Source: a virus
Virus record (IMG/VR): IMGVR_UViG_3300034190_000284
Coordinates: 1 to 33,462 of that record
Reading direction: 5' to 3' (one strand)
DNA length: 33,462 nucleotides
How positions within the stretch are numbered: the stretch's first letter is position 1; each line of letters opens with the position of its first letter. Shown here piece after piece: positions 1 through 33,462 of this stretch. The translations under genes were made by a program, and so were the position numbers. Under the pieces are notes generated by a model. That model was not told the DNA's origin. It made no database searches and worked only from the letters and a program-made list of their open reading frames with translations.

Positions 1-224
1 CCGGCAGTCCAAATAGTTGACCAACCAGTACCGATAGTACCGTCAAGCGCACCAAACTTATGTACGGGAGTGTATCCTTCTAAATCACCATTTGCTAATG
101 GGATATTAGATGCCGCTCCGAATGTGTTGATAACATTACCATCTTTATCAGCCATCATGTTGACTTCGAAAATAGTAGTCCCATTTGCTAAGTATTCTTG
201 GTTGTCTATTCTATACTGTGCCAT
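1..224 (-). CDS. Virion structural protein, N-terminal fragment (cut by window edge)
   Basis: The reading frame opens with ATG at 224 and stays open to base 1, so only about 74 N-terminal residues are visible. It begins MAQYRIDNQEYLANGTT and later contains a VHKFGALDGTIGTGWSTIW segment. I associate the VHKFG...W pattern with structural proteins of marine phages, by memory rather than by search. It follows the stop of the upstream gene by 3 bases (TAAGATATG), so it is probably co-transcribed with the preceding late genes. No signal peptide or membrane segment is seen. The specific role (head, neck or tail decoration) cannot be decided from this fragment. Confidence 0.6.
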   Translation of the reverse strand, partial: MAQYRIDNQEYLANGTTIFEVNMMADKDGNVINTFGAASNIPLANGDLEGYTPVHKFGALDGTIGTGWSTIWTA

Positions 225-227
225 ATC

Positions 228-779
228 TTATAACCCGAACCTTGACATGAAGTCTTTTCTTTCTTTAATTTTCTTACGCTTGGCCGATTGGTCAAGGTAT
301 CTTTTCAGGAATGCTTTAGTTTCTTTCTTACGAGCGTCTGGATTCTTCCAATGTACTGGGTCGTCGCCAGTACCAGCAACTGCCGCACCAGTAACATTAG
401 TTTCTTCAAATAACTTATTGAAATCTTTTTCTTGAAGTTGATTGAGTTCATCCATTGCTTCGTATAACCCTTCTCGTAATTCGGTTTCGTTAAAATCTTG
501 CTTGCTAGTGTCACCTTCTTTGATGAGGAAAAGCGCAGCAGCATAAGAACCGAGCTTAGACTTGCCCCCAGGAACTTTCTCCAGCATCTTTTTAAGATTG
601 AACACCATGCGGTCATAATAACCATATGAGTTCTTTTCGGCAGTAGTCTCAGGTGACTTCACCTTCTTACCGCTACCGTCAATAATGCCCAGCTTAAACG
701 CTTCAGTCTTATCAAACGGTGTAGTGAGCCTCTTAATGAATTGGTAGACCAATATTAAATCTGAAAACTTACCAGCCAT
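228..779 (-). CDS. Conserved T4-like phage protein, probably virion-associated
   Basis: This 183-residue soluble protein is lysine-rich. Its N-terminal half reads FIKRLTTPFDKTEAFKLGIID, followed by a YDRMVFNLKKMLEKVPGGKS block and an LGSYAAALFLIKE helix. I recognise this arrangement from conserved proteins of unknown function in marine T4-like phages, where they sit among virion genes. The C-terminal 40 residues are very basic (KKETKAFLKRYLDQ and following), which would suit nucleic acid or core binding, but that is inference. The start codon overlaps the stop of the upstream gene (TAATG, one shared base), so translation is likely coupled. No enzymatic motif is visible. Confidence 0.7.
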   Translation of the reverse strand: MAGKFSDLILVYQFIKRLTTPFDKTEAFKLGIIDGSGKKVKSPETTAEKNSYGYYDRMVFNLKKMLEKVPGGKSKLGSYAAALFLIKEGDTSKQDFNETELREGLYEAMDELNQLQEKDFNKLFEETNVTGAAVAGTGDDPVHWKNPDARKKETKAFLKRYLDQSAKRKKIKERKDFMSRFGL

Positions 780-1165
780 TAAATGCCCCTTAGCGTCTTA
801 ACAATTTGAACGTCCAATGATATATCACAATCAAGGACACGATCACCATTTACCAAACCAAGTTCAGTTGGATAATACCCGAGGAATATGAGGAACGGTT
901 TGAGATACTCGTAATAGCCATCAAGCTTCAGGAACAGCATTCTTGTCGCTGGCCTTGCCTCAAACATATTGTAAATGACAATCAAATGGTTGAGTATCAA
1001 CCGTTCCTTTAATTCGCCTGTATCTCTATACTTCTTAAACAGTCGCTTGACGTACCTGATTCTCTTTAGGTCGTCTTGAAATTCTAATAAGTCCGCGCAG
1101 TGCGGGTTTGTATAACATTTCATAGCAAATATTTGGAAGTTGTCTTCCGTCAAGTTTTCAAACAT
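779..1165 (-). CDS. Conserved T4-like phage protein of unknown function
   Basis: This 128-residue protein starts MFENLTEDNFQIFAMKCYTN and contains RIRYVKRLFKKYRDTGELKE and LILNHLIVIYNMFEARPATR. I remember proteins with this pattern (initial F.NLT.DNF, central IKRL...TGELKERLILNH, then FG..AATR) as conserved in marine T4-like phages next to structural genes. The sequence looks helical, with no signal peptide, metal site or catalytic motif. It lies between two structural-type genes and shares its stop/start TAATG with the downstream gene, which argues for a virion or assembly role. No specific function can be assigned. Confidence 0.7.
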   Translation of the reverse strand: MFENLTEDNFQIFAMKCYTNPHCADLLEFQDDLKRIRYVKRLFKKYRDTGELKERLILNHLIVIYNMFEARPATRMLFLKLDGYYEYLKPFLIFLGYYPTELGLVNGDRVLDCDISLDVQIVKTLRGI

Positions 1166-1168
1166 ATA

Positions 1169-1513
1169 TTAGAATTCGCTCAGCAGCACTCGTTTAATAG
1201 CTGTATTACTTACAGCAATATATAGGTATGTACTATCATACCAGATCTTACCAGACCCAATATTTTCAGTGGTGGTATTACTTGATCCAGGTGTACTTGG
1301 TGTTAATCGTAGCTCACCAGTAACCGTGGTGTTCGCAGAAATAGTCATAGTATTACCGCTCACACTTAATGGGACTCTCAGGTCGCCAAATAAATTTGAG
1401 GCAGTAATCTTCTTATTCGTGGGAACGCCAGCAGGCGAATCGACGACCATAAAAAGGTCATCACCTGACACTAGAGTCAGAGCATCTAAGTTTGTAACCT
1501 TTTTATCGGCCAT
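1169..1513 (-). CDS. Small virion structural protein (fibre/neck-like)
   Basis: This 114-residue protein begins MADKKVTNLDALTLVSGDDL followed by FMVVDSPAGVPTNKKITASN. That opening (assigning values to a 'decoration' list, then a G.P..KKI segment) is common in phage tail-fibre or neck appendage proteins. The middle is rich in Thr, Ser and Asn (TMTISANTTVTGELRLTPST), as in beta-structured fibre proteins, and the end reads GKIWYDSTYLYIAVSNTAIK. It starts 12 bases after the upstream structural gene and ends 4 bases before the next start. The role as a structural protein is inferred from composition and position. Confidence 0.6.
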   Translation of the reverse strand: MADKKVTNLDALTLVSGDDLFMVVDSPAGVPTNKKITASNLFGDLRVPLSVSGNTMTISANTTVTGELRLTPSTPGSSNTTTENIGSGKIWYDSTYLYIAVSNTAIKRVLLSEF

Positions 1514-1524
1514 CTTTTAATTCC

Positions 1525-2025
1525 TTATTCTGGAAGTTGAGCGTCATCAGCTGCATCGCCAGAGATAGAGCTTCCAGCAACCAATACTTCGTATGATACA
1601 CGACCAGCGCGACCACCTGAACCTTCGGTTCGACGAACCCAACCAGCGTGAGGAACTGCATCAGCCTCAGTACCAGCAGTGTTAGCATAAGCCATTTCGT
1701 CTGTATCTACGCCGAAGATCTTACTAGCATCGCCGTTAGCTTCAGAGTACACAACGTACAAAGGCTTCTCGGATACTACATATGCTCCGTTAGCTTGAGC
1801 GCCAACTAATGCGCCGCCATTAATGCCAGAACGAACAGTAGCAATTGATGCGTTAGCAATAGCAGTGAATACATAGTCATTGCCGCCTACATTTAAGAAA
1901 TCGCCAACAGCGAATACTGACAGATCACCGCCGCCAGCGGCTTCAACAGTGCTATTAGCAGCTGACACTACTACAGTGCCAGTTCCTGAACCTGTCTTCA
2001 GGTCTTTATTACCCCATAAACTCAT
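1525..2025 (-). CDS. Virion structural protein (MSLWGNKD family)
   Basis: This 166-residue protein begins MSLWGNKDLKTGSGTGTVVV and ends with SGDAADDAQLPE. It has a VGDFLNVGGNDYVFTAIANA segment and an AVPHAGWVRRTEGSGGRAGR segment. I know proteins with this same beginning (M-S-x-W-G-N-K-D), the HAGW..R...G.GGR.GR block and the acidic GDAADD end from marine T4-like phages, where they are virion proteins. The composition is Gly/Ala/Val-rich and beta-like, with no membrane segment. A degenerate late-promoter octamer (ACTAAATA) lies 37 bases upstream of the start, as also seen for the gene before it. Head decoration or tail-associated use is not distinguishable here. Confidence 0.75.
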   Translation of the reverse strand: MSLWGNKDLKTGSGTGTVVVSAANSTVEAAGGGDLSVFAVGDFLNVGGNDYVFTAIANASIATVRSGINGGALVGAQANGAYVVSEKPLYVVYSEANGDASKIFGVDTDEMAYANTAGTEADAVPHAGWVRRTEGSGGRAGRVSYEVLVAGSSISGDAADDAQLPE

Positions 2026-2060
2026 TTCGTTATCCTCTTAAGATATTTCGTTATTGTTAC

Positions 2061-3239
2061 TTATTTAGTATTTTTCATAGCCAATTTTTGAGAGGTCGCT
2101 TCCATCACAGCTTCCCAGCGACTACCATACTTTTTCTTAAACATTGATTCGTCTAACTTAGGATCAACGTCAACCTTTTCTTTTTTGCCCGAATCAATAT
2201 CCTTATCATCTTTCTTCTTAGTAGCTTTCTTTTCAGCTGGCGTATCGTCAGCCTTCTTATCAGCTGGCTTATCGTCCTTATCGTCAGACTTCTCATCTTC
2301 ATCTGAACCTTCATCAGCATTCTCATCTTTAGAAACAGCTTTAGATATTGCTTTACGTCTCTTATGTAAGAACTCGTCAGATGAGTCAACATCACCGTCA
2401 TTGTCGATGTCTTTATCTTTACGATCCTTGAACTTCTTCTTCACGGCTTTGGGTTGAACCTTGTCAAGACCTTCGCCATCGTCAGACTTATCATTAGTGT
2501 TATCTTCGCCCAGCATCTCAGCGCCTTGTTCAATAACATCATTCTCGGACTGATTGTCAATTTCAACGCTTTCAGATTGACCAGTTACTACGCGATTAAC
2601 AGCATCAACTAATGACTGGGAAATGCCATACTTGGTGTATGATTCAGATTCATTCATATCTACTACTCCATTCTTTTCTTCAAGTTCAACAGATTCTTTA
2701 GTAACCTTGAACGAACTCGCAGGTGCTGCTTTAAGTGAAGGGTCGCCCCAAAGTTTCATTGCTTTATTAATCGCTTCGAATGCTGAACGAGCTTTAACTT
2801 TCTTCTCGTCACCTTTCTTGAGCTTATTGACTGGCTTGGCTACTGTTACTGTCCAATCGGCGACTGCTTCGTCAAGAGCTTCGAATACTTCATTGATATC
2901 AAGGTCTACAGACTCGTCCATACCTTTCATGAACTCAGCAACATCTTTCTCTTTCATACCAATCTTCTTGGCGATCTGCGCGGCAGTCATACCTTTCTTA
3001 ACCATGGCATGAAACTCTTTCATTTTGCCTTCGTTCAAATCAACTTCTTCATTAGCATTCTTCATCATATCAGCCAATTTAGCCAGAATGTCACGATCTT
3101 TCTTCGAGATATTCTTTAGCTTTTTATCACTAGCCATCTTTTCTAGTGACGCAGCATACGCTTTAGTTGACTCGTCAAGGTCAACCGCGTTATCTGTAGG
3201 GGTGTACATCTCACGGATGACGGTGTTCAATGTTTTCAT
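2061..3239 (-). CDS. Acidic prohead core/scaffold-like protein with an EF-hand-like loop
   Basis: This 392-residue, highly charged protein has low complexity towards its end (runs of D, E, K and S). Near residue 280 it carries DIDNDGDVDSSDEFLHKRR, in which Asp occupies positions 1, 3, 5, 9 and 12 and Gly position 6 of a canonical EF-hand calcium loop. Short motifs recur: EEVDLNE|G, ESVDLDINE|V, EALDE|A and ESVELEE|K, which resemble T4 gp21 prohead-protease sites ([LI]-x-E followed by A, G or S). I remember similar proteins from marine T4-like phages as core or scaffold proteins. A scaffold that is processed during head maturation fits the composition, the repeated sites and the position among head-type genes. 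This is inference; no catalytic function is seen. Confidence 0.6.
   Translation of the reverse strand: MKTLNTVIREMYTPTDNAVDLDESTKAYAASLEKMASDKKLKNISKKDRDILAKLADMMKNANEEVDLNEGKMKEFHAMVKKGMTAAQIAKKIGMKEKDVAEFMKGMDESVDLDINEVFEALDEAVADWTVTVAKPVNKLKKGDEKKVKARSAFEAINKAMKLWGDPSLKAAPASSFKVTKESVELEEKNGVVDMNESESYTKYGISQSLVDAVNRVVTGQSESVEIDNQSENDVIEQGAEMLGEDNTNDKSDDGEGLDKVQPKAVKKKFKDRKDKDIDNDGDVDSSDEFLHKRRKAISKAVSKDENADEGSDEDEKSDDKDDKPADKKADDTPAEKKATKKKDDKDIDSGKKEKVDVDPKLDESMFKKKYGSRWEAVMEATSQKLAMKNTK
2062..2069 (-). promoter_or_regulatory. Degenerate late promoter candidate (ACTAAATA)
   Basis: The minus strand reads ACTAAATA at 2069-2062, 37 bases before the start at 2025. It overlaps the last codons of the scaffold-like gene, so a coding coincidence is possible. 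Confidence 0.35.
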
Positions 3240-3275
3240 TATTGGTTCCTTTGATTCCTTTAGTATAGCATGTTC

Positions 3276-3283
3276 TATTTAGT
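3276..3283 (-). promoter_or_regulatory. Degenerate late promoter candidate (ACTAAATA)
   Basis: The minus strand reads ACTAAATA at 3283-3276, two mismatches from TATAAATA, 37 bases before the scaffold-like gene start (3239). The same octamer occurs at the same distance before the gene at 1525-2025. Confidence 0.4.
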
Positions 3284-3300
3284 TTATTTGCGACTGGTGT

Positions 3301-3615
3301 TTACCACTTAACCTTATCCGCCCAATACGCAGCTGACATTTTACCTTTGGCGATGTTCTTGCCGTGCCTTGCTTTGAATGACTTGCGCTTTGCCTTCATC
3401 TTATCAGACTCACCCTTCTTAGGGTCGCCAGCAGTTGAAGCGCCTTGCTCACCAAAACGAATAGTCTTAATCTTATCGCCATCTTTAGCTACGACAATGT
3501 GACTCTTCTTTGGGTGGCTTGGCGTTCCCTTTGGCTTGTTGAATCCCGAAACGCCAGCTTTAGCTAAACGAGGATCTTTATCTTTTTCAGTTATGAATTC
3601 TTTGAAATTAAGCAT
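3301..3615 (-). CDS. Small basic protein with capsid-targeting-like N-terminus
   Basis: I place the start at the ATG at 3615, giving 104 residues beginning MLNFKEFITEKDKDPRLAKA. An upstream in-frame start is possible but would lie deep inside the previous gene. The chosen start overlaps the previous stop by 8 bases and has a GGAT-type ribosome site. The N-terminus M-x-x-F-K-E-F-I-T-E resembles the T4 internal-protein leader (MKTYQEFIAEA), which directs proteins into the prohead and is cut after the Glu. The rest is very basic, with PSHPKKSHIVVAKDGDK, then SFKARHGKNIAKGKMSAAYW near the end. I recall the last block as a conserved domain of marine T4-like phages. A DNA-associated internal head protein is likely, but unproven. 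Confidence 0.7.
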   Translation of the reverse strand: MLNFKEFITEKDKDPRLAKAGVSGFNKPKGTPSHPKKSHIVVAKDGDKIKTIRFGEQGASTAGDPKKGESDKMKAKRKSFKARHGKNIAKGKMSAAYWADKVKW

Positions 3616-5464
3616 TAGGAGTATCCTTCTTGTATTTATCCACCAACTTCTTAGTCCCCTCTTCGCCAGCACCACCCTCTTCAGAAATCATTTGCTCAAC
3701 CATAGTCCGCAAAACTCGAGGATTAACTCCATACTGTTTCGCTACAGTCCCAGCATAATACTCATTACCATGACGAACAGACTTACCTGCTTCTTTGGCT
3801 TCTTTTTTCTTACGAGTGATAACTGACTTGAGCACATCAGCTGCAGCCTTATACTTCTTCTTTTGAATAGTCTTTGACTTCAACAGAGCAATATCGTAGC
3901 CAGGAGTGCCTTCATCCATAACCTTTTCCTCATTAATGGATTCTTTCTTAGTCCCCCGAACCTTGTCAGCTAAATCTTTATCAGCTTTGCCCCAAGTACC
4001 TTTGCCTTTAGTGACAAAACTATTAACCCGAGCAAATGCCCATTGCTGTTGGTTTGCTCCTGGGCGGTGACCAGTACGCCATGCTGCCATACCACGGTCA
4101 TATACCTTTTTCAGAATACCGTATGAGATACCAGTCTTATCAGCCTTTTTACGCAAGGATGCTTCAGCTGATTCAGTCAACTCAAACTCTTCTTTCGTTT
4201 CACGGTTCTTAGATCTGGTATCGGCAGTTCTAGCCCGATCCATCATGCGGTCATGTTTCTTAGCGTCAGCAGCCTTCTCTCGTTCAATCTTTGATTTAGC
4301 TTCATCAGACTTAGAGTTCTCGCCGAACATGTCGCGATACTTTTTAGTGTGCTTAGAAGTGCGAGTCTCAGCTCCAGCATCACCAGCATGCTTGTCAGGA
4401 TACGCGCTAGAATCACTCGGATCTTTCTCGGCACCCTTCTGGAACTGTGTATCGCGCTTAGTCTTGGTTGACTTGGCCAAACCGCTGTGATACTTAGCTG
4501 GCTGGCTTCCTTCTCTATCTTTGATCTCTGAATCTTGACGCTCAAATAGCGCATCAAAACTCTCATTCTTTGAGCCGCCTCTTAGTGACTTCAATCTAGC
4601 TATCTCTTTCTTACGAGTGGCAGGTACCAGCTTCTTAGCCAACTTCTGTATCATAGCCGACCTTTTCTGTACTAATCTGTCAACGGCAATCTTATCTCCA
4701 GGTGATAGGTTGGCATAATTCTGCCCCTTCTTACCTGCGACTTTCTTTCTTACTGCTGAGATAGCAGCTTTCTGAGCACGCTTGGCGATTGTCTGAGTAT
4801 CAGCCATTTTCTTTGACTTCATCTTCTTGATACGCTGTAGCTTTGGAGCCAGCTTCTTCATTCGGCGACCAATAGCTTTACGCTGAGATATAGACAGTGG
4901 CTTACGATCTTCATCCAGATCTTCTTTGATTACTGCTCGGATGGTATCGTATATATCTTTAGCATCACGGTCGTTCAGCTTCTTAGGCAAGCCAGTCTTA
5001 AATGTATCAAATTGACCTTCGATTGCCAATGCTCTTAGCTTTGAGGCCGACATACCCTCAACACCAACAGAGTCAGGATCGCGAGCACCAGCTGAACGAA
5101 CATCAATTGAGTCAAACTTAAATGGACCACCGTTGTACTTATTCAATAAACCGGCGAACTCACTAACACGGTCTGATCCAACTACCAGAACAACATCCGT
5201 ATAACCAGACTTCTGTAATTCTTGTAGGATTTGAATTATTGTCTTAGAATTGGTCTGCTCAATTACTTTACCGAATGCCTTGCGGGCAAACCTAATCTTC
5301 TCGGCATAGTTGAGCGGATCTTTCTTGGCGTTTTGTGTGTGAGAAAGAAAGACTTTAGAATCAGCCTTTTCTTTCTTACCAGTGGAGATTACTTTATCGA
5401 CTAGCTTTTGGTGACCGACTGTGGGTGGATTGAGTCTGCCAAATGTAAATACTACTTTCTTCAT
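3608..5464 (-). CDS. NMNAT/cytidylyltransferase-like modular protein with basic tail and DUF5824-like domain
   Basis: This 618-residue modular protein has an N-terminal domain (1-180) that looks like a nucleotidylyltransferase of the NMNAT/cytidylyltransferase fold. It has GRLNPPTVGH at 9-18, corresponding to the (H/T)xGH nucleotide site, VGSDRVSEF at 95-103, and GMSASKLR at 137-144, corresponding to ISxTxxR. Residues 190-295 are extremely basic. Residues 430-500 contain GISYGILKKVYDRGMAAWRT followed by GHRPGANQQQWAFARVNSFV, a block I recall from many marine phage proteins (perhaps DUF5824). Possible prohead-protease sites are FELTE|S (residues 427-432) and DALFE|R (304-309). A TATAAATA late promoter lies 40 bases upstream. 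NAD or phospholipid-precursor synthesis is possible, but the substrate cannot be read. Confidence 0.7.
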   Translation of the reverse strand: MKKVVFTFGRLNPPTVGHQKLVDKVISTGKKEKADSKVFLSHTQNAKKDPLNYAEKIRFARKAFGKVIEQTNSKTIIQILQELQKSGYTDVVLVVGSDRVSEFAGLLNKYNGGPFKFDSIDVRSAGARDPDSVGVEGMSASKLRALAIEGQFDTFKTGLPKKLNDRDAKDIYDTIRAVIKEDLDEDRKPLSISQRKAIGRRMKKLAPKLQRIKKMKSKKMADTQTIAKRAQKAAISAVRKKVAGKKGQNYANLSPGDKIAVDRLVQKRSAMIQKLAKKLVPATRKKEIARLKSLRGGSKNESFDALFERQDSEIKDREGSQPAKYHSGLAKSTKTKRDTQFQKGAEKDPSDSSAYPDKHAGDAGAETRTSKHTKKYRDMFGENSKSDEAKSKIEREKAADAKKHDRMMDRARTADTRSKNRETKEEFELTESAEASLRKKADKTGISYGILKKVYDRGMAAWRTGHRPGANQQQWAFARVNSFVTKGKGTWGKADKDLADKVRGTKKESINEEKVMDEGTPGYDIALLKSKTIQKKKYKAAADVLKSVITRKKKEAKEAGKSVRHGNEYYAGTVAKQYGVNPRVLRTMVEQMISEEGGAGEEGTKKLVDKYKKDTPNA

Positions 5465-5503
5465 ACGTGTTTCCCGTGGGCTTAACGCTATTAATTAAAA
5501 ATC

Positions 5504-5511
5504 TATTTATA
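5504..5511 (-). promoter_or_regulatory. T4-type late promoter (TATAAATA)
   Basis: The minus strand reads TATAAATA at 5511-5504, 40 bases upstream of the NMNAT-like gene start (5464). It lies in the 51-base gap before that gene. Confidence 0.75.
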
Positions 5512-5515
5512 AGAA

Positions 5516-6742
5516 TTACTTTTGCCAACCTTTGATGTAATCATCAGAGAAGTTAGCATGACTGAATTGCATCCTGTTTACTAGCTTGAGTGCGCTACCG
5601 TCATTATCAATGGCAACATAACCTTCTGGGGCAGTTACGATAAACCCATCTTTGGTTCGCAGCAGAGTATCAATATTACTCGCCTGATCCATTTTCTTAA
5701 TGACCAGTTCCTTAGCGTCAATCAAAGCATTCATCATCAAGAAGATGTTCTCTAGATTCTTTACGTTGGCACTAGAAAAGAACTTGAGTATATCATCACG
5801 CTTATCAGTCTGAACCTTCTTGCCTTTAGGAGTACTGCGCTTGTCAGCTTGCTTACCATAAAACTCAGTAATATAGTTGACAAGACCACGGACATGCGAT
5901 TTGACATTGGTTATCTTTTGGCCTGCTCGGACTTTACTATTAAAGTGGGTCTTCACTTTCTGCAACAACTCAGGATTATCTGAAATGCTATTGAGAGTCT
6001 TGGCGTCCAGCTTACTGAATATCTTACCAGCCGTAGATATGAACTTAGTAACTTCTTTGTTTTCTTTCTCAGTAAATGTAGCTGAGCCAGAAACGTCAGT
6101 AAACATAGCATCAACTGACCAGACGTCTTTAGTCTTTTTCAGTTTAGTTGCTATTTCCTTACCGAATGATGCCTTCATATTCTCGAACGAAGTACCAGTG
6201 TAAACAGTATGCCAAACAATACCGATCTTAGCTGACCGAATTGCCCTGCCCATTTCTGATTTACTAGGAACTGCATATACAATTGTATTAGGGTGGAACG
6301 TAGTAACTTTCTCGCCGTCATGAGTTTCGGACTTTAGATCGCTCTTACTGAACAAGAAGTCACCCTGAATGACGCCATTGATACCCAAAGCAGGTAAATG
6401 CTTCAGCGCCAGCTTCAGCTTAACTGCCAAATCACCCTTAGTGTCGGCATCTACTTCGTCAGGGGTTTTGTAAACTTTCGGGTTCTTAGCGAATACGCCT
6501 TTCTTCGCAACAAAGAATCTGCCATCACTAGGATCCTGACCAGCAAATATAGCAGGAGCGCCGTCCCACTTAACAGTAGTAGAAACGCCCCGACTACTAC
6601 TGCCAGACAGCATGTCACGCATAGATCTAAGCAAATTAATAGCTTGTCTCGCACCAGTTACTCCTCCATTAAGAACAGCATCTTCCAAATGTTCCATATG
6701 CGTGTTCTTGTCTTCAATTAAAAATGTATTAAACTTCTTCAT
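5516..6742 (-). CDS. Nucleotidyltransferase/ligase-like protein with capsid-targeting-like N-terminus
   Basis: I choose the ATG at 6742, which begins MKKFNTFLIEDKN (408 residues) and has better ribosome-site spacing; the ATG at 6748 adds only two residues. The N-terminus resembles the capsid-targeting leaders of neighbouring genes. VKWDGAPAIFAG at about 57-68 matches motif I of ATP-dependent DNA/RNA ligases and capping enzymes (K-x-D-G, with Lys58 the presumed AMP acceptor). VIQGDFLFSK resembles motif III, NTIVYAVP motif IIIa, KDGFIVTAPEG motif IV and ALKLVNR motif V, in the right order. I recall this as a widespread marine T4-like phage family of unknown function (perhaps DUF6267). The ligase fold is an inference from motifs. 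It overlaps the preceding gene by 14 bases. Confidence 0.65.
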   Translation of the reverse strand: MKKFNTFLIEDKNTHMEHLEDAVLNGGVTGARQAINLLRSMRDMLSGSSSRGVSTTVKWDGAPAIFAGQDPSDGRFFVAKKGVFAKNPKVYKTPDEVDADTKGDLAVKLKLALKHLPALGINGVIQGDFLFSKSDLKSETHDGEKVTTFHPNTIVYAVPSKSEMGRAIRSAKIGIVWHTVYTGTSFENMKASFGKEIATKLKKTKDVWSVDAMFTDVSGSATFTEKENKEVTKFISTAGKIFSKLDAKTLNSISDNPELLQKVKTHFNSKVRAGQKITNVKSHVRGLVNYITEFYGKQADKRSTPKGKKVQTDKRDDILKFFSSANVKNLENIFLMMNALIDAKELVIKKMDQASNIDTLLRTKDGFIVTAPEGYVAIDNDGSALKLVNRMQFSHANFSDDYIKGWQK

Positions 6743-7022
6743 GGTCATCTATCCATCTTTGAACTTCTGCCTTAGCAGTAGAAACATTCTTATATCCGGT
6801 TACGGGATGTCTCGGGGTGTCTCCGCTCTTATCAAAGATCGTGGGTAACACTTTCTGACTACCGTCCTTATTGAACTTCATAGAGTCCATACCTGACAAA
6901 CGAATCTCGAACTTACCATCAGAGGTAACGTGTTTGAACACTTTCTTTCTACCATCATAACCGTCAGGAACTTTCTTCCATTTGACCTTCCCTTCAGTAA
7001 TGTATTCTTTGAAACTTTTCAT
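6729..7022 (-). CDS. Small protein with capsid-targeting-like N-terminus
   Basis: The start is taken at the ATG at 7022 (97 residues, MKSFKEYITEGKVKWKKVPD), because it overlaps the previous stop as ATGA and is preceded by AAGG at good spacing; an upstream extension would lie inside the kinase-like gene. The first ten residues MKSFKEYITE|G match the T4 leader pattern MKTYQEFIAE|A closely, including Glu followed by a small residue. The remainder (KKVFKHVTSDGKFEIRLSGM, then KAEVQRWIDDHEEV at the end) is small and soluble, with no known domain that I recognise. Its place in a run of four such genes suggests a head-internal protein. No function is evident. Confidence 0.7.
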   Translation of the reverse strand: MKSFKEYITEGKVKWKKVPDGYDGRKKVFKHVTSDGKFEIRLSGMDSMKFNKDGSQKVLPTIFDKSGDTPRHPVTGYKNVSTAKAEVQRWIDDHEEV

Positions 7023-7711
7023 TTCTTTGCCTTTTGTGTGGTTATCCACTTCTGTGCTATAGAGTTTTCGGGTGGCTTACCTGCCCATCTCTGGATATCC
7101 TTATAAGCCTCCAATGTAGATCGCTCAATATCTGCCCCTTCAGAGTTATCAATAATGATCATGCGGTTACGGAATAACCCTTGAAACTTACCAATATTCT
7201 TTTGTACTTCCTTCCAAAGTTTAACAACCAGCTGTTGAGGAATTGACCTTGGTCTCTTGTCGTTTCTCATAATCGAAGTATCTAGATCAGTATTAACAAA
7301 TATCATTTTTACAGCATAACCTAGTTTGCGGAGGTCGTCAACTTGTTTTTTAATTTTACCGTAATCTTTACCAGTCCCATCAATTACCAACCCCAACCTG
7401 CCATCCAGCGCCAGCTGCATTTTCCTGCCAGTGATCGCCTTTGCGCCAGCACGAATCTTCTGCCCTTGGGCTGAGGCAATATCTTCTGGGCTAGTTGAAA
7501 GTCCTGCTTTCTTAAGACCAGCTTCGAACGCATCGTCAGAATTGATGAGTTTAAACCCGAGAGCCTGCAGAGCAGTCTTACCCGCAACAAACGACTTACC
7601 AGATCCTGGGCCACCTGCTAGGAATACAGCTTTAAATATCGAGGGGTCATTCACGCCTTCGGTCAGCTCGTGAACAATCTCATTATCTTTGTATTGATTG
7701 AAATTTAACAT
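7019..7711 (-). CDS. P-loop kinase (zeta-toxin/polynucleotide-kinase-like) with capsid-targeting-like N-terminus
   Basis: The start is placed at the ATG at 7711 (230 residues, MLNFNQYKDNEIVHELTEGV), which is preceded by AAGGATACCC; a farther ATG at 7732 has no good ribosome site. The Walker A motif GGPGSGKS is at 33-40, followed by INSDDAFEAGLKK, then LVIDGTGKDYGKIKKQVDDL (a Walker B-like strand with DGT) and RNDKRPRSIPQQLVVKLWKE (a lid-like Arg-rich helix). This layout is typical of zeta-toxin, polynucleotide kinase and similar small-molecule or nucleic-acid kinases. ELTE|G at 15-19 is a candidate prohead-protease site. Its neighbour is the ligase-like protein, so a nucleic-acid end-healing pair is one possibility. 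The substrate is unknown. Confidence 0.7.
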   Translation of the reverse strand: MLNFNQYKDNEIVHELTEGVNDPSIFKAVFLAGGPGSGKSFVAGKTALQALGFKLINSDDAFEAGLKKAGLSTSPEDIASAQGQKIRAGAKAITGRKMQLALDGRLGLVIDGTGKDYGKIKKQVDDLRKLGYAVKMIFVNTDLDTSIMRNDKRPRSIPQQLVVKLWKEVQKNIGKFQGLFRNRMIIIDNSEGADIERSTLEAYKDIQRWAGKPPENSIAQKWITTQKAKK

Positions 7712-7742
7712 GGGTATCCTTTGTACTCTCATAAGTTTAAAC

Positions 7743-9077
7743 TTAGTATAACTTACAGTGAATTGATGAGAAGTCGTTAGTCTTTGTGCTTGAGTAGTAG
7801 CAGCTCTTCAATATGTCTGGGTTACTCTCTAGCAATATCTCGAGATAATACGTCAGAAACGCGCCAGCTTTCAATGCTATTTCTGAATCGGGGAATGCTG
7901 ATACTTTATCAACTACAACCGAATTCCTCAGAAGTCTAGGCAGAGTTGTGTTCAAATACTTCATCGGATCATTCAGAATCTTAGTCTTATCTGAAGGGAT
8001 GTCATATCCATTATCTATTGCCAGTTTGGGGAATAACTGCGCAGAAACTGCACCGAGCTGAACAGCTGCGCCCTTTTGTCTACCCTCAAGGTAGATCCGA
8101 ATATCTGAATTCTTAGATACGGTCGCCGCCTTATATCCAACCCTCAGGTTGAATCCTTTAATGTTACCATCAGTTTCAAGTATGAAGTTCTTTTGGAATG
8201 GGTCAAATAATACGCGACTCACCTTAACATCAACGTCAGGCAAATCTAGAGTAGAAACAGTTTGGAACTTTCCTGCCTTACCCTTCGACACTTTCTTTAA
8301 TGATACGCCAACAATCTCTTTGCTCTCATACTTATCACTCAACCAAGCATTATACTCAAGGAGAGAAGTAATCCCCTTGGTCTGCTTTATAACTTGGCTT
8401 TTGTTAAGTGACATAATCCAGACGTCAGATGGGTTCCAGTTATCCTTCAAATCGCTCAAGCCGAACTTCTTTGCTAGAACGAACAGTATGTTAGAGTCGT
8501 TTTTCTCTGAATCAAGGTAAATTTTATGCTTAGCAAATCCAGAACCCATGTTCGAAGTGAACGCCCGATACTGCTGCTCAAAGTTATGCATCCACTCATC
8601 ACTAAATGGATAGCCAACCGCATCAGATATACCCTTGATGTCAATTTTCTTATTCTTGAACATAGATGAGAAGTATGCGATAGTGCCATTCTCTTGCTCA
8701 GCAGTTGACGGTATAGTTACCGCTTCACCCTTCCGTGGTAGTTTGCCAGTTCCGCGAATACCGCCCGAGGGTGTCAGCGCGATATTAACTAACTTAGATG
8801 TGACATACTTATCACCAGAAGGGGTGAAGCCATAACCGACCAAAGACTTGTGTTTAACTAATTTGGGGATAGCTGATTTGTCTGTAACCTTAATCACTAA
8901 TCTTGCATTTGCCTTGCGGAAATCATACTTCGGCTCTATATAGATATTCTCAGCGTCAGCAACTTTCTCTAAGCGATTAAGAAACCTCTTCAATTCAGGG
9001 TTCATAGCTGTAGGCAAATGTTCAAAACCAAGCCACTGTTTAGTCGCTTCGGTCAAGAACTCATTAAAATTATGCAT
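7743..9077 (-). CDS. Large late protein of unknown function with capsid-targeting-like N-terminus
   Basis: This 444-residue soluble protein begins MHNFNEFLTEATKQWLGFEH. FLTE|A fits the T4 prohead-protease rule ([LI]-x-E followed by Ala) and is the best match to the T4 leader in this window. The rest has mixed alpha/beta character, without a motif I recognise. There are YGFTPSGDKYVTSKLVNIAL, a VDVKVSRVLFDPFQKNFILE segment and a Cys/Ser-rich end (SCYYSSTKTNDFSSIHCKLY). It is the first gene after the gp41 boundary hairpin and has a T4-type late promoter octamer (TATAAATA) 41 bases upstream, so it is probably expressed late. It could be an internal head protein; nothing identifies its activity. 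Confidence 0.7.
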   Translation of the reverse strand: MHNFNEFLTEATKQWLGFEHLPTAMNPELKRFLNRLEKVADAENIYIEPKYDFRKANARLVIKVTDKSAIPKLVKHKSLVGYGFTPSGDKYVTSKLVNIALTPSGGIRGTGKLPRKGEAVTIPSTAEQENGTIAYFSSMFKNKKIDIKGISDAVGYPFSDEWMHNFEQQYRAFTSNMGSGFAKHKIYLDSEKNDSNILFVLAKKFGLSDLKDNWNPSDVWIMSLNKSQVIKQTKGITSLLEYNAWLSDKYESKEIVGVSLKKVSKGKAGKFQTVSTLDLPDVDVKVSRVLFDPFQKNFILETDGNIKGFNLRVGYKAATVSKNSDIRIYLEGRQKGAAVQLGAVSAQLFPKLAIDNGYDIPSDKTKILNDPMKYLNTTLPRLLRNSVVVDKVSAFPDSEIALKAGAFLTYYLEILLESNPDILKSCYYSSTKTNDFSSIHCKLY

Positions 9078-9117
9078 TGGTCAACCTATAAGTAATTTTG
9101 ATAATTATATTATAACC

Positions 9118-9125
9118 TATTTATA
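9118..9125 (-). promoter_or_regulatory. T4-type late promoter (TATAAATA)
   Basis: The minus strand reads TATAAATA at 9125-9118, the T4 late promoter octamer, 41 bases upstream of the start at 9077. It follows the hairpins after gp41, as expected for an early/late boundary. Confidence 0.75.
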
Positions 9126-9157
9126 ATCGAAAGGAAAGGGAAAAGGAGCAGTTTTGT

Positions 9158-9175
9158 GTGACATGCTTAGGTCAC
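9158..9175 (-). repeat. Second short hairpin after gp41
   Basis: The arms GTGAC (9158-9162) and GTCAC (9171-9175) pair perfectly around an 8-base loop. It comes right after the longer inverted repeat in the direction of transcription, and on the minus strand is followed, about 15 bases later, by a T-rich stretch. Together the pair may end early transcripts. Confidence 0.45.
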
Positions 9176-9179
9176 TATG

Positions 9180-9224
9180 ATTGCGCAAACACTTGAGAGA
9201 GTGAGAGAGGGGTGTTTACGCAAT
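9180..9224 (-). terminator. Long inverted repeat after gp41
   Basis: The arms 9180-9192 and 9212-9224 pair over 13 bases with one mismatch, around a 19-base loop of purines on the plus strand. It lies 4 bases after the gp41 stop. A U-run does not follow directly, so a rho-independent terminator is not certain; an RNA-stability structure is also possible. Confidence 0.6.
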
Positions 9225-9228
9225 TCAT

Positions 9229-10650
9229 TTAGATTTTCAATCCACTGAAATCTTTTCGGCCAGCTTTCTTGGTCATCCATTGCATCGAATCATCTTCCTT
9301 CATGCGCTTACCGTATCCCGTCTGATCAAATACTGGACCATTATCGACAACATCCTCTTGAGCCTGTTGCTCAACATCGTACAGTCGCATCTTAGCTCGG
9401 TCAATGCCAACCATGAACCTTTTGTACTGTCCTGGGTCACCATAACGATTCTTTAATTGCTTGATCATTATTTGCCCCATCTCATCAAGTTCTTCAGTAA
9501 CGATCAGCGCCGCCATAAAGTCAGCTGTAGCTGGCAAACCAAACGACTCAGATGTATCAGTCAAGTCAATATCACTGCTACCATAACCGCTTCGGGTTGT
9601 CTGAGTAGCTGTCACAATAGGTACGTTTTGCTCACCGGCCAACCCACGTATCTCTTCAGCAATTGCTTTAACCAAAGTGTAGGAGTTATGATTACCGCCA
9701 TTGCGGAGGCGGGATGACATACAAATATTAAGATAATCAATATAGATGATATCAGGTATAAATGACTTCTTCAGCTTCAACTCATTGAGAAGGTGACGGA
9801 AATGCCCAGTACCAGCTGACGCAGTAGGATATTCTTTCACGACCAACTTACCTGACGTCTTACCCTTTACCCGCGCAATCTTCTTATCATACATGGTCTT
9901 TGACAAAGTCTTCAGGTCGTCGAGTGTCACATTGAGTAGATTGGCATCGATACGCTCCGCAATCTTTTCCTCAGCCATTTCCATTGTAATGTAGAGAACG
10001 TTCTTACCGTCCATCATATTAGCCGAAGCCATATGGCACATAGCCAATGACTTACCTGCGCCAGTACCAGCCATCAAAACATTCAAAGTCTTACGAGGCA
10101 AACCACCACCAGTAATCTTATTCATGTACTCAAGGTCAAATGGAACCTTTTCTTCTTTACGATGGTAGAAGTCAAACCGCTCGCTGGCATCTTCAATAAA
10201 GTCGTGACCAACATTAGGGTCAAAAGAAACGGCAAGAGCATCAGACAGTAACTCGGGAATAGCACCCTTATCCCTGTCTTCACTCCCATTCGAGTCTATA
10301 ATGCCAATGCTTTCCATAATAGCATTATAGACTGCTTTCTCTTGGCAAAACTTTTCGGTTGTCTTTAACAGCCAATCCTGATCTTCAGCCTGCTGGATAT
10401 CGAGTTCGGAAATATACTTACCACATTCCTCAAACTCTTTATCCGTCAGGTTGCTGACTGCATCTAGCTCAATTGTTAATGCTTCTTTAGTCGGAAGCGA
10501 GTTATACTTCTCAATAAAGTAATCAATTTGTTGATAGACCGTTTTCTCAACACGGTCTGCGAAATACTCTGGCTTTAGATATGGAAGCGTTCTTCTCGCA
10601 AATGCTTCATCATTCAGCAGGTGTCTCAGTATTAGTGTCTCTGTCGCCAT
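9229..10650 (-). CDS. 41: Replicative DNA helicase gp41 (DnaB/RecA-fold)
   Basis: This 473-residue protein is almost exactly the length of T4 gp41 (475). The helicase domain starts near residue 165 with PFDLEYMNKITGGGLPRKTL, then Walker A AGTGAGKS, Walker B-type DIIYIDYLNICM, and a conserved VTATQTTRSGYGSSDIDLTD loop with Gln/Thr sensor and DNA-contacting loop features of the DnaB family. The enzyme unwinds DNA 5' to 3' on the lagging strand and works with the primase and the polymerase holoenzyme. It starts 41 bases inside the end of the upstream gene, so translation is coupled to it. It closes the early replication block; an inverted repeat follows its stop. Confidence 0.95.
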   Translation of the reverse strand: MATETLILRHLLNDEAFARRTLPYLKPEYFADRVEKTVYQQIDYFIEKYNSLPTKEALTIELDAVSNLTDKEFEECGKYISELDIQQAEDQDWLLKTTEKFCQEKAVYNAIMESIGIIDSNGSEDRDKGAIPELLSDALAVSFDPNVGHDFIEDASERFDFYHRKEEKVPFDLEYMNKITGGGLPRKTLNVLMAGTGAGKSLAMCHMASANMMDGKNVLYITMEMAEEKIAERIDANLLNVTLDDLKTLSKTMYDKKIARVKGKTSGKLVVKEYPTASAGTGHFRHLLNELKLKKSFIPDIIYIDYLNICMSSRLRNGGNHNSYTLVKAIAEEIRGLAGEQNVPIVTATQTTRSGYGSSDIDLTDTSESFGLPATADFMAALIVTEELDEMGQIMIKQLKNRYGDPGQYKRFMVGIDRAKMRLYDVEQQAQEDVVDNGPVFDQTGYGKRMKEDDSMQWMTKKAGRKDFSGLKI

Positions 10651-10915
10651 CTCTCATCTCTCTCACGTTTTCTTCAATTATCCCAGCAAGAATTTCGCCG
10701 GTAATTTTTTCATAATCACGGAACGCAGCAATCTCTTCACCTTCAATCCACAATACATCAAAGTCTAAAAATCCTACGCCGTCATCATCTTCCCTAAAAG
10801 TTACTGTATCATATTGGTAAACAACTCCCTCTAAGTCGCCCTCCAATATCTTAATTGCCCAATGATCATCATGAAAAGCATCATCATGCTGGACCAAATC
10901 ATACTTAACTGGCAT
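10610..10915 (-). CDS. Small acidic protein between uvsX and gene 41
   Basis: I start this at the ATG at 10915 (101 residues, MPVKYDLVQHDDAFHDDHWA); the upstream TTG would add only two residues. It overlaps the end of uvsX by 11 bases and overlaps gp41 by 41 bases. The sequence is very acidic with a beta-rich middle (VVYQYDTVTFREDDDGVGFL) and a helical acidic end. I recall similar small proteins at this place in marine T4-like phages, and T4 itself has gene 40 between uvsX and 41, but I cannot show homology with gp40. No catalytic motif is visible. A role in replication is suggested only by its place in the operon. Confidence 0.75.
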   Translation of the reverse strand: MPVKYDLVQHDDAFHDDHWAIKILEGDLEGVVYQYDTVTFREDDDGVGFLDFDVLWIEGEEIAAFRDYEKITGEILAGIIEENVREMRDGDRDTNTETPAE

Positions 10916-11951
10916 CTTCAATCTCCTCTACAATTGGTTCTTCTTCACCGGAACCATACTTAAACTCTTTACCAGCTGCGACTTCAATTTGCGCCATAAT
11001 ATCATCGGTAAAATATTCAGATGGATTTGTGTAGATAGCCTTGGCGAATACTTTACGACCATCAGGAAGTTCATAGCGTGTAGAAACTTTCTTGAATATG
11101 TCATACTTCTCAGCAAGGTCTACCAGACCATAGTAACGATCAAGGCCACTGGTATATGATAACTTGACTTCAACTTTCTTCTGCTCTTTAGTGAATCTAG
11201 ACTTATGCATAGTGACTTTGATAATATTACCAATCACGTCAGTTCCGTCACGATCCTTCTTCTTACCGAGCATTACAATGGAAGAAGCAGCATACTTCAA
11301 GCCAGATCCGCCGCTGATTTCTTTGGTAGGAATATATGCGCCAATCACATCATAGACGTGGTTAGTGACCAGAAGCGGGACATTAGCTTTAGCCAACTTC
11401 AATGAAAGAACACGGAATGTTCCGCGCAGTAATTGCGACTTGGTCATATCACGCTTATCACTACCAGACTCAGTATCGGCCAGCTCTTTGGCAGACGACA
11501 ACATACCAAGCGAATCAAGAACCATCATCATCGGGGGAGCTTCTTTACCCTGATCAATATAACTTGTCAGAATACGAGTGGCATTAGTTCGGAACTCTTC
11601 AATCGAAGATGGCTCAGAAATAACAACACGCTTTGTGTCAATGCCCCGATCATCCATCATCTGCCTAGTGACAGCAGCTTCTGTGTCAAAGTAAATGACA
11701 CCGCCAGTAGGATTATCTGCCAAGAACTGCTTGAGCACACCCAAAACAAAGAACGTCTTACCTGTAGCGGATTCACCCGCAAAGGCACTAATCTTATTAT
11801 TGGGCACGCCGCCATAAATACTACCAGAGATAGCAGCGTTCAATATATAAGAACCGGTGTCAATAGAACCTGAGAACTCAGAACTATTACCACCATCACT
11901 CAGGAGAGACGTATTGTCAATCCCCTTTACCATATCAGTTAAAAAACTCAT
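10905..11951 (-). CDS. uvsX: UvsX recombinase (RecA family)
   Basis: This 348-residue RecA-fold protein is near the length of marine T4-like UvsX and shorter than T4's 391. Walker A is GESATGKTFFV at about 59-69, a GGVIYFDTEAAVTRQMM strand-helix follows, and Walker B is MMMVLDSLGML. The loop-like GAYIPTKEISGGSGLKYAAS region and TNHVYD match UvsX/RecA DNA-binding and ATP-sensing regions. It forms filaments on single-stranded DNA and drives strand exchange for recombination-dependent replication. It overlaps the 2OG-oxygenase gene by 4 bases (ATGA) and lies two genes downstream of gp43B, as in marine T4-like genomes. The promoter at 12512-12540 probably drives it. Confidence 0.95.
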   Translation of the reverse strand: MSFLTDMVKGIDNTSLLSDGGNSSEFSGSIDTGSYILNAAISGSIYGGVPNNKISAFAGESATGKTFFVLGVLKQFLADNPTGGVIYFDTEAAVTRQMMDDRGIDTKRVVISEPSSIEEFRTNATRILTSYIDQGKEAPPMMMVLDSLGMLSSAKELADTESGSDKRDMTKSQLLRGTFRVLSLKLAKANVPLLVTNHVYDVIGAYIPTKEISGGSGLKYAASSIVMLGKKKDRDGTDVIGNIIKVTMHKSRFTKEQKKVEVKLSYTSGLDRYYGLVDLAEKYDIFKKVSTRYELPDGRKVFAKAIYTNPSEYFTDDIMAQIEVAAGKEFKYGSGEEEPIVEEIEDAS

Positions 11952-12487
11952 ACAAAATTATCCTCACTCGGTTTAGTTATCCAGACATTTGTGGCAAAGC
12001 ATCTTCGTAATCCAGATGTTACATGGGTCACTCGATGGACAGTACCAGAATCAAATATAATTAGGCGATTCGGAACAGGCTGAAGGCGCTCGACACCATC
12101 ATCCCGCTGAATCTCAAGATACCCTTCATCCGGAAGGGTCTTGTGGCAATAGTAAACTGAACCAATATAAGGTGTATTCAGTTCACGAGACTCTTCTCCT
12201 TGGGCATAAAGGTGTTCATCCTTATCAAAGTGCCAAGGCAAATCCTGCTGCTTTCCAGGGAAAGACATGATGTTATTCCAGTACTCAATACCCGCATAAT
12301 CTCCAGGCATCATACCATGAACGGCAACAGTATCCCAAATGCGCTCAGTAACCATTTCCCATATATTGGAAGGTTTATCGCCTTTATCCATAAAGCTATA
12401 AGGCAATGTACCGCCCCAGAACCTATCGTGCTGAATATCAAACAGCAAGGGATCATCATCACTTAAAAAATTATCAATCACTAACAT
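11948..12487 (-). CDS. 2-oxoglutarate/Fe(II)-dependent oxygenase (prolyl-hydroxylase-like)
   Basis: This 179-residue protein has the facial triad of 2OG-Fe(II) oxygenases. His86 and Asp88 lie in LPWHFDKDEH, His151 in DSGTVHRVTHV, and Arg161 or Arg162 in GLRRCFATNVWI is the expected 2-oxoglutarate-binding Arg. LVIDNFLSDDD at the N-terminus is typical of prolyl-hydroxylase-like members of the superfamily. The substrate (protein, nucleic acid or small molecule) cannot be read. T4-like marine phages commonly carry several such enzymes. The gene has its own promoter with perfect spacing, starts 49 bases after the previous gene, and shares ATGA with uvsX, so it is expressed with the recombination and helicase genes. 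Confidence 0.85.
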   Translation of the reverse strand: MLVIDNFLSDDDPLLFDIQHDRFWGGTLPYSFMDKGDKPSNIWEMVTERIWDTVAVHGMMPGDYAGIEYWNNIMSFPGKQQDLPWHFDKDEHLYAQGEESRELNTPYIGSVYYCHKTLPDEGYLEIQRDDGVERLQPVPNRLIIFDSGTVHRVTHVTSGLRRCFATNVWITKPSEDNFV

Positions 12488-12511
12488 AACAAACTCCTCA
12501 ATATACCCTCA

Positions 12512-12540
12512 ATTATATACGATACGATACCAAAAGTCAA
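12512..12540 (-). promoter_or_regulatory. Sigma70-type promoter upstream of the 2OG-oxygenase/uvsX/41 operon
   Basis: On the minus strand: TTGACT (12535-12540), 17 bases, TATAAT (12512-12517). It is 25 bases before the oxygenase start, and its -35 box overlaps the end of the preceding small gene. Confidence 0.8.
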
Positions 12541-12794
12541 GCTTTATATATGGCAGTAATCATATCGCTGAACTGTTCCAACTTCTCAAGTCGGTTCGGC
12601 CAATATATATGGCTCTTTTCTGGGTTCTTTGCCAGGTTGGTCAGCAGGGGCTGTATAGCATTATACAGTTTATCGAGCCTTTCTGATGTGTCAAAAGACG
12701 ATTCGTTGATCGCCTCTGCTTCTGCCCTAATGGACTGTACAGCCTCCAACTCGTCTTCATTAACAATAGTAAATCCAAAATCGAAATCGCTCAT
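12537..12794 (-). CDS. Small conserved T4-like protein after gp43
   Basis: This 85-residue acidic, helical protein begins MSDFDFGFTIVNEDELEAVQ and contains ERLDKLYNAIQPLLTNLAKN followed by EKSHIYWPNRLEKLEQF. I recall proteins with this MSDFDFGF...DEDELE start and the YWPNR end as conserved small proteins near gp43 and uvsX in marine T4-like phages. It has no membrane segment or catalytic motif. It begins 9 bases after gp43B, and the -35 box of the next promoter lies in its last codons. No function is known to me; the conserved position next to the replication proteins suggests a replisome-related role. Confidence 0.8.
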   Translation of the reverse strand: MSDFDFGFTIVNEDELEAVQSIRAEAEAINESSFDTSERLDKLYNAIQPLLTNLAKNPEKSHIYWPNRLEKLEQFSDMITAIYKA

Positions 12795-12803
12795 ACTGTT
12801 CTC

Positions 12804-13910
12804 CTATCCGAAAAAGCCTTCAAGAGTAGACTTTCTCTCATCGCTCCAGCCAACTGACTCGAGTATAATTTTAAGTGGGTCAAGAAACGCTTTGTTAAAC
12901 TGCGTATCATAATCAATGTAACCGCTCAGATCAAACTCTTTGGGCAATCCATGCATGACACTTATCACATTATGTTGTGAGGGGTTTGGTTTATTTAGGT
13001 AGCAGAACTTGATCTTTTCGCCATCCTTGATCACCTCGTACTTCTTAGTCAACTTATGCTTCCGGAGTAAATGATTGTACACTAGACCACCTCGAACATG
13101 GATAGGTGTACTCTTAGGAATATTCAGATCGGTAGCATTGCCATCATAATATTTACCAAAGTCAGATACTGACCGTGGAAAGGCAACTTCCTCAAACGTC
13201 ATCTTCTCGAACTTAGTTCTAAAATCGGAGATAAACGCTTGGGCAGTTTCCTCATCCTCATTCATGATAATGTTAATGGCAGCTTCAAGAGAATCCCTGC
13301 ATGATTGCGGAGTAGATGACTTTACTGTTTCAATACCCATCATCTTCAGCTTAGGAGTAGAGTAACGAACGCCCTCATTATCATAGACGTTCATCATGTA
13401 TCTTTTCTTAGCAGTCCAGATTGCCTTATCCGCAATAACCTCACGCTTCATAAACATCTTCTGGTCGAACGAATTGGTTATTTGTGCCAGTTCTTCATAA
13501 CTTTTATCAATAAAAGGTTCCAGCTTCTCGCTTGCAACTGTGTCCAAGAAGTTGACGATTTTGACAGGGTCACTTCCCTCTTCAAAGCATTTACCCACAA
13601 GTGCATCGAAATTAACGTAAATCGAGTCTGTATCCGATGCGATAACATAGTCAGCTTCGGATGTTTGCAGTATCTTATTAAGGTATTCATTTACTCTCCT
13701 CTCAATCCAACGAATGGATAATTGCCCTGATAGCGTGATGGCCTCAGCTTTCCTCACATCGAAGAACCTGAAATATTTGTTTCCAACAGCGCCATATGCT
13801 GAGTTTAGCTGAACCTTCTTAGCAAGCTGAAGATTCTTGTACTTGCTTATATCTTTGATCACTTGCTTCTTGCGCTCAAGAAGGTCAGCCTTACTCATGT
13901 TTTCAATCAT
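12804..13910 (-). CDS. 43B: DNA polymerase gp43, C-terminal part (gp43B)
   Basis: This 368-residue protein is the C-terminal part of a family B polymerase. It begins at MIENMSKADL, in the fingers region, and carries motif B (KKVQLNSAYGAVGN at 31-44, with the conserved K, N and YG) and motif C (ASDTDSIYV at 91-99, with catalytic Asp93 and Asp95). The KAIWTAKKRYMMNVYDNEG block matches T4 gp43. The terminus DERKSTLEGFFG resembles the gp45 clamp-binding tail of T4 gp43. It lacks motif A, which lies in gp43A, so neither half can be active alone and the two must assemble. Its start overlaps the stop of the small intervening gene (TAATG). Total length of the halves is 849 residues, against 898 in T4. 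Confidence 0.95.
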   Translation of the reverse strand: MIENMSKADLLERKKQVIKDISKYKNLQLAKKVQLNSAYGAVGNKYFRFFDVRKAEAITLSGQLSIRWIERRVNEYLNKILQTSEADYVIASDTDSIYVNFDALVGKCFEEGSDPVKIVNFLDTVASEKLEPFIDKSYEELAQITNSFDQKMFMKREVIADKAIWTAKKRYMMNVYDNEGVRYSTPKLKMMGIETVKSSTPQSCRDSLEAAINIIMNEDEETAQAFISDFRTKFEKMTFEEVAFPRSVSDFGKYYDGNATDLNIPKSTPIHVRGGLVYNHLLRKHKLTKKYEVIKDGEKIKFCYLNKPNPSQHNVISVMHGLPKEFDLSGYIDYDTQFNKAFLDPLKIILESVGWSDERKSTLEGFFG

Positions 13911-14194
13911 TAAAGAATAATCCCACTTGTCGCAGAAAGATACGCCTTCTCAATATCAGCATTAGTTTCTGTCACAAAGACAATACCACCAGAGAAGAAC
14001 TCAATCATGGGAGTATCCTTTACGCCAGTCTGACATACGCCATATGCAAAACCCATACCGCCATCCTTGCCTGAGACCAACATACGCGGATCTTTAATCT
14101 TCACCCCAGTAGGACTTCGATCTTCAAACTTACCAACAAACTCACCAGTCAGTGTTACTAGAGATACTACATCACCTTTCTTCATATTGTTCAT
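13910..14194 (-). CDS. Small beta-barrel-like protein between the two gp43 halves
   Basis: This 94-residue soluble protein starts MNNMKKGDVVSLVTLTGEFV and continues GKFEDRSPTGVKIKDPRMLV, then FVTETNADIEKAYLSATSGI. The KKGDVVSLVTLTGE opening resembles SH3/Sm-like small beta-barrels. I recall similar proteins from marine T4-like phages, usually near gp43. It lies in the polymerase gene with start and stop codons overlapping both halves (ATGA with gp43A, TAATG with gp43B). It lacks intein splice residues and homing-endonuclease motifs, so it is not the intervening MobE-type gene reported in some other split-gp43 phages. It could help assemble the halves, but that is speculation. Confidence 0.8.
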   Translation of the reverse strand: MNNMKKGDVVSLVTLTGEFVGKFEDRSPTGVKIKDPRMLVSGKDGGMGFAYGVCQTGVKDTPMIEFFSGGIVFVTETNADIEKAYLSATSGIIL

Positions 14195-15636
14195 ATTGCT
14201 TTCAACCTATTGTTAATTAATTCTAGTTCAGCTTCGGATTCAAGCATCTTCTTCTTGTATCCTTTACGCTCAGTGTACATACGTTCCATCATTTCAGGCA
14301 AGAACCCTTGCTTATCCCTTCGGAAGAAGTGACCATTGGCCGCCATACAGCGGTCAGTTGTCGACCTCACTTTCCGGTCAATGATGTCATCAATCGTTAC
14401 ATCTTCATACTCACCTTCAACAAAAGTTTCGGGGGAGATATTATACTGCATAATCAAATGCGGATACAGAGAATTCAAATCGAAACTCATAACCCACTTG
14501 TGCATACCAACTTGCGGATCCTTAACGTATGCCCCAGCAAAAGTTGAATCCTTAAATGATTCTTCCTTCGGTGGGATAACTATCCGCTTGTTTATCAGGT
14601 AATTATGTATAAGAACATCCCACATCGTTACCTGAGTGAATGTGTCATTGTAGTTTACCTTAGCATCATAAGCAATAGCCAAAGCCATCTCAATCAGCTT
14701 CATCTTATCTTCAAGTTTATCAATCAACTCCACATCTTTAATATTATAGTCGATAAACTTCTGATAGTCAAGTTTATGGAGTTGATTTAGATTACCAACG
14801 TCAGAGTAATCAATCTTCCTCTCGCCCAATTCTACGTGAGCAATATGATCAAGGCGATAAGATGCCTGTTGAGAATATGTAAACTTCTTATACAGCTGCA
14901 GGTAATCTAGCGTAGCAATACCAGTCAGCTCCCACAATATTTCTTGGCGATTGAATTTAGTAATCTCGCGCTTCTTCAACCAACGGAATGGGGACAGCCG
15001 CTTTACTTCCTCATTACCAAGAAGTTTGCCAATACGATTGACCAGATATGGGATATCGAATCCTTCAATATTCCAACCAGTAATGATATCGGGGTCAAGG
15101 TTCTGCCAGAAGTTTAAGAAGATAGACAATAGACGCTTCTCGTCTTTGGCGTCAATATAGTGAACATCTTCCCGAGACTTTTTATACTCGCCAACACCAA
15201 CAACCCAATAGAACTTCCTGCCTTCCTTCATATGAGAAACACAAATAGCTGTTACAGGCTGGTTAGCCAGTTCCGGCAAGGGGAACCCATCCTCAGAGCC
15301 AACCTCAATATCTATGTTTGCTACCTTGATCTGTTCAACATCATAATCGTTCCCGAACTTCTCATTCAGGTAAACATACGCCCATTTGGTTGAGCCATAG
15401 ATTTTAAAGTTATCAACCGCCTCATACTTCTTAGAAAACTGAGATGCTTCGCGGATATCGCCCATCTTAACAGGCTCGACATACTCACCACTCAAAGTTT
15501 TATACTCGGACTCCTTTCGAGAAGGGATGTATAAAGTTGGATTATATTGTTCCTGCTTTACAAATCGCTTGCCGTTTTTGTACCCGCGAGTATTGACCAT
15601 GTTGCCTCGGACGTGAGCATGAGTGTAGAAGTTCAA
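14191..15636 (-). CDS. 43A: DNA polymerase gp43, N-terminal part (gp43A)
   Basis: This 481-residue protein carries the exonuclease and first palm elements of a family B polymerase. Exo I is NIDIEVGSEDGF (Asp109, Glu111), Exo II GWNIEGFDIPYL (Asp194), Exo III YNIKDVELIDKL (Asp301) and motif A SFDLNSLYPHLIMQ (Asp386). It ends in a basic helix (RKGYKKKMLESEAELELINN), at the fingers tip, just before motif B. The start is TTG at 15636, giving MNFYTHAHVRGN, which lines up with the usual FYT...RGN start of marine T4-like gp43; the TTG overlaps the previous TGA, and AAGGG sits 8 bases upstream. A typical gp43 has both parts in one chain; here a stop separates them. Confidence 0.93.
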   Translation of the reverse strand: MNFYTHAHVRGNMVNTRGYKNGKRFVKQEQYNPTLYIPSRKESEYKTLSGEYVEPVKMGDIREASQFSKKYEAVDNFKIYGSTKWAYVYLNEKFGNDYDVEQIKVANIDIEVGSEDGFPLPELANQPVTAICVSHMKEGRKFYWVVGVGEYKKSREDVHYIDAKDEKRLLSIFLNFWQNLDPDIITGWNIEGFDIPYLVNRIGKLLGNEEVKRLSPFRWLKKREITKFNRQEILWELTGIATLDYLQLYKKFTYSQQASYRLDHIAHVELGERKIDYSDVGNLNQLHKLDYQKFIDYNIKDVELIDKLEDKMKLIEMALAIAYDAKVNYNDTFTQVTMWDVLIHNYLINKRIVIPPKEESFKDSTFAGAYVKDPQVGMHKWVMSFDLNSLYPHLIMQYNISPETFVEGEYEDVTIDDIIDRKVRSTTDRCMAANGHFFRRDKQGFLPEMMERMYTERKGYKKKMLESEAELELINNRLKAI

Positions 15637-16064
15637 ATTCCGTACCCTTCAAAGTTCTCAACTTCTAGTTCGTTCCACATAAATACTACGCAATGGTCGG
15701 TTTGGAAACCTTGTTCTTCAAGGAAAGAAGATTGATCATTTTCCCAACCTTCCTGAAGCATTTCCTCATCGGCATCTGTACATCCATCATAGCAAATATC
15801 TTCGGAGCAGCCGTCGTACGACCCAATAAACTCATATTCATCGAAGTCATATGGCTCAAAACAATCCTCATCCTCATTAGACATAGCCAGAGTCAGTCTC
15901 TCAACTTCTTCCGCAGTCATAGGAGTGATGTTAACAGTACCGCCGCGCCAGAGAATAGAAACAGTAACACTCCGACCATCCTCATGTGTAAAGGACTCAA
16001 CCTCCTCAAAACTTTTCTTGTATTTGGGAGATACTGAATAAACCTTACCGATTTCAATTTCCAT
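15633..16064 (-). CDS. Small acidic phage protein upstream of gp43A
   Basis: The ATG at 16064 is chosen because AGG lies 9 bases upstream; an ATG at 16070 also exists. The 143-residue protein begins MEIEIGKVYSVSPKYKKSFE, has a SVTVSILWRGGTVNITPMTA middle, and then an Asp/Glu/Cys-rich stretch (EDEDCFEPYDFDEYEFIGSY) with four cysteines. The cysteine cluster (C..., DGCSEDICYDGCTD) may bind a metal, but no known zinc pattern is clear. The gene overlaps the HAD gene's end region closely and shares TTGA with the start of gp43A, so it is co-translated with the polymerase. I recognise no family. A regulatory role is possible but unsupported. Confidence 0.7.
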   Translation of the reverse strand: MEIEIGKVYSVSPKYKKSFEEVESFTHEDGRSVTVSILWRGGTVNITPMTAEEVERLTLAMSNEDEDCFEPYDFDEYEFIGSYDGCSEDICYDGCTDADEEMLQEGWENDQSSFLEEQGFQTDHCVVFMWNELEVENFEGYGI

Positions 16065-16069
16065 AATCA

Positions 16070-16660
16070 TCAACCTGTAATAATATTGTAAATTTCATGC
16101 CAGTTATTAACTCTGACCGCATCACCATTATACGCTACATTGTACCCATGAGCAAGTAATAAAGAATTCAACCCAGCGGCAGCACCAACGTCAGCATTTT
16201 CTGCTTTATCTTCAACCCAGAAACAGCCAGTGCCTTTATACTTCGCAAGCGCCTCATCCTTATCACCACCGCATGGCAAGCATGTAACAACCTCAAAGAT
16301 GCCCTTACCAAATACAGCCTCAAGATTTTCAATACGAAGCTGGCGAGCTTTCGGGCAGTCAGACTGAGAAGTAATAGCGTGGAATACATAACCGTGGTCA
16401 GTATGCAGTTTACGAACATACTTAACAGCATCGCGAAACGGTGTCAGGTCACGTATCCAAGCACTCTCATTAAAGGAAGAGACCAATGGCTTGGTAACTT
16501 CTTTATCAACTCCAAATACTTCATTAATTTTATACATAGCGCCCCAACCACGAACAGGACTATATCCACGCCCTTCCATGTAGTTCATGAAACCATGAAC
16601 CCAATCAAACAAGACGCCATCGCAATCTGTCAAGATTACCTTTTCTTTACTTACATACAC
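16070..16660 (-). CDS. HAD-superfamily phosphatase/nucleotidase
   Basis: This 196-residue protein starts with GTG at 16660, preceded by GGAG at 8 bases. HAD motif I is LTDCDGVLFDWV (nucleophile Asp12, acid/base Asp14), motif II is AITSQ, a conserved Lys (KDEALAKYK) is near motif III, and WVEDKAENADVGAAAGL gives the metal-binding Asp motif IV. The Phe/Trp-rich cap resembles phage and bacterial 5'-nucleotidases or polynucleotide phosphatases, but a specific substrate is not visible. It sits immediately downstream of a TTGCCT-17-TATAAT promoter, at the head of the gp43 operon. Nucleotide salvage or end-healing are both reasonable readings. Confidence 0.8.
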   Translation of the reverse strand: MYVSKEKVILTDCDGVLFDWVHGFMNYMEGRGYSPVRGWGAMYKINEVFGVDKEVTKPLVSSFNESAWIRDLTPFRDAVKYVRKLHTDHGYVFHAITSQSDCPKARQLRIENLEAVFGKGIFEVVTCLPCGGDKDEALAKYKGTGCFWVEDKAENADVGAAAGLNSLLLAHGYNVAYNGDAVRVNNWHEIYNIITG

Positions 16661-16691
16661 TAACTATACTCCAATTCAATTCAACATATAT

Positions 16692-16720
16692 ATTATACTA
16701 TATCCAGCAGGAAGAGGCAA
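16692..16720 (-). promoter_or_regulatory. Sigma70-type promoter upstream of the HAD gene
   Basis: On the minus strand: TTGCCT (16715-16720), 17 bases, TATAAT (16692-16697). It precedes the HAD/gp43 operon, whose GTG start is at 16660. Confidence 0.75.
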
Positions 16721-16741
16721 GACTTATTTCTATCTTTTTTC

Positions 16742-17158
16742 CTAAACAACGGAGCGCAGATTGATGTAATCAGTTCGCTCACCTTCCGGAAGCATTATCC
16801 ATGATTCTGTAGAATTGTAGTATGTTTCGTGAGAAAGAACATAGTTGCCATAAAAGTTCTTGGCAATAACCTTCTCGCTTTCCCATTCTTCAGTAACTGT
16901 TTGGTCAGCGTCAACTACTCGCCACCCAATAACTACCTCGGAATCGTAATGGTTAGTTGCCTCAATAAGTTTGCTGAGATATTTAACAGTATCAGATAGA
17001 CAATTGTGGGGGATCGAAGTATCAAACTCGCCATACATGGTGTAGGTGTTACCGCCCTTCATCTTCCAACCTTGAGGGCATTCACCCTGACCGTCCCAAT
17101 CGTGGGCGGCATAGTTTTCGGAGTTTTGGGTATCAATAACTAATTTTCTCATATTCAT
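16742..17158 (-). CDS. Conserved phage hypothetical protein (MRKLVIDTQNSENYAAH)
   Basis: This 138-residue protein begins MNMRKLVIDTQNSENYAAHD and then WDGQGECPQGWKMKGGNTYT. A start at the next ATG (17152) is equally possible. I recall phage and bacterial hypothetical proteins with the same opening (a short beta-strand, then ENYGAH and GGxTY), but not their function. The middle holds SEVVIGWRVVDADQTVTEEW and the end reads ERTDYINLRSVV. No membrane segment or known catalytic motif is seen. It is the first gene after a consensus sigma70 promoter (TTGACA-17-TATAAT), so it is probably an early gene. No ribosome site stands out. Confidence 0.75.
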   Translation of the reverse strand: MNMRKLVIDTQNSENYAAHDWDGQGECPQGWKMKGGNTYTMYGEFDTSIPHNCLSDTVKYLSKLIEATNHYDSEVVIGWRVVDADQTVTEEWESEKVIAKNFYGNYVLSHETYYNSTESWIMLPEGERTDYINLRSVV

Positions 17159-17166
17159 CTCTTATA

Positions 17167-17241
17167 TCAATTTATACAGCTATTATACCTAATGCGTGCG
17201 TGTATGTCAAGCAATATCGTCATTACATTTCATTATAGTCG
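17167..17241 (-). repeat. Repeated promoter block, copy 1
   Basis: The 22 bases 17167-17188 (including the -10 box and 15 bases downstream of it) are identical to 31893-31914. Further upstream of the promoter, GTAATGAC (17219-17226) and CGACTATAAT (17232-17241) also recur in the other copy. The spacer and -35 region are not conserved as sequence. Confidence 0.75.
17182..17210 (-). promoter_or_regulatory. Consensus sigma70-type promoter after the cyclase gene
   Basis: On the minus strand: TTGACA (17205-17210), 17 bases, TATAAT (17182-17187), a perfect match to the consensus. It lies after the cyclase stop and before the gene at 16742-17158. Confidence 0.85.
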
Positions 17242-19062
17242 TTATAACTTTGGAGAATAGATGGTTATGAGTTCTTCTTTACCTTTGACTTTGATGTCGC
17301 CTATTGGTCTCGATTCAATAGTGGTAAGTTGGTCCATTGTTGCGCGAGAGTAGATGGTCTTGTATTCGAGATACTCTCCTCGAGCTGCTGTGGCTTCGAG
17401 TCTGGCGGCAAGGTTAACTGCGTCTCCGATGACCGAATAGTCAAACCGTGACTCACTACCCATATTACCAACAATGCAAGTACCTGTATTGATGCCAGTT
17501 CCAACATTGATGGGGGGTAAACCCTGTTCTTGATATCGTCGTCTAAGTTCATTAGTCTTAATCTCTATCTCTATTCCTGACTTAACTGCCAAGTCGGCAT
17601 GGTTCTCGCACGGCAACGGCGCATTCCAAAATGCCATAATACAGTCGCCCATGTATTTATCTATCGTGCCGCCATTGTTTAGAATTATTTTCGTCATGGC
17701 GTCTAAATATTCGTTGATCAAATCAACCAAACCTTCAGGGTCATCATTGTTTTTGTAGTGCTCAGATATAGGTGTGAATCCTACGATGTCCATAAAGAGG
17801 AAACTCATCTCTTTACGCTCACCGCCCAACTTCAATAGAGAGGGATCTTTCTGCAGAAGATACACCATCTCCGGAGATAAATAAGTACCGAACTGCTTTT
17901 TAATTTGCTCTTTCTGCTTATATGTAGTATAATACCTATTGAAAGAACTTTGCCCAAATACAAGGATCCCTGCTAGTGAAGCCCAGACAACGTCTAAGAA
18001 CAAATACCCAGAATGCCAAACGTAGAAACCTGATGACATTACAGATAAGAGCAAGCCAAAAGACACTATCACCGCAGCTATTGTGGGAAGCGTGTAGACC
18101 GATACAAGGATACCTAGACACACTATCAAAAGAATCGCAAGCTCAGCTGCTACAGACCAGTCGGGTCGAAGTATTTGAACGCCTGAGATTAAGGTCTGAA
18201 TCTGATGACCTTGAACTTCGTGGGGATACATTGCACCCACTGGGGTTGGTACTGGATTAGCGACACCTTCAGCTGTAACCCCAAGTATCACAACCTTTCC
18301 TTCGGGTATCGGATCAAGTATTGATTGCGTTTTAAATTTATTCCAAAACGCTACTGGTAACTCGGAGGTTGGCTGTGTGATTAGCGGATCTTGCCTTCCC
18401 AACCTTATCCACTCAATTCCCAAATCATTCTTCTTAACAGTATATGACGGTTCTCCCAAAAACACCCTCACCGCATCAAGACCTAATGATGGGTATGGTT
18501 GCCCATTAATCCCAACTATAAGGGGAACTCTTCTTAGAACTCCAGTCGGTTGGTCTAGCTCCGCGGAAACAGCGCCCACACCCATAGCATATTGCGCAAG
18601 TTCGGGGATGGGTGTAAGCAGACCGGTGTAATTGACTAGAGTTTCTGGACCAGCGCCGAATGTAGAAACATTAGCATAAATGCCGAGATCATCTGTAGTA
18701 GTTTGGCGCGTAGGTGCGCTTGCTAATATTACTGCCTTCTGACTTAGCGAGGCGGATAGTTCTTGATCCCCCGCAAATCTATCTTCCTCTGACCATATCA
18801 TTGTTGATACGAGTAAGGAATTATTCGGTGCTTGATTTATGTACTTCGCGAGTGTTTGTCTTGGCCAGGGATATTGCCCTTCTTTCCTGATTGCTTCTTC
18901 ATCAATGTTCACGAGAACGATATCGTCAACTTCAATGATTTCATGACTGCGCTGTAGATAGTCGTAGTAGATATATTCTACTGCCTTAACTGTGTCGTAC
19001 TGTGAAACCTTTAAGAATGCGAGTAAGAATATTATAGGAAGAACCGAATACCACTTGGTCAT
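17242..19062 (-). CDS. CHASE2-domain class III adenylate cyclase, membrane bound
   Basis: The ATG at 19062 gives 606 residues and overlaps the curlin-B stop (TGATG); a TTG at 19107 is less likely. An N-terminal TM helix (about 5-19) is followed by a periplasmic CHASE2 sensor (about 22-300, with VNIDEEAIRKEGQYPWPR and the late PEGKVVILGVTAEGV strand), then three TM helices (about 304-372) and a class III cyclase domain (417-600). The metal aspartates are Asp425 (FMDIVGFT) and Asp473 (YMGDCIMAFW), adenine selectors Lys469 and Asp541, and transition-state residues Asn550 and Arg554 (VNLAARLE). All are intact, so it should make cAMP from ATP. FecR/CHASE2 partners are known in bacteria. It is the last gene of the curli-like operon. 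Confidence 0.92.
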   Translation of the reverse strand: MTKWYSVLPIIFLLAFLKVSQYDTVKAVEYIYYDYLQRSHEIIEVDDIVLVNIDEEAIRKEGQYPWPRQTLAKYINQAPNNSLLVSTMIWSEEDRFAGDQELSASLSQKAVILASAPTRQTTTDDLGIYANVSTFGAGPETLVNYTGLLTPIPELAQYAMGVGAVSAELDQPTGVLRRVPLIVGINGQPYPSLGLDAVRVFLGEPSYTVKKNDLGIEWIRLGRQDPLITQPTSELPVAFWNKFKTQSILDPIPEGKVVILGVTAEGVANPVPTPVGAMYPHEVQGHQIQTLISGVQILRPDWSVAAELAILLIVCLGILVSVYTLPTIAAVIVSFGLLLSVMSSGFYVWHSGYLFLDVVWASLAGILVFGQSSFNRYYTTYKQKEQIKKQFGTYLSPEMVYLLQKDPSLLKLGGERKEMSFLFMDIVGFTPISEHYKNNDDPEGLVDLINEYLDAMTKIILNNGGTIDKYMGDCIMAFWNAPLPCENHADLAVKSGIEIEIKTNELRRRYQEQGLPPINVGTGINTGTCIVGNMGSESRFDYSVIGDAVNLAARLEATAARGEYLEYKTIYSRATMDQLTTIESRPIGDIKVKGKEELITIYSPKL

Positions 19063-19838
19063 CAGTTTTGAGTCACTGATATGCCACAGCCACCAACTGT
19101 AATGCAATTTTGCTGTATCGAAAACGATTGGCCAGTAACGCCGCTTTGTGTGAGGGATATGTCAGTTCCGTATTGGCCTGTTATCAATATATCTGCGTGG
19201 TGATCGCCATGGCCTTTCTGAACAATTGATGCGATATTGTCATCACTAATAATACCAACCTCTAGGAACTGAGAACCACCTTCTTTCTGTTTAATGTGAA
19301 CGTCATTATCATCACCTTCGATCATGACATACGCTTCATGCCCAGAGGAATTGTTATTAGTTCTCTGAGAAACTTTAACTTCGTTGTAGTCGCCGTCGAT
19401 AGCAATACCAACAAACTGATCACCATGCTCATCATAATCTTCAATGAAGGTTCCGTTGGCATCAAGATCATATCCCTGACCAACCATTACAGTATTTCCG
19501 GTTCCTTCTAGTTCAGCTATCGACACTGCTTGGCCTTCAGTACCATACTGTCTATTCTGTTTAATGATGAGCGTGGTATTATCACCGGAGAGTAAACCAC
19601 TGAAATTCCAGACAGTGCCAGAACTATCTGTGTGAGTTACCTGCTCAGTAAGTACCTCATTGAGATATCCAAATTGAGAGATCTCTAAATTCAGGTTATC
19701 ACCACCCACCTGATCAATGGCTATCAAATTATCAGATAGCGCATTTGTTGACAAGATCATGAATATGACCAGAAGGAAACAAAACATTAACAGAACGTCA
19801 ACCACCCACCCTATAAAACCAAATATTACTCGAAACAT
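19062..19838 (-). CDS. Curlin-like amyloid repeat protein B
   Basis: This 258-residue protein has a hydrophobic N-terminal segment (residues 7-30) that acts as a long signal peptide or anchor, with a possible cut after STNALS. The rest is built of repeats of roughly 20-25 residues with the curlin pattern (alternating hydrophobics, then x-Q-x-G-x-x-N or G-D-x-N): LIAIDQVGGDNLNLEISQFG, IAIDGDYNEVKVSQR, VMIEGDDNDVHIKQK, DILITGQYGTDISLTQ. The final residues SVTQN and the CITVGGC pair are notable. Like CsgA/CsgB it lacks other known domains. It starts one base after the FecR stop (TAA-T-ATG). It could be the nucleator or an alternative fibre subunit. Secretion through CsgG is inferred. Confidence 0.82.
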   Translation of the reverse strand: MFRVIFGFIGWVVDVLLMFCFLLVIFMILSTNALSDNLIAIDQVGGDNLNLEISQFGYLNEVLTEQVTHTDSSGTVWNFSGLLSGDNTTLIIKQNRQYGTEGQAVSIAELEGTGNTVMVGQGYDLDANGTFIEDYDEHGDQFVGIAIDGDYNEVKVSQRTNNNSSGHEAYVMIEGDDNDVHIKQKEGGSQFLEVGIISDDNIASIVQKGHGDHHADILITGQYGTDISLTQSGVTGQSFSIQQNCITVGGCGISVTQN

Positions 19839-19839
19839 A

Positions 19840-20982
19840 TTAATTGCCCTGCCGTATTATAACACGTATATCTTCACCGCCATTCGCAGTTATGATGCCA
19901 TTGTACCCATCGACTTCCGTTTCAACTCTAATAGAACCGCCGTTAGAAAAGTTTAAACTAATAACCCCACCAGCGTCCCTGTAAAAAACCAACCCGTCAT
20001 CTTCAGCGAAGATAGCATACTGGCTATCACTATTTAGTCCCCATCTAGCACCCTTCAGAATCGTTGCACCGCCTGCGTTTTGTTGGACGTCTTCAAGTGC
20101 CTCAAGAGTTCTCACTAATTCTTCGACAATATCTAACAAATCAACCAAAAGTTCTGAGTCAAGAGCATTATAATCCAGCCTGCTGGTAACGTCACCATCT
20201 TCGCTGGCGTAGTCGTCAATATCTTTTTCCAATTCATCGAACGCAAGATAGTCAGCATCGAGCGAACCATAGTCATCACTGTCAAGTTCCTGTAACTGTT
20301 CTTCCATTACTTGCCGAACTTCTTTCGGAGGGTTGACAATGAACATATTATCAATTACAGTTGGCGTTATTCCTTCTATCACAACTGTTCTGGTTGGTGC
20401 TGTAGAAATACTTGATACCATGGTAGCAGCATATGCTTCGGATAGAGTTATTTCCCCAGCTTCGTTTGATACTACAATCTCACCTGAAGGATTGCCATAT
20501 TCATCTGGCAGTAATATTACCAGTGACCTACCAAGCTCGTCAGTAGTTGTCGTGAAGTCAGTTCCGCGAACGGCGATCGTAGCTGTTGGGGTAGAGATTT
20601 CTATGTTCTTTTTGTTTACCATGCCCAACCGGCCAGACGCAAATCGGGCTGTACCCATGGCCATCTTCATAACCATTTTTGATTTACTTGGATCGGGATC
20701 GTAGTAGACTTTGTCGATGTAGACAACGCTGTGCTCAATCAGGGATAGTTCCGCTTCATCAGCAAACTTAATGAGCATCCTACCTTTGGCAGTTTTGGCT
20801 GTATCGTTGAGTTGTATTTCGGTGCCGACTTGAGCGGCAATATCTGAGGAGGATCTTTCTAAACTGTTAACGCCTGTGGATTCAATAACCCCACCGATGG
20901 AAGAAGCGTATGCCACCCCCACCAGTAGGTGAATATTAACTGTCGTTAGAAGTATCTTTCTGATTAATCTGGATAGTAGCAT
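19840..20982 (-). CDS. FecR-domain protein (periplasmic sensor/carrier)
   Basis: This 380-residue protein has a signal peptide (residues 1-26, ending VGVAYA|SS) and a FecR domain at about 27-150: GTEIQLNDTAKTAKGRMLIK, then EAELSLIEHSVVYIDKVYYD and ISTPTATIAVRGTDF, with the usual closing TP.ATI..RGTDF. A long acidic helical stretch (about 225-300) and a C-terminal beta region (RWGLNSDSQYAIFAEDDGLV onward) follow. FecR domains usually signal or scaffold in the periplasm. In bacteria, such proteins are often found next to CHASE2 cyclases. Here it lies between two curlin-like genes. The start ATG overlaps the curlin-A end by 47 bases and no other Met precedes the signal peptide. The role as sensor or subunit partner is inference. 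Confidence 0.85.
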   Translation of the reverse strand: MLLSRLIRKILLTTVNIHLLVGVAYASSIGGVIESTGVNSLERSSSDIAAQVGTEIQLNDTAKTAKGRMLIKFADEAELSLIEHSVVYIDKVYYDPDPSKSKMVMKMAMGTARFASGRLGMVNKKNIEISTPTATIAVRGTDFTTTTDELGRSLVILLPDEYGNPSGEIVVSNEAGEITLSEAYAATMVSSISTAPTRTVVIEGITPTVIDNMFIVNPPKEVRQVMEEQLQELDSDDYGSLDADYLAFDELEKDIDDYASEDGDVTSRLDYNALDSELLVDLLDIVEELVRTLEALEDVQQNAGGATILKGARWGLNSDSQYAIFAEDDGLVFYRDAGGVISLNFSNGGSIRVETEVDGYNGIITANGGEDIRVIIRQGN

Positions 20983-21658
20983 TGTCAGAAGTAATGTCCA
21001 ATGTGATTATACCCTTACAGGTTGAGATCCCAACAGCACAGGAACCGCTTAACTGATTAATATCAATATCCGCATTATCACCATCAAATATTACTGTCTG
21101 CTCTTGATAGAACCCATCATTCTGTAAGCTGACCAGGTCGTTACTGTCACCAGTTATATCCCAGTTCCATATAACATCATCAGTTTCGATATCAACATCA
21201 AACGTATTACTTGTACCAAGGATGTTTAGATCAAAATCTAATCTTTCAGAACTTGCCACCTGACCTTGATCCAGATCCATGACGTTATAGTCGCCCAAGA
21301 TTTTGACGTCCATCGTGGTTGTATCGGTAGAACCAATATACCCCAAATTCCAATCCCAGGAATTTGAATCACCAGTCCATTCCATATTGTATGTAGAGTT
21401 ATTAGAAACAACCACGCCATACAACAAGTTACTGTTACCGAGTTGATCAATATCAAAGGTCAACCCAGACCCTGTAATGGGCATTGCTGATGACGTTACA
21501 GAGAAATCGTCACCACCTATCTTGTTACCATAGCCAACTTGATCGATATAGATTGTTAATATATCACCGCTTTGTAATAAGTTAATCTCATTATCATCAG
21601 AGGCGACCGCGAATCCGGCCATAGCTAATCCAGCCAGTCCTACTAAGTACCTATTCAT
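20936..21658 (-). CDS. Curlin-like amyloid repeat protein A
   Basis: This 240-residue protein has a signal peptide (MNRYLVGLAGLAMAGFAVAS, cut after about residue 20). The mature part has about eight repeats of a curlin-type unit with alternating hydrophobics and a G-x-x-N turn: IDQVGYGNKI, FDIDQLGNSNLLYG, WTGDSNSWDW, VKILGDYNVMDLDQ, LNILGTSNTFDVD, DITGDSNDLVSL, and DITSDNATIQINQ near the end. Some repeats keep the Q-x-G-x-x-N of CsgA/CsgB; others have lost the Gln. Two cysteines lie near the C-terminus (SCAVGISTCKG), like the pair in curlin-B. Its start overlaps the csgG stop by 8 bases. It is probably the substrate of CsgG. Confidence 0.85.
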   Translation of the reverse strand: MNRYLVGLAGLAMAGFAVASDDNEINLLQSGDILTIYIDQVGYGNKIGGDDFSVTSSAMPITGSGLTFDIDQLGNSNLLYGVVVSNNSTYNMEWTGDSNSWDWNLGYIGSTDTTTMDVKILGDYNVMDLDQGQVASSERLDFDLNILGTSNTFDVDIETDDVIWNWDITGDSNDLVSLQNDGFYQEQTVIFDGDNADIDINQLSGSCAVGISTCKGIITLDITSDNATIQINQKDTSNDS

Positions 21659-22559
21659 CTTGTTTACTATCTCCTATCGGATGACCATCGTTTTTCCCAT
21701 CATGCTGATGAGGGTGCCTATGTCCATCACGTATTTTCCAAAGACCTCTATCGTGCCCTTGGTATATTAGTTCCAGCACCCCAGCTTCAATCGCTGTCCG
21801 TACCGCATATGTCACGCTCTCATTATTACCAACACCGTCCTCATACTCAATAAGCTGTGTTCCCTGTTCATAAAATCTAAACAGATCACCGGCAGCGCCG
21901 TAACTCATTATCGTCTTTCTACTTTGGACGTTTAATAAAACTTCTCCAGTTAGAACAGAAACTGCCCTAATTGAAACAGTGACAGAATCTTGCCGATACT
22001 GTCTAGAAAACCCTATACCAAGTGTTCTTGCTCCGCGACCACCTGTTTGTAGGTTTGTATCATATCCTATTACACCACCCTCAATTATCATCCCCGCAAA
22101 TAATAGCGGAGCAACTGCACTTTGATCGTCAGCATACTCTTTCCGAGTGCTACGGACTATCTGCCTTTCACGAACTAAGTTATCAATTCCTTGCCGTTCT
22201 ACTACACGAAACCATGTACCGCCGCCAGCTGTCTTCAATGCATCTATCATCATTTCTGTACCGCCTTGACTGACTGCTGTACTGAAATCGGCAATACCAT
22301 CCCGAGACTTTCTTTGTCCAGTTTTATCTGCGAATCCATACACAGCAACAACTGGCTTTTGTTTAGCTGGAGGCAGCTCTAGCAATTCAATGTATGAAGG
22401 TAAGCGCACCGGCTCTGCCTTCTCAACACAGATATACTTGCGCTCCATTATTTCATCTAACCCTTTTCCCGAGCCACATTCCTCAGGGGTTGGCGTCCAC
22501 ATAGGAACACCTGCGCAGCCAGTAAGTAGCAGAAGCGGGATTAGTATCTTATGTACCAT
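21651..22559 (-). CDS. csgG: CsgG-like outer-membrane curli secretion lipoprotein
   Basis: I use the ATG at 22559 (302 residues), because it yields a lipoprotein signal (lipobox LTGC, Cys15) and has a GGAG ribosome site; it overlaps the csgF stop. E. coli CsgG (277) matches clearly: PVVAVYGFADKTGQRK, IADFSTAVSQGGTEMMIDAL, WFRVVERQGIDNLVRERQIV, MIIEGGVIGYDTNLQTGG, GARTLGIGFSRQYRQDSV, VSVLTGEVLLNVQSRKTI, AIEAGVLELIYQGHDRGLW. CsgG forms a nonameric outer-membrane pore that exports curli subunits. A His-rich tail follows (RHPHQHDGKNDGHPIG), absent from E. coli CsgG. No CsgE chaperone gene is visible nearby. The pore loop and cap regions seem intact. Confidence 0.95.
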   Translation of the reverse strand: MVHKILIPLLLLTGCAGVPMWTPTPEECGSGKGLDEIMERKYICVEKAEPVRLPSYIELLELPPAKQKPVVAVYGFADKTGQRKSRDGIADFSTAVSQGGTEMMIDALKTAGGGTWFRVVERQGIDNLVRERQIVRSTRKEYADDQSAVAPLLFAGMIIEGGVIGYDTNLQTGGRGARTLGIGFSRQYRQDSVTVSIRAVSVLTGEVLLNVQSRKTIMSYGAAGDLFRFYEQGTQLIEYEDGVGNNESVTYAVRTAIEAGVLELIYQGHDRGLWKIRDGHRHPHQHDGKNDGHPIGDSKQDE

Positions 22560-23040
22560 CGCCACTATCTCCGTCAGGATCAGAACCAAAGTTACCAGTA
22601 CCAATGGGGATTTCAATGATTGTTTCGCTGCCATCAGAATCAACGATGGTCATCTTAATCACTTCTTCACCCAAATCATTGGTGATGGTTTCATATGTTA
22701 TAACGGATCCTTCTAGAGTAAATGACCCAAAAGTAACCGCATCTTCATTACTGAACATATTGTCAACTAACTGCTTCGATAGCTGAGCATATATCCTGCT
22801 TTCTAGATTCCTAATGAACTTAGCAAGAACCGTGTTATCCGCCTCACGCTCAGCTGCCTTTCGGGCTGCTTCCAGGGCATCTTCTATTGCTTTCTTTCTG
22901 CTATGTTCCTGATTTTCAATTGTCAGATAATGCGCCCCAGTTCCAATTCCACTGAACGAAGGGTTCTTAAATTGGTGGACTATCTCCGCCGCTGCTTGGG
23001 TCGGTATAGTCATCATCAGTAATAACATCAACTTCCGCAT
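22549..23040 (-). CDS. csgF: CsgF-like curli assembly factor
   Basis: This 163-residue protein begins with a signal peptide (MRKLMLLLMMTIPTQAAA|E). The mature N-terminus VHQFKNPSFSGIGTGAHYLT matches CsgF's mature start, in which FQFRNPNFGG binds the CsgG pore constriction. The end (VIKMTIVDSDGSETIIEIPI) matches the terminal beta-rich part of CsgF. The middle is helical (KKAIEDALEAARKAAEREAD) and longer than in the 138-residue E. coli protein. CsgF plugs and extends the CsgG pore and helps nucleate fibres on the surface. It overlaps the upstream small membrane gene by 74 bases, so the start is not free to move far; ribosome site GAGG lies about 10 bases upstream. Confidence 0.9.
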   Translation of the reverse strand: MRKLMLLLMMTIPTQAAAEIVHQFKNPSFSGIGTGAHYLTIENQEHSRKKAIEDALEAARKAAEREADNTVLAKFIRNLESRIYAQLSKQLVDNMFSNEDAVTFGSFTLEGSVITYETITNDLGEEVIKMTIVDSDGSETIIEIPIGTGNFGSDPDGDSGDGT

Positions 23041-23290
23041 TGTTTGTTCGCCTCGTAATGCTCTCTGCGTGTTGTAAGAGCATTGTCAATTTTACTTCAA
23101 GCCTGATCAAATCATTATCCAACATACGAACCTTGTCGATAAGGTCAATCAGAGTCATGTGGGATTCGTCGATCACGGGATTGACTTCTTCCGTAACCCA
23201 AACCCAAATATAATATATGAAATATCCCAAACCGACCGCCGCCAGTATCGGGAACCCATATGTGCCTATTGCTTCAGCTATATCTTCCAC
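22967..23290 (-). CDS. Small membrane protein, holin-like
   Basis: This 107-residue protein starts with GTG at 23290 (AAAGG 7 bases upstream). One N-terminal TM helix (residues 11-32, YGFPILAAVGLGYFIYYIWVW) is followed by an amphipathic, coiled-coil-like region (MTLIDLIDKVRMLDNDLIRL) and an acidic tail. It resembles the previous gene's product in the GFPI...A...G.F segment, so the two look like duplicates. Position next to an M15 peptidase and the single TM make a holin or antiholin plausible, but the csgF overlap (74 bases) also ties it to the curli operon. I cannot decide between a lysis and a curli-related role. Confidence 0.65.
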   Translation of the reverse strand: MEDIAEAIGTYGFPILAAVGLGYFIYYIWVWVTEEVNPVIDESHMTLIDLIDKVRMLDNDLIRLEVKLTMLLQHAESITRRTNNAEVDVITDDDYTDPSSGGDSPPI

Positions 23291-23300
23291 TATTTAGCCT

Positions 23301-23579
23301 TTAGTCCTTTCTACCATCTTCTTGCCCTCTGCTACGAGATATCCTGTCCATATCTGGTTTTACATGAAAGGCGTGAGAAATAAGTATATCGATCTTAAGA
23401 AGCTCGTTATTCATTGTATGGATTCTATTCTGTAAACCCTTAACGAACGATCTTTGTGTTTTTATGTTATCTAGAACGCCAGCAAGTATAAACTTGAGCG
23501 TCAAGAAAACAAAGAATCCGCCAGCCAAAGCACTGGCTATCGGGAAACCAACGTCCCCGATTAGCTGTAACATCTCCAT
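23301..23579 (-). CDS. Small membrane protein, holin-like
   Basis: This 92-residue protein has one N-terminal TM segment (residues 10-34: VGFPIASALAGGFFVFLTLK) and a charged, helical C-terminal part (IKTQRSFVKGLQNRIHTMNN). I recall marine phage membrane proteins with the IG..GFPI...L..G.F.F TLKF pattern. The tail ends RSRGQEDGRKD, very hydrophilic, as in many holins. It follows the M15 peptidase gene at 35 bases and shares its TM pattern with the next gene. A holin is the most economical reading, with the pair as holin and antiholin. There is no direct evidence for lysis. Confidence 0.65.
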   Translation of the reverse strand: MEMLQLIGDVGFPIASALAGGFFVFLTLKFILAGVLDNIKTQRSFVKGLQNRIHTMNNELLKIDILISHAFHVKPDMDRISRSRGQEDGRKD

Positions 23580-23614
23580 AGTCTTAGTCTACCCATAACT
23601 GTTGTTATAAAGTA

Positions 23615-24079
23615 TTACTCTTGCAAACCCATACTATACTTTGTCTTGCCTGCACTTCTAGTTGCCGTCAATACACTTTTTCTATTTTCTTCAGGGCTGG
23701 CATATGATACATGTACCCACCCGCTATCTGGGATTCCTGGCTTGTAGAATTCTAGAATCAACTGGTCATACTCACAGTTTTCCATAATCCATCGAGCCAC
23801 TTCAATGTTAGGGACACCTGGGACTTCAATATCCGCCGCCATCCCCTTACAATGCTGAGACCTAGAACTGCCGCCAACTGCTGCGTTCAATTCCGCGCCC
23901 CTATACCCACTATTTATTACCGTTGGGCCAAAATGATCGCGAACCTTTTGTACAACATTCTCGAACAATAACTTCGCCCGAACCAAATGCTCCTCGGTTG
24001 GGTTATTATCTAAACCCTTCCTTTCCGCAGTTTGGCTTTTGGTGAACTCCGCAAGGGAAAAGTTCTTTGATAGTTTCAT
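23615..24079 (-). CDS. M15-family peptidase (putative endolysin)
   Basis: This 154-residue protein matches the M15 D-Ala-D-Ala carboxypeptidase-like family. It has FSLAEFTKSQTAERKGLDNN at the start, INSGYRGAELNAAVGGSSRS, SQHCKGMAADIEV (zinc ligands His76 and Asp83) and GWVHVSYAS (His123, the third ligand). Such proteins cut peptide bridges or stems of peptidoglycan and serve as phage endolysins. There is no signal peptide, so it would need a holin to reach the wall; two small membrane genes follow. It shares ATGA with the MazG-like gene. It could instead be a virion-associated or general peptidase, but the size suits a soluble lysin. Confidence 0.85.
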   Translation of the reverse strand: MKLSKNFSLAEFTKSQTAERKGLDNNPTEEHLVRAKLLFENVVQKVRDHFGPTVINSGYRGAELNAAVGGSSRSQHCKGMAADIEVPGVPNIEVARWIMENCEYDQLILEFYKPGIPDSGWVHVSYASPEENRKSVLTATRSAGKTKYSMGLQE

Positions 24080-24453
24080 ACTACCTCCACAAATTGTTTC
24101 ATATCAGGTTCCCAATAGTTTGGACCCTTTAGTATTTTGCCGTCATCGCGATATATCGGATTGCCTTCTGCATCTAGCTTGCTCATATTAGAATCATGAA
24201 CGTGATCAAAACAAGCATCAAGATCAATACCAAATGAGTGGCCAGCACCATATACCACATACAATAAATCAGTTAATGCGTCAGCAATTTCTACCATATC
24301 TTGCTGATCAATTGCTTCAAGCAATTCTTCTAGCTCTTCACGAATTAACTCGTGACGCAATCCAGCAACATCATCGCCAGCGAACTCAGGATTTGATTTA
24401 ACCTCTTGACCAAAGGTGTCCATAAATTCTTTAACTTTCATAAAATTAGTCAT
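24076..24453 (-). CDS. MazG-like/PRA-PH nucleotide pyrophosphohydrolase
   Basis: The ATG at 24453 is chosen because AGGAAG sits 5 bases upstream; a GTG at 24459 adds two residues. The 125-residue protein has the all-alpha NTP pyrophosphohydrolase pattern: LIREELEELLEAIDQQDMVE and IADALTDLLYVVYGAGHSFG, i.e. the E..E..E and D..D metal motifs of MazG/HisE. IDLDACFDHVHDSNMSKLD and a short PDMKQFV end follow. Such enzymes hydrolyse nucleotides, sometimes ppGpp or dNTPs, and are frequent in marine phages. Its position between regA and the peptidase puts it in the early/middle operon. The substrate cannot be read. Confidence 0.85.
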   Translation of the reverse strand: MTNFMKVKEFMDTFGQEVKSNPEFAGDDVAGLRHELIREELEELLEAIDQQDMVEIADALTDLLYVVYGAGHSFGIDLDACFDHVHDSNMSKLDAEGNPIYRDDGKILKGPNYWEPDMKQFVEVV

Positions 24454-24477
24454 ACTCACTTCCTCATATATTTGTAT

Positions 24478-24855
24478 TTAGATTTTCTTGCCGATATTGT
24501 ATTTAGCTTCAAGGCTCCACTCACTCTTCTCTTTGAATGGCAGTACCTTAATTTGGTTCAGCGGTGCAACTGGATCTTTACTTTTGAGAGGGTCAACAGG
24601 AGTTACCAACCCCCATTCAGCCAATAGGTTAACAATGGTATTTCTTCGAGAAATGTCATCGTCACCAAAATTACTTGGCTTCCCATCTAGAGCGAATAGT
24701 TCTTTAAAGTGAACTATGTAATACCGACCTTGTTTATGCAGGATATGGCACGACTGGTAGATGGTTTTGTTTTTATGTGAAGCTACACCGATTCGCGTGA
24801 GGGTCTCACGGATTTTTAAAAAGTCGTCATCATGTTTCAGATGAACCTCTATCAT
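24478..24855 (-). CDS. regA: Translational repressor RegA
   Basis: This 125-residue protein (T4 RegA has 122) matches T4 RegA along its length: MIEVHLKHDDDFLKIRETLT (T4 MIEITLKKPEDFLKVKETLT), then YQSCHILHKQGRYYIVHFKE, NLLAEWGLVTPVD and EWSLEAKYNIG at the end. RegA binds early phage mRNAs near their start codons and represses them, including the clamp-loader and clamp genes. The ATG at 24855 aligns with T4 RegA; the in-frame ATG at 24867 would add four residues. It overlaps gp62 by 26 bases, a coupling that RegA may control. The curli operon starts three genes further on, an order unlike T4's regA-43. Confidence 0.95.
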   Translation of the reverse strand: MIEVHLKHDDDFLKIRETLTRIGVASHKNKTIYQSCHILHKQGRYYIVHFKELFALDGKPSNFGDDDISRRNTIVNLLAEWGLVTPVDPLKSKDPVAPLNQIKVLPFKEKSEWSLEAKYNIGKKI

Positions 24856-25252
24856 GCTGTTTAGCATCTCGACCGCCTTTGTCTATTCTTTTTCTTATAT
24901 CAATTATTTGTTTATCAGAAAGAATAGAAACTGCCTGCCGAGCCTTTATGTCATTGTACCCATAATACTCTTTGATAACCGCAACATCACTATCTTTCTG
25001 CTTCTTCACCCACTTCGCGAATCTCTTTTTGGGTCTAACACTATTTATAAAAAAAGAATATTGTGGCTTCTTATCGAGATAATGACGGATGTTCATTTCG
25101 TTGGCAAGGCCAACAGTATCATTGTGGTATGACAACGTTCGGTTAGTCAAGAATGGATCGTACCCTCTCTCAGCTAGACGATCATTATCAGTTCCGACCA
25201 TTAGATTTTTCTTGGTCGAGTTTATAGAGGTTACATAATCAAATGGATTCAT
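24830..25252 (-). CDS. 62: Clamp loader small subunit gp62
   Basis: I start at the ATG at 25252 (140 residues, MNPFDYVTSINSTKKNLMVG), which has TTAGGA 7 bases upstream and overlaps the previous stop as TAATG; a longer in-frame start would run through the 55-residue gene. The sequence matches my memory of marine T4-like gp62: NPF..V.SIN.TK..LM, FLTNRTLSYHNDTVGLANEM, KKPQYSFFINSVRPKKRFAK, KEYYGYNDIKARQAVSILSD. It joins gp44 in the clamp loader and helps place gp45 on DNA. It is shorter than T4 gp62 (187). A TATAAATA-like octamer inside it at about 25046 is coincidental coding sequence. Confidence 0.88.
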   Translation of the reverse strand: MNPFDYVTSINSTKKNLMVGTDNDRLAERGYDPFLTNRTLSYHNDTVGLANEMNIRHYLDKKPQYSFFINSVRPKKRFAKWVKKQKDSDVAVIKEYYGYNDIKARQAVSILSDKQIIDIRKRIDKGGRDAKQHDRGSSET

Positions 25253-25419
25253 TACCAAATTCCTAACATTTTTGAGTTTCCCGCAATAATAAAGAAGCAG
25301 GTGACGATATGCACCACCCACCAAAAGGTTCTAATCGCAGCTACCGCATTGGCTTGTCGATCAGTCTCGCCGACCTTTTCGCCGAGGGACTTAGCCCATA
25401 TGCGCCACCACTTCTTCAT
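25252..25419 (-). CDS. 55-residue membrane protein, conserved in marine T4-like phages
   Basis: This short gene (55 residues) begins MKKWWRIWAKSLGEKVGETD and then carries a TM segment (residues 30-48: RTFWWVVHIVTCFFIIAGN), ending SKMLGIW. I remember proteins with this same KWWR..AKSLGEKVGETD start and TW-rich TM in marine T4-like phages between the exonuclease and clamp-loader genes. The start ATG lies in the -10 box of a promoter (TATAATG) 4 bases after dexA, and its stop overlaps the gp62 start (TAATG). A membrane-anchoring role for part of the replication machinery is conceivable. No ribosome site is well spaced before it, so its translation may depend on dexA. Confidence 0.8.
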   Translation of the reverse strand: MKKWWRIWAKSLGEKVGETDRQANAVAAIRTFWWVVHIVTCFFIIAGNSKMLGIW

Positions 25420-25446
25420 TATACTACATATCCTCTACAAAGTCAA
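25418..25446 (-). promoter_or_regulatory. Sigma70-type promoter at the end of dexA
   Basis: On the minus strand: TTGACT (25441-25446), 17 bases, TATAAT (25418-25423). The -35 box is in the last codons of dexA and the -10 box overlaps the start codon of the 55-residue gene, so transcripts from it would begin inside that gene and mainly serve gp62 and regA. Confidence 0.65.
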
Positions 25447-26029
25447 GCCGACCCAGATACTGCATGCGCATAACATCCATAACAACATCATGCTTCGGGT
25501 CGTGACCAATGAACTTATCTTTCAATTCATCAGGGATGAATGTGTTCTTAATTCCTGAACCGAATAACATACCATCAATAAATGACCGCGTATCTCTAAT
25601 CGCCCACCATTGTTTGAATGGATCATTATCACCAGTCGCATCAAGAATCGTTCTTAGGAATATTGGATCAAACGTATTTCCCCGTGTCCATACAGCTCGA
25701 GCTGCTGAGATGGAGAACTCAGTTGTCAGCCAATCATACAACTCAGAAATAGACCTATCTTCTTTAGATGGCTTTAATTGAATTTGAGCTGCTTCATCTT
25801 GCTTCTTCCACCAATCAAGCGTACTCTTTTGGATAGTACGACCGTACTCTTGAACCTGCTCTTTGACATCAAACTTAATTGTCTTGGTTCGCGCAATAAG
25901 GTCTTCATACACATACCCATCACCCTGCGTAAATCTAGCACTATCAAACTCTAAGCAAGCCAAGCTAACTACAGCGCCAGTAAACATATTCTGACTCAGA
26001 GTTTCAAAGTCATAAATTATACTCTTCAT
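25424..26029 (-). CDS. dexA: DexA-type 3'-5' exonuclease
   Basis: The ATG at 26029 (201 residues, MKSIIYDFETLSQN) is used because it overlaps the sulfotransferase stop as ATGA. It matches T4 DexA (227): IIYDFETL (Exo I Asp and Glu), DLIARTKTIKFDVKEQVQEY (T4 ELVSRGIKIKFDLKSQ), IQKSTLDWWKKQDEAAQ (T4 TKSTIEWWKNQ), VWTRGNTFDPIFL (Exo II Asp) and FIGHDPKHDVVMDVMRMQYL (Exo III His and Asp of the DEDDh class). DexA trims single-stranded 3' ends. Its last codons contain the -35 box of the promoter at 25418-25446. It follows the sulfotransferase and precedes the 55-residue gene, in the clamp-loader operon. Confidence 0.93.
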   Translation of the reverse strand: MKSIIYDFETLSQNMFTGAVVSLACLEFDSARFTQGDGYVYEDLIARTKTIKFDVKEQVQEYGRTIQKSTLDWWKKQDEAAQIQLKPSKEDRSISELYDWLTTEFSISAARAVWTRGNTFDPIFLRTILDATGDNDPFKQWWAIRDTRSFIDGMLFGSGIKNTFIPDELKDKFIGHDPKHDVVMDVMRMQYLGRLDFVEDM

Positions 26030-26685
26030 TTCCAACTGTCCCTCTCGTAACCACCAATATCAAATACAAACTTACAATCATTATAAACAATGTCAGCAAG
26101 TTCCTGAGTAAACCATTTGTTTGTTACCTGATGGCCGTTCTCGTCATACTCGTCATGAATATTCTCACCCATCTGAGCGTTAACCAAGAGCGTAGCAGCA
26201 GCGACTTCTTTAATTTTATCAAGACCCATAGTCTCAACAACTTCAGGAATACTCATCCAATCTTCAACAGCATTTTCCATACGGATCGGATAGTCGCCGC
26301 GCTTATTTAGCCATGTCTCGTCCCACTCTTCCCAGAAATTCCAGTCCCAATCACCTAAACCGCCATCGCATTTGTTACGAACATAATCACCAAAGTCAGT
26401 ATTCGGATCACCGCGCAAAATATCTAAGAACCCAGAGATCAATCGGGTGTATGGATTCCTGACCATATACACAACCTTGTAATCCTCATACCCAGGAATA
26501 CTTACTTGCTTGTGGTGATTAGCAGCGCCGCCTTCAGTTCTATCATGGCGCAGGCGACCACCCTTATTTACCCATGTCCATGAACCTTCTTCGCTAATCT
26601 CATTGAAGAACCCCAGACTCGACCTTGAGCCACAGCCTGAAGTGCCCCAGTAGATTAGCTTCGCTTGCTTATTAAGTAATGCCAT
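26026..26685 (-). CDS. Sulfotransferase-family protein
   Basis: This 219-residue protein resembles PAPS-dependent sulfotransferases. KLIYWGTSGCGSRSSLGFFN at about 9-28 fits the 5'-phosphosulfate loop, and KVVYMVRNPYTRLISGFLDI at about 70-89 fits the 3'-phosphate motif (R-N-P-x-x-R-x-x-S). It also has an acidic/aromatic middle (DWDWNFWEEWDETW). Possible substrates include cell-surface glycans, nucleosides or lipids; none is visible. It lies between gp44 and dexA, interrupting the clamp-loader genes, with ATGA overlap to dexA. A phage sulfotransferase is unusual. The weaker second motif could also suit a sulfotransferase-like fold without activity. Confidence 0.75.
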   Translation of the reverse strand: MALLNKQAKLIYWGTSGCGSRSSLGFFNEISEEGSWTWVNKGGRLRHDRTEGGAANHHKQVSIPGYEDYKVVYMVRNPYTRLISGFLDILRGDPNTDFGDYVRNKCDGGLGDWDWNFWEEWDETWLNKRGDYPIRMENAVEDWMSIPEVVETMGLDKIKEVAAATLLVNAQMGENIHDEYDENGHQVTNKWFTQELADIVYNDCKFVFDIGGYERDSWK

Positions 26686-26689
26686 AATT

Positions 26690-27631
26690 TTAAATCCATT
26701 CGCAGTCTATCATTATTTCAGTCATCATTGCCATCATATTTATCTCTGGGTCTGCAGCGAATGCAGCCTTATACTGATAGTCGGCAAGAGTAACAACAAG
26801 CTGAGGAACGCTGTTTGGCTTAACATAATCACCAGCACTATCATATATCTTGCGGAAGATAGCGGTAGTATCACCATCGCAGTTTTGAGCAACCCACTTA
26901 CGAACCTTGGTAAACTCTTTCGCCTTCATCGAACTCATGAGTTCTTTCATTCCCAGCTCAGAGAAATTGACCAGAATACCAGCGTCAATCTTACCTGTCG
27001 CAGCATACCGCTGAAGCTCGTTCAATACTCTACGATTGTCGGGGAAGTGTTTCTTAACAACTTCAACAACTGTAGGTTTATCAAACTCAACACCCTCGCC
27101 GGTCAAAATATTACAGACTCGTTTGAAGAACTCACCGGCCAATTTGGGCTTATCTTCAGGCGCCATCTTGAACTCAACAACTGAACACCGTGACCGTAAC
27201 GGCTCAATGATCTTGTTAGCAAAGTTACATGTCATAATGAAGCCACAGTTAGCACTGTATTCTTCCATAAAATTACGAAGGGCAGGCTGTACAGTTTCTG
27301 CGTTCAAGTAATCAGCTTCATCGAGGATAACATACTTCCGGCCACCAGACAAAGACATTGAGGATGCGAACCCTTTAATCTTTGTTCGTAGAGTGTCAAT
27401 CAATCGACCCTCGTCAGAACCATTGATCACGATATAGTCACAACCCAGTTCCTCAAGCATGGCTTTGGCGATAGTTGTTTTACCAACGCCAGCTGTTCCT
27501 GTAAGAAGTAAGTTCGGCACATTCTTTTGATCAACAAACTGTTGGAATGTTTGCTTCAGTGATACTGGTAAGATAGTATCAGAAACAGTTTTGGGTCTGT
27601 ACTTTTCAACGTACAAGAACTCTTCTAACAT
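26690..27631 (-). CDS. 44: Clamp loader ATPase gp44
   Basis: This 313-residue AAA+ protein is close to T4 gp44 (319). It starts FLYVEKYRPKTVSDTILPVS. Walker A is TGTAGVGKTT, Walker B KYVILDEADYL (DEAD), Sensor 1 lies in GFIMTCNFANKI, and SRC (EPLRSRCSVVEF) supplies the arginine finger. Four gp44 with one gp62 open and place gp45. The start ATG overlaps the end of the small upstream gene by 7 bases. In T4, genes 44 and 62 are adjacent; here three genes (sulfotransferase, dexA and the 55-residue gene) separate them. Confidence 0.95.
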   Translation of the reverse strand: MLEEFLYVEKYRPKTVSDTILPVSLKQTFQQFVDQKNVPNLLLTGTAGVGKTTIAKAMLEELGCDYIVINGSDEGRLIDTLRTKIKGFASSMSLSGGRKYVILDEADYLNAETVQPALRNFMEEYSANCGFIMTCNFANKIIEPLRSRCSVVEFKMAPEDKPKLAGEFFKRVCNILTGEGVEFDKPTVVEVVKKHFPDNRRVLNELQRYAATGKIDAGILVNFSELGMKELMSSMKAKEFTKVRKWVAQNCDGDTTAIFRKIYDSAGDYVKPNSVPQLVVTLADYQYKAAFAADPEINMMAMMTEIMIDCEWI

Positions 27632-27840
27632 ATATTAGTTTCCTTGCGATTATCAATAAGTTCGAGGCGAGAGTCATAATTAATAGGATATCCGCATGCC
27701 CTCAAATAGTTTAAGAATTCATCTAGCATATCGTCTAGCATAACATCACGATCCATAATTACATGCCGGATTTCTTTGTTCACGGAAGAACCATATTCGC
27801 AACCATATGGGTAAGAAATAAACTCATAGCTTGGCTTCAT
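27625..27840 (-). CDS. Small conserved phage protein of unknown function
   Basis: The start at the ATG at 27840 (71 residues, MKPSYEFISYPYGCEYGSSV) is supported by GGGAG 6 bases upstream; a TTG at 27858 would overlap the WYL_2-like gene more. The C-terminal half is helical and acidic: DDMLDEFLNYLRACGYPINY. I recall the D.ML..F..FLRACGY.I segment from small marine phage proteins, with no known activity. It overlaps the upstream gene by 17 bases and gp44 by 7 bases, so it belongs to the clamp-loader transcript. Confidence 0.75.
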   Translation of the reverse strand: MKPSYEFISYPYGCEYGSSVNKEIRHVIMDRDVMLDDMLDEFLNYLRACGYPINYDSRLELIDNRKETNIC

Positions 27841-28111
27841 GGTGATCTCCCATCTCAAATTCAGGCAGTGGTCGCCAGTTAGTCATAGTCGACACTCGGA
27901 AAGAACGCCAAGCCCGAACGTCACAACCCCAAACAGCAATGTTAGAAGAAGCGGCATCAATATCCTTAACGAGCATCTTGTTGCCAGTTTCCTGCTCAAT
28001 AATATCAGAGTTCAGAGTGCATGGCATAACTCGCGTGCCGCCATCGTTAATTTTCTCAAAGGTCACTTCAATTATACCTTCTTTCAAACCATTTATCAAG
28101 TCATTCATCAT
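27824..28111 (-). CDS. WYL_2/Sm-like small protein (DUF2693-like)
   Basis: This 95-residue protein matches the DUF2693/WYL_2 type: IIEVTFEKINDGGTRVMPCT (EVTF.K.DGT.RVM.CTL), then a central acidic linker, NIAVWGCDVRAWRSFRVSTM near the end (VWD...AWRSFRV), and a short acidic tail. This is a small beta-barrel, SH3/Sm-like fold in marine T4-like phages and some bacteria; its function is unknown, though nucleic-acid binding is often suggested for the fold. It overlaps the FkbM gene as ATGA. The initial MM gives two equivalent starts. Confidence 0.85.
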   Translation of the reverse strand: MMNDLINGLKEGIIEVTFEKINDGGTRVMPCTLNSDIIEQETGNKMLVKDIDAASSNIAVWGCDVRAWRSFRVSTMTNWRPLPEFEMGDHHEAKL

Positions 28112-28692
28112 TTAATTAATACTCCATATACATCACTAAATTCAACCCAAACCTTATATCCATTATCTTCAAGAATAGATATTATCGGCTTCTCATCACA
28201 ATGGGCATGCTCGATCTTAACCAGAGTCGGCTTCACTTTCCAATCATACCCTTCCATCACATTAACCTCATGACCTTCAACATCAATCTTCATAAAATCT
28301 ATCCGGTCAATGGACGAAGACTCCACAAAATCAGTCAGAGTCATACACGGAACGCGAACTATATCTCCACGAATCTTATCATTACTAGGATCGTTCAATA
28401 AAAAACTTCCTTTGTGATTATCAGAAACAACATGAGATATTCCCTTCTGCCATTCATATTCATTACCAGCAGAATCTAATTCTGGTTTCGGGGTCAATAA
28501 ATCTATATGTCCATTGTAATCAGATATCGCGAGATTATGAACCTCTGTGTCATTATTTTTACATTGTATTCTCATCGCAGCTGCATGGATGGGGTTGGCT
28601 TCAATCATATACCCCATCCATCCAGCTTCAGAGAAGTCAAGGCACGTATCAAAATCACACGTGCCTATCTCAATGTAAACTTTACGCCCCAT
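28108..28692 (-). CDS. FkbM-family methyltransferase
   Basis: This 194-residue protein has the FkbM Rossmann-fold pattern. VYIEIGTCDFDTCLDFSEAG is motif I (SAM-binding, E-I-G-x), YMIEANPIHAAAMRIQ motif II, VHNLAISDYNGHIDLL the post-motif, and IDFMKIDVEGHEVNVMEGYD the signature of the family. FkbM enzymes methylate O or N atoms of sugars and secondary metabolites. Together with the nearby glycosyltransferase and sulfotransferase it may modify surface glycans or another polymer. It overlaps the gp45 gene by 11 bases (a start inside the clamp's end). The substrate is not visible. Confidence 0.88.
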   Translation of the reverse strand: MGRKVYIEIGTCDFDTCLDFSEAGWMGYMIEANPIHAAAMRIQCKNNDTEVHNLAISDYNGHIDLLTPKPELDSAGNEYEWQKGISHVVSDNHKGSFLLNDPSNDKIRGDIVRVPCMTLTDFVESSSIDRIDFMKIDVEGHEVNVMEGYDWKVKPTLVKIEHAHCDEKPIISILEDNGYKVWVEFSDVYGVLIK

Positions 28693-29341
28693 ATTTAGAG
28701 CCAGCTTCTGTGGCTACCCAATATTCAATACGCTCTCCGCGGAAGTGCGAAATACCCTTAGATGATACCTGTACAGCGTACTCGTCAGGAATGAACTTGA
28801 AGTTCTCAGTCTTAAAGATAAACGAGAATGTCTCCTCAGTCTCACCAACATCAACAGAAAACTCATTAGAGGATGGGTTCTTACTGTCAGTTGCCACTAG
28901 GGAAACGACACCATCATCACCACGAACAGAGATTTCAGGTAAACCCAATTGGTTCGCTGCGTTAACAACGCTCTTCAAAGTCTCACGACTCATAGCGAAT
29001 GACACTTCAGCAGACGGTAGCTGTAGATCCTTTTCGGGAGGAGCTGTTACCATAGACGGGTCAGTGTAAGTATAGCTACACTTGGATGAACCCTGGGAAA
29101 TCTCAAGACTTGATGTACCAAATTCAATATCACCGTTCTCGAATAGACTATTCAGGCCAAGGAATTGGTTCAGTTCATAGATCGCAAAGGGAACTGGGAA
29201 CTGCTCAGTCACAACACAAGAAGCAAGGATATTCTTCTGGGGCGAAACGGTTCGCAGTAAGTTGCCTTGATTGAACACAAGGGATGGGTTAATTGTAGAG
29301 AAGTTCTTCAAAACTTCAACAGTGCTTTCACTTAATTTCAT
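28682..29341 (-). CDS. 45: Sliding clamp gp45
   Basis: This 219-residue protein (T4 228) matches T4 gp45: MKLSESTVEVLKNFSTINPS (T4 MKLSKDTTALLKNFATINSG), FAIYELNQFLGLNSLFENGD, DPSMVTAPPEKDLQLPS, and a C-terminal end with FRGERIEYWVATEAGSKYGA (T4 FEGEHANYVVALEADSTHDF). As a trimer it encircles DNA, gives processivity to gp43 and, in T4, couples late transcription to replication. It begins the clamp operon after the DUF3310-like gene. The TATAAATA late promoters in this genome make a gp45/gp33/gp55-type system likely, though gp33 and gp55 are not in this window. Confidence 0.96.
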   Translation of the reverse strand: MKLSESTVEVLKNFSTINPSLVFNQGNLLRTVSPQKNILASCVVTEQFPVPFAIYELNQFLGLNSLFENGDIEFGTSSLEISQGSSKCSYTYTDPSMVTAPPEKDLQLPSAEVSFAMSRETLKSVVNAANQLGLPEISVRGDDGVVSLVATDSKNPSSNEFSVDVGETEETFSFIFKTENFKFIPDEYAVQVSSKGISHFRGERIEYWVATEAGSKYGA

Positions 29342-29352
29342 TTTACTATTCC

Positions 29353-29715
29353 TCAGTTAAGATTATTATCAGTTGTGTTTGAATGTAAACGGTCATGCTC
29401 ATATAATTTCAAGAATCCATAATGAATAGTCTTCATTATATCTTTTCTCCAGTCATCAGGGGATTCACCTTTCTTACTATAACGACCATTGTACTTATCT
29501 ATATTGCCCGCAAAGAATCCCATACCATGACCACGGTCAACGATCACCTCAGACGACTGAAGTCCGCCCTGACCATAATGCCCACCATAAGTCTTATCAA
29601 TGTAGGCACTAAACTCAGTAATCAATTCGTCTTCACGGAATTTATACTCTATACAGTTGTCAATCTCATAGACGAAACCGCGTTCTTTGTCTCGTTCATC
29701 TGTATAATGGCTCAT
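29353..29715 (-). CDS. DUF3310-like small protein
   Basis: This 120-residue protein has an ordinary N-terminal half and a C-terminal part with the DUF3310 pattern: GFFAGNIDKYNGRYSKKGES followed by PDDWRKDIMKTIHYGFLKLY (GN.xKY..RY.KKG...D..K..HY...L). DUF3310 is a small domain of phage nucleotide-kinase-like or replication-associated proteins; its function is uncertain. It shares ATGA with the glycosyltransferase gene and ends 12 bases before gp45, in the same operon. I cannot assign an activity. Confidence 0.75.
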   Translation of the reverse strand: MSHYTDERDKERGFVYEIDNCIEYKFREDELITEFSAYIDKTYGGHYGQGGLQSSEVIVDRGHGMGFFAGNIDKYNGRYSKKGESPDDWRKDIMKTIHYGFLKLYEHDRLHSNTTDNNLN

Positions 29716-30566
29716 TTCCTTTTCTTCCCTATTGCGTCAATATCAGCTGTAGCAGAAGCGCCCAGCGTAGCTATATCCGAAAGTGATCCACCAAACGTAT
29801 ACGAGCCAGTATGCTGTAACTTCATCCAAGGGCACAAGTAAACATTGACATCAACATCTCGCATCCACTGACAGAACATATAATCTTCAGAAAGATATCG
29901 CTTGCTCTTCGGATCAATCAATGCCTGGAAATACATCATAATCTCACGACTGCCATCAAAATGCTCAGTCCTAACATGATCAGGGATGTAACTGTACTCG
30001 GGGTATGCGACATCAAACTTCTCGAACGCCGTTCGCCCAATCATCATAAACCCAGTGCCGCCCTCAAGAACTGAACACGGCTCATGAATATCGATTTCAG
30101 TTGTATCGTCAGTAGGATTGAACACATAGTCGCCGACATACTTCTCAAGGTCGTTAGGATTATCATCGGCCAGACCCTTGTCAACAGCACGCTTAATCTT
30201 TTCCCAAGCGATTGTTTTCTTAGGATATGGACCACACATAATCTCTTTAGGATTTTCTTCTTCAGTATCCATCAGAGCAAGAAGCGTCAGAACATCGTGA
30301 GGATCAAACCCAATATCTGAATCAATAAACATCAAGTGGGTGTAGTCACTTCGCATAAACTCATCGGCGCAGTAGTTTCTAGCGCGAGTGATTAGTGATT
30401 CATTGAACAGATAAAAGAACTTCAGTTCAATCTCATACGCTTGACACAACTTAGCCAAATCCGCGCAAGACTTGGCATACATACCGTGGCAGTTGCCCCC
30501 ATACATGGGGGTCGCCACCATTAACTTGCGTTTCCGCAGTTCGCTTAATTCAATTTCAAGATTCAT
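29712..30566 (-). CDS. GT-A-type glycosyltransferase
   Basis: This 284-residue protein begins with a strand and loop (KLMVATPMYGGNCHGMYAKS) and has a GT-A metal motif THLMFIDSDIGFDPHDVLTL (D-S-D, as in DxD). There is a glycosyltransferase-type middle and an acceptor-side segment YLSEDYMFCQWMRDVDVNVY (a conserved ED near the catalytic base). Such enzymes move sugars from NDP donors; phage versions may glycosylate DNA, proteins or surface polymers. It is the first gene after the promoter at 30598-30626, with AAAGG 9 bases before the ATG. The donor and acceptor are unknown. Confidence 0.8.
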   Translation of the reverse strand: MNLEIELSELRKRKLMVATPMYGGNCHGMYAKSCADLAKLCQAYEIELKFFYLFNESLITRARNYCADEFMRSDYTHLMFIDSDIGFDPHDVLTLLALMDTEEENPKEIMCGPYPKKTIAWEKIKRAVDKGLADDNPNDLEKYVGDYVFNPTDDTTEIDIHEPCSVLEGGTGFMMIGRTAFEKFDVAYPEYSYIPDHVRTEHFDGSREIMMYFQALIDPKSKRYLSEDYMFCQWMRDVDVNVYLCPWMKLQHTGSYTFGGSLSDIATLGASATADIDAIGKKRK

Positions 30567-30597
30567 TCATTATTACCTTTACCGTATTGTTTAATTT

Positions 30598-30626
30598 ATT
30601 ATATATCATATTGGGGGAAAAGTCAA
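30598..30626 (-). promoter_or_regulatory. Sigma70-type promoter upstream of the glycosyltransferase gene
   Basis: On the minus strand: TTGACT (30621-30626), 17 bases, TATAAT (30598-30603). It lies just after the ATPase stop and before the glycosyltransferase/gp45 operon. Confidence 0.8.
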
Positions 30627-30629
30627 CTA

Positions 30630-31874
30630 TTAAAAGGAGTCGGCATATGAATTTTGTGACGGAGAATATGCCGTTGGTGTTTTGGCGGGAATACCGGCAG
30701 TTTGCGAGGCCATGGAGCCACCAAGCCGAGAGTCCACATATTCTTCAAGAGAACTACGCACATCATCAGTTTCCGGAACAACTTCCGCATCAATCTTAGA
30801 GTAGAGGTCGCGGAATGAAGACTTGGTATCTTCATCGAAACGATTAATACACATATCAATCGAAGTCATTCGATCACCGAATATCTTATGGGCTTTGGCA
30901 ATATGAACCAGTCGACGAGTCGAGATCAAATCGTCAATACCACCGTCAAAGAAAGTCCTACGAATAATGTCAGCCCAGTCGGTCAGCTTGTCAATAAACT
31001 CAACGTCAGATAACCCCAAGTCAGCAAAGACAGCTTTCAAGATACGTTTCTCAACAGCAGGAGTAGGATACTCTTGCTCAACAGTCACAGGGAAACGCTC
31101 AAGGAACGCTTCGTTCAACACATTAGTACCGATAAAGCGACCATCGTCAGAACCTTTACCCTTGGTGTTAGCAGTAGCGATTACAGTAAACCCAGCGGCA
31201 GGCTGAATATACTCGCCAGTCTTCTTGATGAAATATCCCTTACCTTCGAGAATAGACTGTAAGCACATAATCTTAGCAGGGTTGCCCAAGTCAATTTCAT
31301 CAAGGAGCAAAACCGCACCCAGCTCCATGGCTTTGATAACTGGACCTTTGAAGAAACGAGTCTCGCCTTCGACAAGACGGAAACCGCCAATCAGGTCATC
31401 CTCGTCAGTCTCAACAGTGAAGTTGACACGGATAACTTCACGCTTCAATTGAGCACACGCTTGATCAACCGAGAAGGTCTTACCATTACCCGAAAGGCCA
31501 GTGATAAAAGTAGGATAGAACATATCCGACTTAATGATTTTCTTCAGAGTCGTGAAGTTGCCGAAAGGAACAAACAAGGGATCAGTTGCGGGAACAAGGT
31601 TTTCGCTGAAGGCATTGGTCTTAATGTTTAAGTCAGCAACTAGCTTATTCGGCTCAAGCGCAGGGGCAGGAGCAGGAGTTACAGCCGAAATCGGCGCAGA
31701 AACGGCAGACCCTGGAAGTACATATAATCCATGACCAACGCGAAGATCTTTCTTAAAGAATGAGTTTGGGGCAACCATATCAAGTTCGCGCGCCATATCT
31801 TTAATCTGGGCAGGAGTCATCGCGATGTTACCGTAACGCTCAACCAAAGAAGTTTTCAAAGTATCAACATTCAT
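30630..31874 (-). CDS. MoxR/CobS-like AAA+ ATPase
   Basis: This 414-residue AAA+ protein has an N-terminal helical region (YGNIAMTPAQIKDMARELDM) and a Pro/Ala linker, then Walker A TGLSGNGKTFSVD (Gly126-Thr133), Walker B GAVLLLDEIDLG, a GFTVIATANTKGKGSDDGRF sensor-1 region and a later FLERFPVTVEQEYP segment. Phages often name such proteins CobS. Partnership with the VWA protein immediately upstream is typical of MoxR-VWA pairs, which remodel or insert metals into protein complexes, but the phage substrate is unknown. It lies downstream of the promoter at 31908-31936. Confidence 0.88.
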   Translation of the reverse strand: MNVDTLKTSLVERYGNIAMTPAQIKDMARELDMVAPNSFFKKDLRVGHGLYVLPGSAVSAPISAVTPAPAPALEPNKLVADLNIKTNAFSENLVPATDPLFVPFGNFTTLKKIIKSDMFYPTFITGLSGNGKTFSVDQACAQLKREVIRVNFTVETDEDDLIGGFRLVEGETRFFKGPVIKAMELGAVLLLDEIDLGNPAKIMCLQSILEGKGYFIKKTGEYIQPAAGFTVIATANTKGKGSDDGRFIGTNVLNEAFLERFPVTVEQEYPTPAVEKRILKAVFADLGLSDVEFIDKLTDWADIIRRTFFDGGIDDLISTRRLVHIAKAHKIFGDRMTSIDMCINRFDEDTKSSFRDLYSKIDAEVVPETDDVRSSLEEYVDSRLGGSMASQTAGIPAKTPTAYSPSQNSYADSF

Positions 31875-31892
31875 ATAATTCTCTCTCAGTTC

Positions 31893-31966
31893 TCAATTTA
31901 TACAGCTATTATACTAGATATTCATAACAATGTAAAGCATTTTGTCATTACTTTTAATTATAGTCG
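31893..31966 (-). repeat. Repeated promoter block, copy 2
   Basis: This is the second copy of the block, with the same 22 bases at 31893-31914, GTAATGAC at 31944-31951 and CGACTATAAT at 31957-31966. The order of parts is the same and total length differs by one base. It lies between the VWA stop and the ATPase start. Confidence 0.75.
31908..31936 (-). promoter_or_regulatory. Sigma70-type promoter upstream of the AAA+ ATPase gene
   Basis: Read on the minus strand: TTTACA (31931-31936), exactly 17 bases, TATAAT (31908-31913). It lies in the gap between the VWA gene and the ATPase start at 31874. It belongs to the repeated block shared with the promoter at 17182. Confidence 0.8.
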
Positions 31967-31985
31967 GTATTCGTTTGGCGAATGA

Positions 31986-33462
31986 CTAAGCGACCATAGA
32001 GATCAGGTCGCTCAGCATTTTTCGGGATCCTTTCCTTGAAGAATTGGCTTTCTTAAAGGCAGTTCGGATCTTGGCTTTACTAGCATCACTCTCAACCTCA
32101 ATAGCGCCGTTAGAAGTTTCAAGGTTCTTACCGCCAGCGATAGCATAGCACTTATCGTAACCAAGCGAAGAAGGAAGAACAACAAACTTATCTTTCTTCA
32201 GTTCACGGTGAAGGTCGTACGCCACGTTGTAGTCAATAATCCCAGGCATGCTTTGAGCAAAATAACGAGCTCCTTGAGGGACAATCCTGTACCCGATAGT
32301 GGTTGACCCAGTTCGCTCGCGGTACATCCTCAACAGAACAGCAGTCTGAATGCCATTTCGACCAACACAACGATGACGCTTCTTGGTCACAGGATCAGTG
32401 ATATAGAGAACTTTGAACGCTCCTCTGTAATCATACAAGCTAGTAATTCTCTCAGCATATCTAGCTTTATGGCTATTCGTATGAATGGCGTGGCTATCGC
32501 CGTCAGTCAAGAATATAGTATTCACGATGTCAACTTTATACTTAGACTGGAACAGTTCATGCACTTTCATCGCAGCCACAATAGCATCATCAAGAGGAGT
32601 CCCGCCCAGTAGCAGGTTACGATGGCACTGCCACCCATTCCTGCCCCAGTAACCGCCAGCCATATTCTTAGCAATAGTCAGAACGATTTGGGACATCTTA
32701 ACAAACTCACTTCTCTTCATGTCACTATTAAAGAACTCAAGCAGTTTAAACGAATCTTTGTAAGAAGTGGTGTTTTCCTGGTGAGGGGATTGATGAATGT
32801 CAAAACCCTGATCACTGAAGGCATATACGCGGAAAGGGATGCTCACTTGACGACAGAAGTGTACAAGACAAAGCAGCTGGTCAATAGTCGCCTGAAGGTC
32901 ATTAGACATTGAGCCAGACCAATCAACATACATGATCATACCGTGGCTCTTTCCGTCTTCAGTGACACTAATCTTGCGAAAGATATCGTCACTGTACTGG
33001 TAAGAATTCATCTTCAGGGGATCAATCACACCAGTCTTAGAAATAGTTTGACGGGAGTAGGCAGAAGCCGACTTCTTCATTTCAAATTCTTTGACCATGT
33101 AGTTGATAGACTTCTTGTTATCACGAAGGAATTTCTCATACATCCCCTTACCAATCTTCAGACCCTTTATGTTATCAGCAGCCTGAAGGTCGGAAGAATA
33201 ATCACCAGTGTTGACATCAGTGCCCATCCAGTTATTAGAATTAGATATTGTTTTGTAGGAAACGATACGATTCTTAACACACTCATTAGAAAGAGTAATG
33301 TTACTGTAAGCAATATCAGAAGCGCCGCCAAGTTCGTTAGCAATAGACTGGCGTAGCTGCTGATCAGTTTTTGGCTGGAGGTCACTACCACCAGAAGTTC
33401 CCGCAGCGCCGTTCCCGCTAATCTCACCTTCAGATTCCTCATCACCGTCTTCGTCAGAATCA
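31986..33462 (-). CDS. VWA-domain (CobT-like) protein, 5' end outside window
   Basis: The frame is open from 33462 to the stop at 31986, so the start lies beyond the window (at least 491 residues). The visible N-terminal part is very acidic (D/E/S-rich) and Gly-rich, then comes a conserved block, then the VWA MIDAS motif MIMYVDWSGSMSNDLQATID (DxSxS). A further NTIFLTDGDSHAIHTN strand is typical of VWA sheets. The acidic linker before VWA is a CobT feature. With the next gene it forms an AAA+/VWA pair. The Met at 33227 is internal and should not be taken as the start. Confidence 0.88.
   Translation of the reverse strand, partial: DSDEDGDEESEGEISGNGAAGTSGGSDLQPKTDQQLRQSIANELGGASDIAYSNITLSNECVKNRIVSYKTISNSNNWMGTDVNTGDYSSDLQAADNIKGLKIGKGMYEKFLRDNKKSINYMVKEFEMKKSASAYSRQTISKTGVIDPLKMNSYQYSDDIFRKISVTEDGKSHGMIMYVDWSGSMSNDLQATIDQLLCLVHFCRQVSIPFRVYAFSDQGFDIHQSPHQENTTSYKDSFKLLEFFNSDMKRSEFVKMSQIVLTIAKNMAGGYWGRNGWQCHRNLLLGGTPLDDAIVAAMKVHELFQSKYKVDIVNTIFLTDGDSHAIHTNSHKARYAERITSLYDYRGAFKVLYITDPVTKKRHRCVGRNGIQTAVLLRMYRERTGSTTIGYRIVPQGARYFAQSMPGIIDYNVAYDLHRELKKDKFVVLPSSLGYDKCYAIAGGKNLETSNGAIEVESDASKAKIRTAFKKANSSRKGSRKMLSDLISMVA

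Follow-up and report, generated by a model that had tools for sequence, protein, structure and literature searches.

A leader resembling the T4 capsid-targeting sequence precedes unrelated enzymes and small domains in a phage locus and probably marks head cargo in marine relatives of T4

As five genes within a viral DNA of 33,462 nucleotides (IMG/VR virus record IMGVR_UViG_3300034190_000284, positions 1 to 33,462; the whole stretch is called the window here) start with the same type of leader, we were interested whether this leader directs the proteins into the phage head, as an earlier note on this DNA had proposed. All five N-termini were found and are read on the minus strand, as are all window features described below. 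The leader MHNFNEFLTE (9048..9077) of gene 7743-9077 is followed by Ala, the extended leader MLNFNQYKDNEIVHELTE (7658..7711) of the kinase gene 7019-7711 by Gly and MKSFKEYITE (6993..7022) of gene 6729-7022 again by Gly, with a cut expected directly before these residues. MKKFNTFLIE (6713..6742) of the DUF6267 gene 5516-6742 is followed by Asp and MLNFKEFITE (3586..3615) of gene 3301-3615 by Lys, and the claim of Ala or Gly after the Glu thus holds for three leaders, with K or D in the other two. The strict motif M-x2-F-x2-[FY]-[LI]-x-E fits four of the five leaders exactly (4 of the 50 gene calls in the window), and the kinase gene carries a longer version with LTE at residues 16-18. The window leaders have F/Y at residue 4 and F/Y at residue 7, and four of five end with L/I-x-E at residues 8-10, an end read from the sequence only, from which the cut itself is inferred. 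Across 16 homologues of the gene 7743-9077 leader the E is invariant and F and L are near-invariant. Two starts depend on the reading chosen: for gene 3301-3615 the ATG at 3615 was taken, which lies within a longer GTG-started frame, and gene 5516-6742 has another ATG two codons upstream. The five genes had been described as neighbours; the leaders are real, but the set is not contiguous, because the cytidyltransferase gene 3608-5464, located between the DUF6267 gene and gene 3301-3615, has no leader. The next gene, 2061-3239, shows only a divergent version (MKTLNTVIRE, then M).

The body of gene 7743-9077 (7743..9047) gave a weak match to phrog_1462, no match in Pfam, NCBIfam or PDB sequences and nothing useful in a PDB profile search. 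A kinase had been suspected among the bodies, and gene 7019-7711 indeed matches P-loop kinases of the Zeta_toxin / AAA_33 type (7019..7657). Gene 6729-7022 encodes a small body starting with KVKWKKVPDGYDG (6729..6992), which is a recurrent bead. The DUF6267 body (PF19782; 5516..6712) had been called ligase-like, and its KWDG motif (K58 W59 D60 G61) is invariant in 22 sequences and meets the criterion for a K-x-D-G nucleotidyl-transfer motif, making a nucleotidyltransferase possible. Comparison with profiles of T4 RnlB, one T4 RNA ligase, by hhalign led to a probability of only 0.1 and did not confirm ligase similarity; therefore 'ligase-like' remains a motif observation only. A DUF6267 profile search of PDB also gave no ligase match. 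Leader variants were present on 65 of 73 IMG/VR orthologues of DUF6267 and on none of the cyanophage orthologues. The leaderless gene 3608-5464 (3608..5464) is a fusion of an NMNAT-like cytidyltransferase, a basic region and DUF5824, with two internal sites, VMDE then G at nt 3911 and FELTE then S at nt 4172, the latter shortly before DUF5824. Gene 3301-3615 carries a phrog_7595 body (3301..3585), whose leaderless homologues, from phages with no gp21 homologue detected, begin at about the same residue. The acidic multi-site protein of gene 2061-3239 (2061..3239) contains an EF-hand-like bead and eight phi-x-E sites with A, G or S after the E, and is a probable cargo polyprotein.

Residues 4/7 and 8/10 of the T4 capsid-targeting sequence (CTS) have been defined experimentally (PMC9026906), and the window leader agrees with it at these residues, the positions fixed in the motif coinciding with those assigned by T4 genetics to head targeting (4, 7) and cleavage (8, 10). 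This agreement bears out the likeness to the T4 internal-protein leader noted before. The same pattern is found in the T4 internal proteins (MKTYQEFIAE, then A) and in T4 gp24 (MAKINELLRE, then S). As in IPI, IPII and IPIII (Mullaney and Black; PMC9026906), a 10-residue leader with aromatic residues 4 and 7, L/I at 8 and Glu at 10 precedes unrelated bodies, and relatives of the window phage encode a gp21-type protease. The T4 proteins, however, are only three, are small and are encoded elsewhere in the T4 genome, whereas the marine cargo comprises many enzymes and small domains from about 30 body families, whose genes lie together between gp41 and gp61, and includes fused multi-site polyproteins. 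A check for a gp21 homologue had been suggested, and Peptidase_S77 was present in 6/6 relatives searched; the 33-kb fragment of the window does not include the protease gene. Moreover, the capsid protein (gp23) maturation site is of the form FL-x-E or LL-x-E in C48C1, Melnitz, HTVC008M and DLP6 (FLTE then T, FLSE then A, FLGE then I and LLGE then A, respectively), so that its end resembles the leader end in 4/4 relatives with an examined capsid gene, and both protease and capsid site of the relatives are thereby established. The leader is very probably a T4-type CTS, with cargo freed by gp21 in the head and ejected with the DNA. The CTS would dock cargo onto the prohead core via the aromatic residues 4 and 7; cleavage after Glu10 at the motif L/I-x-E would follow, by gp21, a prohead protease of the S77 family, and the cut cargo would be free inside the head until it is ejected together with the DNA. 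Docking, cleavage at these residues and injection are inferred, as are the cleavage, the virion presence and the injection into the host of the window proteins themselves; the lack of virion data for the phage of the window and of the protease gene on its fragment counts against the CTS reading, as do the K or D after two of the window leaders, the leaderless window cytidyltransferase and the missing strict match in HTVC008M.

In 160 homologous IMG/VR loci, 115 of 2,110 distinct genes begin with the strict motif, and 200 shuffles of the N-termini gave a mean of 1.3 and a maximum of 5 motif genes, which rules out a chance origin of the leader. When the E was shifted to position 9, 11 or 12, 14, 14 and 6 motif genes remained in these loci. 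Among leaders of relatives, F4 was observed in 106/112 and F/Y7 in 102/112, and Ala is 3.8-fold enriched after the leader Glu. The claim that the same leader stands on unrelated bodies extends beyond the window, with about 30 body families separated as blastp clusters in the related loci, establishing the motif as well as its modular use. Whole genomes with an S77 protease, taken together with the window, contain the tight motif in 29/2,130 gene calls; whole genomes with no S77 protease detected contain it in 0/535 (p 0.002). A few of the 29 calls are false matches that start from internal Met codons (C48C1 19371, Melnitz 139731, S-SCSM1 79458 and S-SZBM1 4195). HTVC008M has only shortened leader forms and no strict match.

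Within fused proteins, recurrent domains of the gene block are also preceded by an internal L-x-E site, which was seen in dozens of contexts; such multi-domain fusions include the window gene 3608-5464 and gp053 of the jumbo phage Atu_ph07. It is suggested, on sequence grounds, that these fusions are protease-cut cargo polyproteins, which gp21 would cut at the internal L-x-E sites into separate pieces. The cutting is an inference, and it is possible, though we rather doubt it, that only the N-terminal leaders are CTS and that the internal L-x-E are uncut acidic linkers in fusions that stay whole. The linkers are rich in Glu, the L-x-E motif is weak and occurs 4.9 times per 1000 aa in the unrelated proteins of the loci, and a published N-terminus was not found for any bead. 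The position of the sites is difficult to reconcile with such linkers, as phi-x-E directly precedes GVNDP of the kinase in 49/49 distinct contexts and a site lies at the domain border in about 95% (DUF5824) and about 93% (phrog_7595) of distinct contexts. In bead proteins the forward motif was counted 541 times vs 285 reversed and 251 shuffled. In addition, the protease-negative phages examined have no such site in front of the same domains, these bodies standing without leader and without site in seven phages without detected S77. Homologues in phages without detectable protease begin right after the leader position, indicating that the leader is a clean add-on. This comparison did not take in kinase homologues; Atu_ph07, in which S77 is present, retains VTE then GVND before the kinase. 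That the conserved Glu is part of the domain fold was rejected as a general explanation, because the Glu is absent from homologues of phages in which a gp21 homologue was not detected.

Published virion mass spectrometry of cyanophages detected six of eight leader proteins (by chance 6e-4), namely cytidylyltransferases in four phages, a SAM hydrolase and a kinase, which establishes virion association in four cyanophages. The leader-bearing cytidylyltransferases of S-SM1, S-SCSM1 and S-SZBM1 are among them, and a scan of the whole S-CREM2 genome picked three genes with the leader, for a SAM hydrolase, an APH-like kinase and a cytidylyltransferase, and 3/3 of these proteins are in the virion list; the leader may thus provide both a mechanism and a predictor for cyanophage virion enzymes. 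These cytidylyltransferases/NMNATs (T4-GC190; S-SM1, S-SCSM1, S-SZBM1, S-CREM2) belong to the same gene family as the window cytidyltransferase, lie in the same neighbourhood in several phages and carry the leader in the four named ones, whereas the window protein is leaderless and forms part of a fusion with further domains. In line with the CTS reading, the leaderless DUF6267 of S-SZBM1 is absent from the published virion list of that phage. Against it, neither S-SCSM1_30 nor S-SZBM1_191, two leader proteins of a single small family, is marked or listed as belonging to the virion. S-SCSM1_90 has no leader and yet carries a virion annotation; therefore other entry routes exist. Its membership in the 7743-9077 family would be a guess from a WxPxD...GVSLKK sequence pattern. 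Cyanophage virion proteomics has repeatedly detected kinases, NMNAT-like enzymes and SAM hydrolases; the authors noted that such enzymes could be lysate contaminants and left cargo or contaminant undecided. In the proteome papers examined no link was drawn between virion entry and the leader.

These data also bear on whether the leader proteins are prohead scaffold or core components, degraded or expelled at maturation, rather than injected effectors. In T4, gp22, gp67 and gp68 are broken down by cleavage and mostly leave the head, and gene 2061-3239 with its candidate sites resembles disposable core material, but we consider this improbable, as intact kinase, cytidyltransferase and SAM hydrolase domains persist in the finished virions of relatives and the A/G/S sites of the window enzymes mark the borders of leaders or domains, except for one close to a C-terminus. 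Even less support remains for a role unconnected with head entry, as a docking motif for another phage assembly such as the replisome, sliding clamp or tail: the gene block adjoins the gp41 helicase gene and replication factors are bound by many small phage motifs, yet the exact agreement with the T4 CTS determinants, the cut site common to the capsid protein, the detection of leader proteins in virions and a scan of protease-negative phages that gave no leader make it very improbable. A DNA-level origin of the shared start, as translation-initiation context or short homology for gene shuffling, can practically be set aside despite somewhat over-used TTT and GAA codons in the leader and bodies evidently swapped behind a constant 5' end, since the leader codons vary (14 different codons at position 8, alternative codons at residues 4, 7 and 10), the constraint therefore being mainly at the protein level, and the same motif occurs inside fused proteins, far from start codons.

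Therefore, from the T4 CTS residues, the gp21 and capsid site of relatives, the cyanophage virion mass spectrometry and the clean add-on leader, the head-targeting interpretation of the earlier note is supported. Marine relatives of T4 probably load enzyme tool-kits into their heads, because the tag has the features of the T4 signal and tagged enzymes of related phages occur in purified virions. The gene block between the gp41 helicase and gp61 primase genes would then be a cargo locus with freely swapped domains, each preceded by a protease site that is provided by a CTS leader of its own or by an L-x-E inside a fused polyprotein. T4 Alt and the phage polyvalent proteins (Iyer et al. 2017, PMC5512222) are likewise head-packed, multi-domain effector enzymes, some of them proteolytically processed, but are recognised by domain content, whereas the marine cargo is marked by the leader and regular protease sites. 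The ejection proteins of the giant phage SPN3US (PMC7411985, PMC10052503) are also head cargo processed by a prohead protease, but in a different phage group and by a different protease (gp245). A search of the open-access literature, subscription papers not being covered, found no paper that connects the CTS with phages from the sea. For phages that count among the most abundant in the ocean, the early-takeover proteins may become predictable from sequence, and the leaders could serve as natural tags with which proteins are loaded into heads. We regard it as slightly better than an even case that marine T4-superfamily phages share a general cargo-loading code (CTS or L-x-E, gp21-cut, a swappable injected kit), of which T4 gp61.1 is a coliphage remnant. 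gp61.1 is a conserved ORF whose function is not known (PMC1524935). Unlike the marine cargo it has only 54 aa and no enzyme body, but it starts with the leader MKTFKEFIKE, then D, and lies between gp41 and gp61, syntenic with the cargo block, and this leader likeness offers a test for it.

The DNA is a 33-kb piece of a T4-like marine myophage with its genes on the minus strand, which were assigned with PHROG and Pfam. Downstream of a gp41-type helicase (9229-10650) lies a gene block (2061-9077), and all five N-termini in which the earlier note had seen one type of leader on neighbouring genes were found there: MHNFNEFLTE, then A (7743-9077), MLNFNQYKDNEIVHELTE, then G, on a kinase (7019-7711), MKSFKEYITE, then G (6729-7022), MKKFNTFLIE, then D, on a DUF6267 protein (5516-6742), and MLNFKEFITE, then K (3301-3615). 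A divergent version of the leader starts gene 2061-3239, and a cytidyltransferase-DUF5824 fusion (3608-5464) has none. Gene 2061-3239 also carries an EF-hand-like bead (DKDIDNDGDVDSSDEFLHKRRKAISKA), a small domain that recurs in many proteins from related loci. For entry into the T4 head, the N-terminal ten residues of IPIII are enough, with positions 4 and 7 acting in targeting and 8 and 10 in processing, and the prohead protease gp21 cuts after L/I-x-E (PMC9026906). Two T4 internal proteins start with MKTYQEFIAE, then A, and gp24 starts with MAKINELLRE, then S. The proposed likeness to the internal-protein leader was confirmed by the same residue types at all four positions, except for the kinase with its longer spacer before LTE.

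When the pattern M-x2-[FYW]-x2-[hydrophobic]-[ILVM]-x-E was counted at gene starts in 160 IMG/VR loci (80 chosen for a DUF6267 relative and 80 for a kinase relative), 115 of 2,110 distinct genes matched (shuffled N-termini: mean 1.3, maximum 5), and moving the E to position 9, 11 or 12 led to 14, 14 and 6 genes. As the loci were picked via two leader families and start codons were chosen in favour of the motif where several were possible, this count is generous and family counts weigh more; the leader is found on 30 body clusters without mutual blastp similarity. F occupies position 4 in 106/112 cases and F or Y occupies position 7 in 102/112, though other residues were allowed, and the varying codon choice indicates a constraint at the peptide level.

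The window stops short of the head genes. A gene for Peptidase_S77, the gp21 family, was detected in 6/6 complete relatives searched. In the four relatives whose capsid protein was read, it has FLTE/T, FLSE/A, FLGE/I or LLGE/A at the T4 maturation position (slash, expected cut after Glu). No S77 protease was detected in ICBM2, ct3Oc712, D274 and S-CBS2, all with the 3301-3615 body, which starts there close to KDPRLAK without the leader. In cyanophages, DUF6267 starts with MAKNTHLEHLED or MSKNTHLEHLED; at this place the versions with a leader have ...ITE/QKNTHMTHIED. A tight leader motif matched 29 of 2,130 gene calls in a set of nine phages of the S77-bearing T4 type plus the window, compared to 0 of 535 from seven phages without detected S77 (two partial); S-SM1, S-SCSM1, S-SZBM1 and S-CREM2 were outside the direct S77 search.

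A cytidylyltransferase/NMNAT has been identified by mass spectrometry among the virion proteins of S-SM1 (PMC3037559), S-SCSM1 (PMC9602691), S-SZBM1 (PMC9146016) and S-CREM2 (PMC10665884), and these proteins start with MKKFSAFLNE/A, MKSFLQFLKE/A, MRFRQFIIE/A and MKNFSSFLTE/A, respectively. A leader scan of the whole S-CREM2 genome had three matches, namely the SAM hydrolase gp6, the APH-like kinase gp14 and the cytidylyltransferase gp154, and each of them is listed in the virion table. Of eight leader genes in these four phages, six appear in virion lists (chance 6e-4), the two absent genes being one small family; leaving likely false motif matches out of the eight was our judgement. The S-SZBM1 DUF6267, without leader, is absent from the virion list of that phage. 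The proteome authors caution that such lists may include lysate proteins. Leader-like stretches in S-CREM2 virion proteins gp12, gp13 and gp15 were seen after the fact and left out of the count. The genes gp12-gp15 (S-CREM2 locus L274) encode adjacent virion proteins, one annotated as Cas9-like nuclease, with the stretches LRFASFMAE/A, MKDLHSFLTE/Q and MNFSEFNE/S. A small leader family, MKSFKSFLSE/SVNISGDFNGNLY..., lies near terminase genes in S-SZBM1 (L271, 3812-4129) and S-SCSM1 (L272, 2716-3036) and has no virion-protein mark.

By its sequence features, the leader belongs to the T4 capsid-targeting system and is predicted to work like it. The head-targeting reading of the earlier note is upheld, with a stronger case than was known then, while leader cleavage, injection into the host and the presence of the proteins in virions of this phage all remain inferences. 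Different from T4, the marine locus has a multi-enzyme cargo and probable protease-cut polyproteins. Its domains occur both singly, behind the leader, and as parts of longer proteins, and a hydrophobic-x-Glu site directly precedes the kinase domain in 49/49 distinct upstream contexts from both settings, DUF5824 in ~95%, phrog_7595 in ~93% and the cytidyltransferase in nearly all cases. Sites followed by A/G/S numbered 541 in bead-type proteins (reversed 285, shuffled 251) versus 1,336 in other proteins (reversed 1,050, shuffled 1,000). The site before DUF5824 is missing in three phages without detected S77 (HTVC202P, HTVC111P and DSL-LC01). The window cytidyltransferase fusion has two A/G/S sites, of which the first immediately precedes DUF5824 and the second falls within the linker that follows. 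We infer that gp21 cuts fused bead proteins into separate pieces; to our knowledge of the open-access literature, nobody has shown this. A large fusion, gp053 of Agrobacterium phage Atu_ph07 (L278), is encoded in a cluster with many virion-protein genes; its start, possibly ADP-ribosyltransferase-like (YRGM motif, by eye only), is followed by a VTE/GVND kinase and repeated domains behind more such sites.

Besides the genes of the two internal proteins, the tight motif had a single match in T4, gene 61.1 (NC_000866 18966-19130; 1467-1631 of T4 locus L273), which starts with MKTFKEFIKE/D and lies between gp41 and gp61, the position of the cargo block in the marine relatives. Gene 61.1 is recorded merely as an ORF that is conserved but has no assigned function (PMC1524935). 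Its product is probably an unrecognised capsid-targeted protein.

The window also contains a curli-type cluster (17242-23040, minus strand) with CsgG (21651-22643), CsgF (22549-23040), FecR (19840-20982), a CHASE2-adenylate/guanylate cyclase (17242-19107) and a protein in which Pfam identifies curlin repeats (19062-19838). For pelagimyophages CsgF/CsgG have been reported, but not CsgA/CsgB (PMC7029224), and the gene with curlin repeats might encode this missing curli subunit. The DNA polymerase gp43 (12804-15636) is apparently split into two frames, 14191-15636 and 12804-13910, which are separated by an ORF of 94 aa.

Follow-up and report, generated by a model that had tools for sequence, protein, structure and literature searches.

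A viral gp43 DNA polymerase split at the fingertip, with a gene for a predicted Sm-like protein between its halves

How can a replicative DNA polymerase be encoded in two separate pieces, and what is the small gene that lies between them doing there? This question is raised by a stretch of viral DNA of 33,462 nucleotides (IMG/VR record IMGVR_UViG_3300034190_000284, positions 1 to 33,462), which as a whole is called the window here. Its family B polymerase, gp43, is divided between two ORFs, gp43A and gp43B, and a third ORF, named S, fills the gap. A first-pass annotation, made from the sequence alone, had described the three ORFs with their ATGA and TAATG overlaps, and the ORF coordinates and the sequence agree with that description (Table 1).

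Table 1. Features of the split polymerase locus in the window
Feature	Position	Strand	Basis or remark
gp43A: 3′-5′ exonuclease domain, motif A palm part, first fingers helix	14191..15636	-	ORF, Pfam, PHROG, RB69 alignment
S: Sm-like protein, phrog_527/3BY7 type	13910..14194	-	ORF, PHROG, alignment, AlphaFold, structure matches
gp43B: second fingers helix, motifs B and C, thumb, C-terminal clamp-type tail (TLEGFFG)	12804..13910	-	
ATGA overlap of gp43A stop and S start	14191..14194	-	
TAATG overlap of S stop and gp43B start	13908..13912	-	
gp43A split-associated C-terminal extension, about residues 470–481, end of AELELINNRLKAI	14194..14229	-	shorter or absent in intact gp43
gp43B split-associated N-terminal extension, about residues 1–19, MIENMSKADLLERKKQVIK	13854..13910	-	predicted helix, continuous with fingers helix

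According to the ORF list, gp43A has 481 amino acids and begins with a TTG that overlaps the upstream stop, and gp43B has 368. The two ORFs jointly span gp43 and nothing is lost between them: Pfam assigns DNA_pol_B_exo1 and the first part of DNA_pol_B to gp43A and the remaining DNA_pol_B to gp43B, and PHROG places the halves in separate families (phrog_2062 and phrog_1918). Motif A (SFDLNSLYP) is found in gp43A, while motif B (KKVQLNSAYG), motif C (ASDTDSIY), KKRY and the clamp-type tail are found in gp43B, so that the catalytic Asp residues are distributed over two chains and the clamp-binding end belongs to the second, both as first proposed. Across the 49 rows of the gp43B alignment, no fixed position of DTDS-x-Y (D, T, D, S, Y) varies; some split genes had been flagged only by a regular expression for motif C that was too strict, and the alignment shows that the motif is kept. 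The fingers of RB69 gp43 comprise residues 472–571. In the mapping to this protein, gp43A residue 477 corresponds to RB69 residue 502, and gp43B residue 27 to residue 555; since gp43A ends just past 502 and gp43B joins the alignment at 555, the cut lies at the tip of the fingers, which upholds and sharpens the original placing of the split in the fingers. The length of S needs a correction. It is 94 amino acids from the first ATG, as the first-pass annotation had counted, while its relatives start at a conserved MKKGD (14185 in the window), and from this common start the real length is probably 90–91 amino acids.

The arrangement is not confined to the window and belongs to a group of marine viruses that infect bacteria. 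A search with S in IMG/VR yielded 14 contigs with the identical gene order (S identity 69–100%), and after wider searches the order A-S-B was present in 24 non-identical contigs, in which gp43A identity goes down to about 59%. Since these contigs are independent and non-identical, the split exceeds chance and is no assembly error, the possibility that the first-pass annotation had set against itself. In one A-S-B contig of 133 kb (G002), the sole gp43A match is the split one. The dN/dS ratio is 0.03–0.09 for gp43A and gp43B and mostly about 0.05–0.38 for S, and by these values all three genes are under purifying selection. Among the named phages of the annotated phage collection, the A-S-B arrangement was not found; relatives of S occur there only in four Melnitz phage records (31% identity), all with an undivided gp43 at a distance of about 4 kb from the S relative.

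Some neighbouring genes of the window may be recorded as well. An acidic protein of 146 amino acids without family match is encoded directly upstream of gp43A (15633–16073, minus strand); in contig L070, a relative of this protein (39%) and a free S gene are about 1.2 kb apart. A gene for CHASE2 plus adenylate/guanylate cyclase is located at 17242–19107 (minus strand); its relatives occur in Pelagibacter phage HTVC008M (43%) and the Melnitz phages (31%), and also near a free S in L056. Between uvsX and gp41 the window has one copy of a small gene (10610–10921), of which L011 and L012 have two in tandem (at 9426–10017).

What S is can be said chiefly from its predicted structure. The AlphaFold model, built on an alignment of 50 relatives, has a mean pLDDT of 89, and its best solved match (Foldseek, VIA-align) is PDB 3BY7, with Z 11.7 and rmsd 2.1 over 83 residues, an entry described as "structurally similar to Sm/LSm-like RNA-binding proteins"; the next matches by the same methods are archaeal and eukaryotic Sm/LSm proteins with Z of about 8. 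At the level of sequence, profile comparison gave E 5e-4 for phrog_527 and, for 3BY7, E 0.002 with profile A1 but 0.38 with the wider profile A2, and a direct phmmer search of S against solved structures gave no useful match. Because phmmer and profile A2 fail, the family link rests on the fold and on the bridging profile A1. By its model, therefore, S has an Sm fold, for which the support from sequence is weaker than that from structure, and the beta-barrel-like protein of the first-pass annotation takes on a more definite form. S shares this fold with the phage Sm-like family (3BY7, phrog_527), but it is only 15–20% identical to 3BY7 and is encoded inside gp43. S was also considered as an endonuclease and rejected, having no nuclease match in Pfam or PHROG and an Sm fold instead; the gap of the window is thus without an endonuclease, as had been stated. 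Most likely S would function alone, in the form of a small Sm-type ring whose target is probably RNA.

The S family is found in more places than the gap. Free-standing S genes occur in varied tight operons, namely after gp41, after the clamp loader gene gp44 and near uvsX, and distant Sm-like genes lie 0–12 nt upstream of gp43 in many relatives whose polymerase is intact or split with a 2OG-type gene. Such upstream genes adjoin gp43A in L131, L165, L203, L212, L137, L190 and others. In addition, all long contigs that were tested contain a divergent paralogue of the phrog_527 type. From these gene positions, the Sm-like family seems to be tied to the polymerase operon, and some link between Sm-like proteins and gp43 may exist, given the upstream genes and the ubiquitous paralogue.

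These observations bear on what S does. It is tentatively possible that S is an operon regulator and not a subunit, that is to say, an Sm-type RNA-binding ring tuning the translation of gp43B or of replication mRNA. T4 gp43 and RegA are known examples of such translational control, and S would add to control of this kind or replace it. In keeping with this role are the Sm fold of S and the Sm-like genes that, in relatives, precede gp43 by 0–12 nt or neighbour gp62/gp44, whereas the free S genes in unrelated operons speak against it. RNA binding by S is itself suggested by the modelled fold. In such a role S would be functional and no passenger, which is compatible with a homing-type origin of the split.

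The gap itself turns out to be a slot with changing contents. In the survey of polymerase loci, whose counts are biased since the searches were seeded with split genes, S occupies it in 24 non-identical contigs and a 2OG-Fe(II) oxygenase in 12; L125 has a GIY-YIG endonuclease together with S, L406 another GIY-YIG endonuclease, L331 and L332 a Vsr/DUF559-like endonuclease, L263–L265 a PMM/HAD-like protein, and L176 and L352 a small ORF of phrog_3538, while in L127–L130, L259, L340 and others the slot is free of genes and gp43A and gp43B overlap. In a tree of A+B made by a quick method (94 rows), intact sisters adjoin split forms and at least 12 changes between split and intact are seen; the clade of the window alone contains members with S, with endonuclease and S, with the PMM-like gene, without a gene, and with an intact polymerase. 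S therefore gives the impression of a lodger, housed in an insertion slot that is used repeatedly, and not of a third enzyme part. The window also carries a 2OG-Fe(II) oxygenase gene at 11948–12487 (minus strand), just upstream of uvsX, whose superfamily fills the gp43 gap elsewhere (gap ORFs of L133–L140 and L187–L195). A second insertion site in gp43 lies just past motif A (SLYP), after about gp43A residue 407, and holds HNH or GIY-YIG endonucleases or other ORFs (L284, L335, L385, L394, L282, L392).

How the slot may change hands is indicated by two near twins, L406 and L387. In L406 the GIY-YIG gene stands between A and B, and its last codons reach into the beginning of gp43B. In L387 the body of this gene is absent; what is left of it is the 3′ end (NGKVVTKGKAKGWKCELI in another frame), which now encodes the leader of gp43B. 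This scar implies that endonuclease genes leave the slot while gp43 stays split. Compared with L406, the stretch missing in L387 is flanked by AAAT at both places and resembles a deletion between short repeats. In the gap of the window itself, no endonuclease gene or remnant was seen with Pfam, PHROG or the structure of S.

On balance we favour, with moderate confidence, the reading that a homing-type insertion opened gp43 and that S is a co-transcribed resident with a role of its own, probably at the RNA level. An insertion at the fingertip, a site repeatedly used by homing endonucleases, would have cut gp43 into two cistrons, and the endonuclease would later have been lost or replaced; in the lineage of the window, the S gene would have been left in the slot or moved into it. 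The two chains would reassemble into an ordinary family B replicase, and S would be translated from the same operon without being needed for the assembly of A and B. Against this reading, it must be considered that the endonucleases could be later visitors to a site already split, that the window itself shows no remnant of one, that S is kept in the slot across much divergence under purifying selection, and that Sm-like paralogues adjoin gp43 in many relatives and occur in all the long contigs tested.

The first objection leads to a different and rather doubtful origin, in which the split did not come from homing: local gene shuffling would have broken gp43, with Sm-like, 2OG or other genes from nearby in the operon recombining into a tolerant loop, and endonucleases would have invaded later. 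The S and 2OG families both neighbour gp43/uvsX in this phage group, several splits have a gene-free gap, and in 44RR nothing but a short spacer separates 43 from 43B, for which late invasion has been considered possible; all of this is in favour of shuffling. However, three kinds of endonuclease at one spot and the scar of L387 indicate that homing genes come and go, as the homing-type origin would have it.

If the polymerase is in two chains, something should hold them together, and the fingertip offers a candidate. Between fixed anchors in the fingers helices there are 22–43 residues (median 29) in 169 intact genes and 42–74 residues (median 48) in 57 split genes. The additions lie on both sides of the split, for example ...ELELINNRLKAI at the end of A and MIENMSKADLLERKKQVIK... 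at the start of B, with heptad-like, leucine-patterned spacing, and in the model of gp43B, residues 7–36 are predicted as one helix running into the fingers helix. The longer fingertip helices are probably what keeps the two chains joined, in that the end of A and the beginning of B would pair as an extended antiparallel helical hairpin and act as a staple. The lengthening is alike whether the gap holds S, a 2OG gene, a PMM-like gene or nothing.

This last point also weighs on the idea that the polymerase has S as a third, dedicated subunit or as an assembly factor. S would then bind the A/B fingertip, which would explain why its gene lies between the halves and is co-translated with both. In favour of this idea are the A-S-B order with tight overlaps kept in 24 non-identical contigs, the purifying selection on S and the Sm-like genes that recur directly upstream of gp43 in relatives. 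The first-pass annotation had taken the overlaps as a sign of equal co-translation and a three-part complex, but 7 of 9 neighbouring gene junctions in the window cluster overlap likewise, so the overlaps are no argument for a complex. The slot holds other genes or nothing in relatives with the same fingertip extension, and where the same pairs of genomes are compared, S has a dN/dS about 4–10 times as high as A or B. S also stands beside an intact gp43 in the Melnitz phages, G004, G005, L019–L021, L085, L086 and L109; intact relatives with the small gene elsewhere, which had been named in advance as telling against the split, therefore exist, and the split itself is nevertheless real. No gene of the S type occurs in G006 (146.6 kb) or G007 (143 kb), two long split contigs that are possibly incomplete and that both contain the divergent Sm-like paralogue; the statement that split genomes without S lack any Sm-like protein was accordingly narrowed to the S type. 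Finally, S has been exchanged between lineages independently of A and B. The S of L011 is 82% identical to that of the window and 71% to that of L048, while its A/B are 74/77% identical to those of the window and 87/88% to those of L048; because S of L011 groups with the window and A+B with L048, with strong support in both trees, S was exchanged alone. The S tree fits a single arrival of S in the slot as well as repeated arrivals. That the polymerase has three dedicated subunits is thus unlikely, and S as lodger in the slot is the reading kept here.

An assembly error, a pseudogene, an intron, an intein or a translational bypass giving a single chain found no support and is hardly credible, with independent contigs, dN/dS of 0.03–0.09 in A and B (which together rule out assembly error and pseudogene) and a gap filled by the S reading frame. 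A group I/II intron was rejected for the fully coding gap and the absence of any Rfam intron match in the window or six relatives, and an intein or split intein for lack of room, each half having only about 10 residues more than intact gp43.

Split polymerases have been reported before. Aeromonas phages 44RR and 25 are known to have a split gp43; in phage 25 a seg endonuclease lies in the gap and 43A/43B co-purify with polymerase activity, and the authors left undecided which came first, the split or the endonuclease (PMC2988022). By analogy, the reassembled A+B enzyme of the window would be active. The split site of 44RR2.8t is identical to that of the window, as the comparison with other T4-like phages proposed at the outset has shown (44RR matches window A 1–480 and B 2–367), and two cistrons in one operon are common to all three. 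The gap contents differ, being an Sm-like gene in the window, a short spacer in 44RR and a seg-type endonuclease in phage 25, and the polymerase of the window is only 30/39% (A/B) identical to that of 44RR. The split of the window therefore belongs with the known split gp43 genes. In the OM43 phages MEP401 and MEP402, a family A polymerase is split by a small ORF without assigned function (PMC10580990). These are likewise marine phages with a replicative polymerase in two ORFs and a small non-endonuclease ORF between, but the polymerase is of family A and not B, the phage family is unrelated and the insert has no identification there. The PolB gene of MIJ3 is fractured, with an endonuclease gene between the pieces and a putative split intein (PMC6892783); it is also a polymerase B gene in two pieces, but there the putative split intein rejoins the chains, whereas the window has no intein sequence. 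What the window and its relatives add to this literature (the primary gp43-insertion paper, Petrov 2010, aside) is an insert of Sm-like type, a slot whose contents are exchanged, the scar of a lost endonuclease and a lengthened fingertip.

Taken further, the fingertip of T4-like replicases could be a reusable slot with a leucine-patterned helical staple, and in the clade of the window the resident S could have been recruited to the replisome or its mRNA as a regulator; this wider reading is unlikely as it stands. If the slot reading is true, the enzyme keeps working while almost any gene, selfish or useful, swaps between its halves. The split gp43, known so far as an oddity, becomes a natural series in which alleles of a single essential enzyme are intact, carry an endonuclease, bear the scar of one, hold another gene or have an empty gap. 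In this series the path from a selfish insertion to a stable two-chain replicase is directly testable, as is its structural price, the longer hairpin; and the fingertip staple would be a ready design for splitting family B polymerases.

Follow-up and report, generated by a model that had tools for sequence, protein, structure and literature searches.

The window, by which we mean the whole stretch of 33,462 nucleotides of viral DNA that was analysed (IMGVR_UViG_3300034190_000284), has a G+C content of about 42%. Its minus strand carries, between positions 17242 and 23040, six overlapping ORFs, all of them present, in the order csgF, csgG, curlin-like A, FecR, curlin-like B and CHASE2-adenylate cyclase. 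A block with this order and these overlaps had been described in an earlier note on the same DNA, and the ORF check combined with Pfam matches bore it out. As to the extent of the unit, the six genes stand but the upper limit given to it does not: two small membrane genes upstream of csgF, hol1 and hol2, had been overlooked. The features, with two candidate promoters, are the following.

23301..23579, minus strand: hol1, 92 aa, phrog_18771, which opens the conserved unit
22967..23290, minus strand: hol2, 107 aa, paralogue of hol1
22549..23040, minus strand: CsgF, 163 aa, signal peptide, PF10614 (1.4e-16)
21651..22559, minus strand: CsgG, 302 aa with the corrected start, PF03783 (4.6e-51)
20936..21658, minus strand: curlin-like A, 240 aa, signal peptide, repeats
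19840..20982, minus strand: FecR, 380 aa, signal peptide, PF04773 (2.4e-8)
19062..19838, minus strand: curlin-like B, 258 aa, curlin repeats, PF07012 (Curlin_rpt, 3.4e-9)
17242..19062, minus strand: CHASE2-class III adenylate cyclase, 606 aa, PF05226 (3.2e-31) and PF00211 (Guanylate_cyc, 3.2e-19)
25418..25446, minus strand: candidate sigma-70 promoter TTGACT-17-TATAAT, 11/12, upstream of gp62/regA/mazG/M15 and the curli unit
17182..17210, minus strand: candidate sigma-70 promoter, 12/12, directly after the cyclase, where the next transcription unit begins

Upstream of the unit are found regA (phrog_242, 1.8e-58), MazG and an M15 endolysin, the latter 35 bases before hol1, and further upstream gp45, gp44 and gp62, which points to a T4-type replication region. 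Downstream, gp43, split in two pieces, is followed by UvsX and gp41. These matches of neighbouring genes confirm the T4-like setting, between regA/MazG/lysis genes and gp43, that had been proposed. PHROGs holds families for CsgF, CsgG, FecR and the cyclase. A host-phage chimera with breaks at the operon edges had been named as one of two dangers to the locus; both edges were checked, and this was ruled out. An independent IMG/VR contig (L041), 99.65% identical over 10,644 bases (window positions 11647-22290), runs from inside csgG through the cyclase to the gp43 region, that is, across the downstream junction, and two further contigs (L023 and L055) retain regA-mazG-M15-hol1-hol2-csgF at the upstream edge, with about 68-91% protein identity.

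A scan of viral contigs for CsgG gave 172 relatives, 80 of which were kept. In every kept relative that was long enough, the genes hol1-hol2-csgF-csgG-curlin A-FecR-curlin B-cyclase follow each other on one strand; gaps in this order among the 80 fall at contig ends. The order of the six genes is kept in distant phages too, including a 285-kb contig (L307). All eight genes are under purifying selection, with pairwise dN/dS values mostly between 0.05 and 0.2. The conserved unit is made of eight genes, not six, and the argument for a long residence of these genes in phages holds, given the conserved order, the purifying selection and the T4-like context. In a few loci, additional genes separate curlin B from the cyclase, or hol2 from csgF.

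The search for the same gene order also returned, beside many viral contigs, Pelagibacter phage HTVC008M and Methylophilales phage Melnitz. The FecR/cyclase arrangement had been presented as novel; this claim fails because both phages and a published analysis (PMC9599517, 2022) precede it. The genes csgF and csgG were reported in pelagimyophages, for which “sibling capture” was proposed (PMC7029224, 2020). A later study (PMC9599517) described the module in full, both curlins, FecR and adenylate cyclase included, in myovirus and podovirus pelagiphages; it found the module in the viral data of each of the 65 ocean stations it looked at, reported transcripts, and assigned an alphaproteobacterial origin. 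This pelagiphage T8SS module (HTVC008M, pelagimyophages, HTVC023P-type podoviruses; PMC9599517) has the same genes in the same order, and the HTVC008M proteins are 30-48% identical to those of the window. Melnitz (PMC9004378) shares all eight genes, its annotation naming CsgF, CsgG, two curlin-repeat proteins, FecR and cyclase; the text of the paper denies amyloid fibre genes, yet the GenBank record annotates the two curlin-repeat proteins. The published pelagiphage and OM43 hosts are without curli genes (PMC9599517, PMC9004378). Aggregation, a block to superinfection and a reset of cAMP, all raised in the earlier note, are speculations already published. The module is real, well conserved and previously described, and the window holds a further member of it in a marine T4-like phage.

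The paralogues hol1 and hol2 encode proteins of about 90-107 residues, with one N-terminal transmembrane segment and a coil, which is amphipathic in hol1; both N termini are weakly YvrJ-like. Their position, size and number agree with those of the upstream genes labelled “HK” (histidine kinases) in the pelagiphage module (PMC9599517), and they are probably the same genes. The window counterparts, however, show no kinase features: no kinase family was found over 22 homologues, HisKA and HATPase were absent, and no conserved His was seen. With products of only 92-107 aa, an upstream histidine kinase is ruled out. Hol1 precedes csgF in all 79 viral loci of sufficient length, and among 50,697 phage records (INPHARED) it is confined to the six that carry the curli unit. 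A profile search brought up many further viral relatives; of the best 80, 52 showed csgF or csgG in the locus and 28 did not, 5 of these being too short. Whole contigs were searched for 17 loci, and csgG was present in 11. Ten of these regions were read. In seven of them, hol1-hol2 converge on the cyclase, the six-gene block being inverted; in L313 the pair lies between curlin B and the cyclase, in L316 it has the usual arrangement, and in L315, where hol1 is at the contig end, the region read contains no csg genes. That the linkage persists through different arrangements speaks for hol1 and hol2 being part of the system.

Near-consensus sigma-70 sites (at least 11/12, consensus match only) number 7 on the minus strand of the window, against 0.4 expected, whereas the T4 late-promoter motif gave 3 matches, against 2.2 by chance. 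Most near relatives have an 11-12/12 site in the corresponding position, just after the cyclase. Because of these sigma-70-type promoters and the location in the replication region, an early rather than late expression is suggested, and the unit may be transcribed by the host polymerase together with the replication genes. The suggestion is a weak one, as few relatives have a promoter close to hol1 (16 of 68 have a near-consensus site within 2.5 kb upstream of it).

This timing bears on a role in lysis, proposed for the Melnitz curli genes (PMC9004378, 2022), in which the CsgGF pore, the small membrane proteins and the endolysin would help to depolarise or open the envelope late, in lysis timing or as a pinholin. 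The closeness of the M15 gene to hol1 in the window and a weak similarity of hol1 and hol2 to holin phrog_4898 (E 0.012-0.014) fit with it. The M15 gene, however, lies outside the conserved unit and was found in 2 of the 80 viral relatives only, while two curlins, FecR and the cyclase are retained under selection, and both the candidate host promoters and the replication-region site suggest early expression. We judge a lysis function to be improbable. Hol1 and hol2 were also rejected as ordinary holins of the endolysin, as they track the curli unit and not M15; a membrane-active role is possible for them.

Profile searches of the six proteins confirmed the similarity to CsgG and CsgF that the earlier note had reported, and their N termini the export signals. 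CsgF has a signal peptide and, as seen by comparing the N termini of homologues, a conserved pore-lining segment, FKNPSFSG, near the mature N terminus. The start of csgG was corrected to 22559 (MVHKILIPLLLLTGC), which gives a lipoprotein-type signal with an LLTGC lipobox in front of the PF03783 pore domain. With this start, the overlap between csgF and csgG does exist, but spans 11 bases instead of the 95 first counted. CsgG aligns with the E. coli CsgG structures over residues 52-278 (E 1e-47). At the constriction, formed in E. coli by Tyr51, Asn55 and Phe56, the alignment places GQFKPYPASNFSTAV opposite GQRKSRDGIADFSTAV: the Phe is retained, Asn is replaced by Asp, and Tyr is changed. Homology suggests that CsgG and CsgF would form a pore and support export. 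CsgE, CsgC and CsgD, accessory and non-universal curli parts, are absent among the Pfam matches of the unit, and the published analysis concurs for phages (PMC9599517).

Without a CsgE-like gate, CsgG might stay open to large nutrients, FecR and the cyclase reporting the nutrient state, as has been suggested (PMC7029224, PMC9599517). Such an uptake pore leaves unexplained the conserved curlins with signal peptides, as well as the fusions described below, and we regard it as very unlikely.

Both candidate fibre subunits turned out to be secreted curlin-repeat proteins. Taken alone, curlin A matches Curlin_rpt at 0.015, under the Pfam cut-off, but 18 of 20 members of its family match it at E<=0.1 (best 8.6e-6), and its profile aligns with that of curlin B (probability 99.4%, E 3.8e-21). 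The AF2 model of curlin A consists entirely of beta strands (pLDDT 76), and its comparison with the PDB gave no solved fold below E 0.2. Curlin B ends with a pair of cysteines, C245 and C251, invariant in 21 homologues. In HTVC008M, curlin B carries a PA14 domain (2.7e-6) ahead of the curlin repeats; in a divergent phage (L312) PA14 is found at the same place (2.5e-10), together with a weak match to a GLEYA adhesin. These PA14-curlin B fusions in two phages favour an adhesive fibre over a bare pore.

FecR is made of a signal peptide, a FecR domain (about residues 28-190), an acidic linker of low confidence and a beta-rich tail. The domain is periplasmic, as judged from PF04773 and from its AF2 model, whose nearest solved structures are 4m0h and 6ovk, periplasmic signalling domains of the anti-sigma/PupR kind (probability 1.00, E about 1e-3). 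The protein, secreted or periplasmic, begins with the signal peptide and is without a cytoplasmic sigma-binding N terminus, so that the name FecR regulator, taken strictly, does not apply to it; no sigma factor gene was found in the unit. Its C-terminal residues resemble a curlin strand, with the motif G..N.I.I.Q, in all 59 near relatives and all 9 divergent phages; the loose pattern occurs in 7 of 397 other ORFs and in 1 of 6 bacterial FecRs, this bacterial control consisting of six complete genes only. Profile comparison of the tail with the curlins was not significant (probability 8% and 0.5%) and Pfam gave no match, so that a true curlin domain was rejected and the terminal strand motif alone stands. 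This strand is a lead: a candidate site at which the fibre could touch the sensor.

For the cyclase, the likeliest start is the ATG at 19062 (MTKW..., conserved), an alternative upstream TTG at 19107 giving 621 aa. The enzyme has the CHASE2 domain, the transmembrane segments, the metal-binding Asps and the substrate and transition-state residues of a class III cyclase: D425, K469, D473, S543, N550 and R554 are kept in 47-48 of 49 homologues. The Melnitz cyclase deviates at two of these, S543 being replaced by Asp and N550 by Ser. The closest solved relative is CyaB (3r5g, 7.5e-36), and by homology the enzyme is predicted to synthesise cAMP.

A FecR domain was found within 5 kb of 12 of 42 alphaproteobacterial CHASE2 cyclases, against 0.55 expected, in a sample picked for similarity to the cyclase of Hyphomonas sp. 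TMED17 (see below). Bacteria repeatedly encode FecR next to a CHASE2 cyclase. Published systems offer parallels. The BiofilmReg operon of Burkholderia (PMC5192318) encodes, like the phage unit, a periplasmic FecR-domain protein (LysM-FecR) with a CHASE2 membrane sensor; unlike it, the operon has no curli genes and its effector is a histidine kinase. The CHASE2 cyclases of Sinorhizobium, of the same architecture as that of the phage and with no curli genes, answer an external protein through the outer-membrane beta-barrel NsrA (PMC13001267). From the conserved cyclase residues, the periplasmic FecR and the bacterial and published pairs, it is most likely that the FecR-CHASE2 pair responds to some feature of the envelope by setting cAMP.

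One may ask whether signalling is the main function, the FecR-CHASE2 cyclase resetting host cAMP and the curli parts being a ligand or a surface receptor and not an adhesive fibre. The pairing is common in bacteria without curli, a curlin-like strand ends every phage FecR, and the cyclase residues are conserved, all of which agree with it. Against it, the FecR tail is not significantly related to curlin profiles, and podovirus versions often lack the second curlin and the cyclase but have CsgFG, one curlin and FecR (PMC9599517). We hold this reading to be unlikely, and are equally doubtful about a fibre-sensing relay, in which the FecR strand would join or cap a curlin, unsecreted or growing, in the periplasm and FecR would switch the cyclase, so that cAMP reports export, with hol1 and hol2 as inner-membrane parts.

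Our preference, with slightly better than even confidence, goes to the export of an adhesive curli-type fibre coupled to an envelope-to-cAMP relay in infected cells. CsgG with CsgF would form the outer-membrane pore, through which curlin-like A and B would cross and assemble into an adhesive fibre at the surface of the infected cell; such a fibre could retain neighbours close to the burst, or hide the cell surface. FecR, by its periplasmic domain, and the CHASE2 cyclase would jointly monitor the condition of the envelope or the fibre, and raise or lower the cAMP of the infected cell. Hol1 and hol2 would be obligatory small membrane partners. In favour of fibre and relay count the Pfam and PDB matches, the fixed order, the dN/dS values, the cyclase residues, the PA14 fusions, the FecR-CHASE2 pairs and the precedents in the literature. 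On the other side, Melnitz showed no clumping in cytograms or TEM (PMC9004378), the unit is without CsgE, CsgC and CsgD, curlin A is weak in Pfam and its model matches no solved fold, and of the three constriction residues of E. coli CsgG only the Phe is kept.

Abundant marine phages keep about 6 kb for an apparent surface fibre and cAMP sensor that infected cells would otherwise not need. If the preferred reading is true, phage infection alters the adhesion and second-messenger signalling of ocean bacteria. To the literature we add the eight-gene unit, the recurrent FecR-CHASE2 pair, the curlin-like strand of FecR, the PA14-curlin B fusions and the TMED17 operon; priority for these is not certain, because our search covered open-access papers only. 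They make the fibre/cAMP idea testable: the true gene set is of eight genes with no kinase, the FecR-cyclase pair is now linked to one that serves signalling in bacteria and has precedents in experiments, the FecR strand is a candidate fibre-sensor contact, and the PA14-curlin fusions are the best adhesin candidates.

Phage unit and bacterial curli operons have CsgG, CsgF and curlin repeats in common; the ordinary bacterial loci examined have no FecR and cyclase beside csgFG, whereas the phage unit is without CsgC, CsgD and CsgE. Among the closest bacterial matches, one counterpart was found in the bin of Hyphomonas sp. TMED17 (NHBW01000006.1, L090), on a 705-kb contig where metabolic genes flank it on either side: csgF, csgG, a 504-aa curlin, FecR and CHASE2-cyclase, in the same order as in the phage unit but with a single curlin and without hol1/hol2. 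Such an operon was not found in other genomes of the genus (29), nor in samples of the family (101), the order (398) and, bar one marginal CsgF match, the phylum (398). A second candidate bacterial locus without hol genes (L091) was discarded, because its gene content makes it probable that a contig of a T4-like phage had been binned there. In trees built with a narrow sample of phages, TMED17 was sister to all of them (CsgG 98/91, cyclase 99/100); once divergent phages were added to the trees, it fell among the phages with weak support, and TMED17 was dropped as a proven bacterial donor. The trees group TMED17 with the phages, apart from ordinary bacterial curli. FecR and the cyclase have been stated to lie outside bacterial curli operons (PMC9599517); the TMED17 operon is an exception to this statement.

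The module is interrupted in some phages, where a gene for an IscU/NifU-like iron-sulphur scaffold and a small ORF sit between curlin B and the cyclase. Such an insertion was found in the relative L059, and ORFs resembling it in L033, L054, L058, L061 and L064:

L059 13703-14155, IscU/NifU-like iron-sulphur scaffold gene (PF01592, 7e-39)

The whole module is present in L307, a viral contig of 285,304 bases, with hol1-hol2 convergent to the cyclase. A PA14-curlin architecture is common to the Pelagibacter phage HTVC008M and the divergent phage L312; the HTVC008M protein is annotated as hypothetical:

L082 (HTVC008M) 10638-11963, PA14-curlin fusion (AGE60352.1)
L312 6577-7866, PA14-curlin fusion

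Module-bearing viral contigs were also sorted into bacterial MAGs (L084-L089, L091 and L092, with just csgF-csgG-curlin in L091), labelled Sphingobacteriales, Rhodobacteraceae, Synechococcus, Planctomycetaceae, Saprospirales, Pirellulales and Pelagibacter, which is a pitfall when searching for bacterial curli.

Downstream of the cyclase, the window holds two ORFs that look conserved, with no match in Pfam (cut-off 0.01) or PHROGs (cut-off 0.001), and a DNA polymerase gp43 divided into two ORFs, whose matches cover neighbouring portions of phrog_262:

16742-17158, ORF
15633-16073, ORF
14191-15636, gp43 piece (481 aa, phrog_262)
12804-13910, gp43 piece (368 aa, phrog_262)
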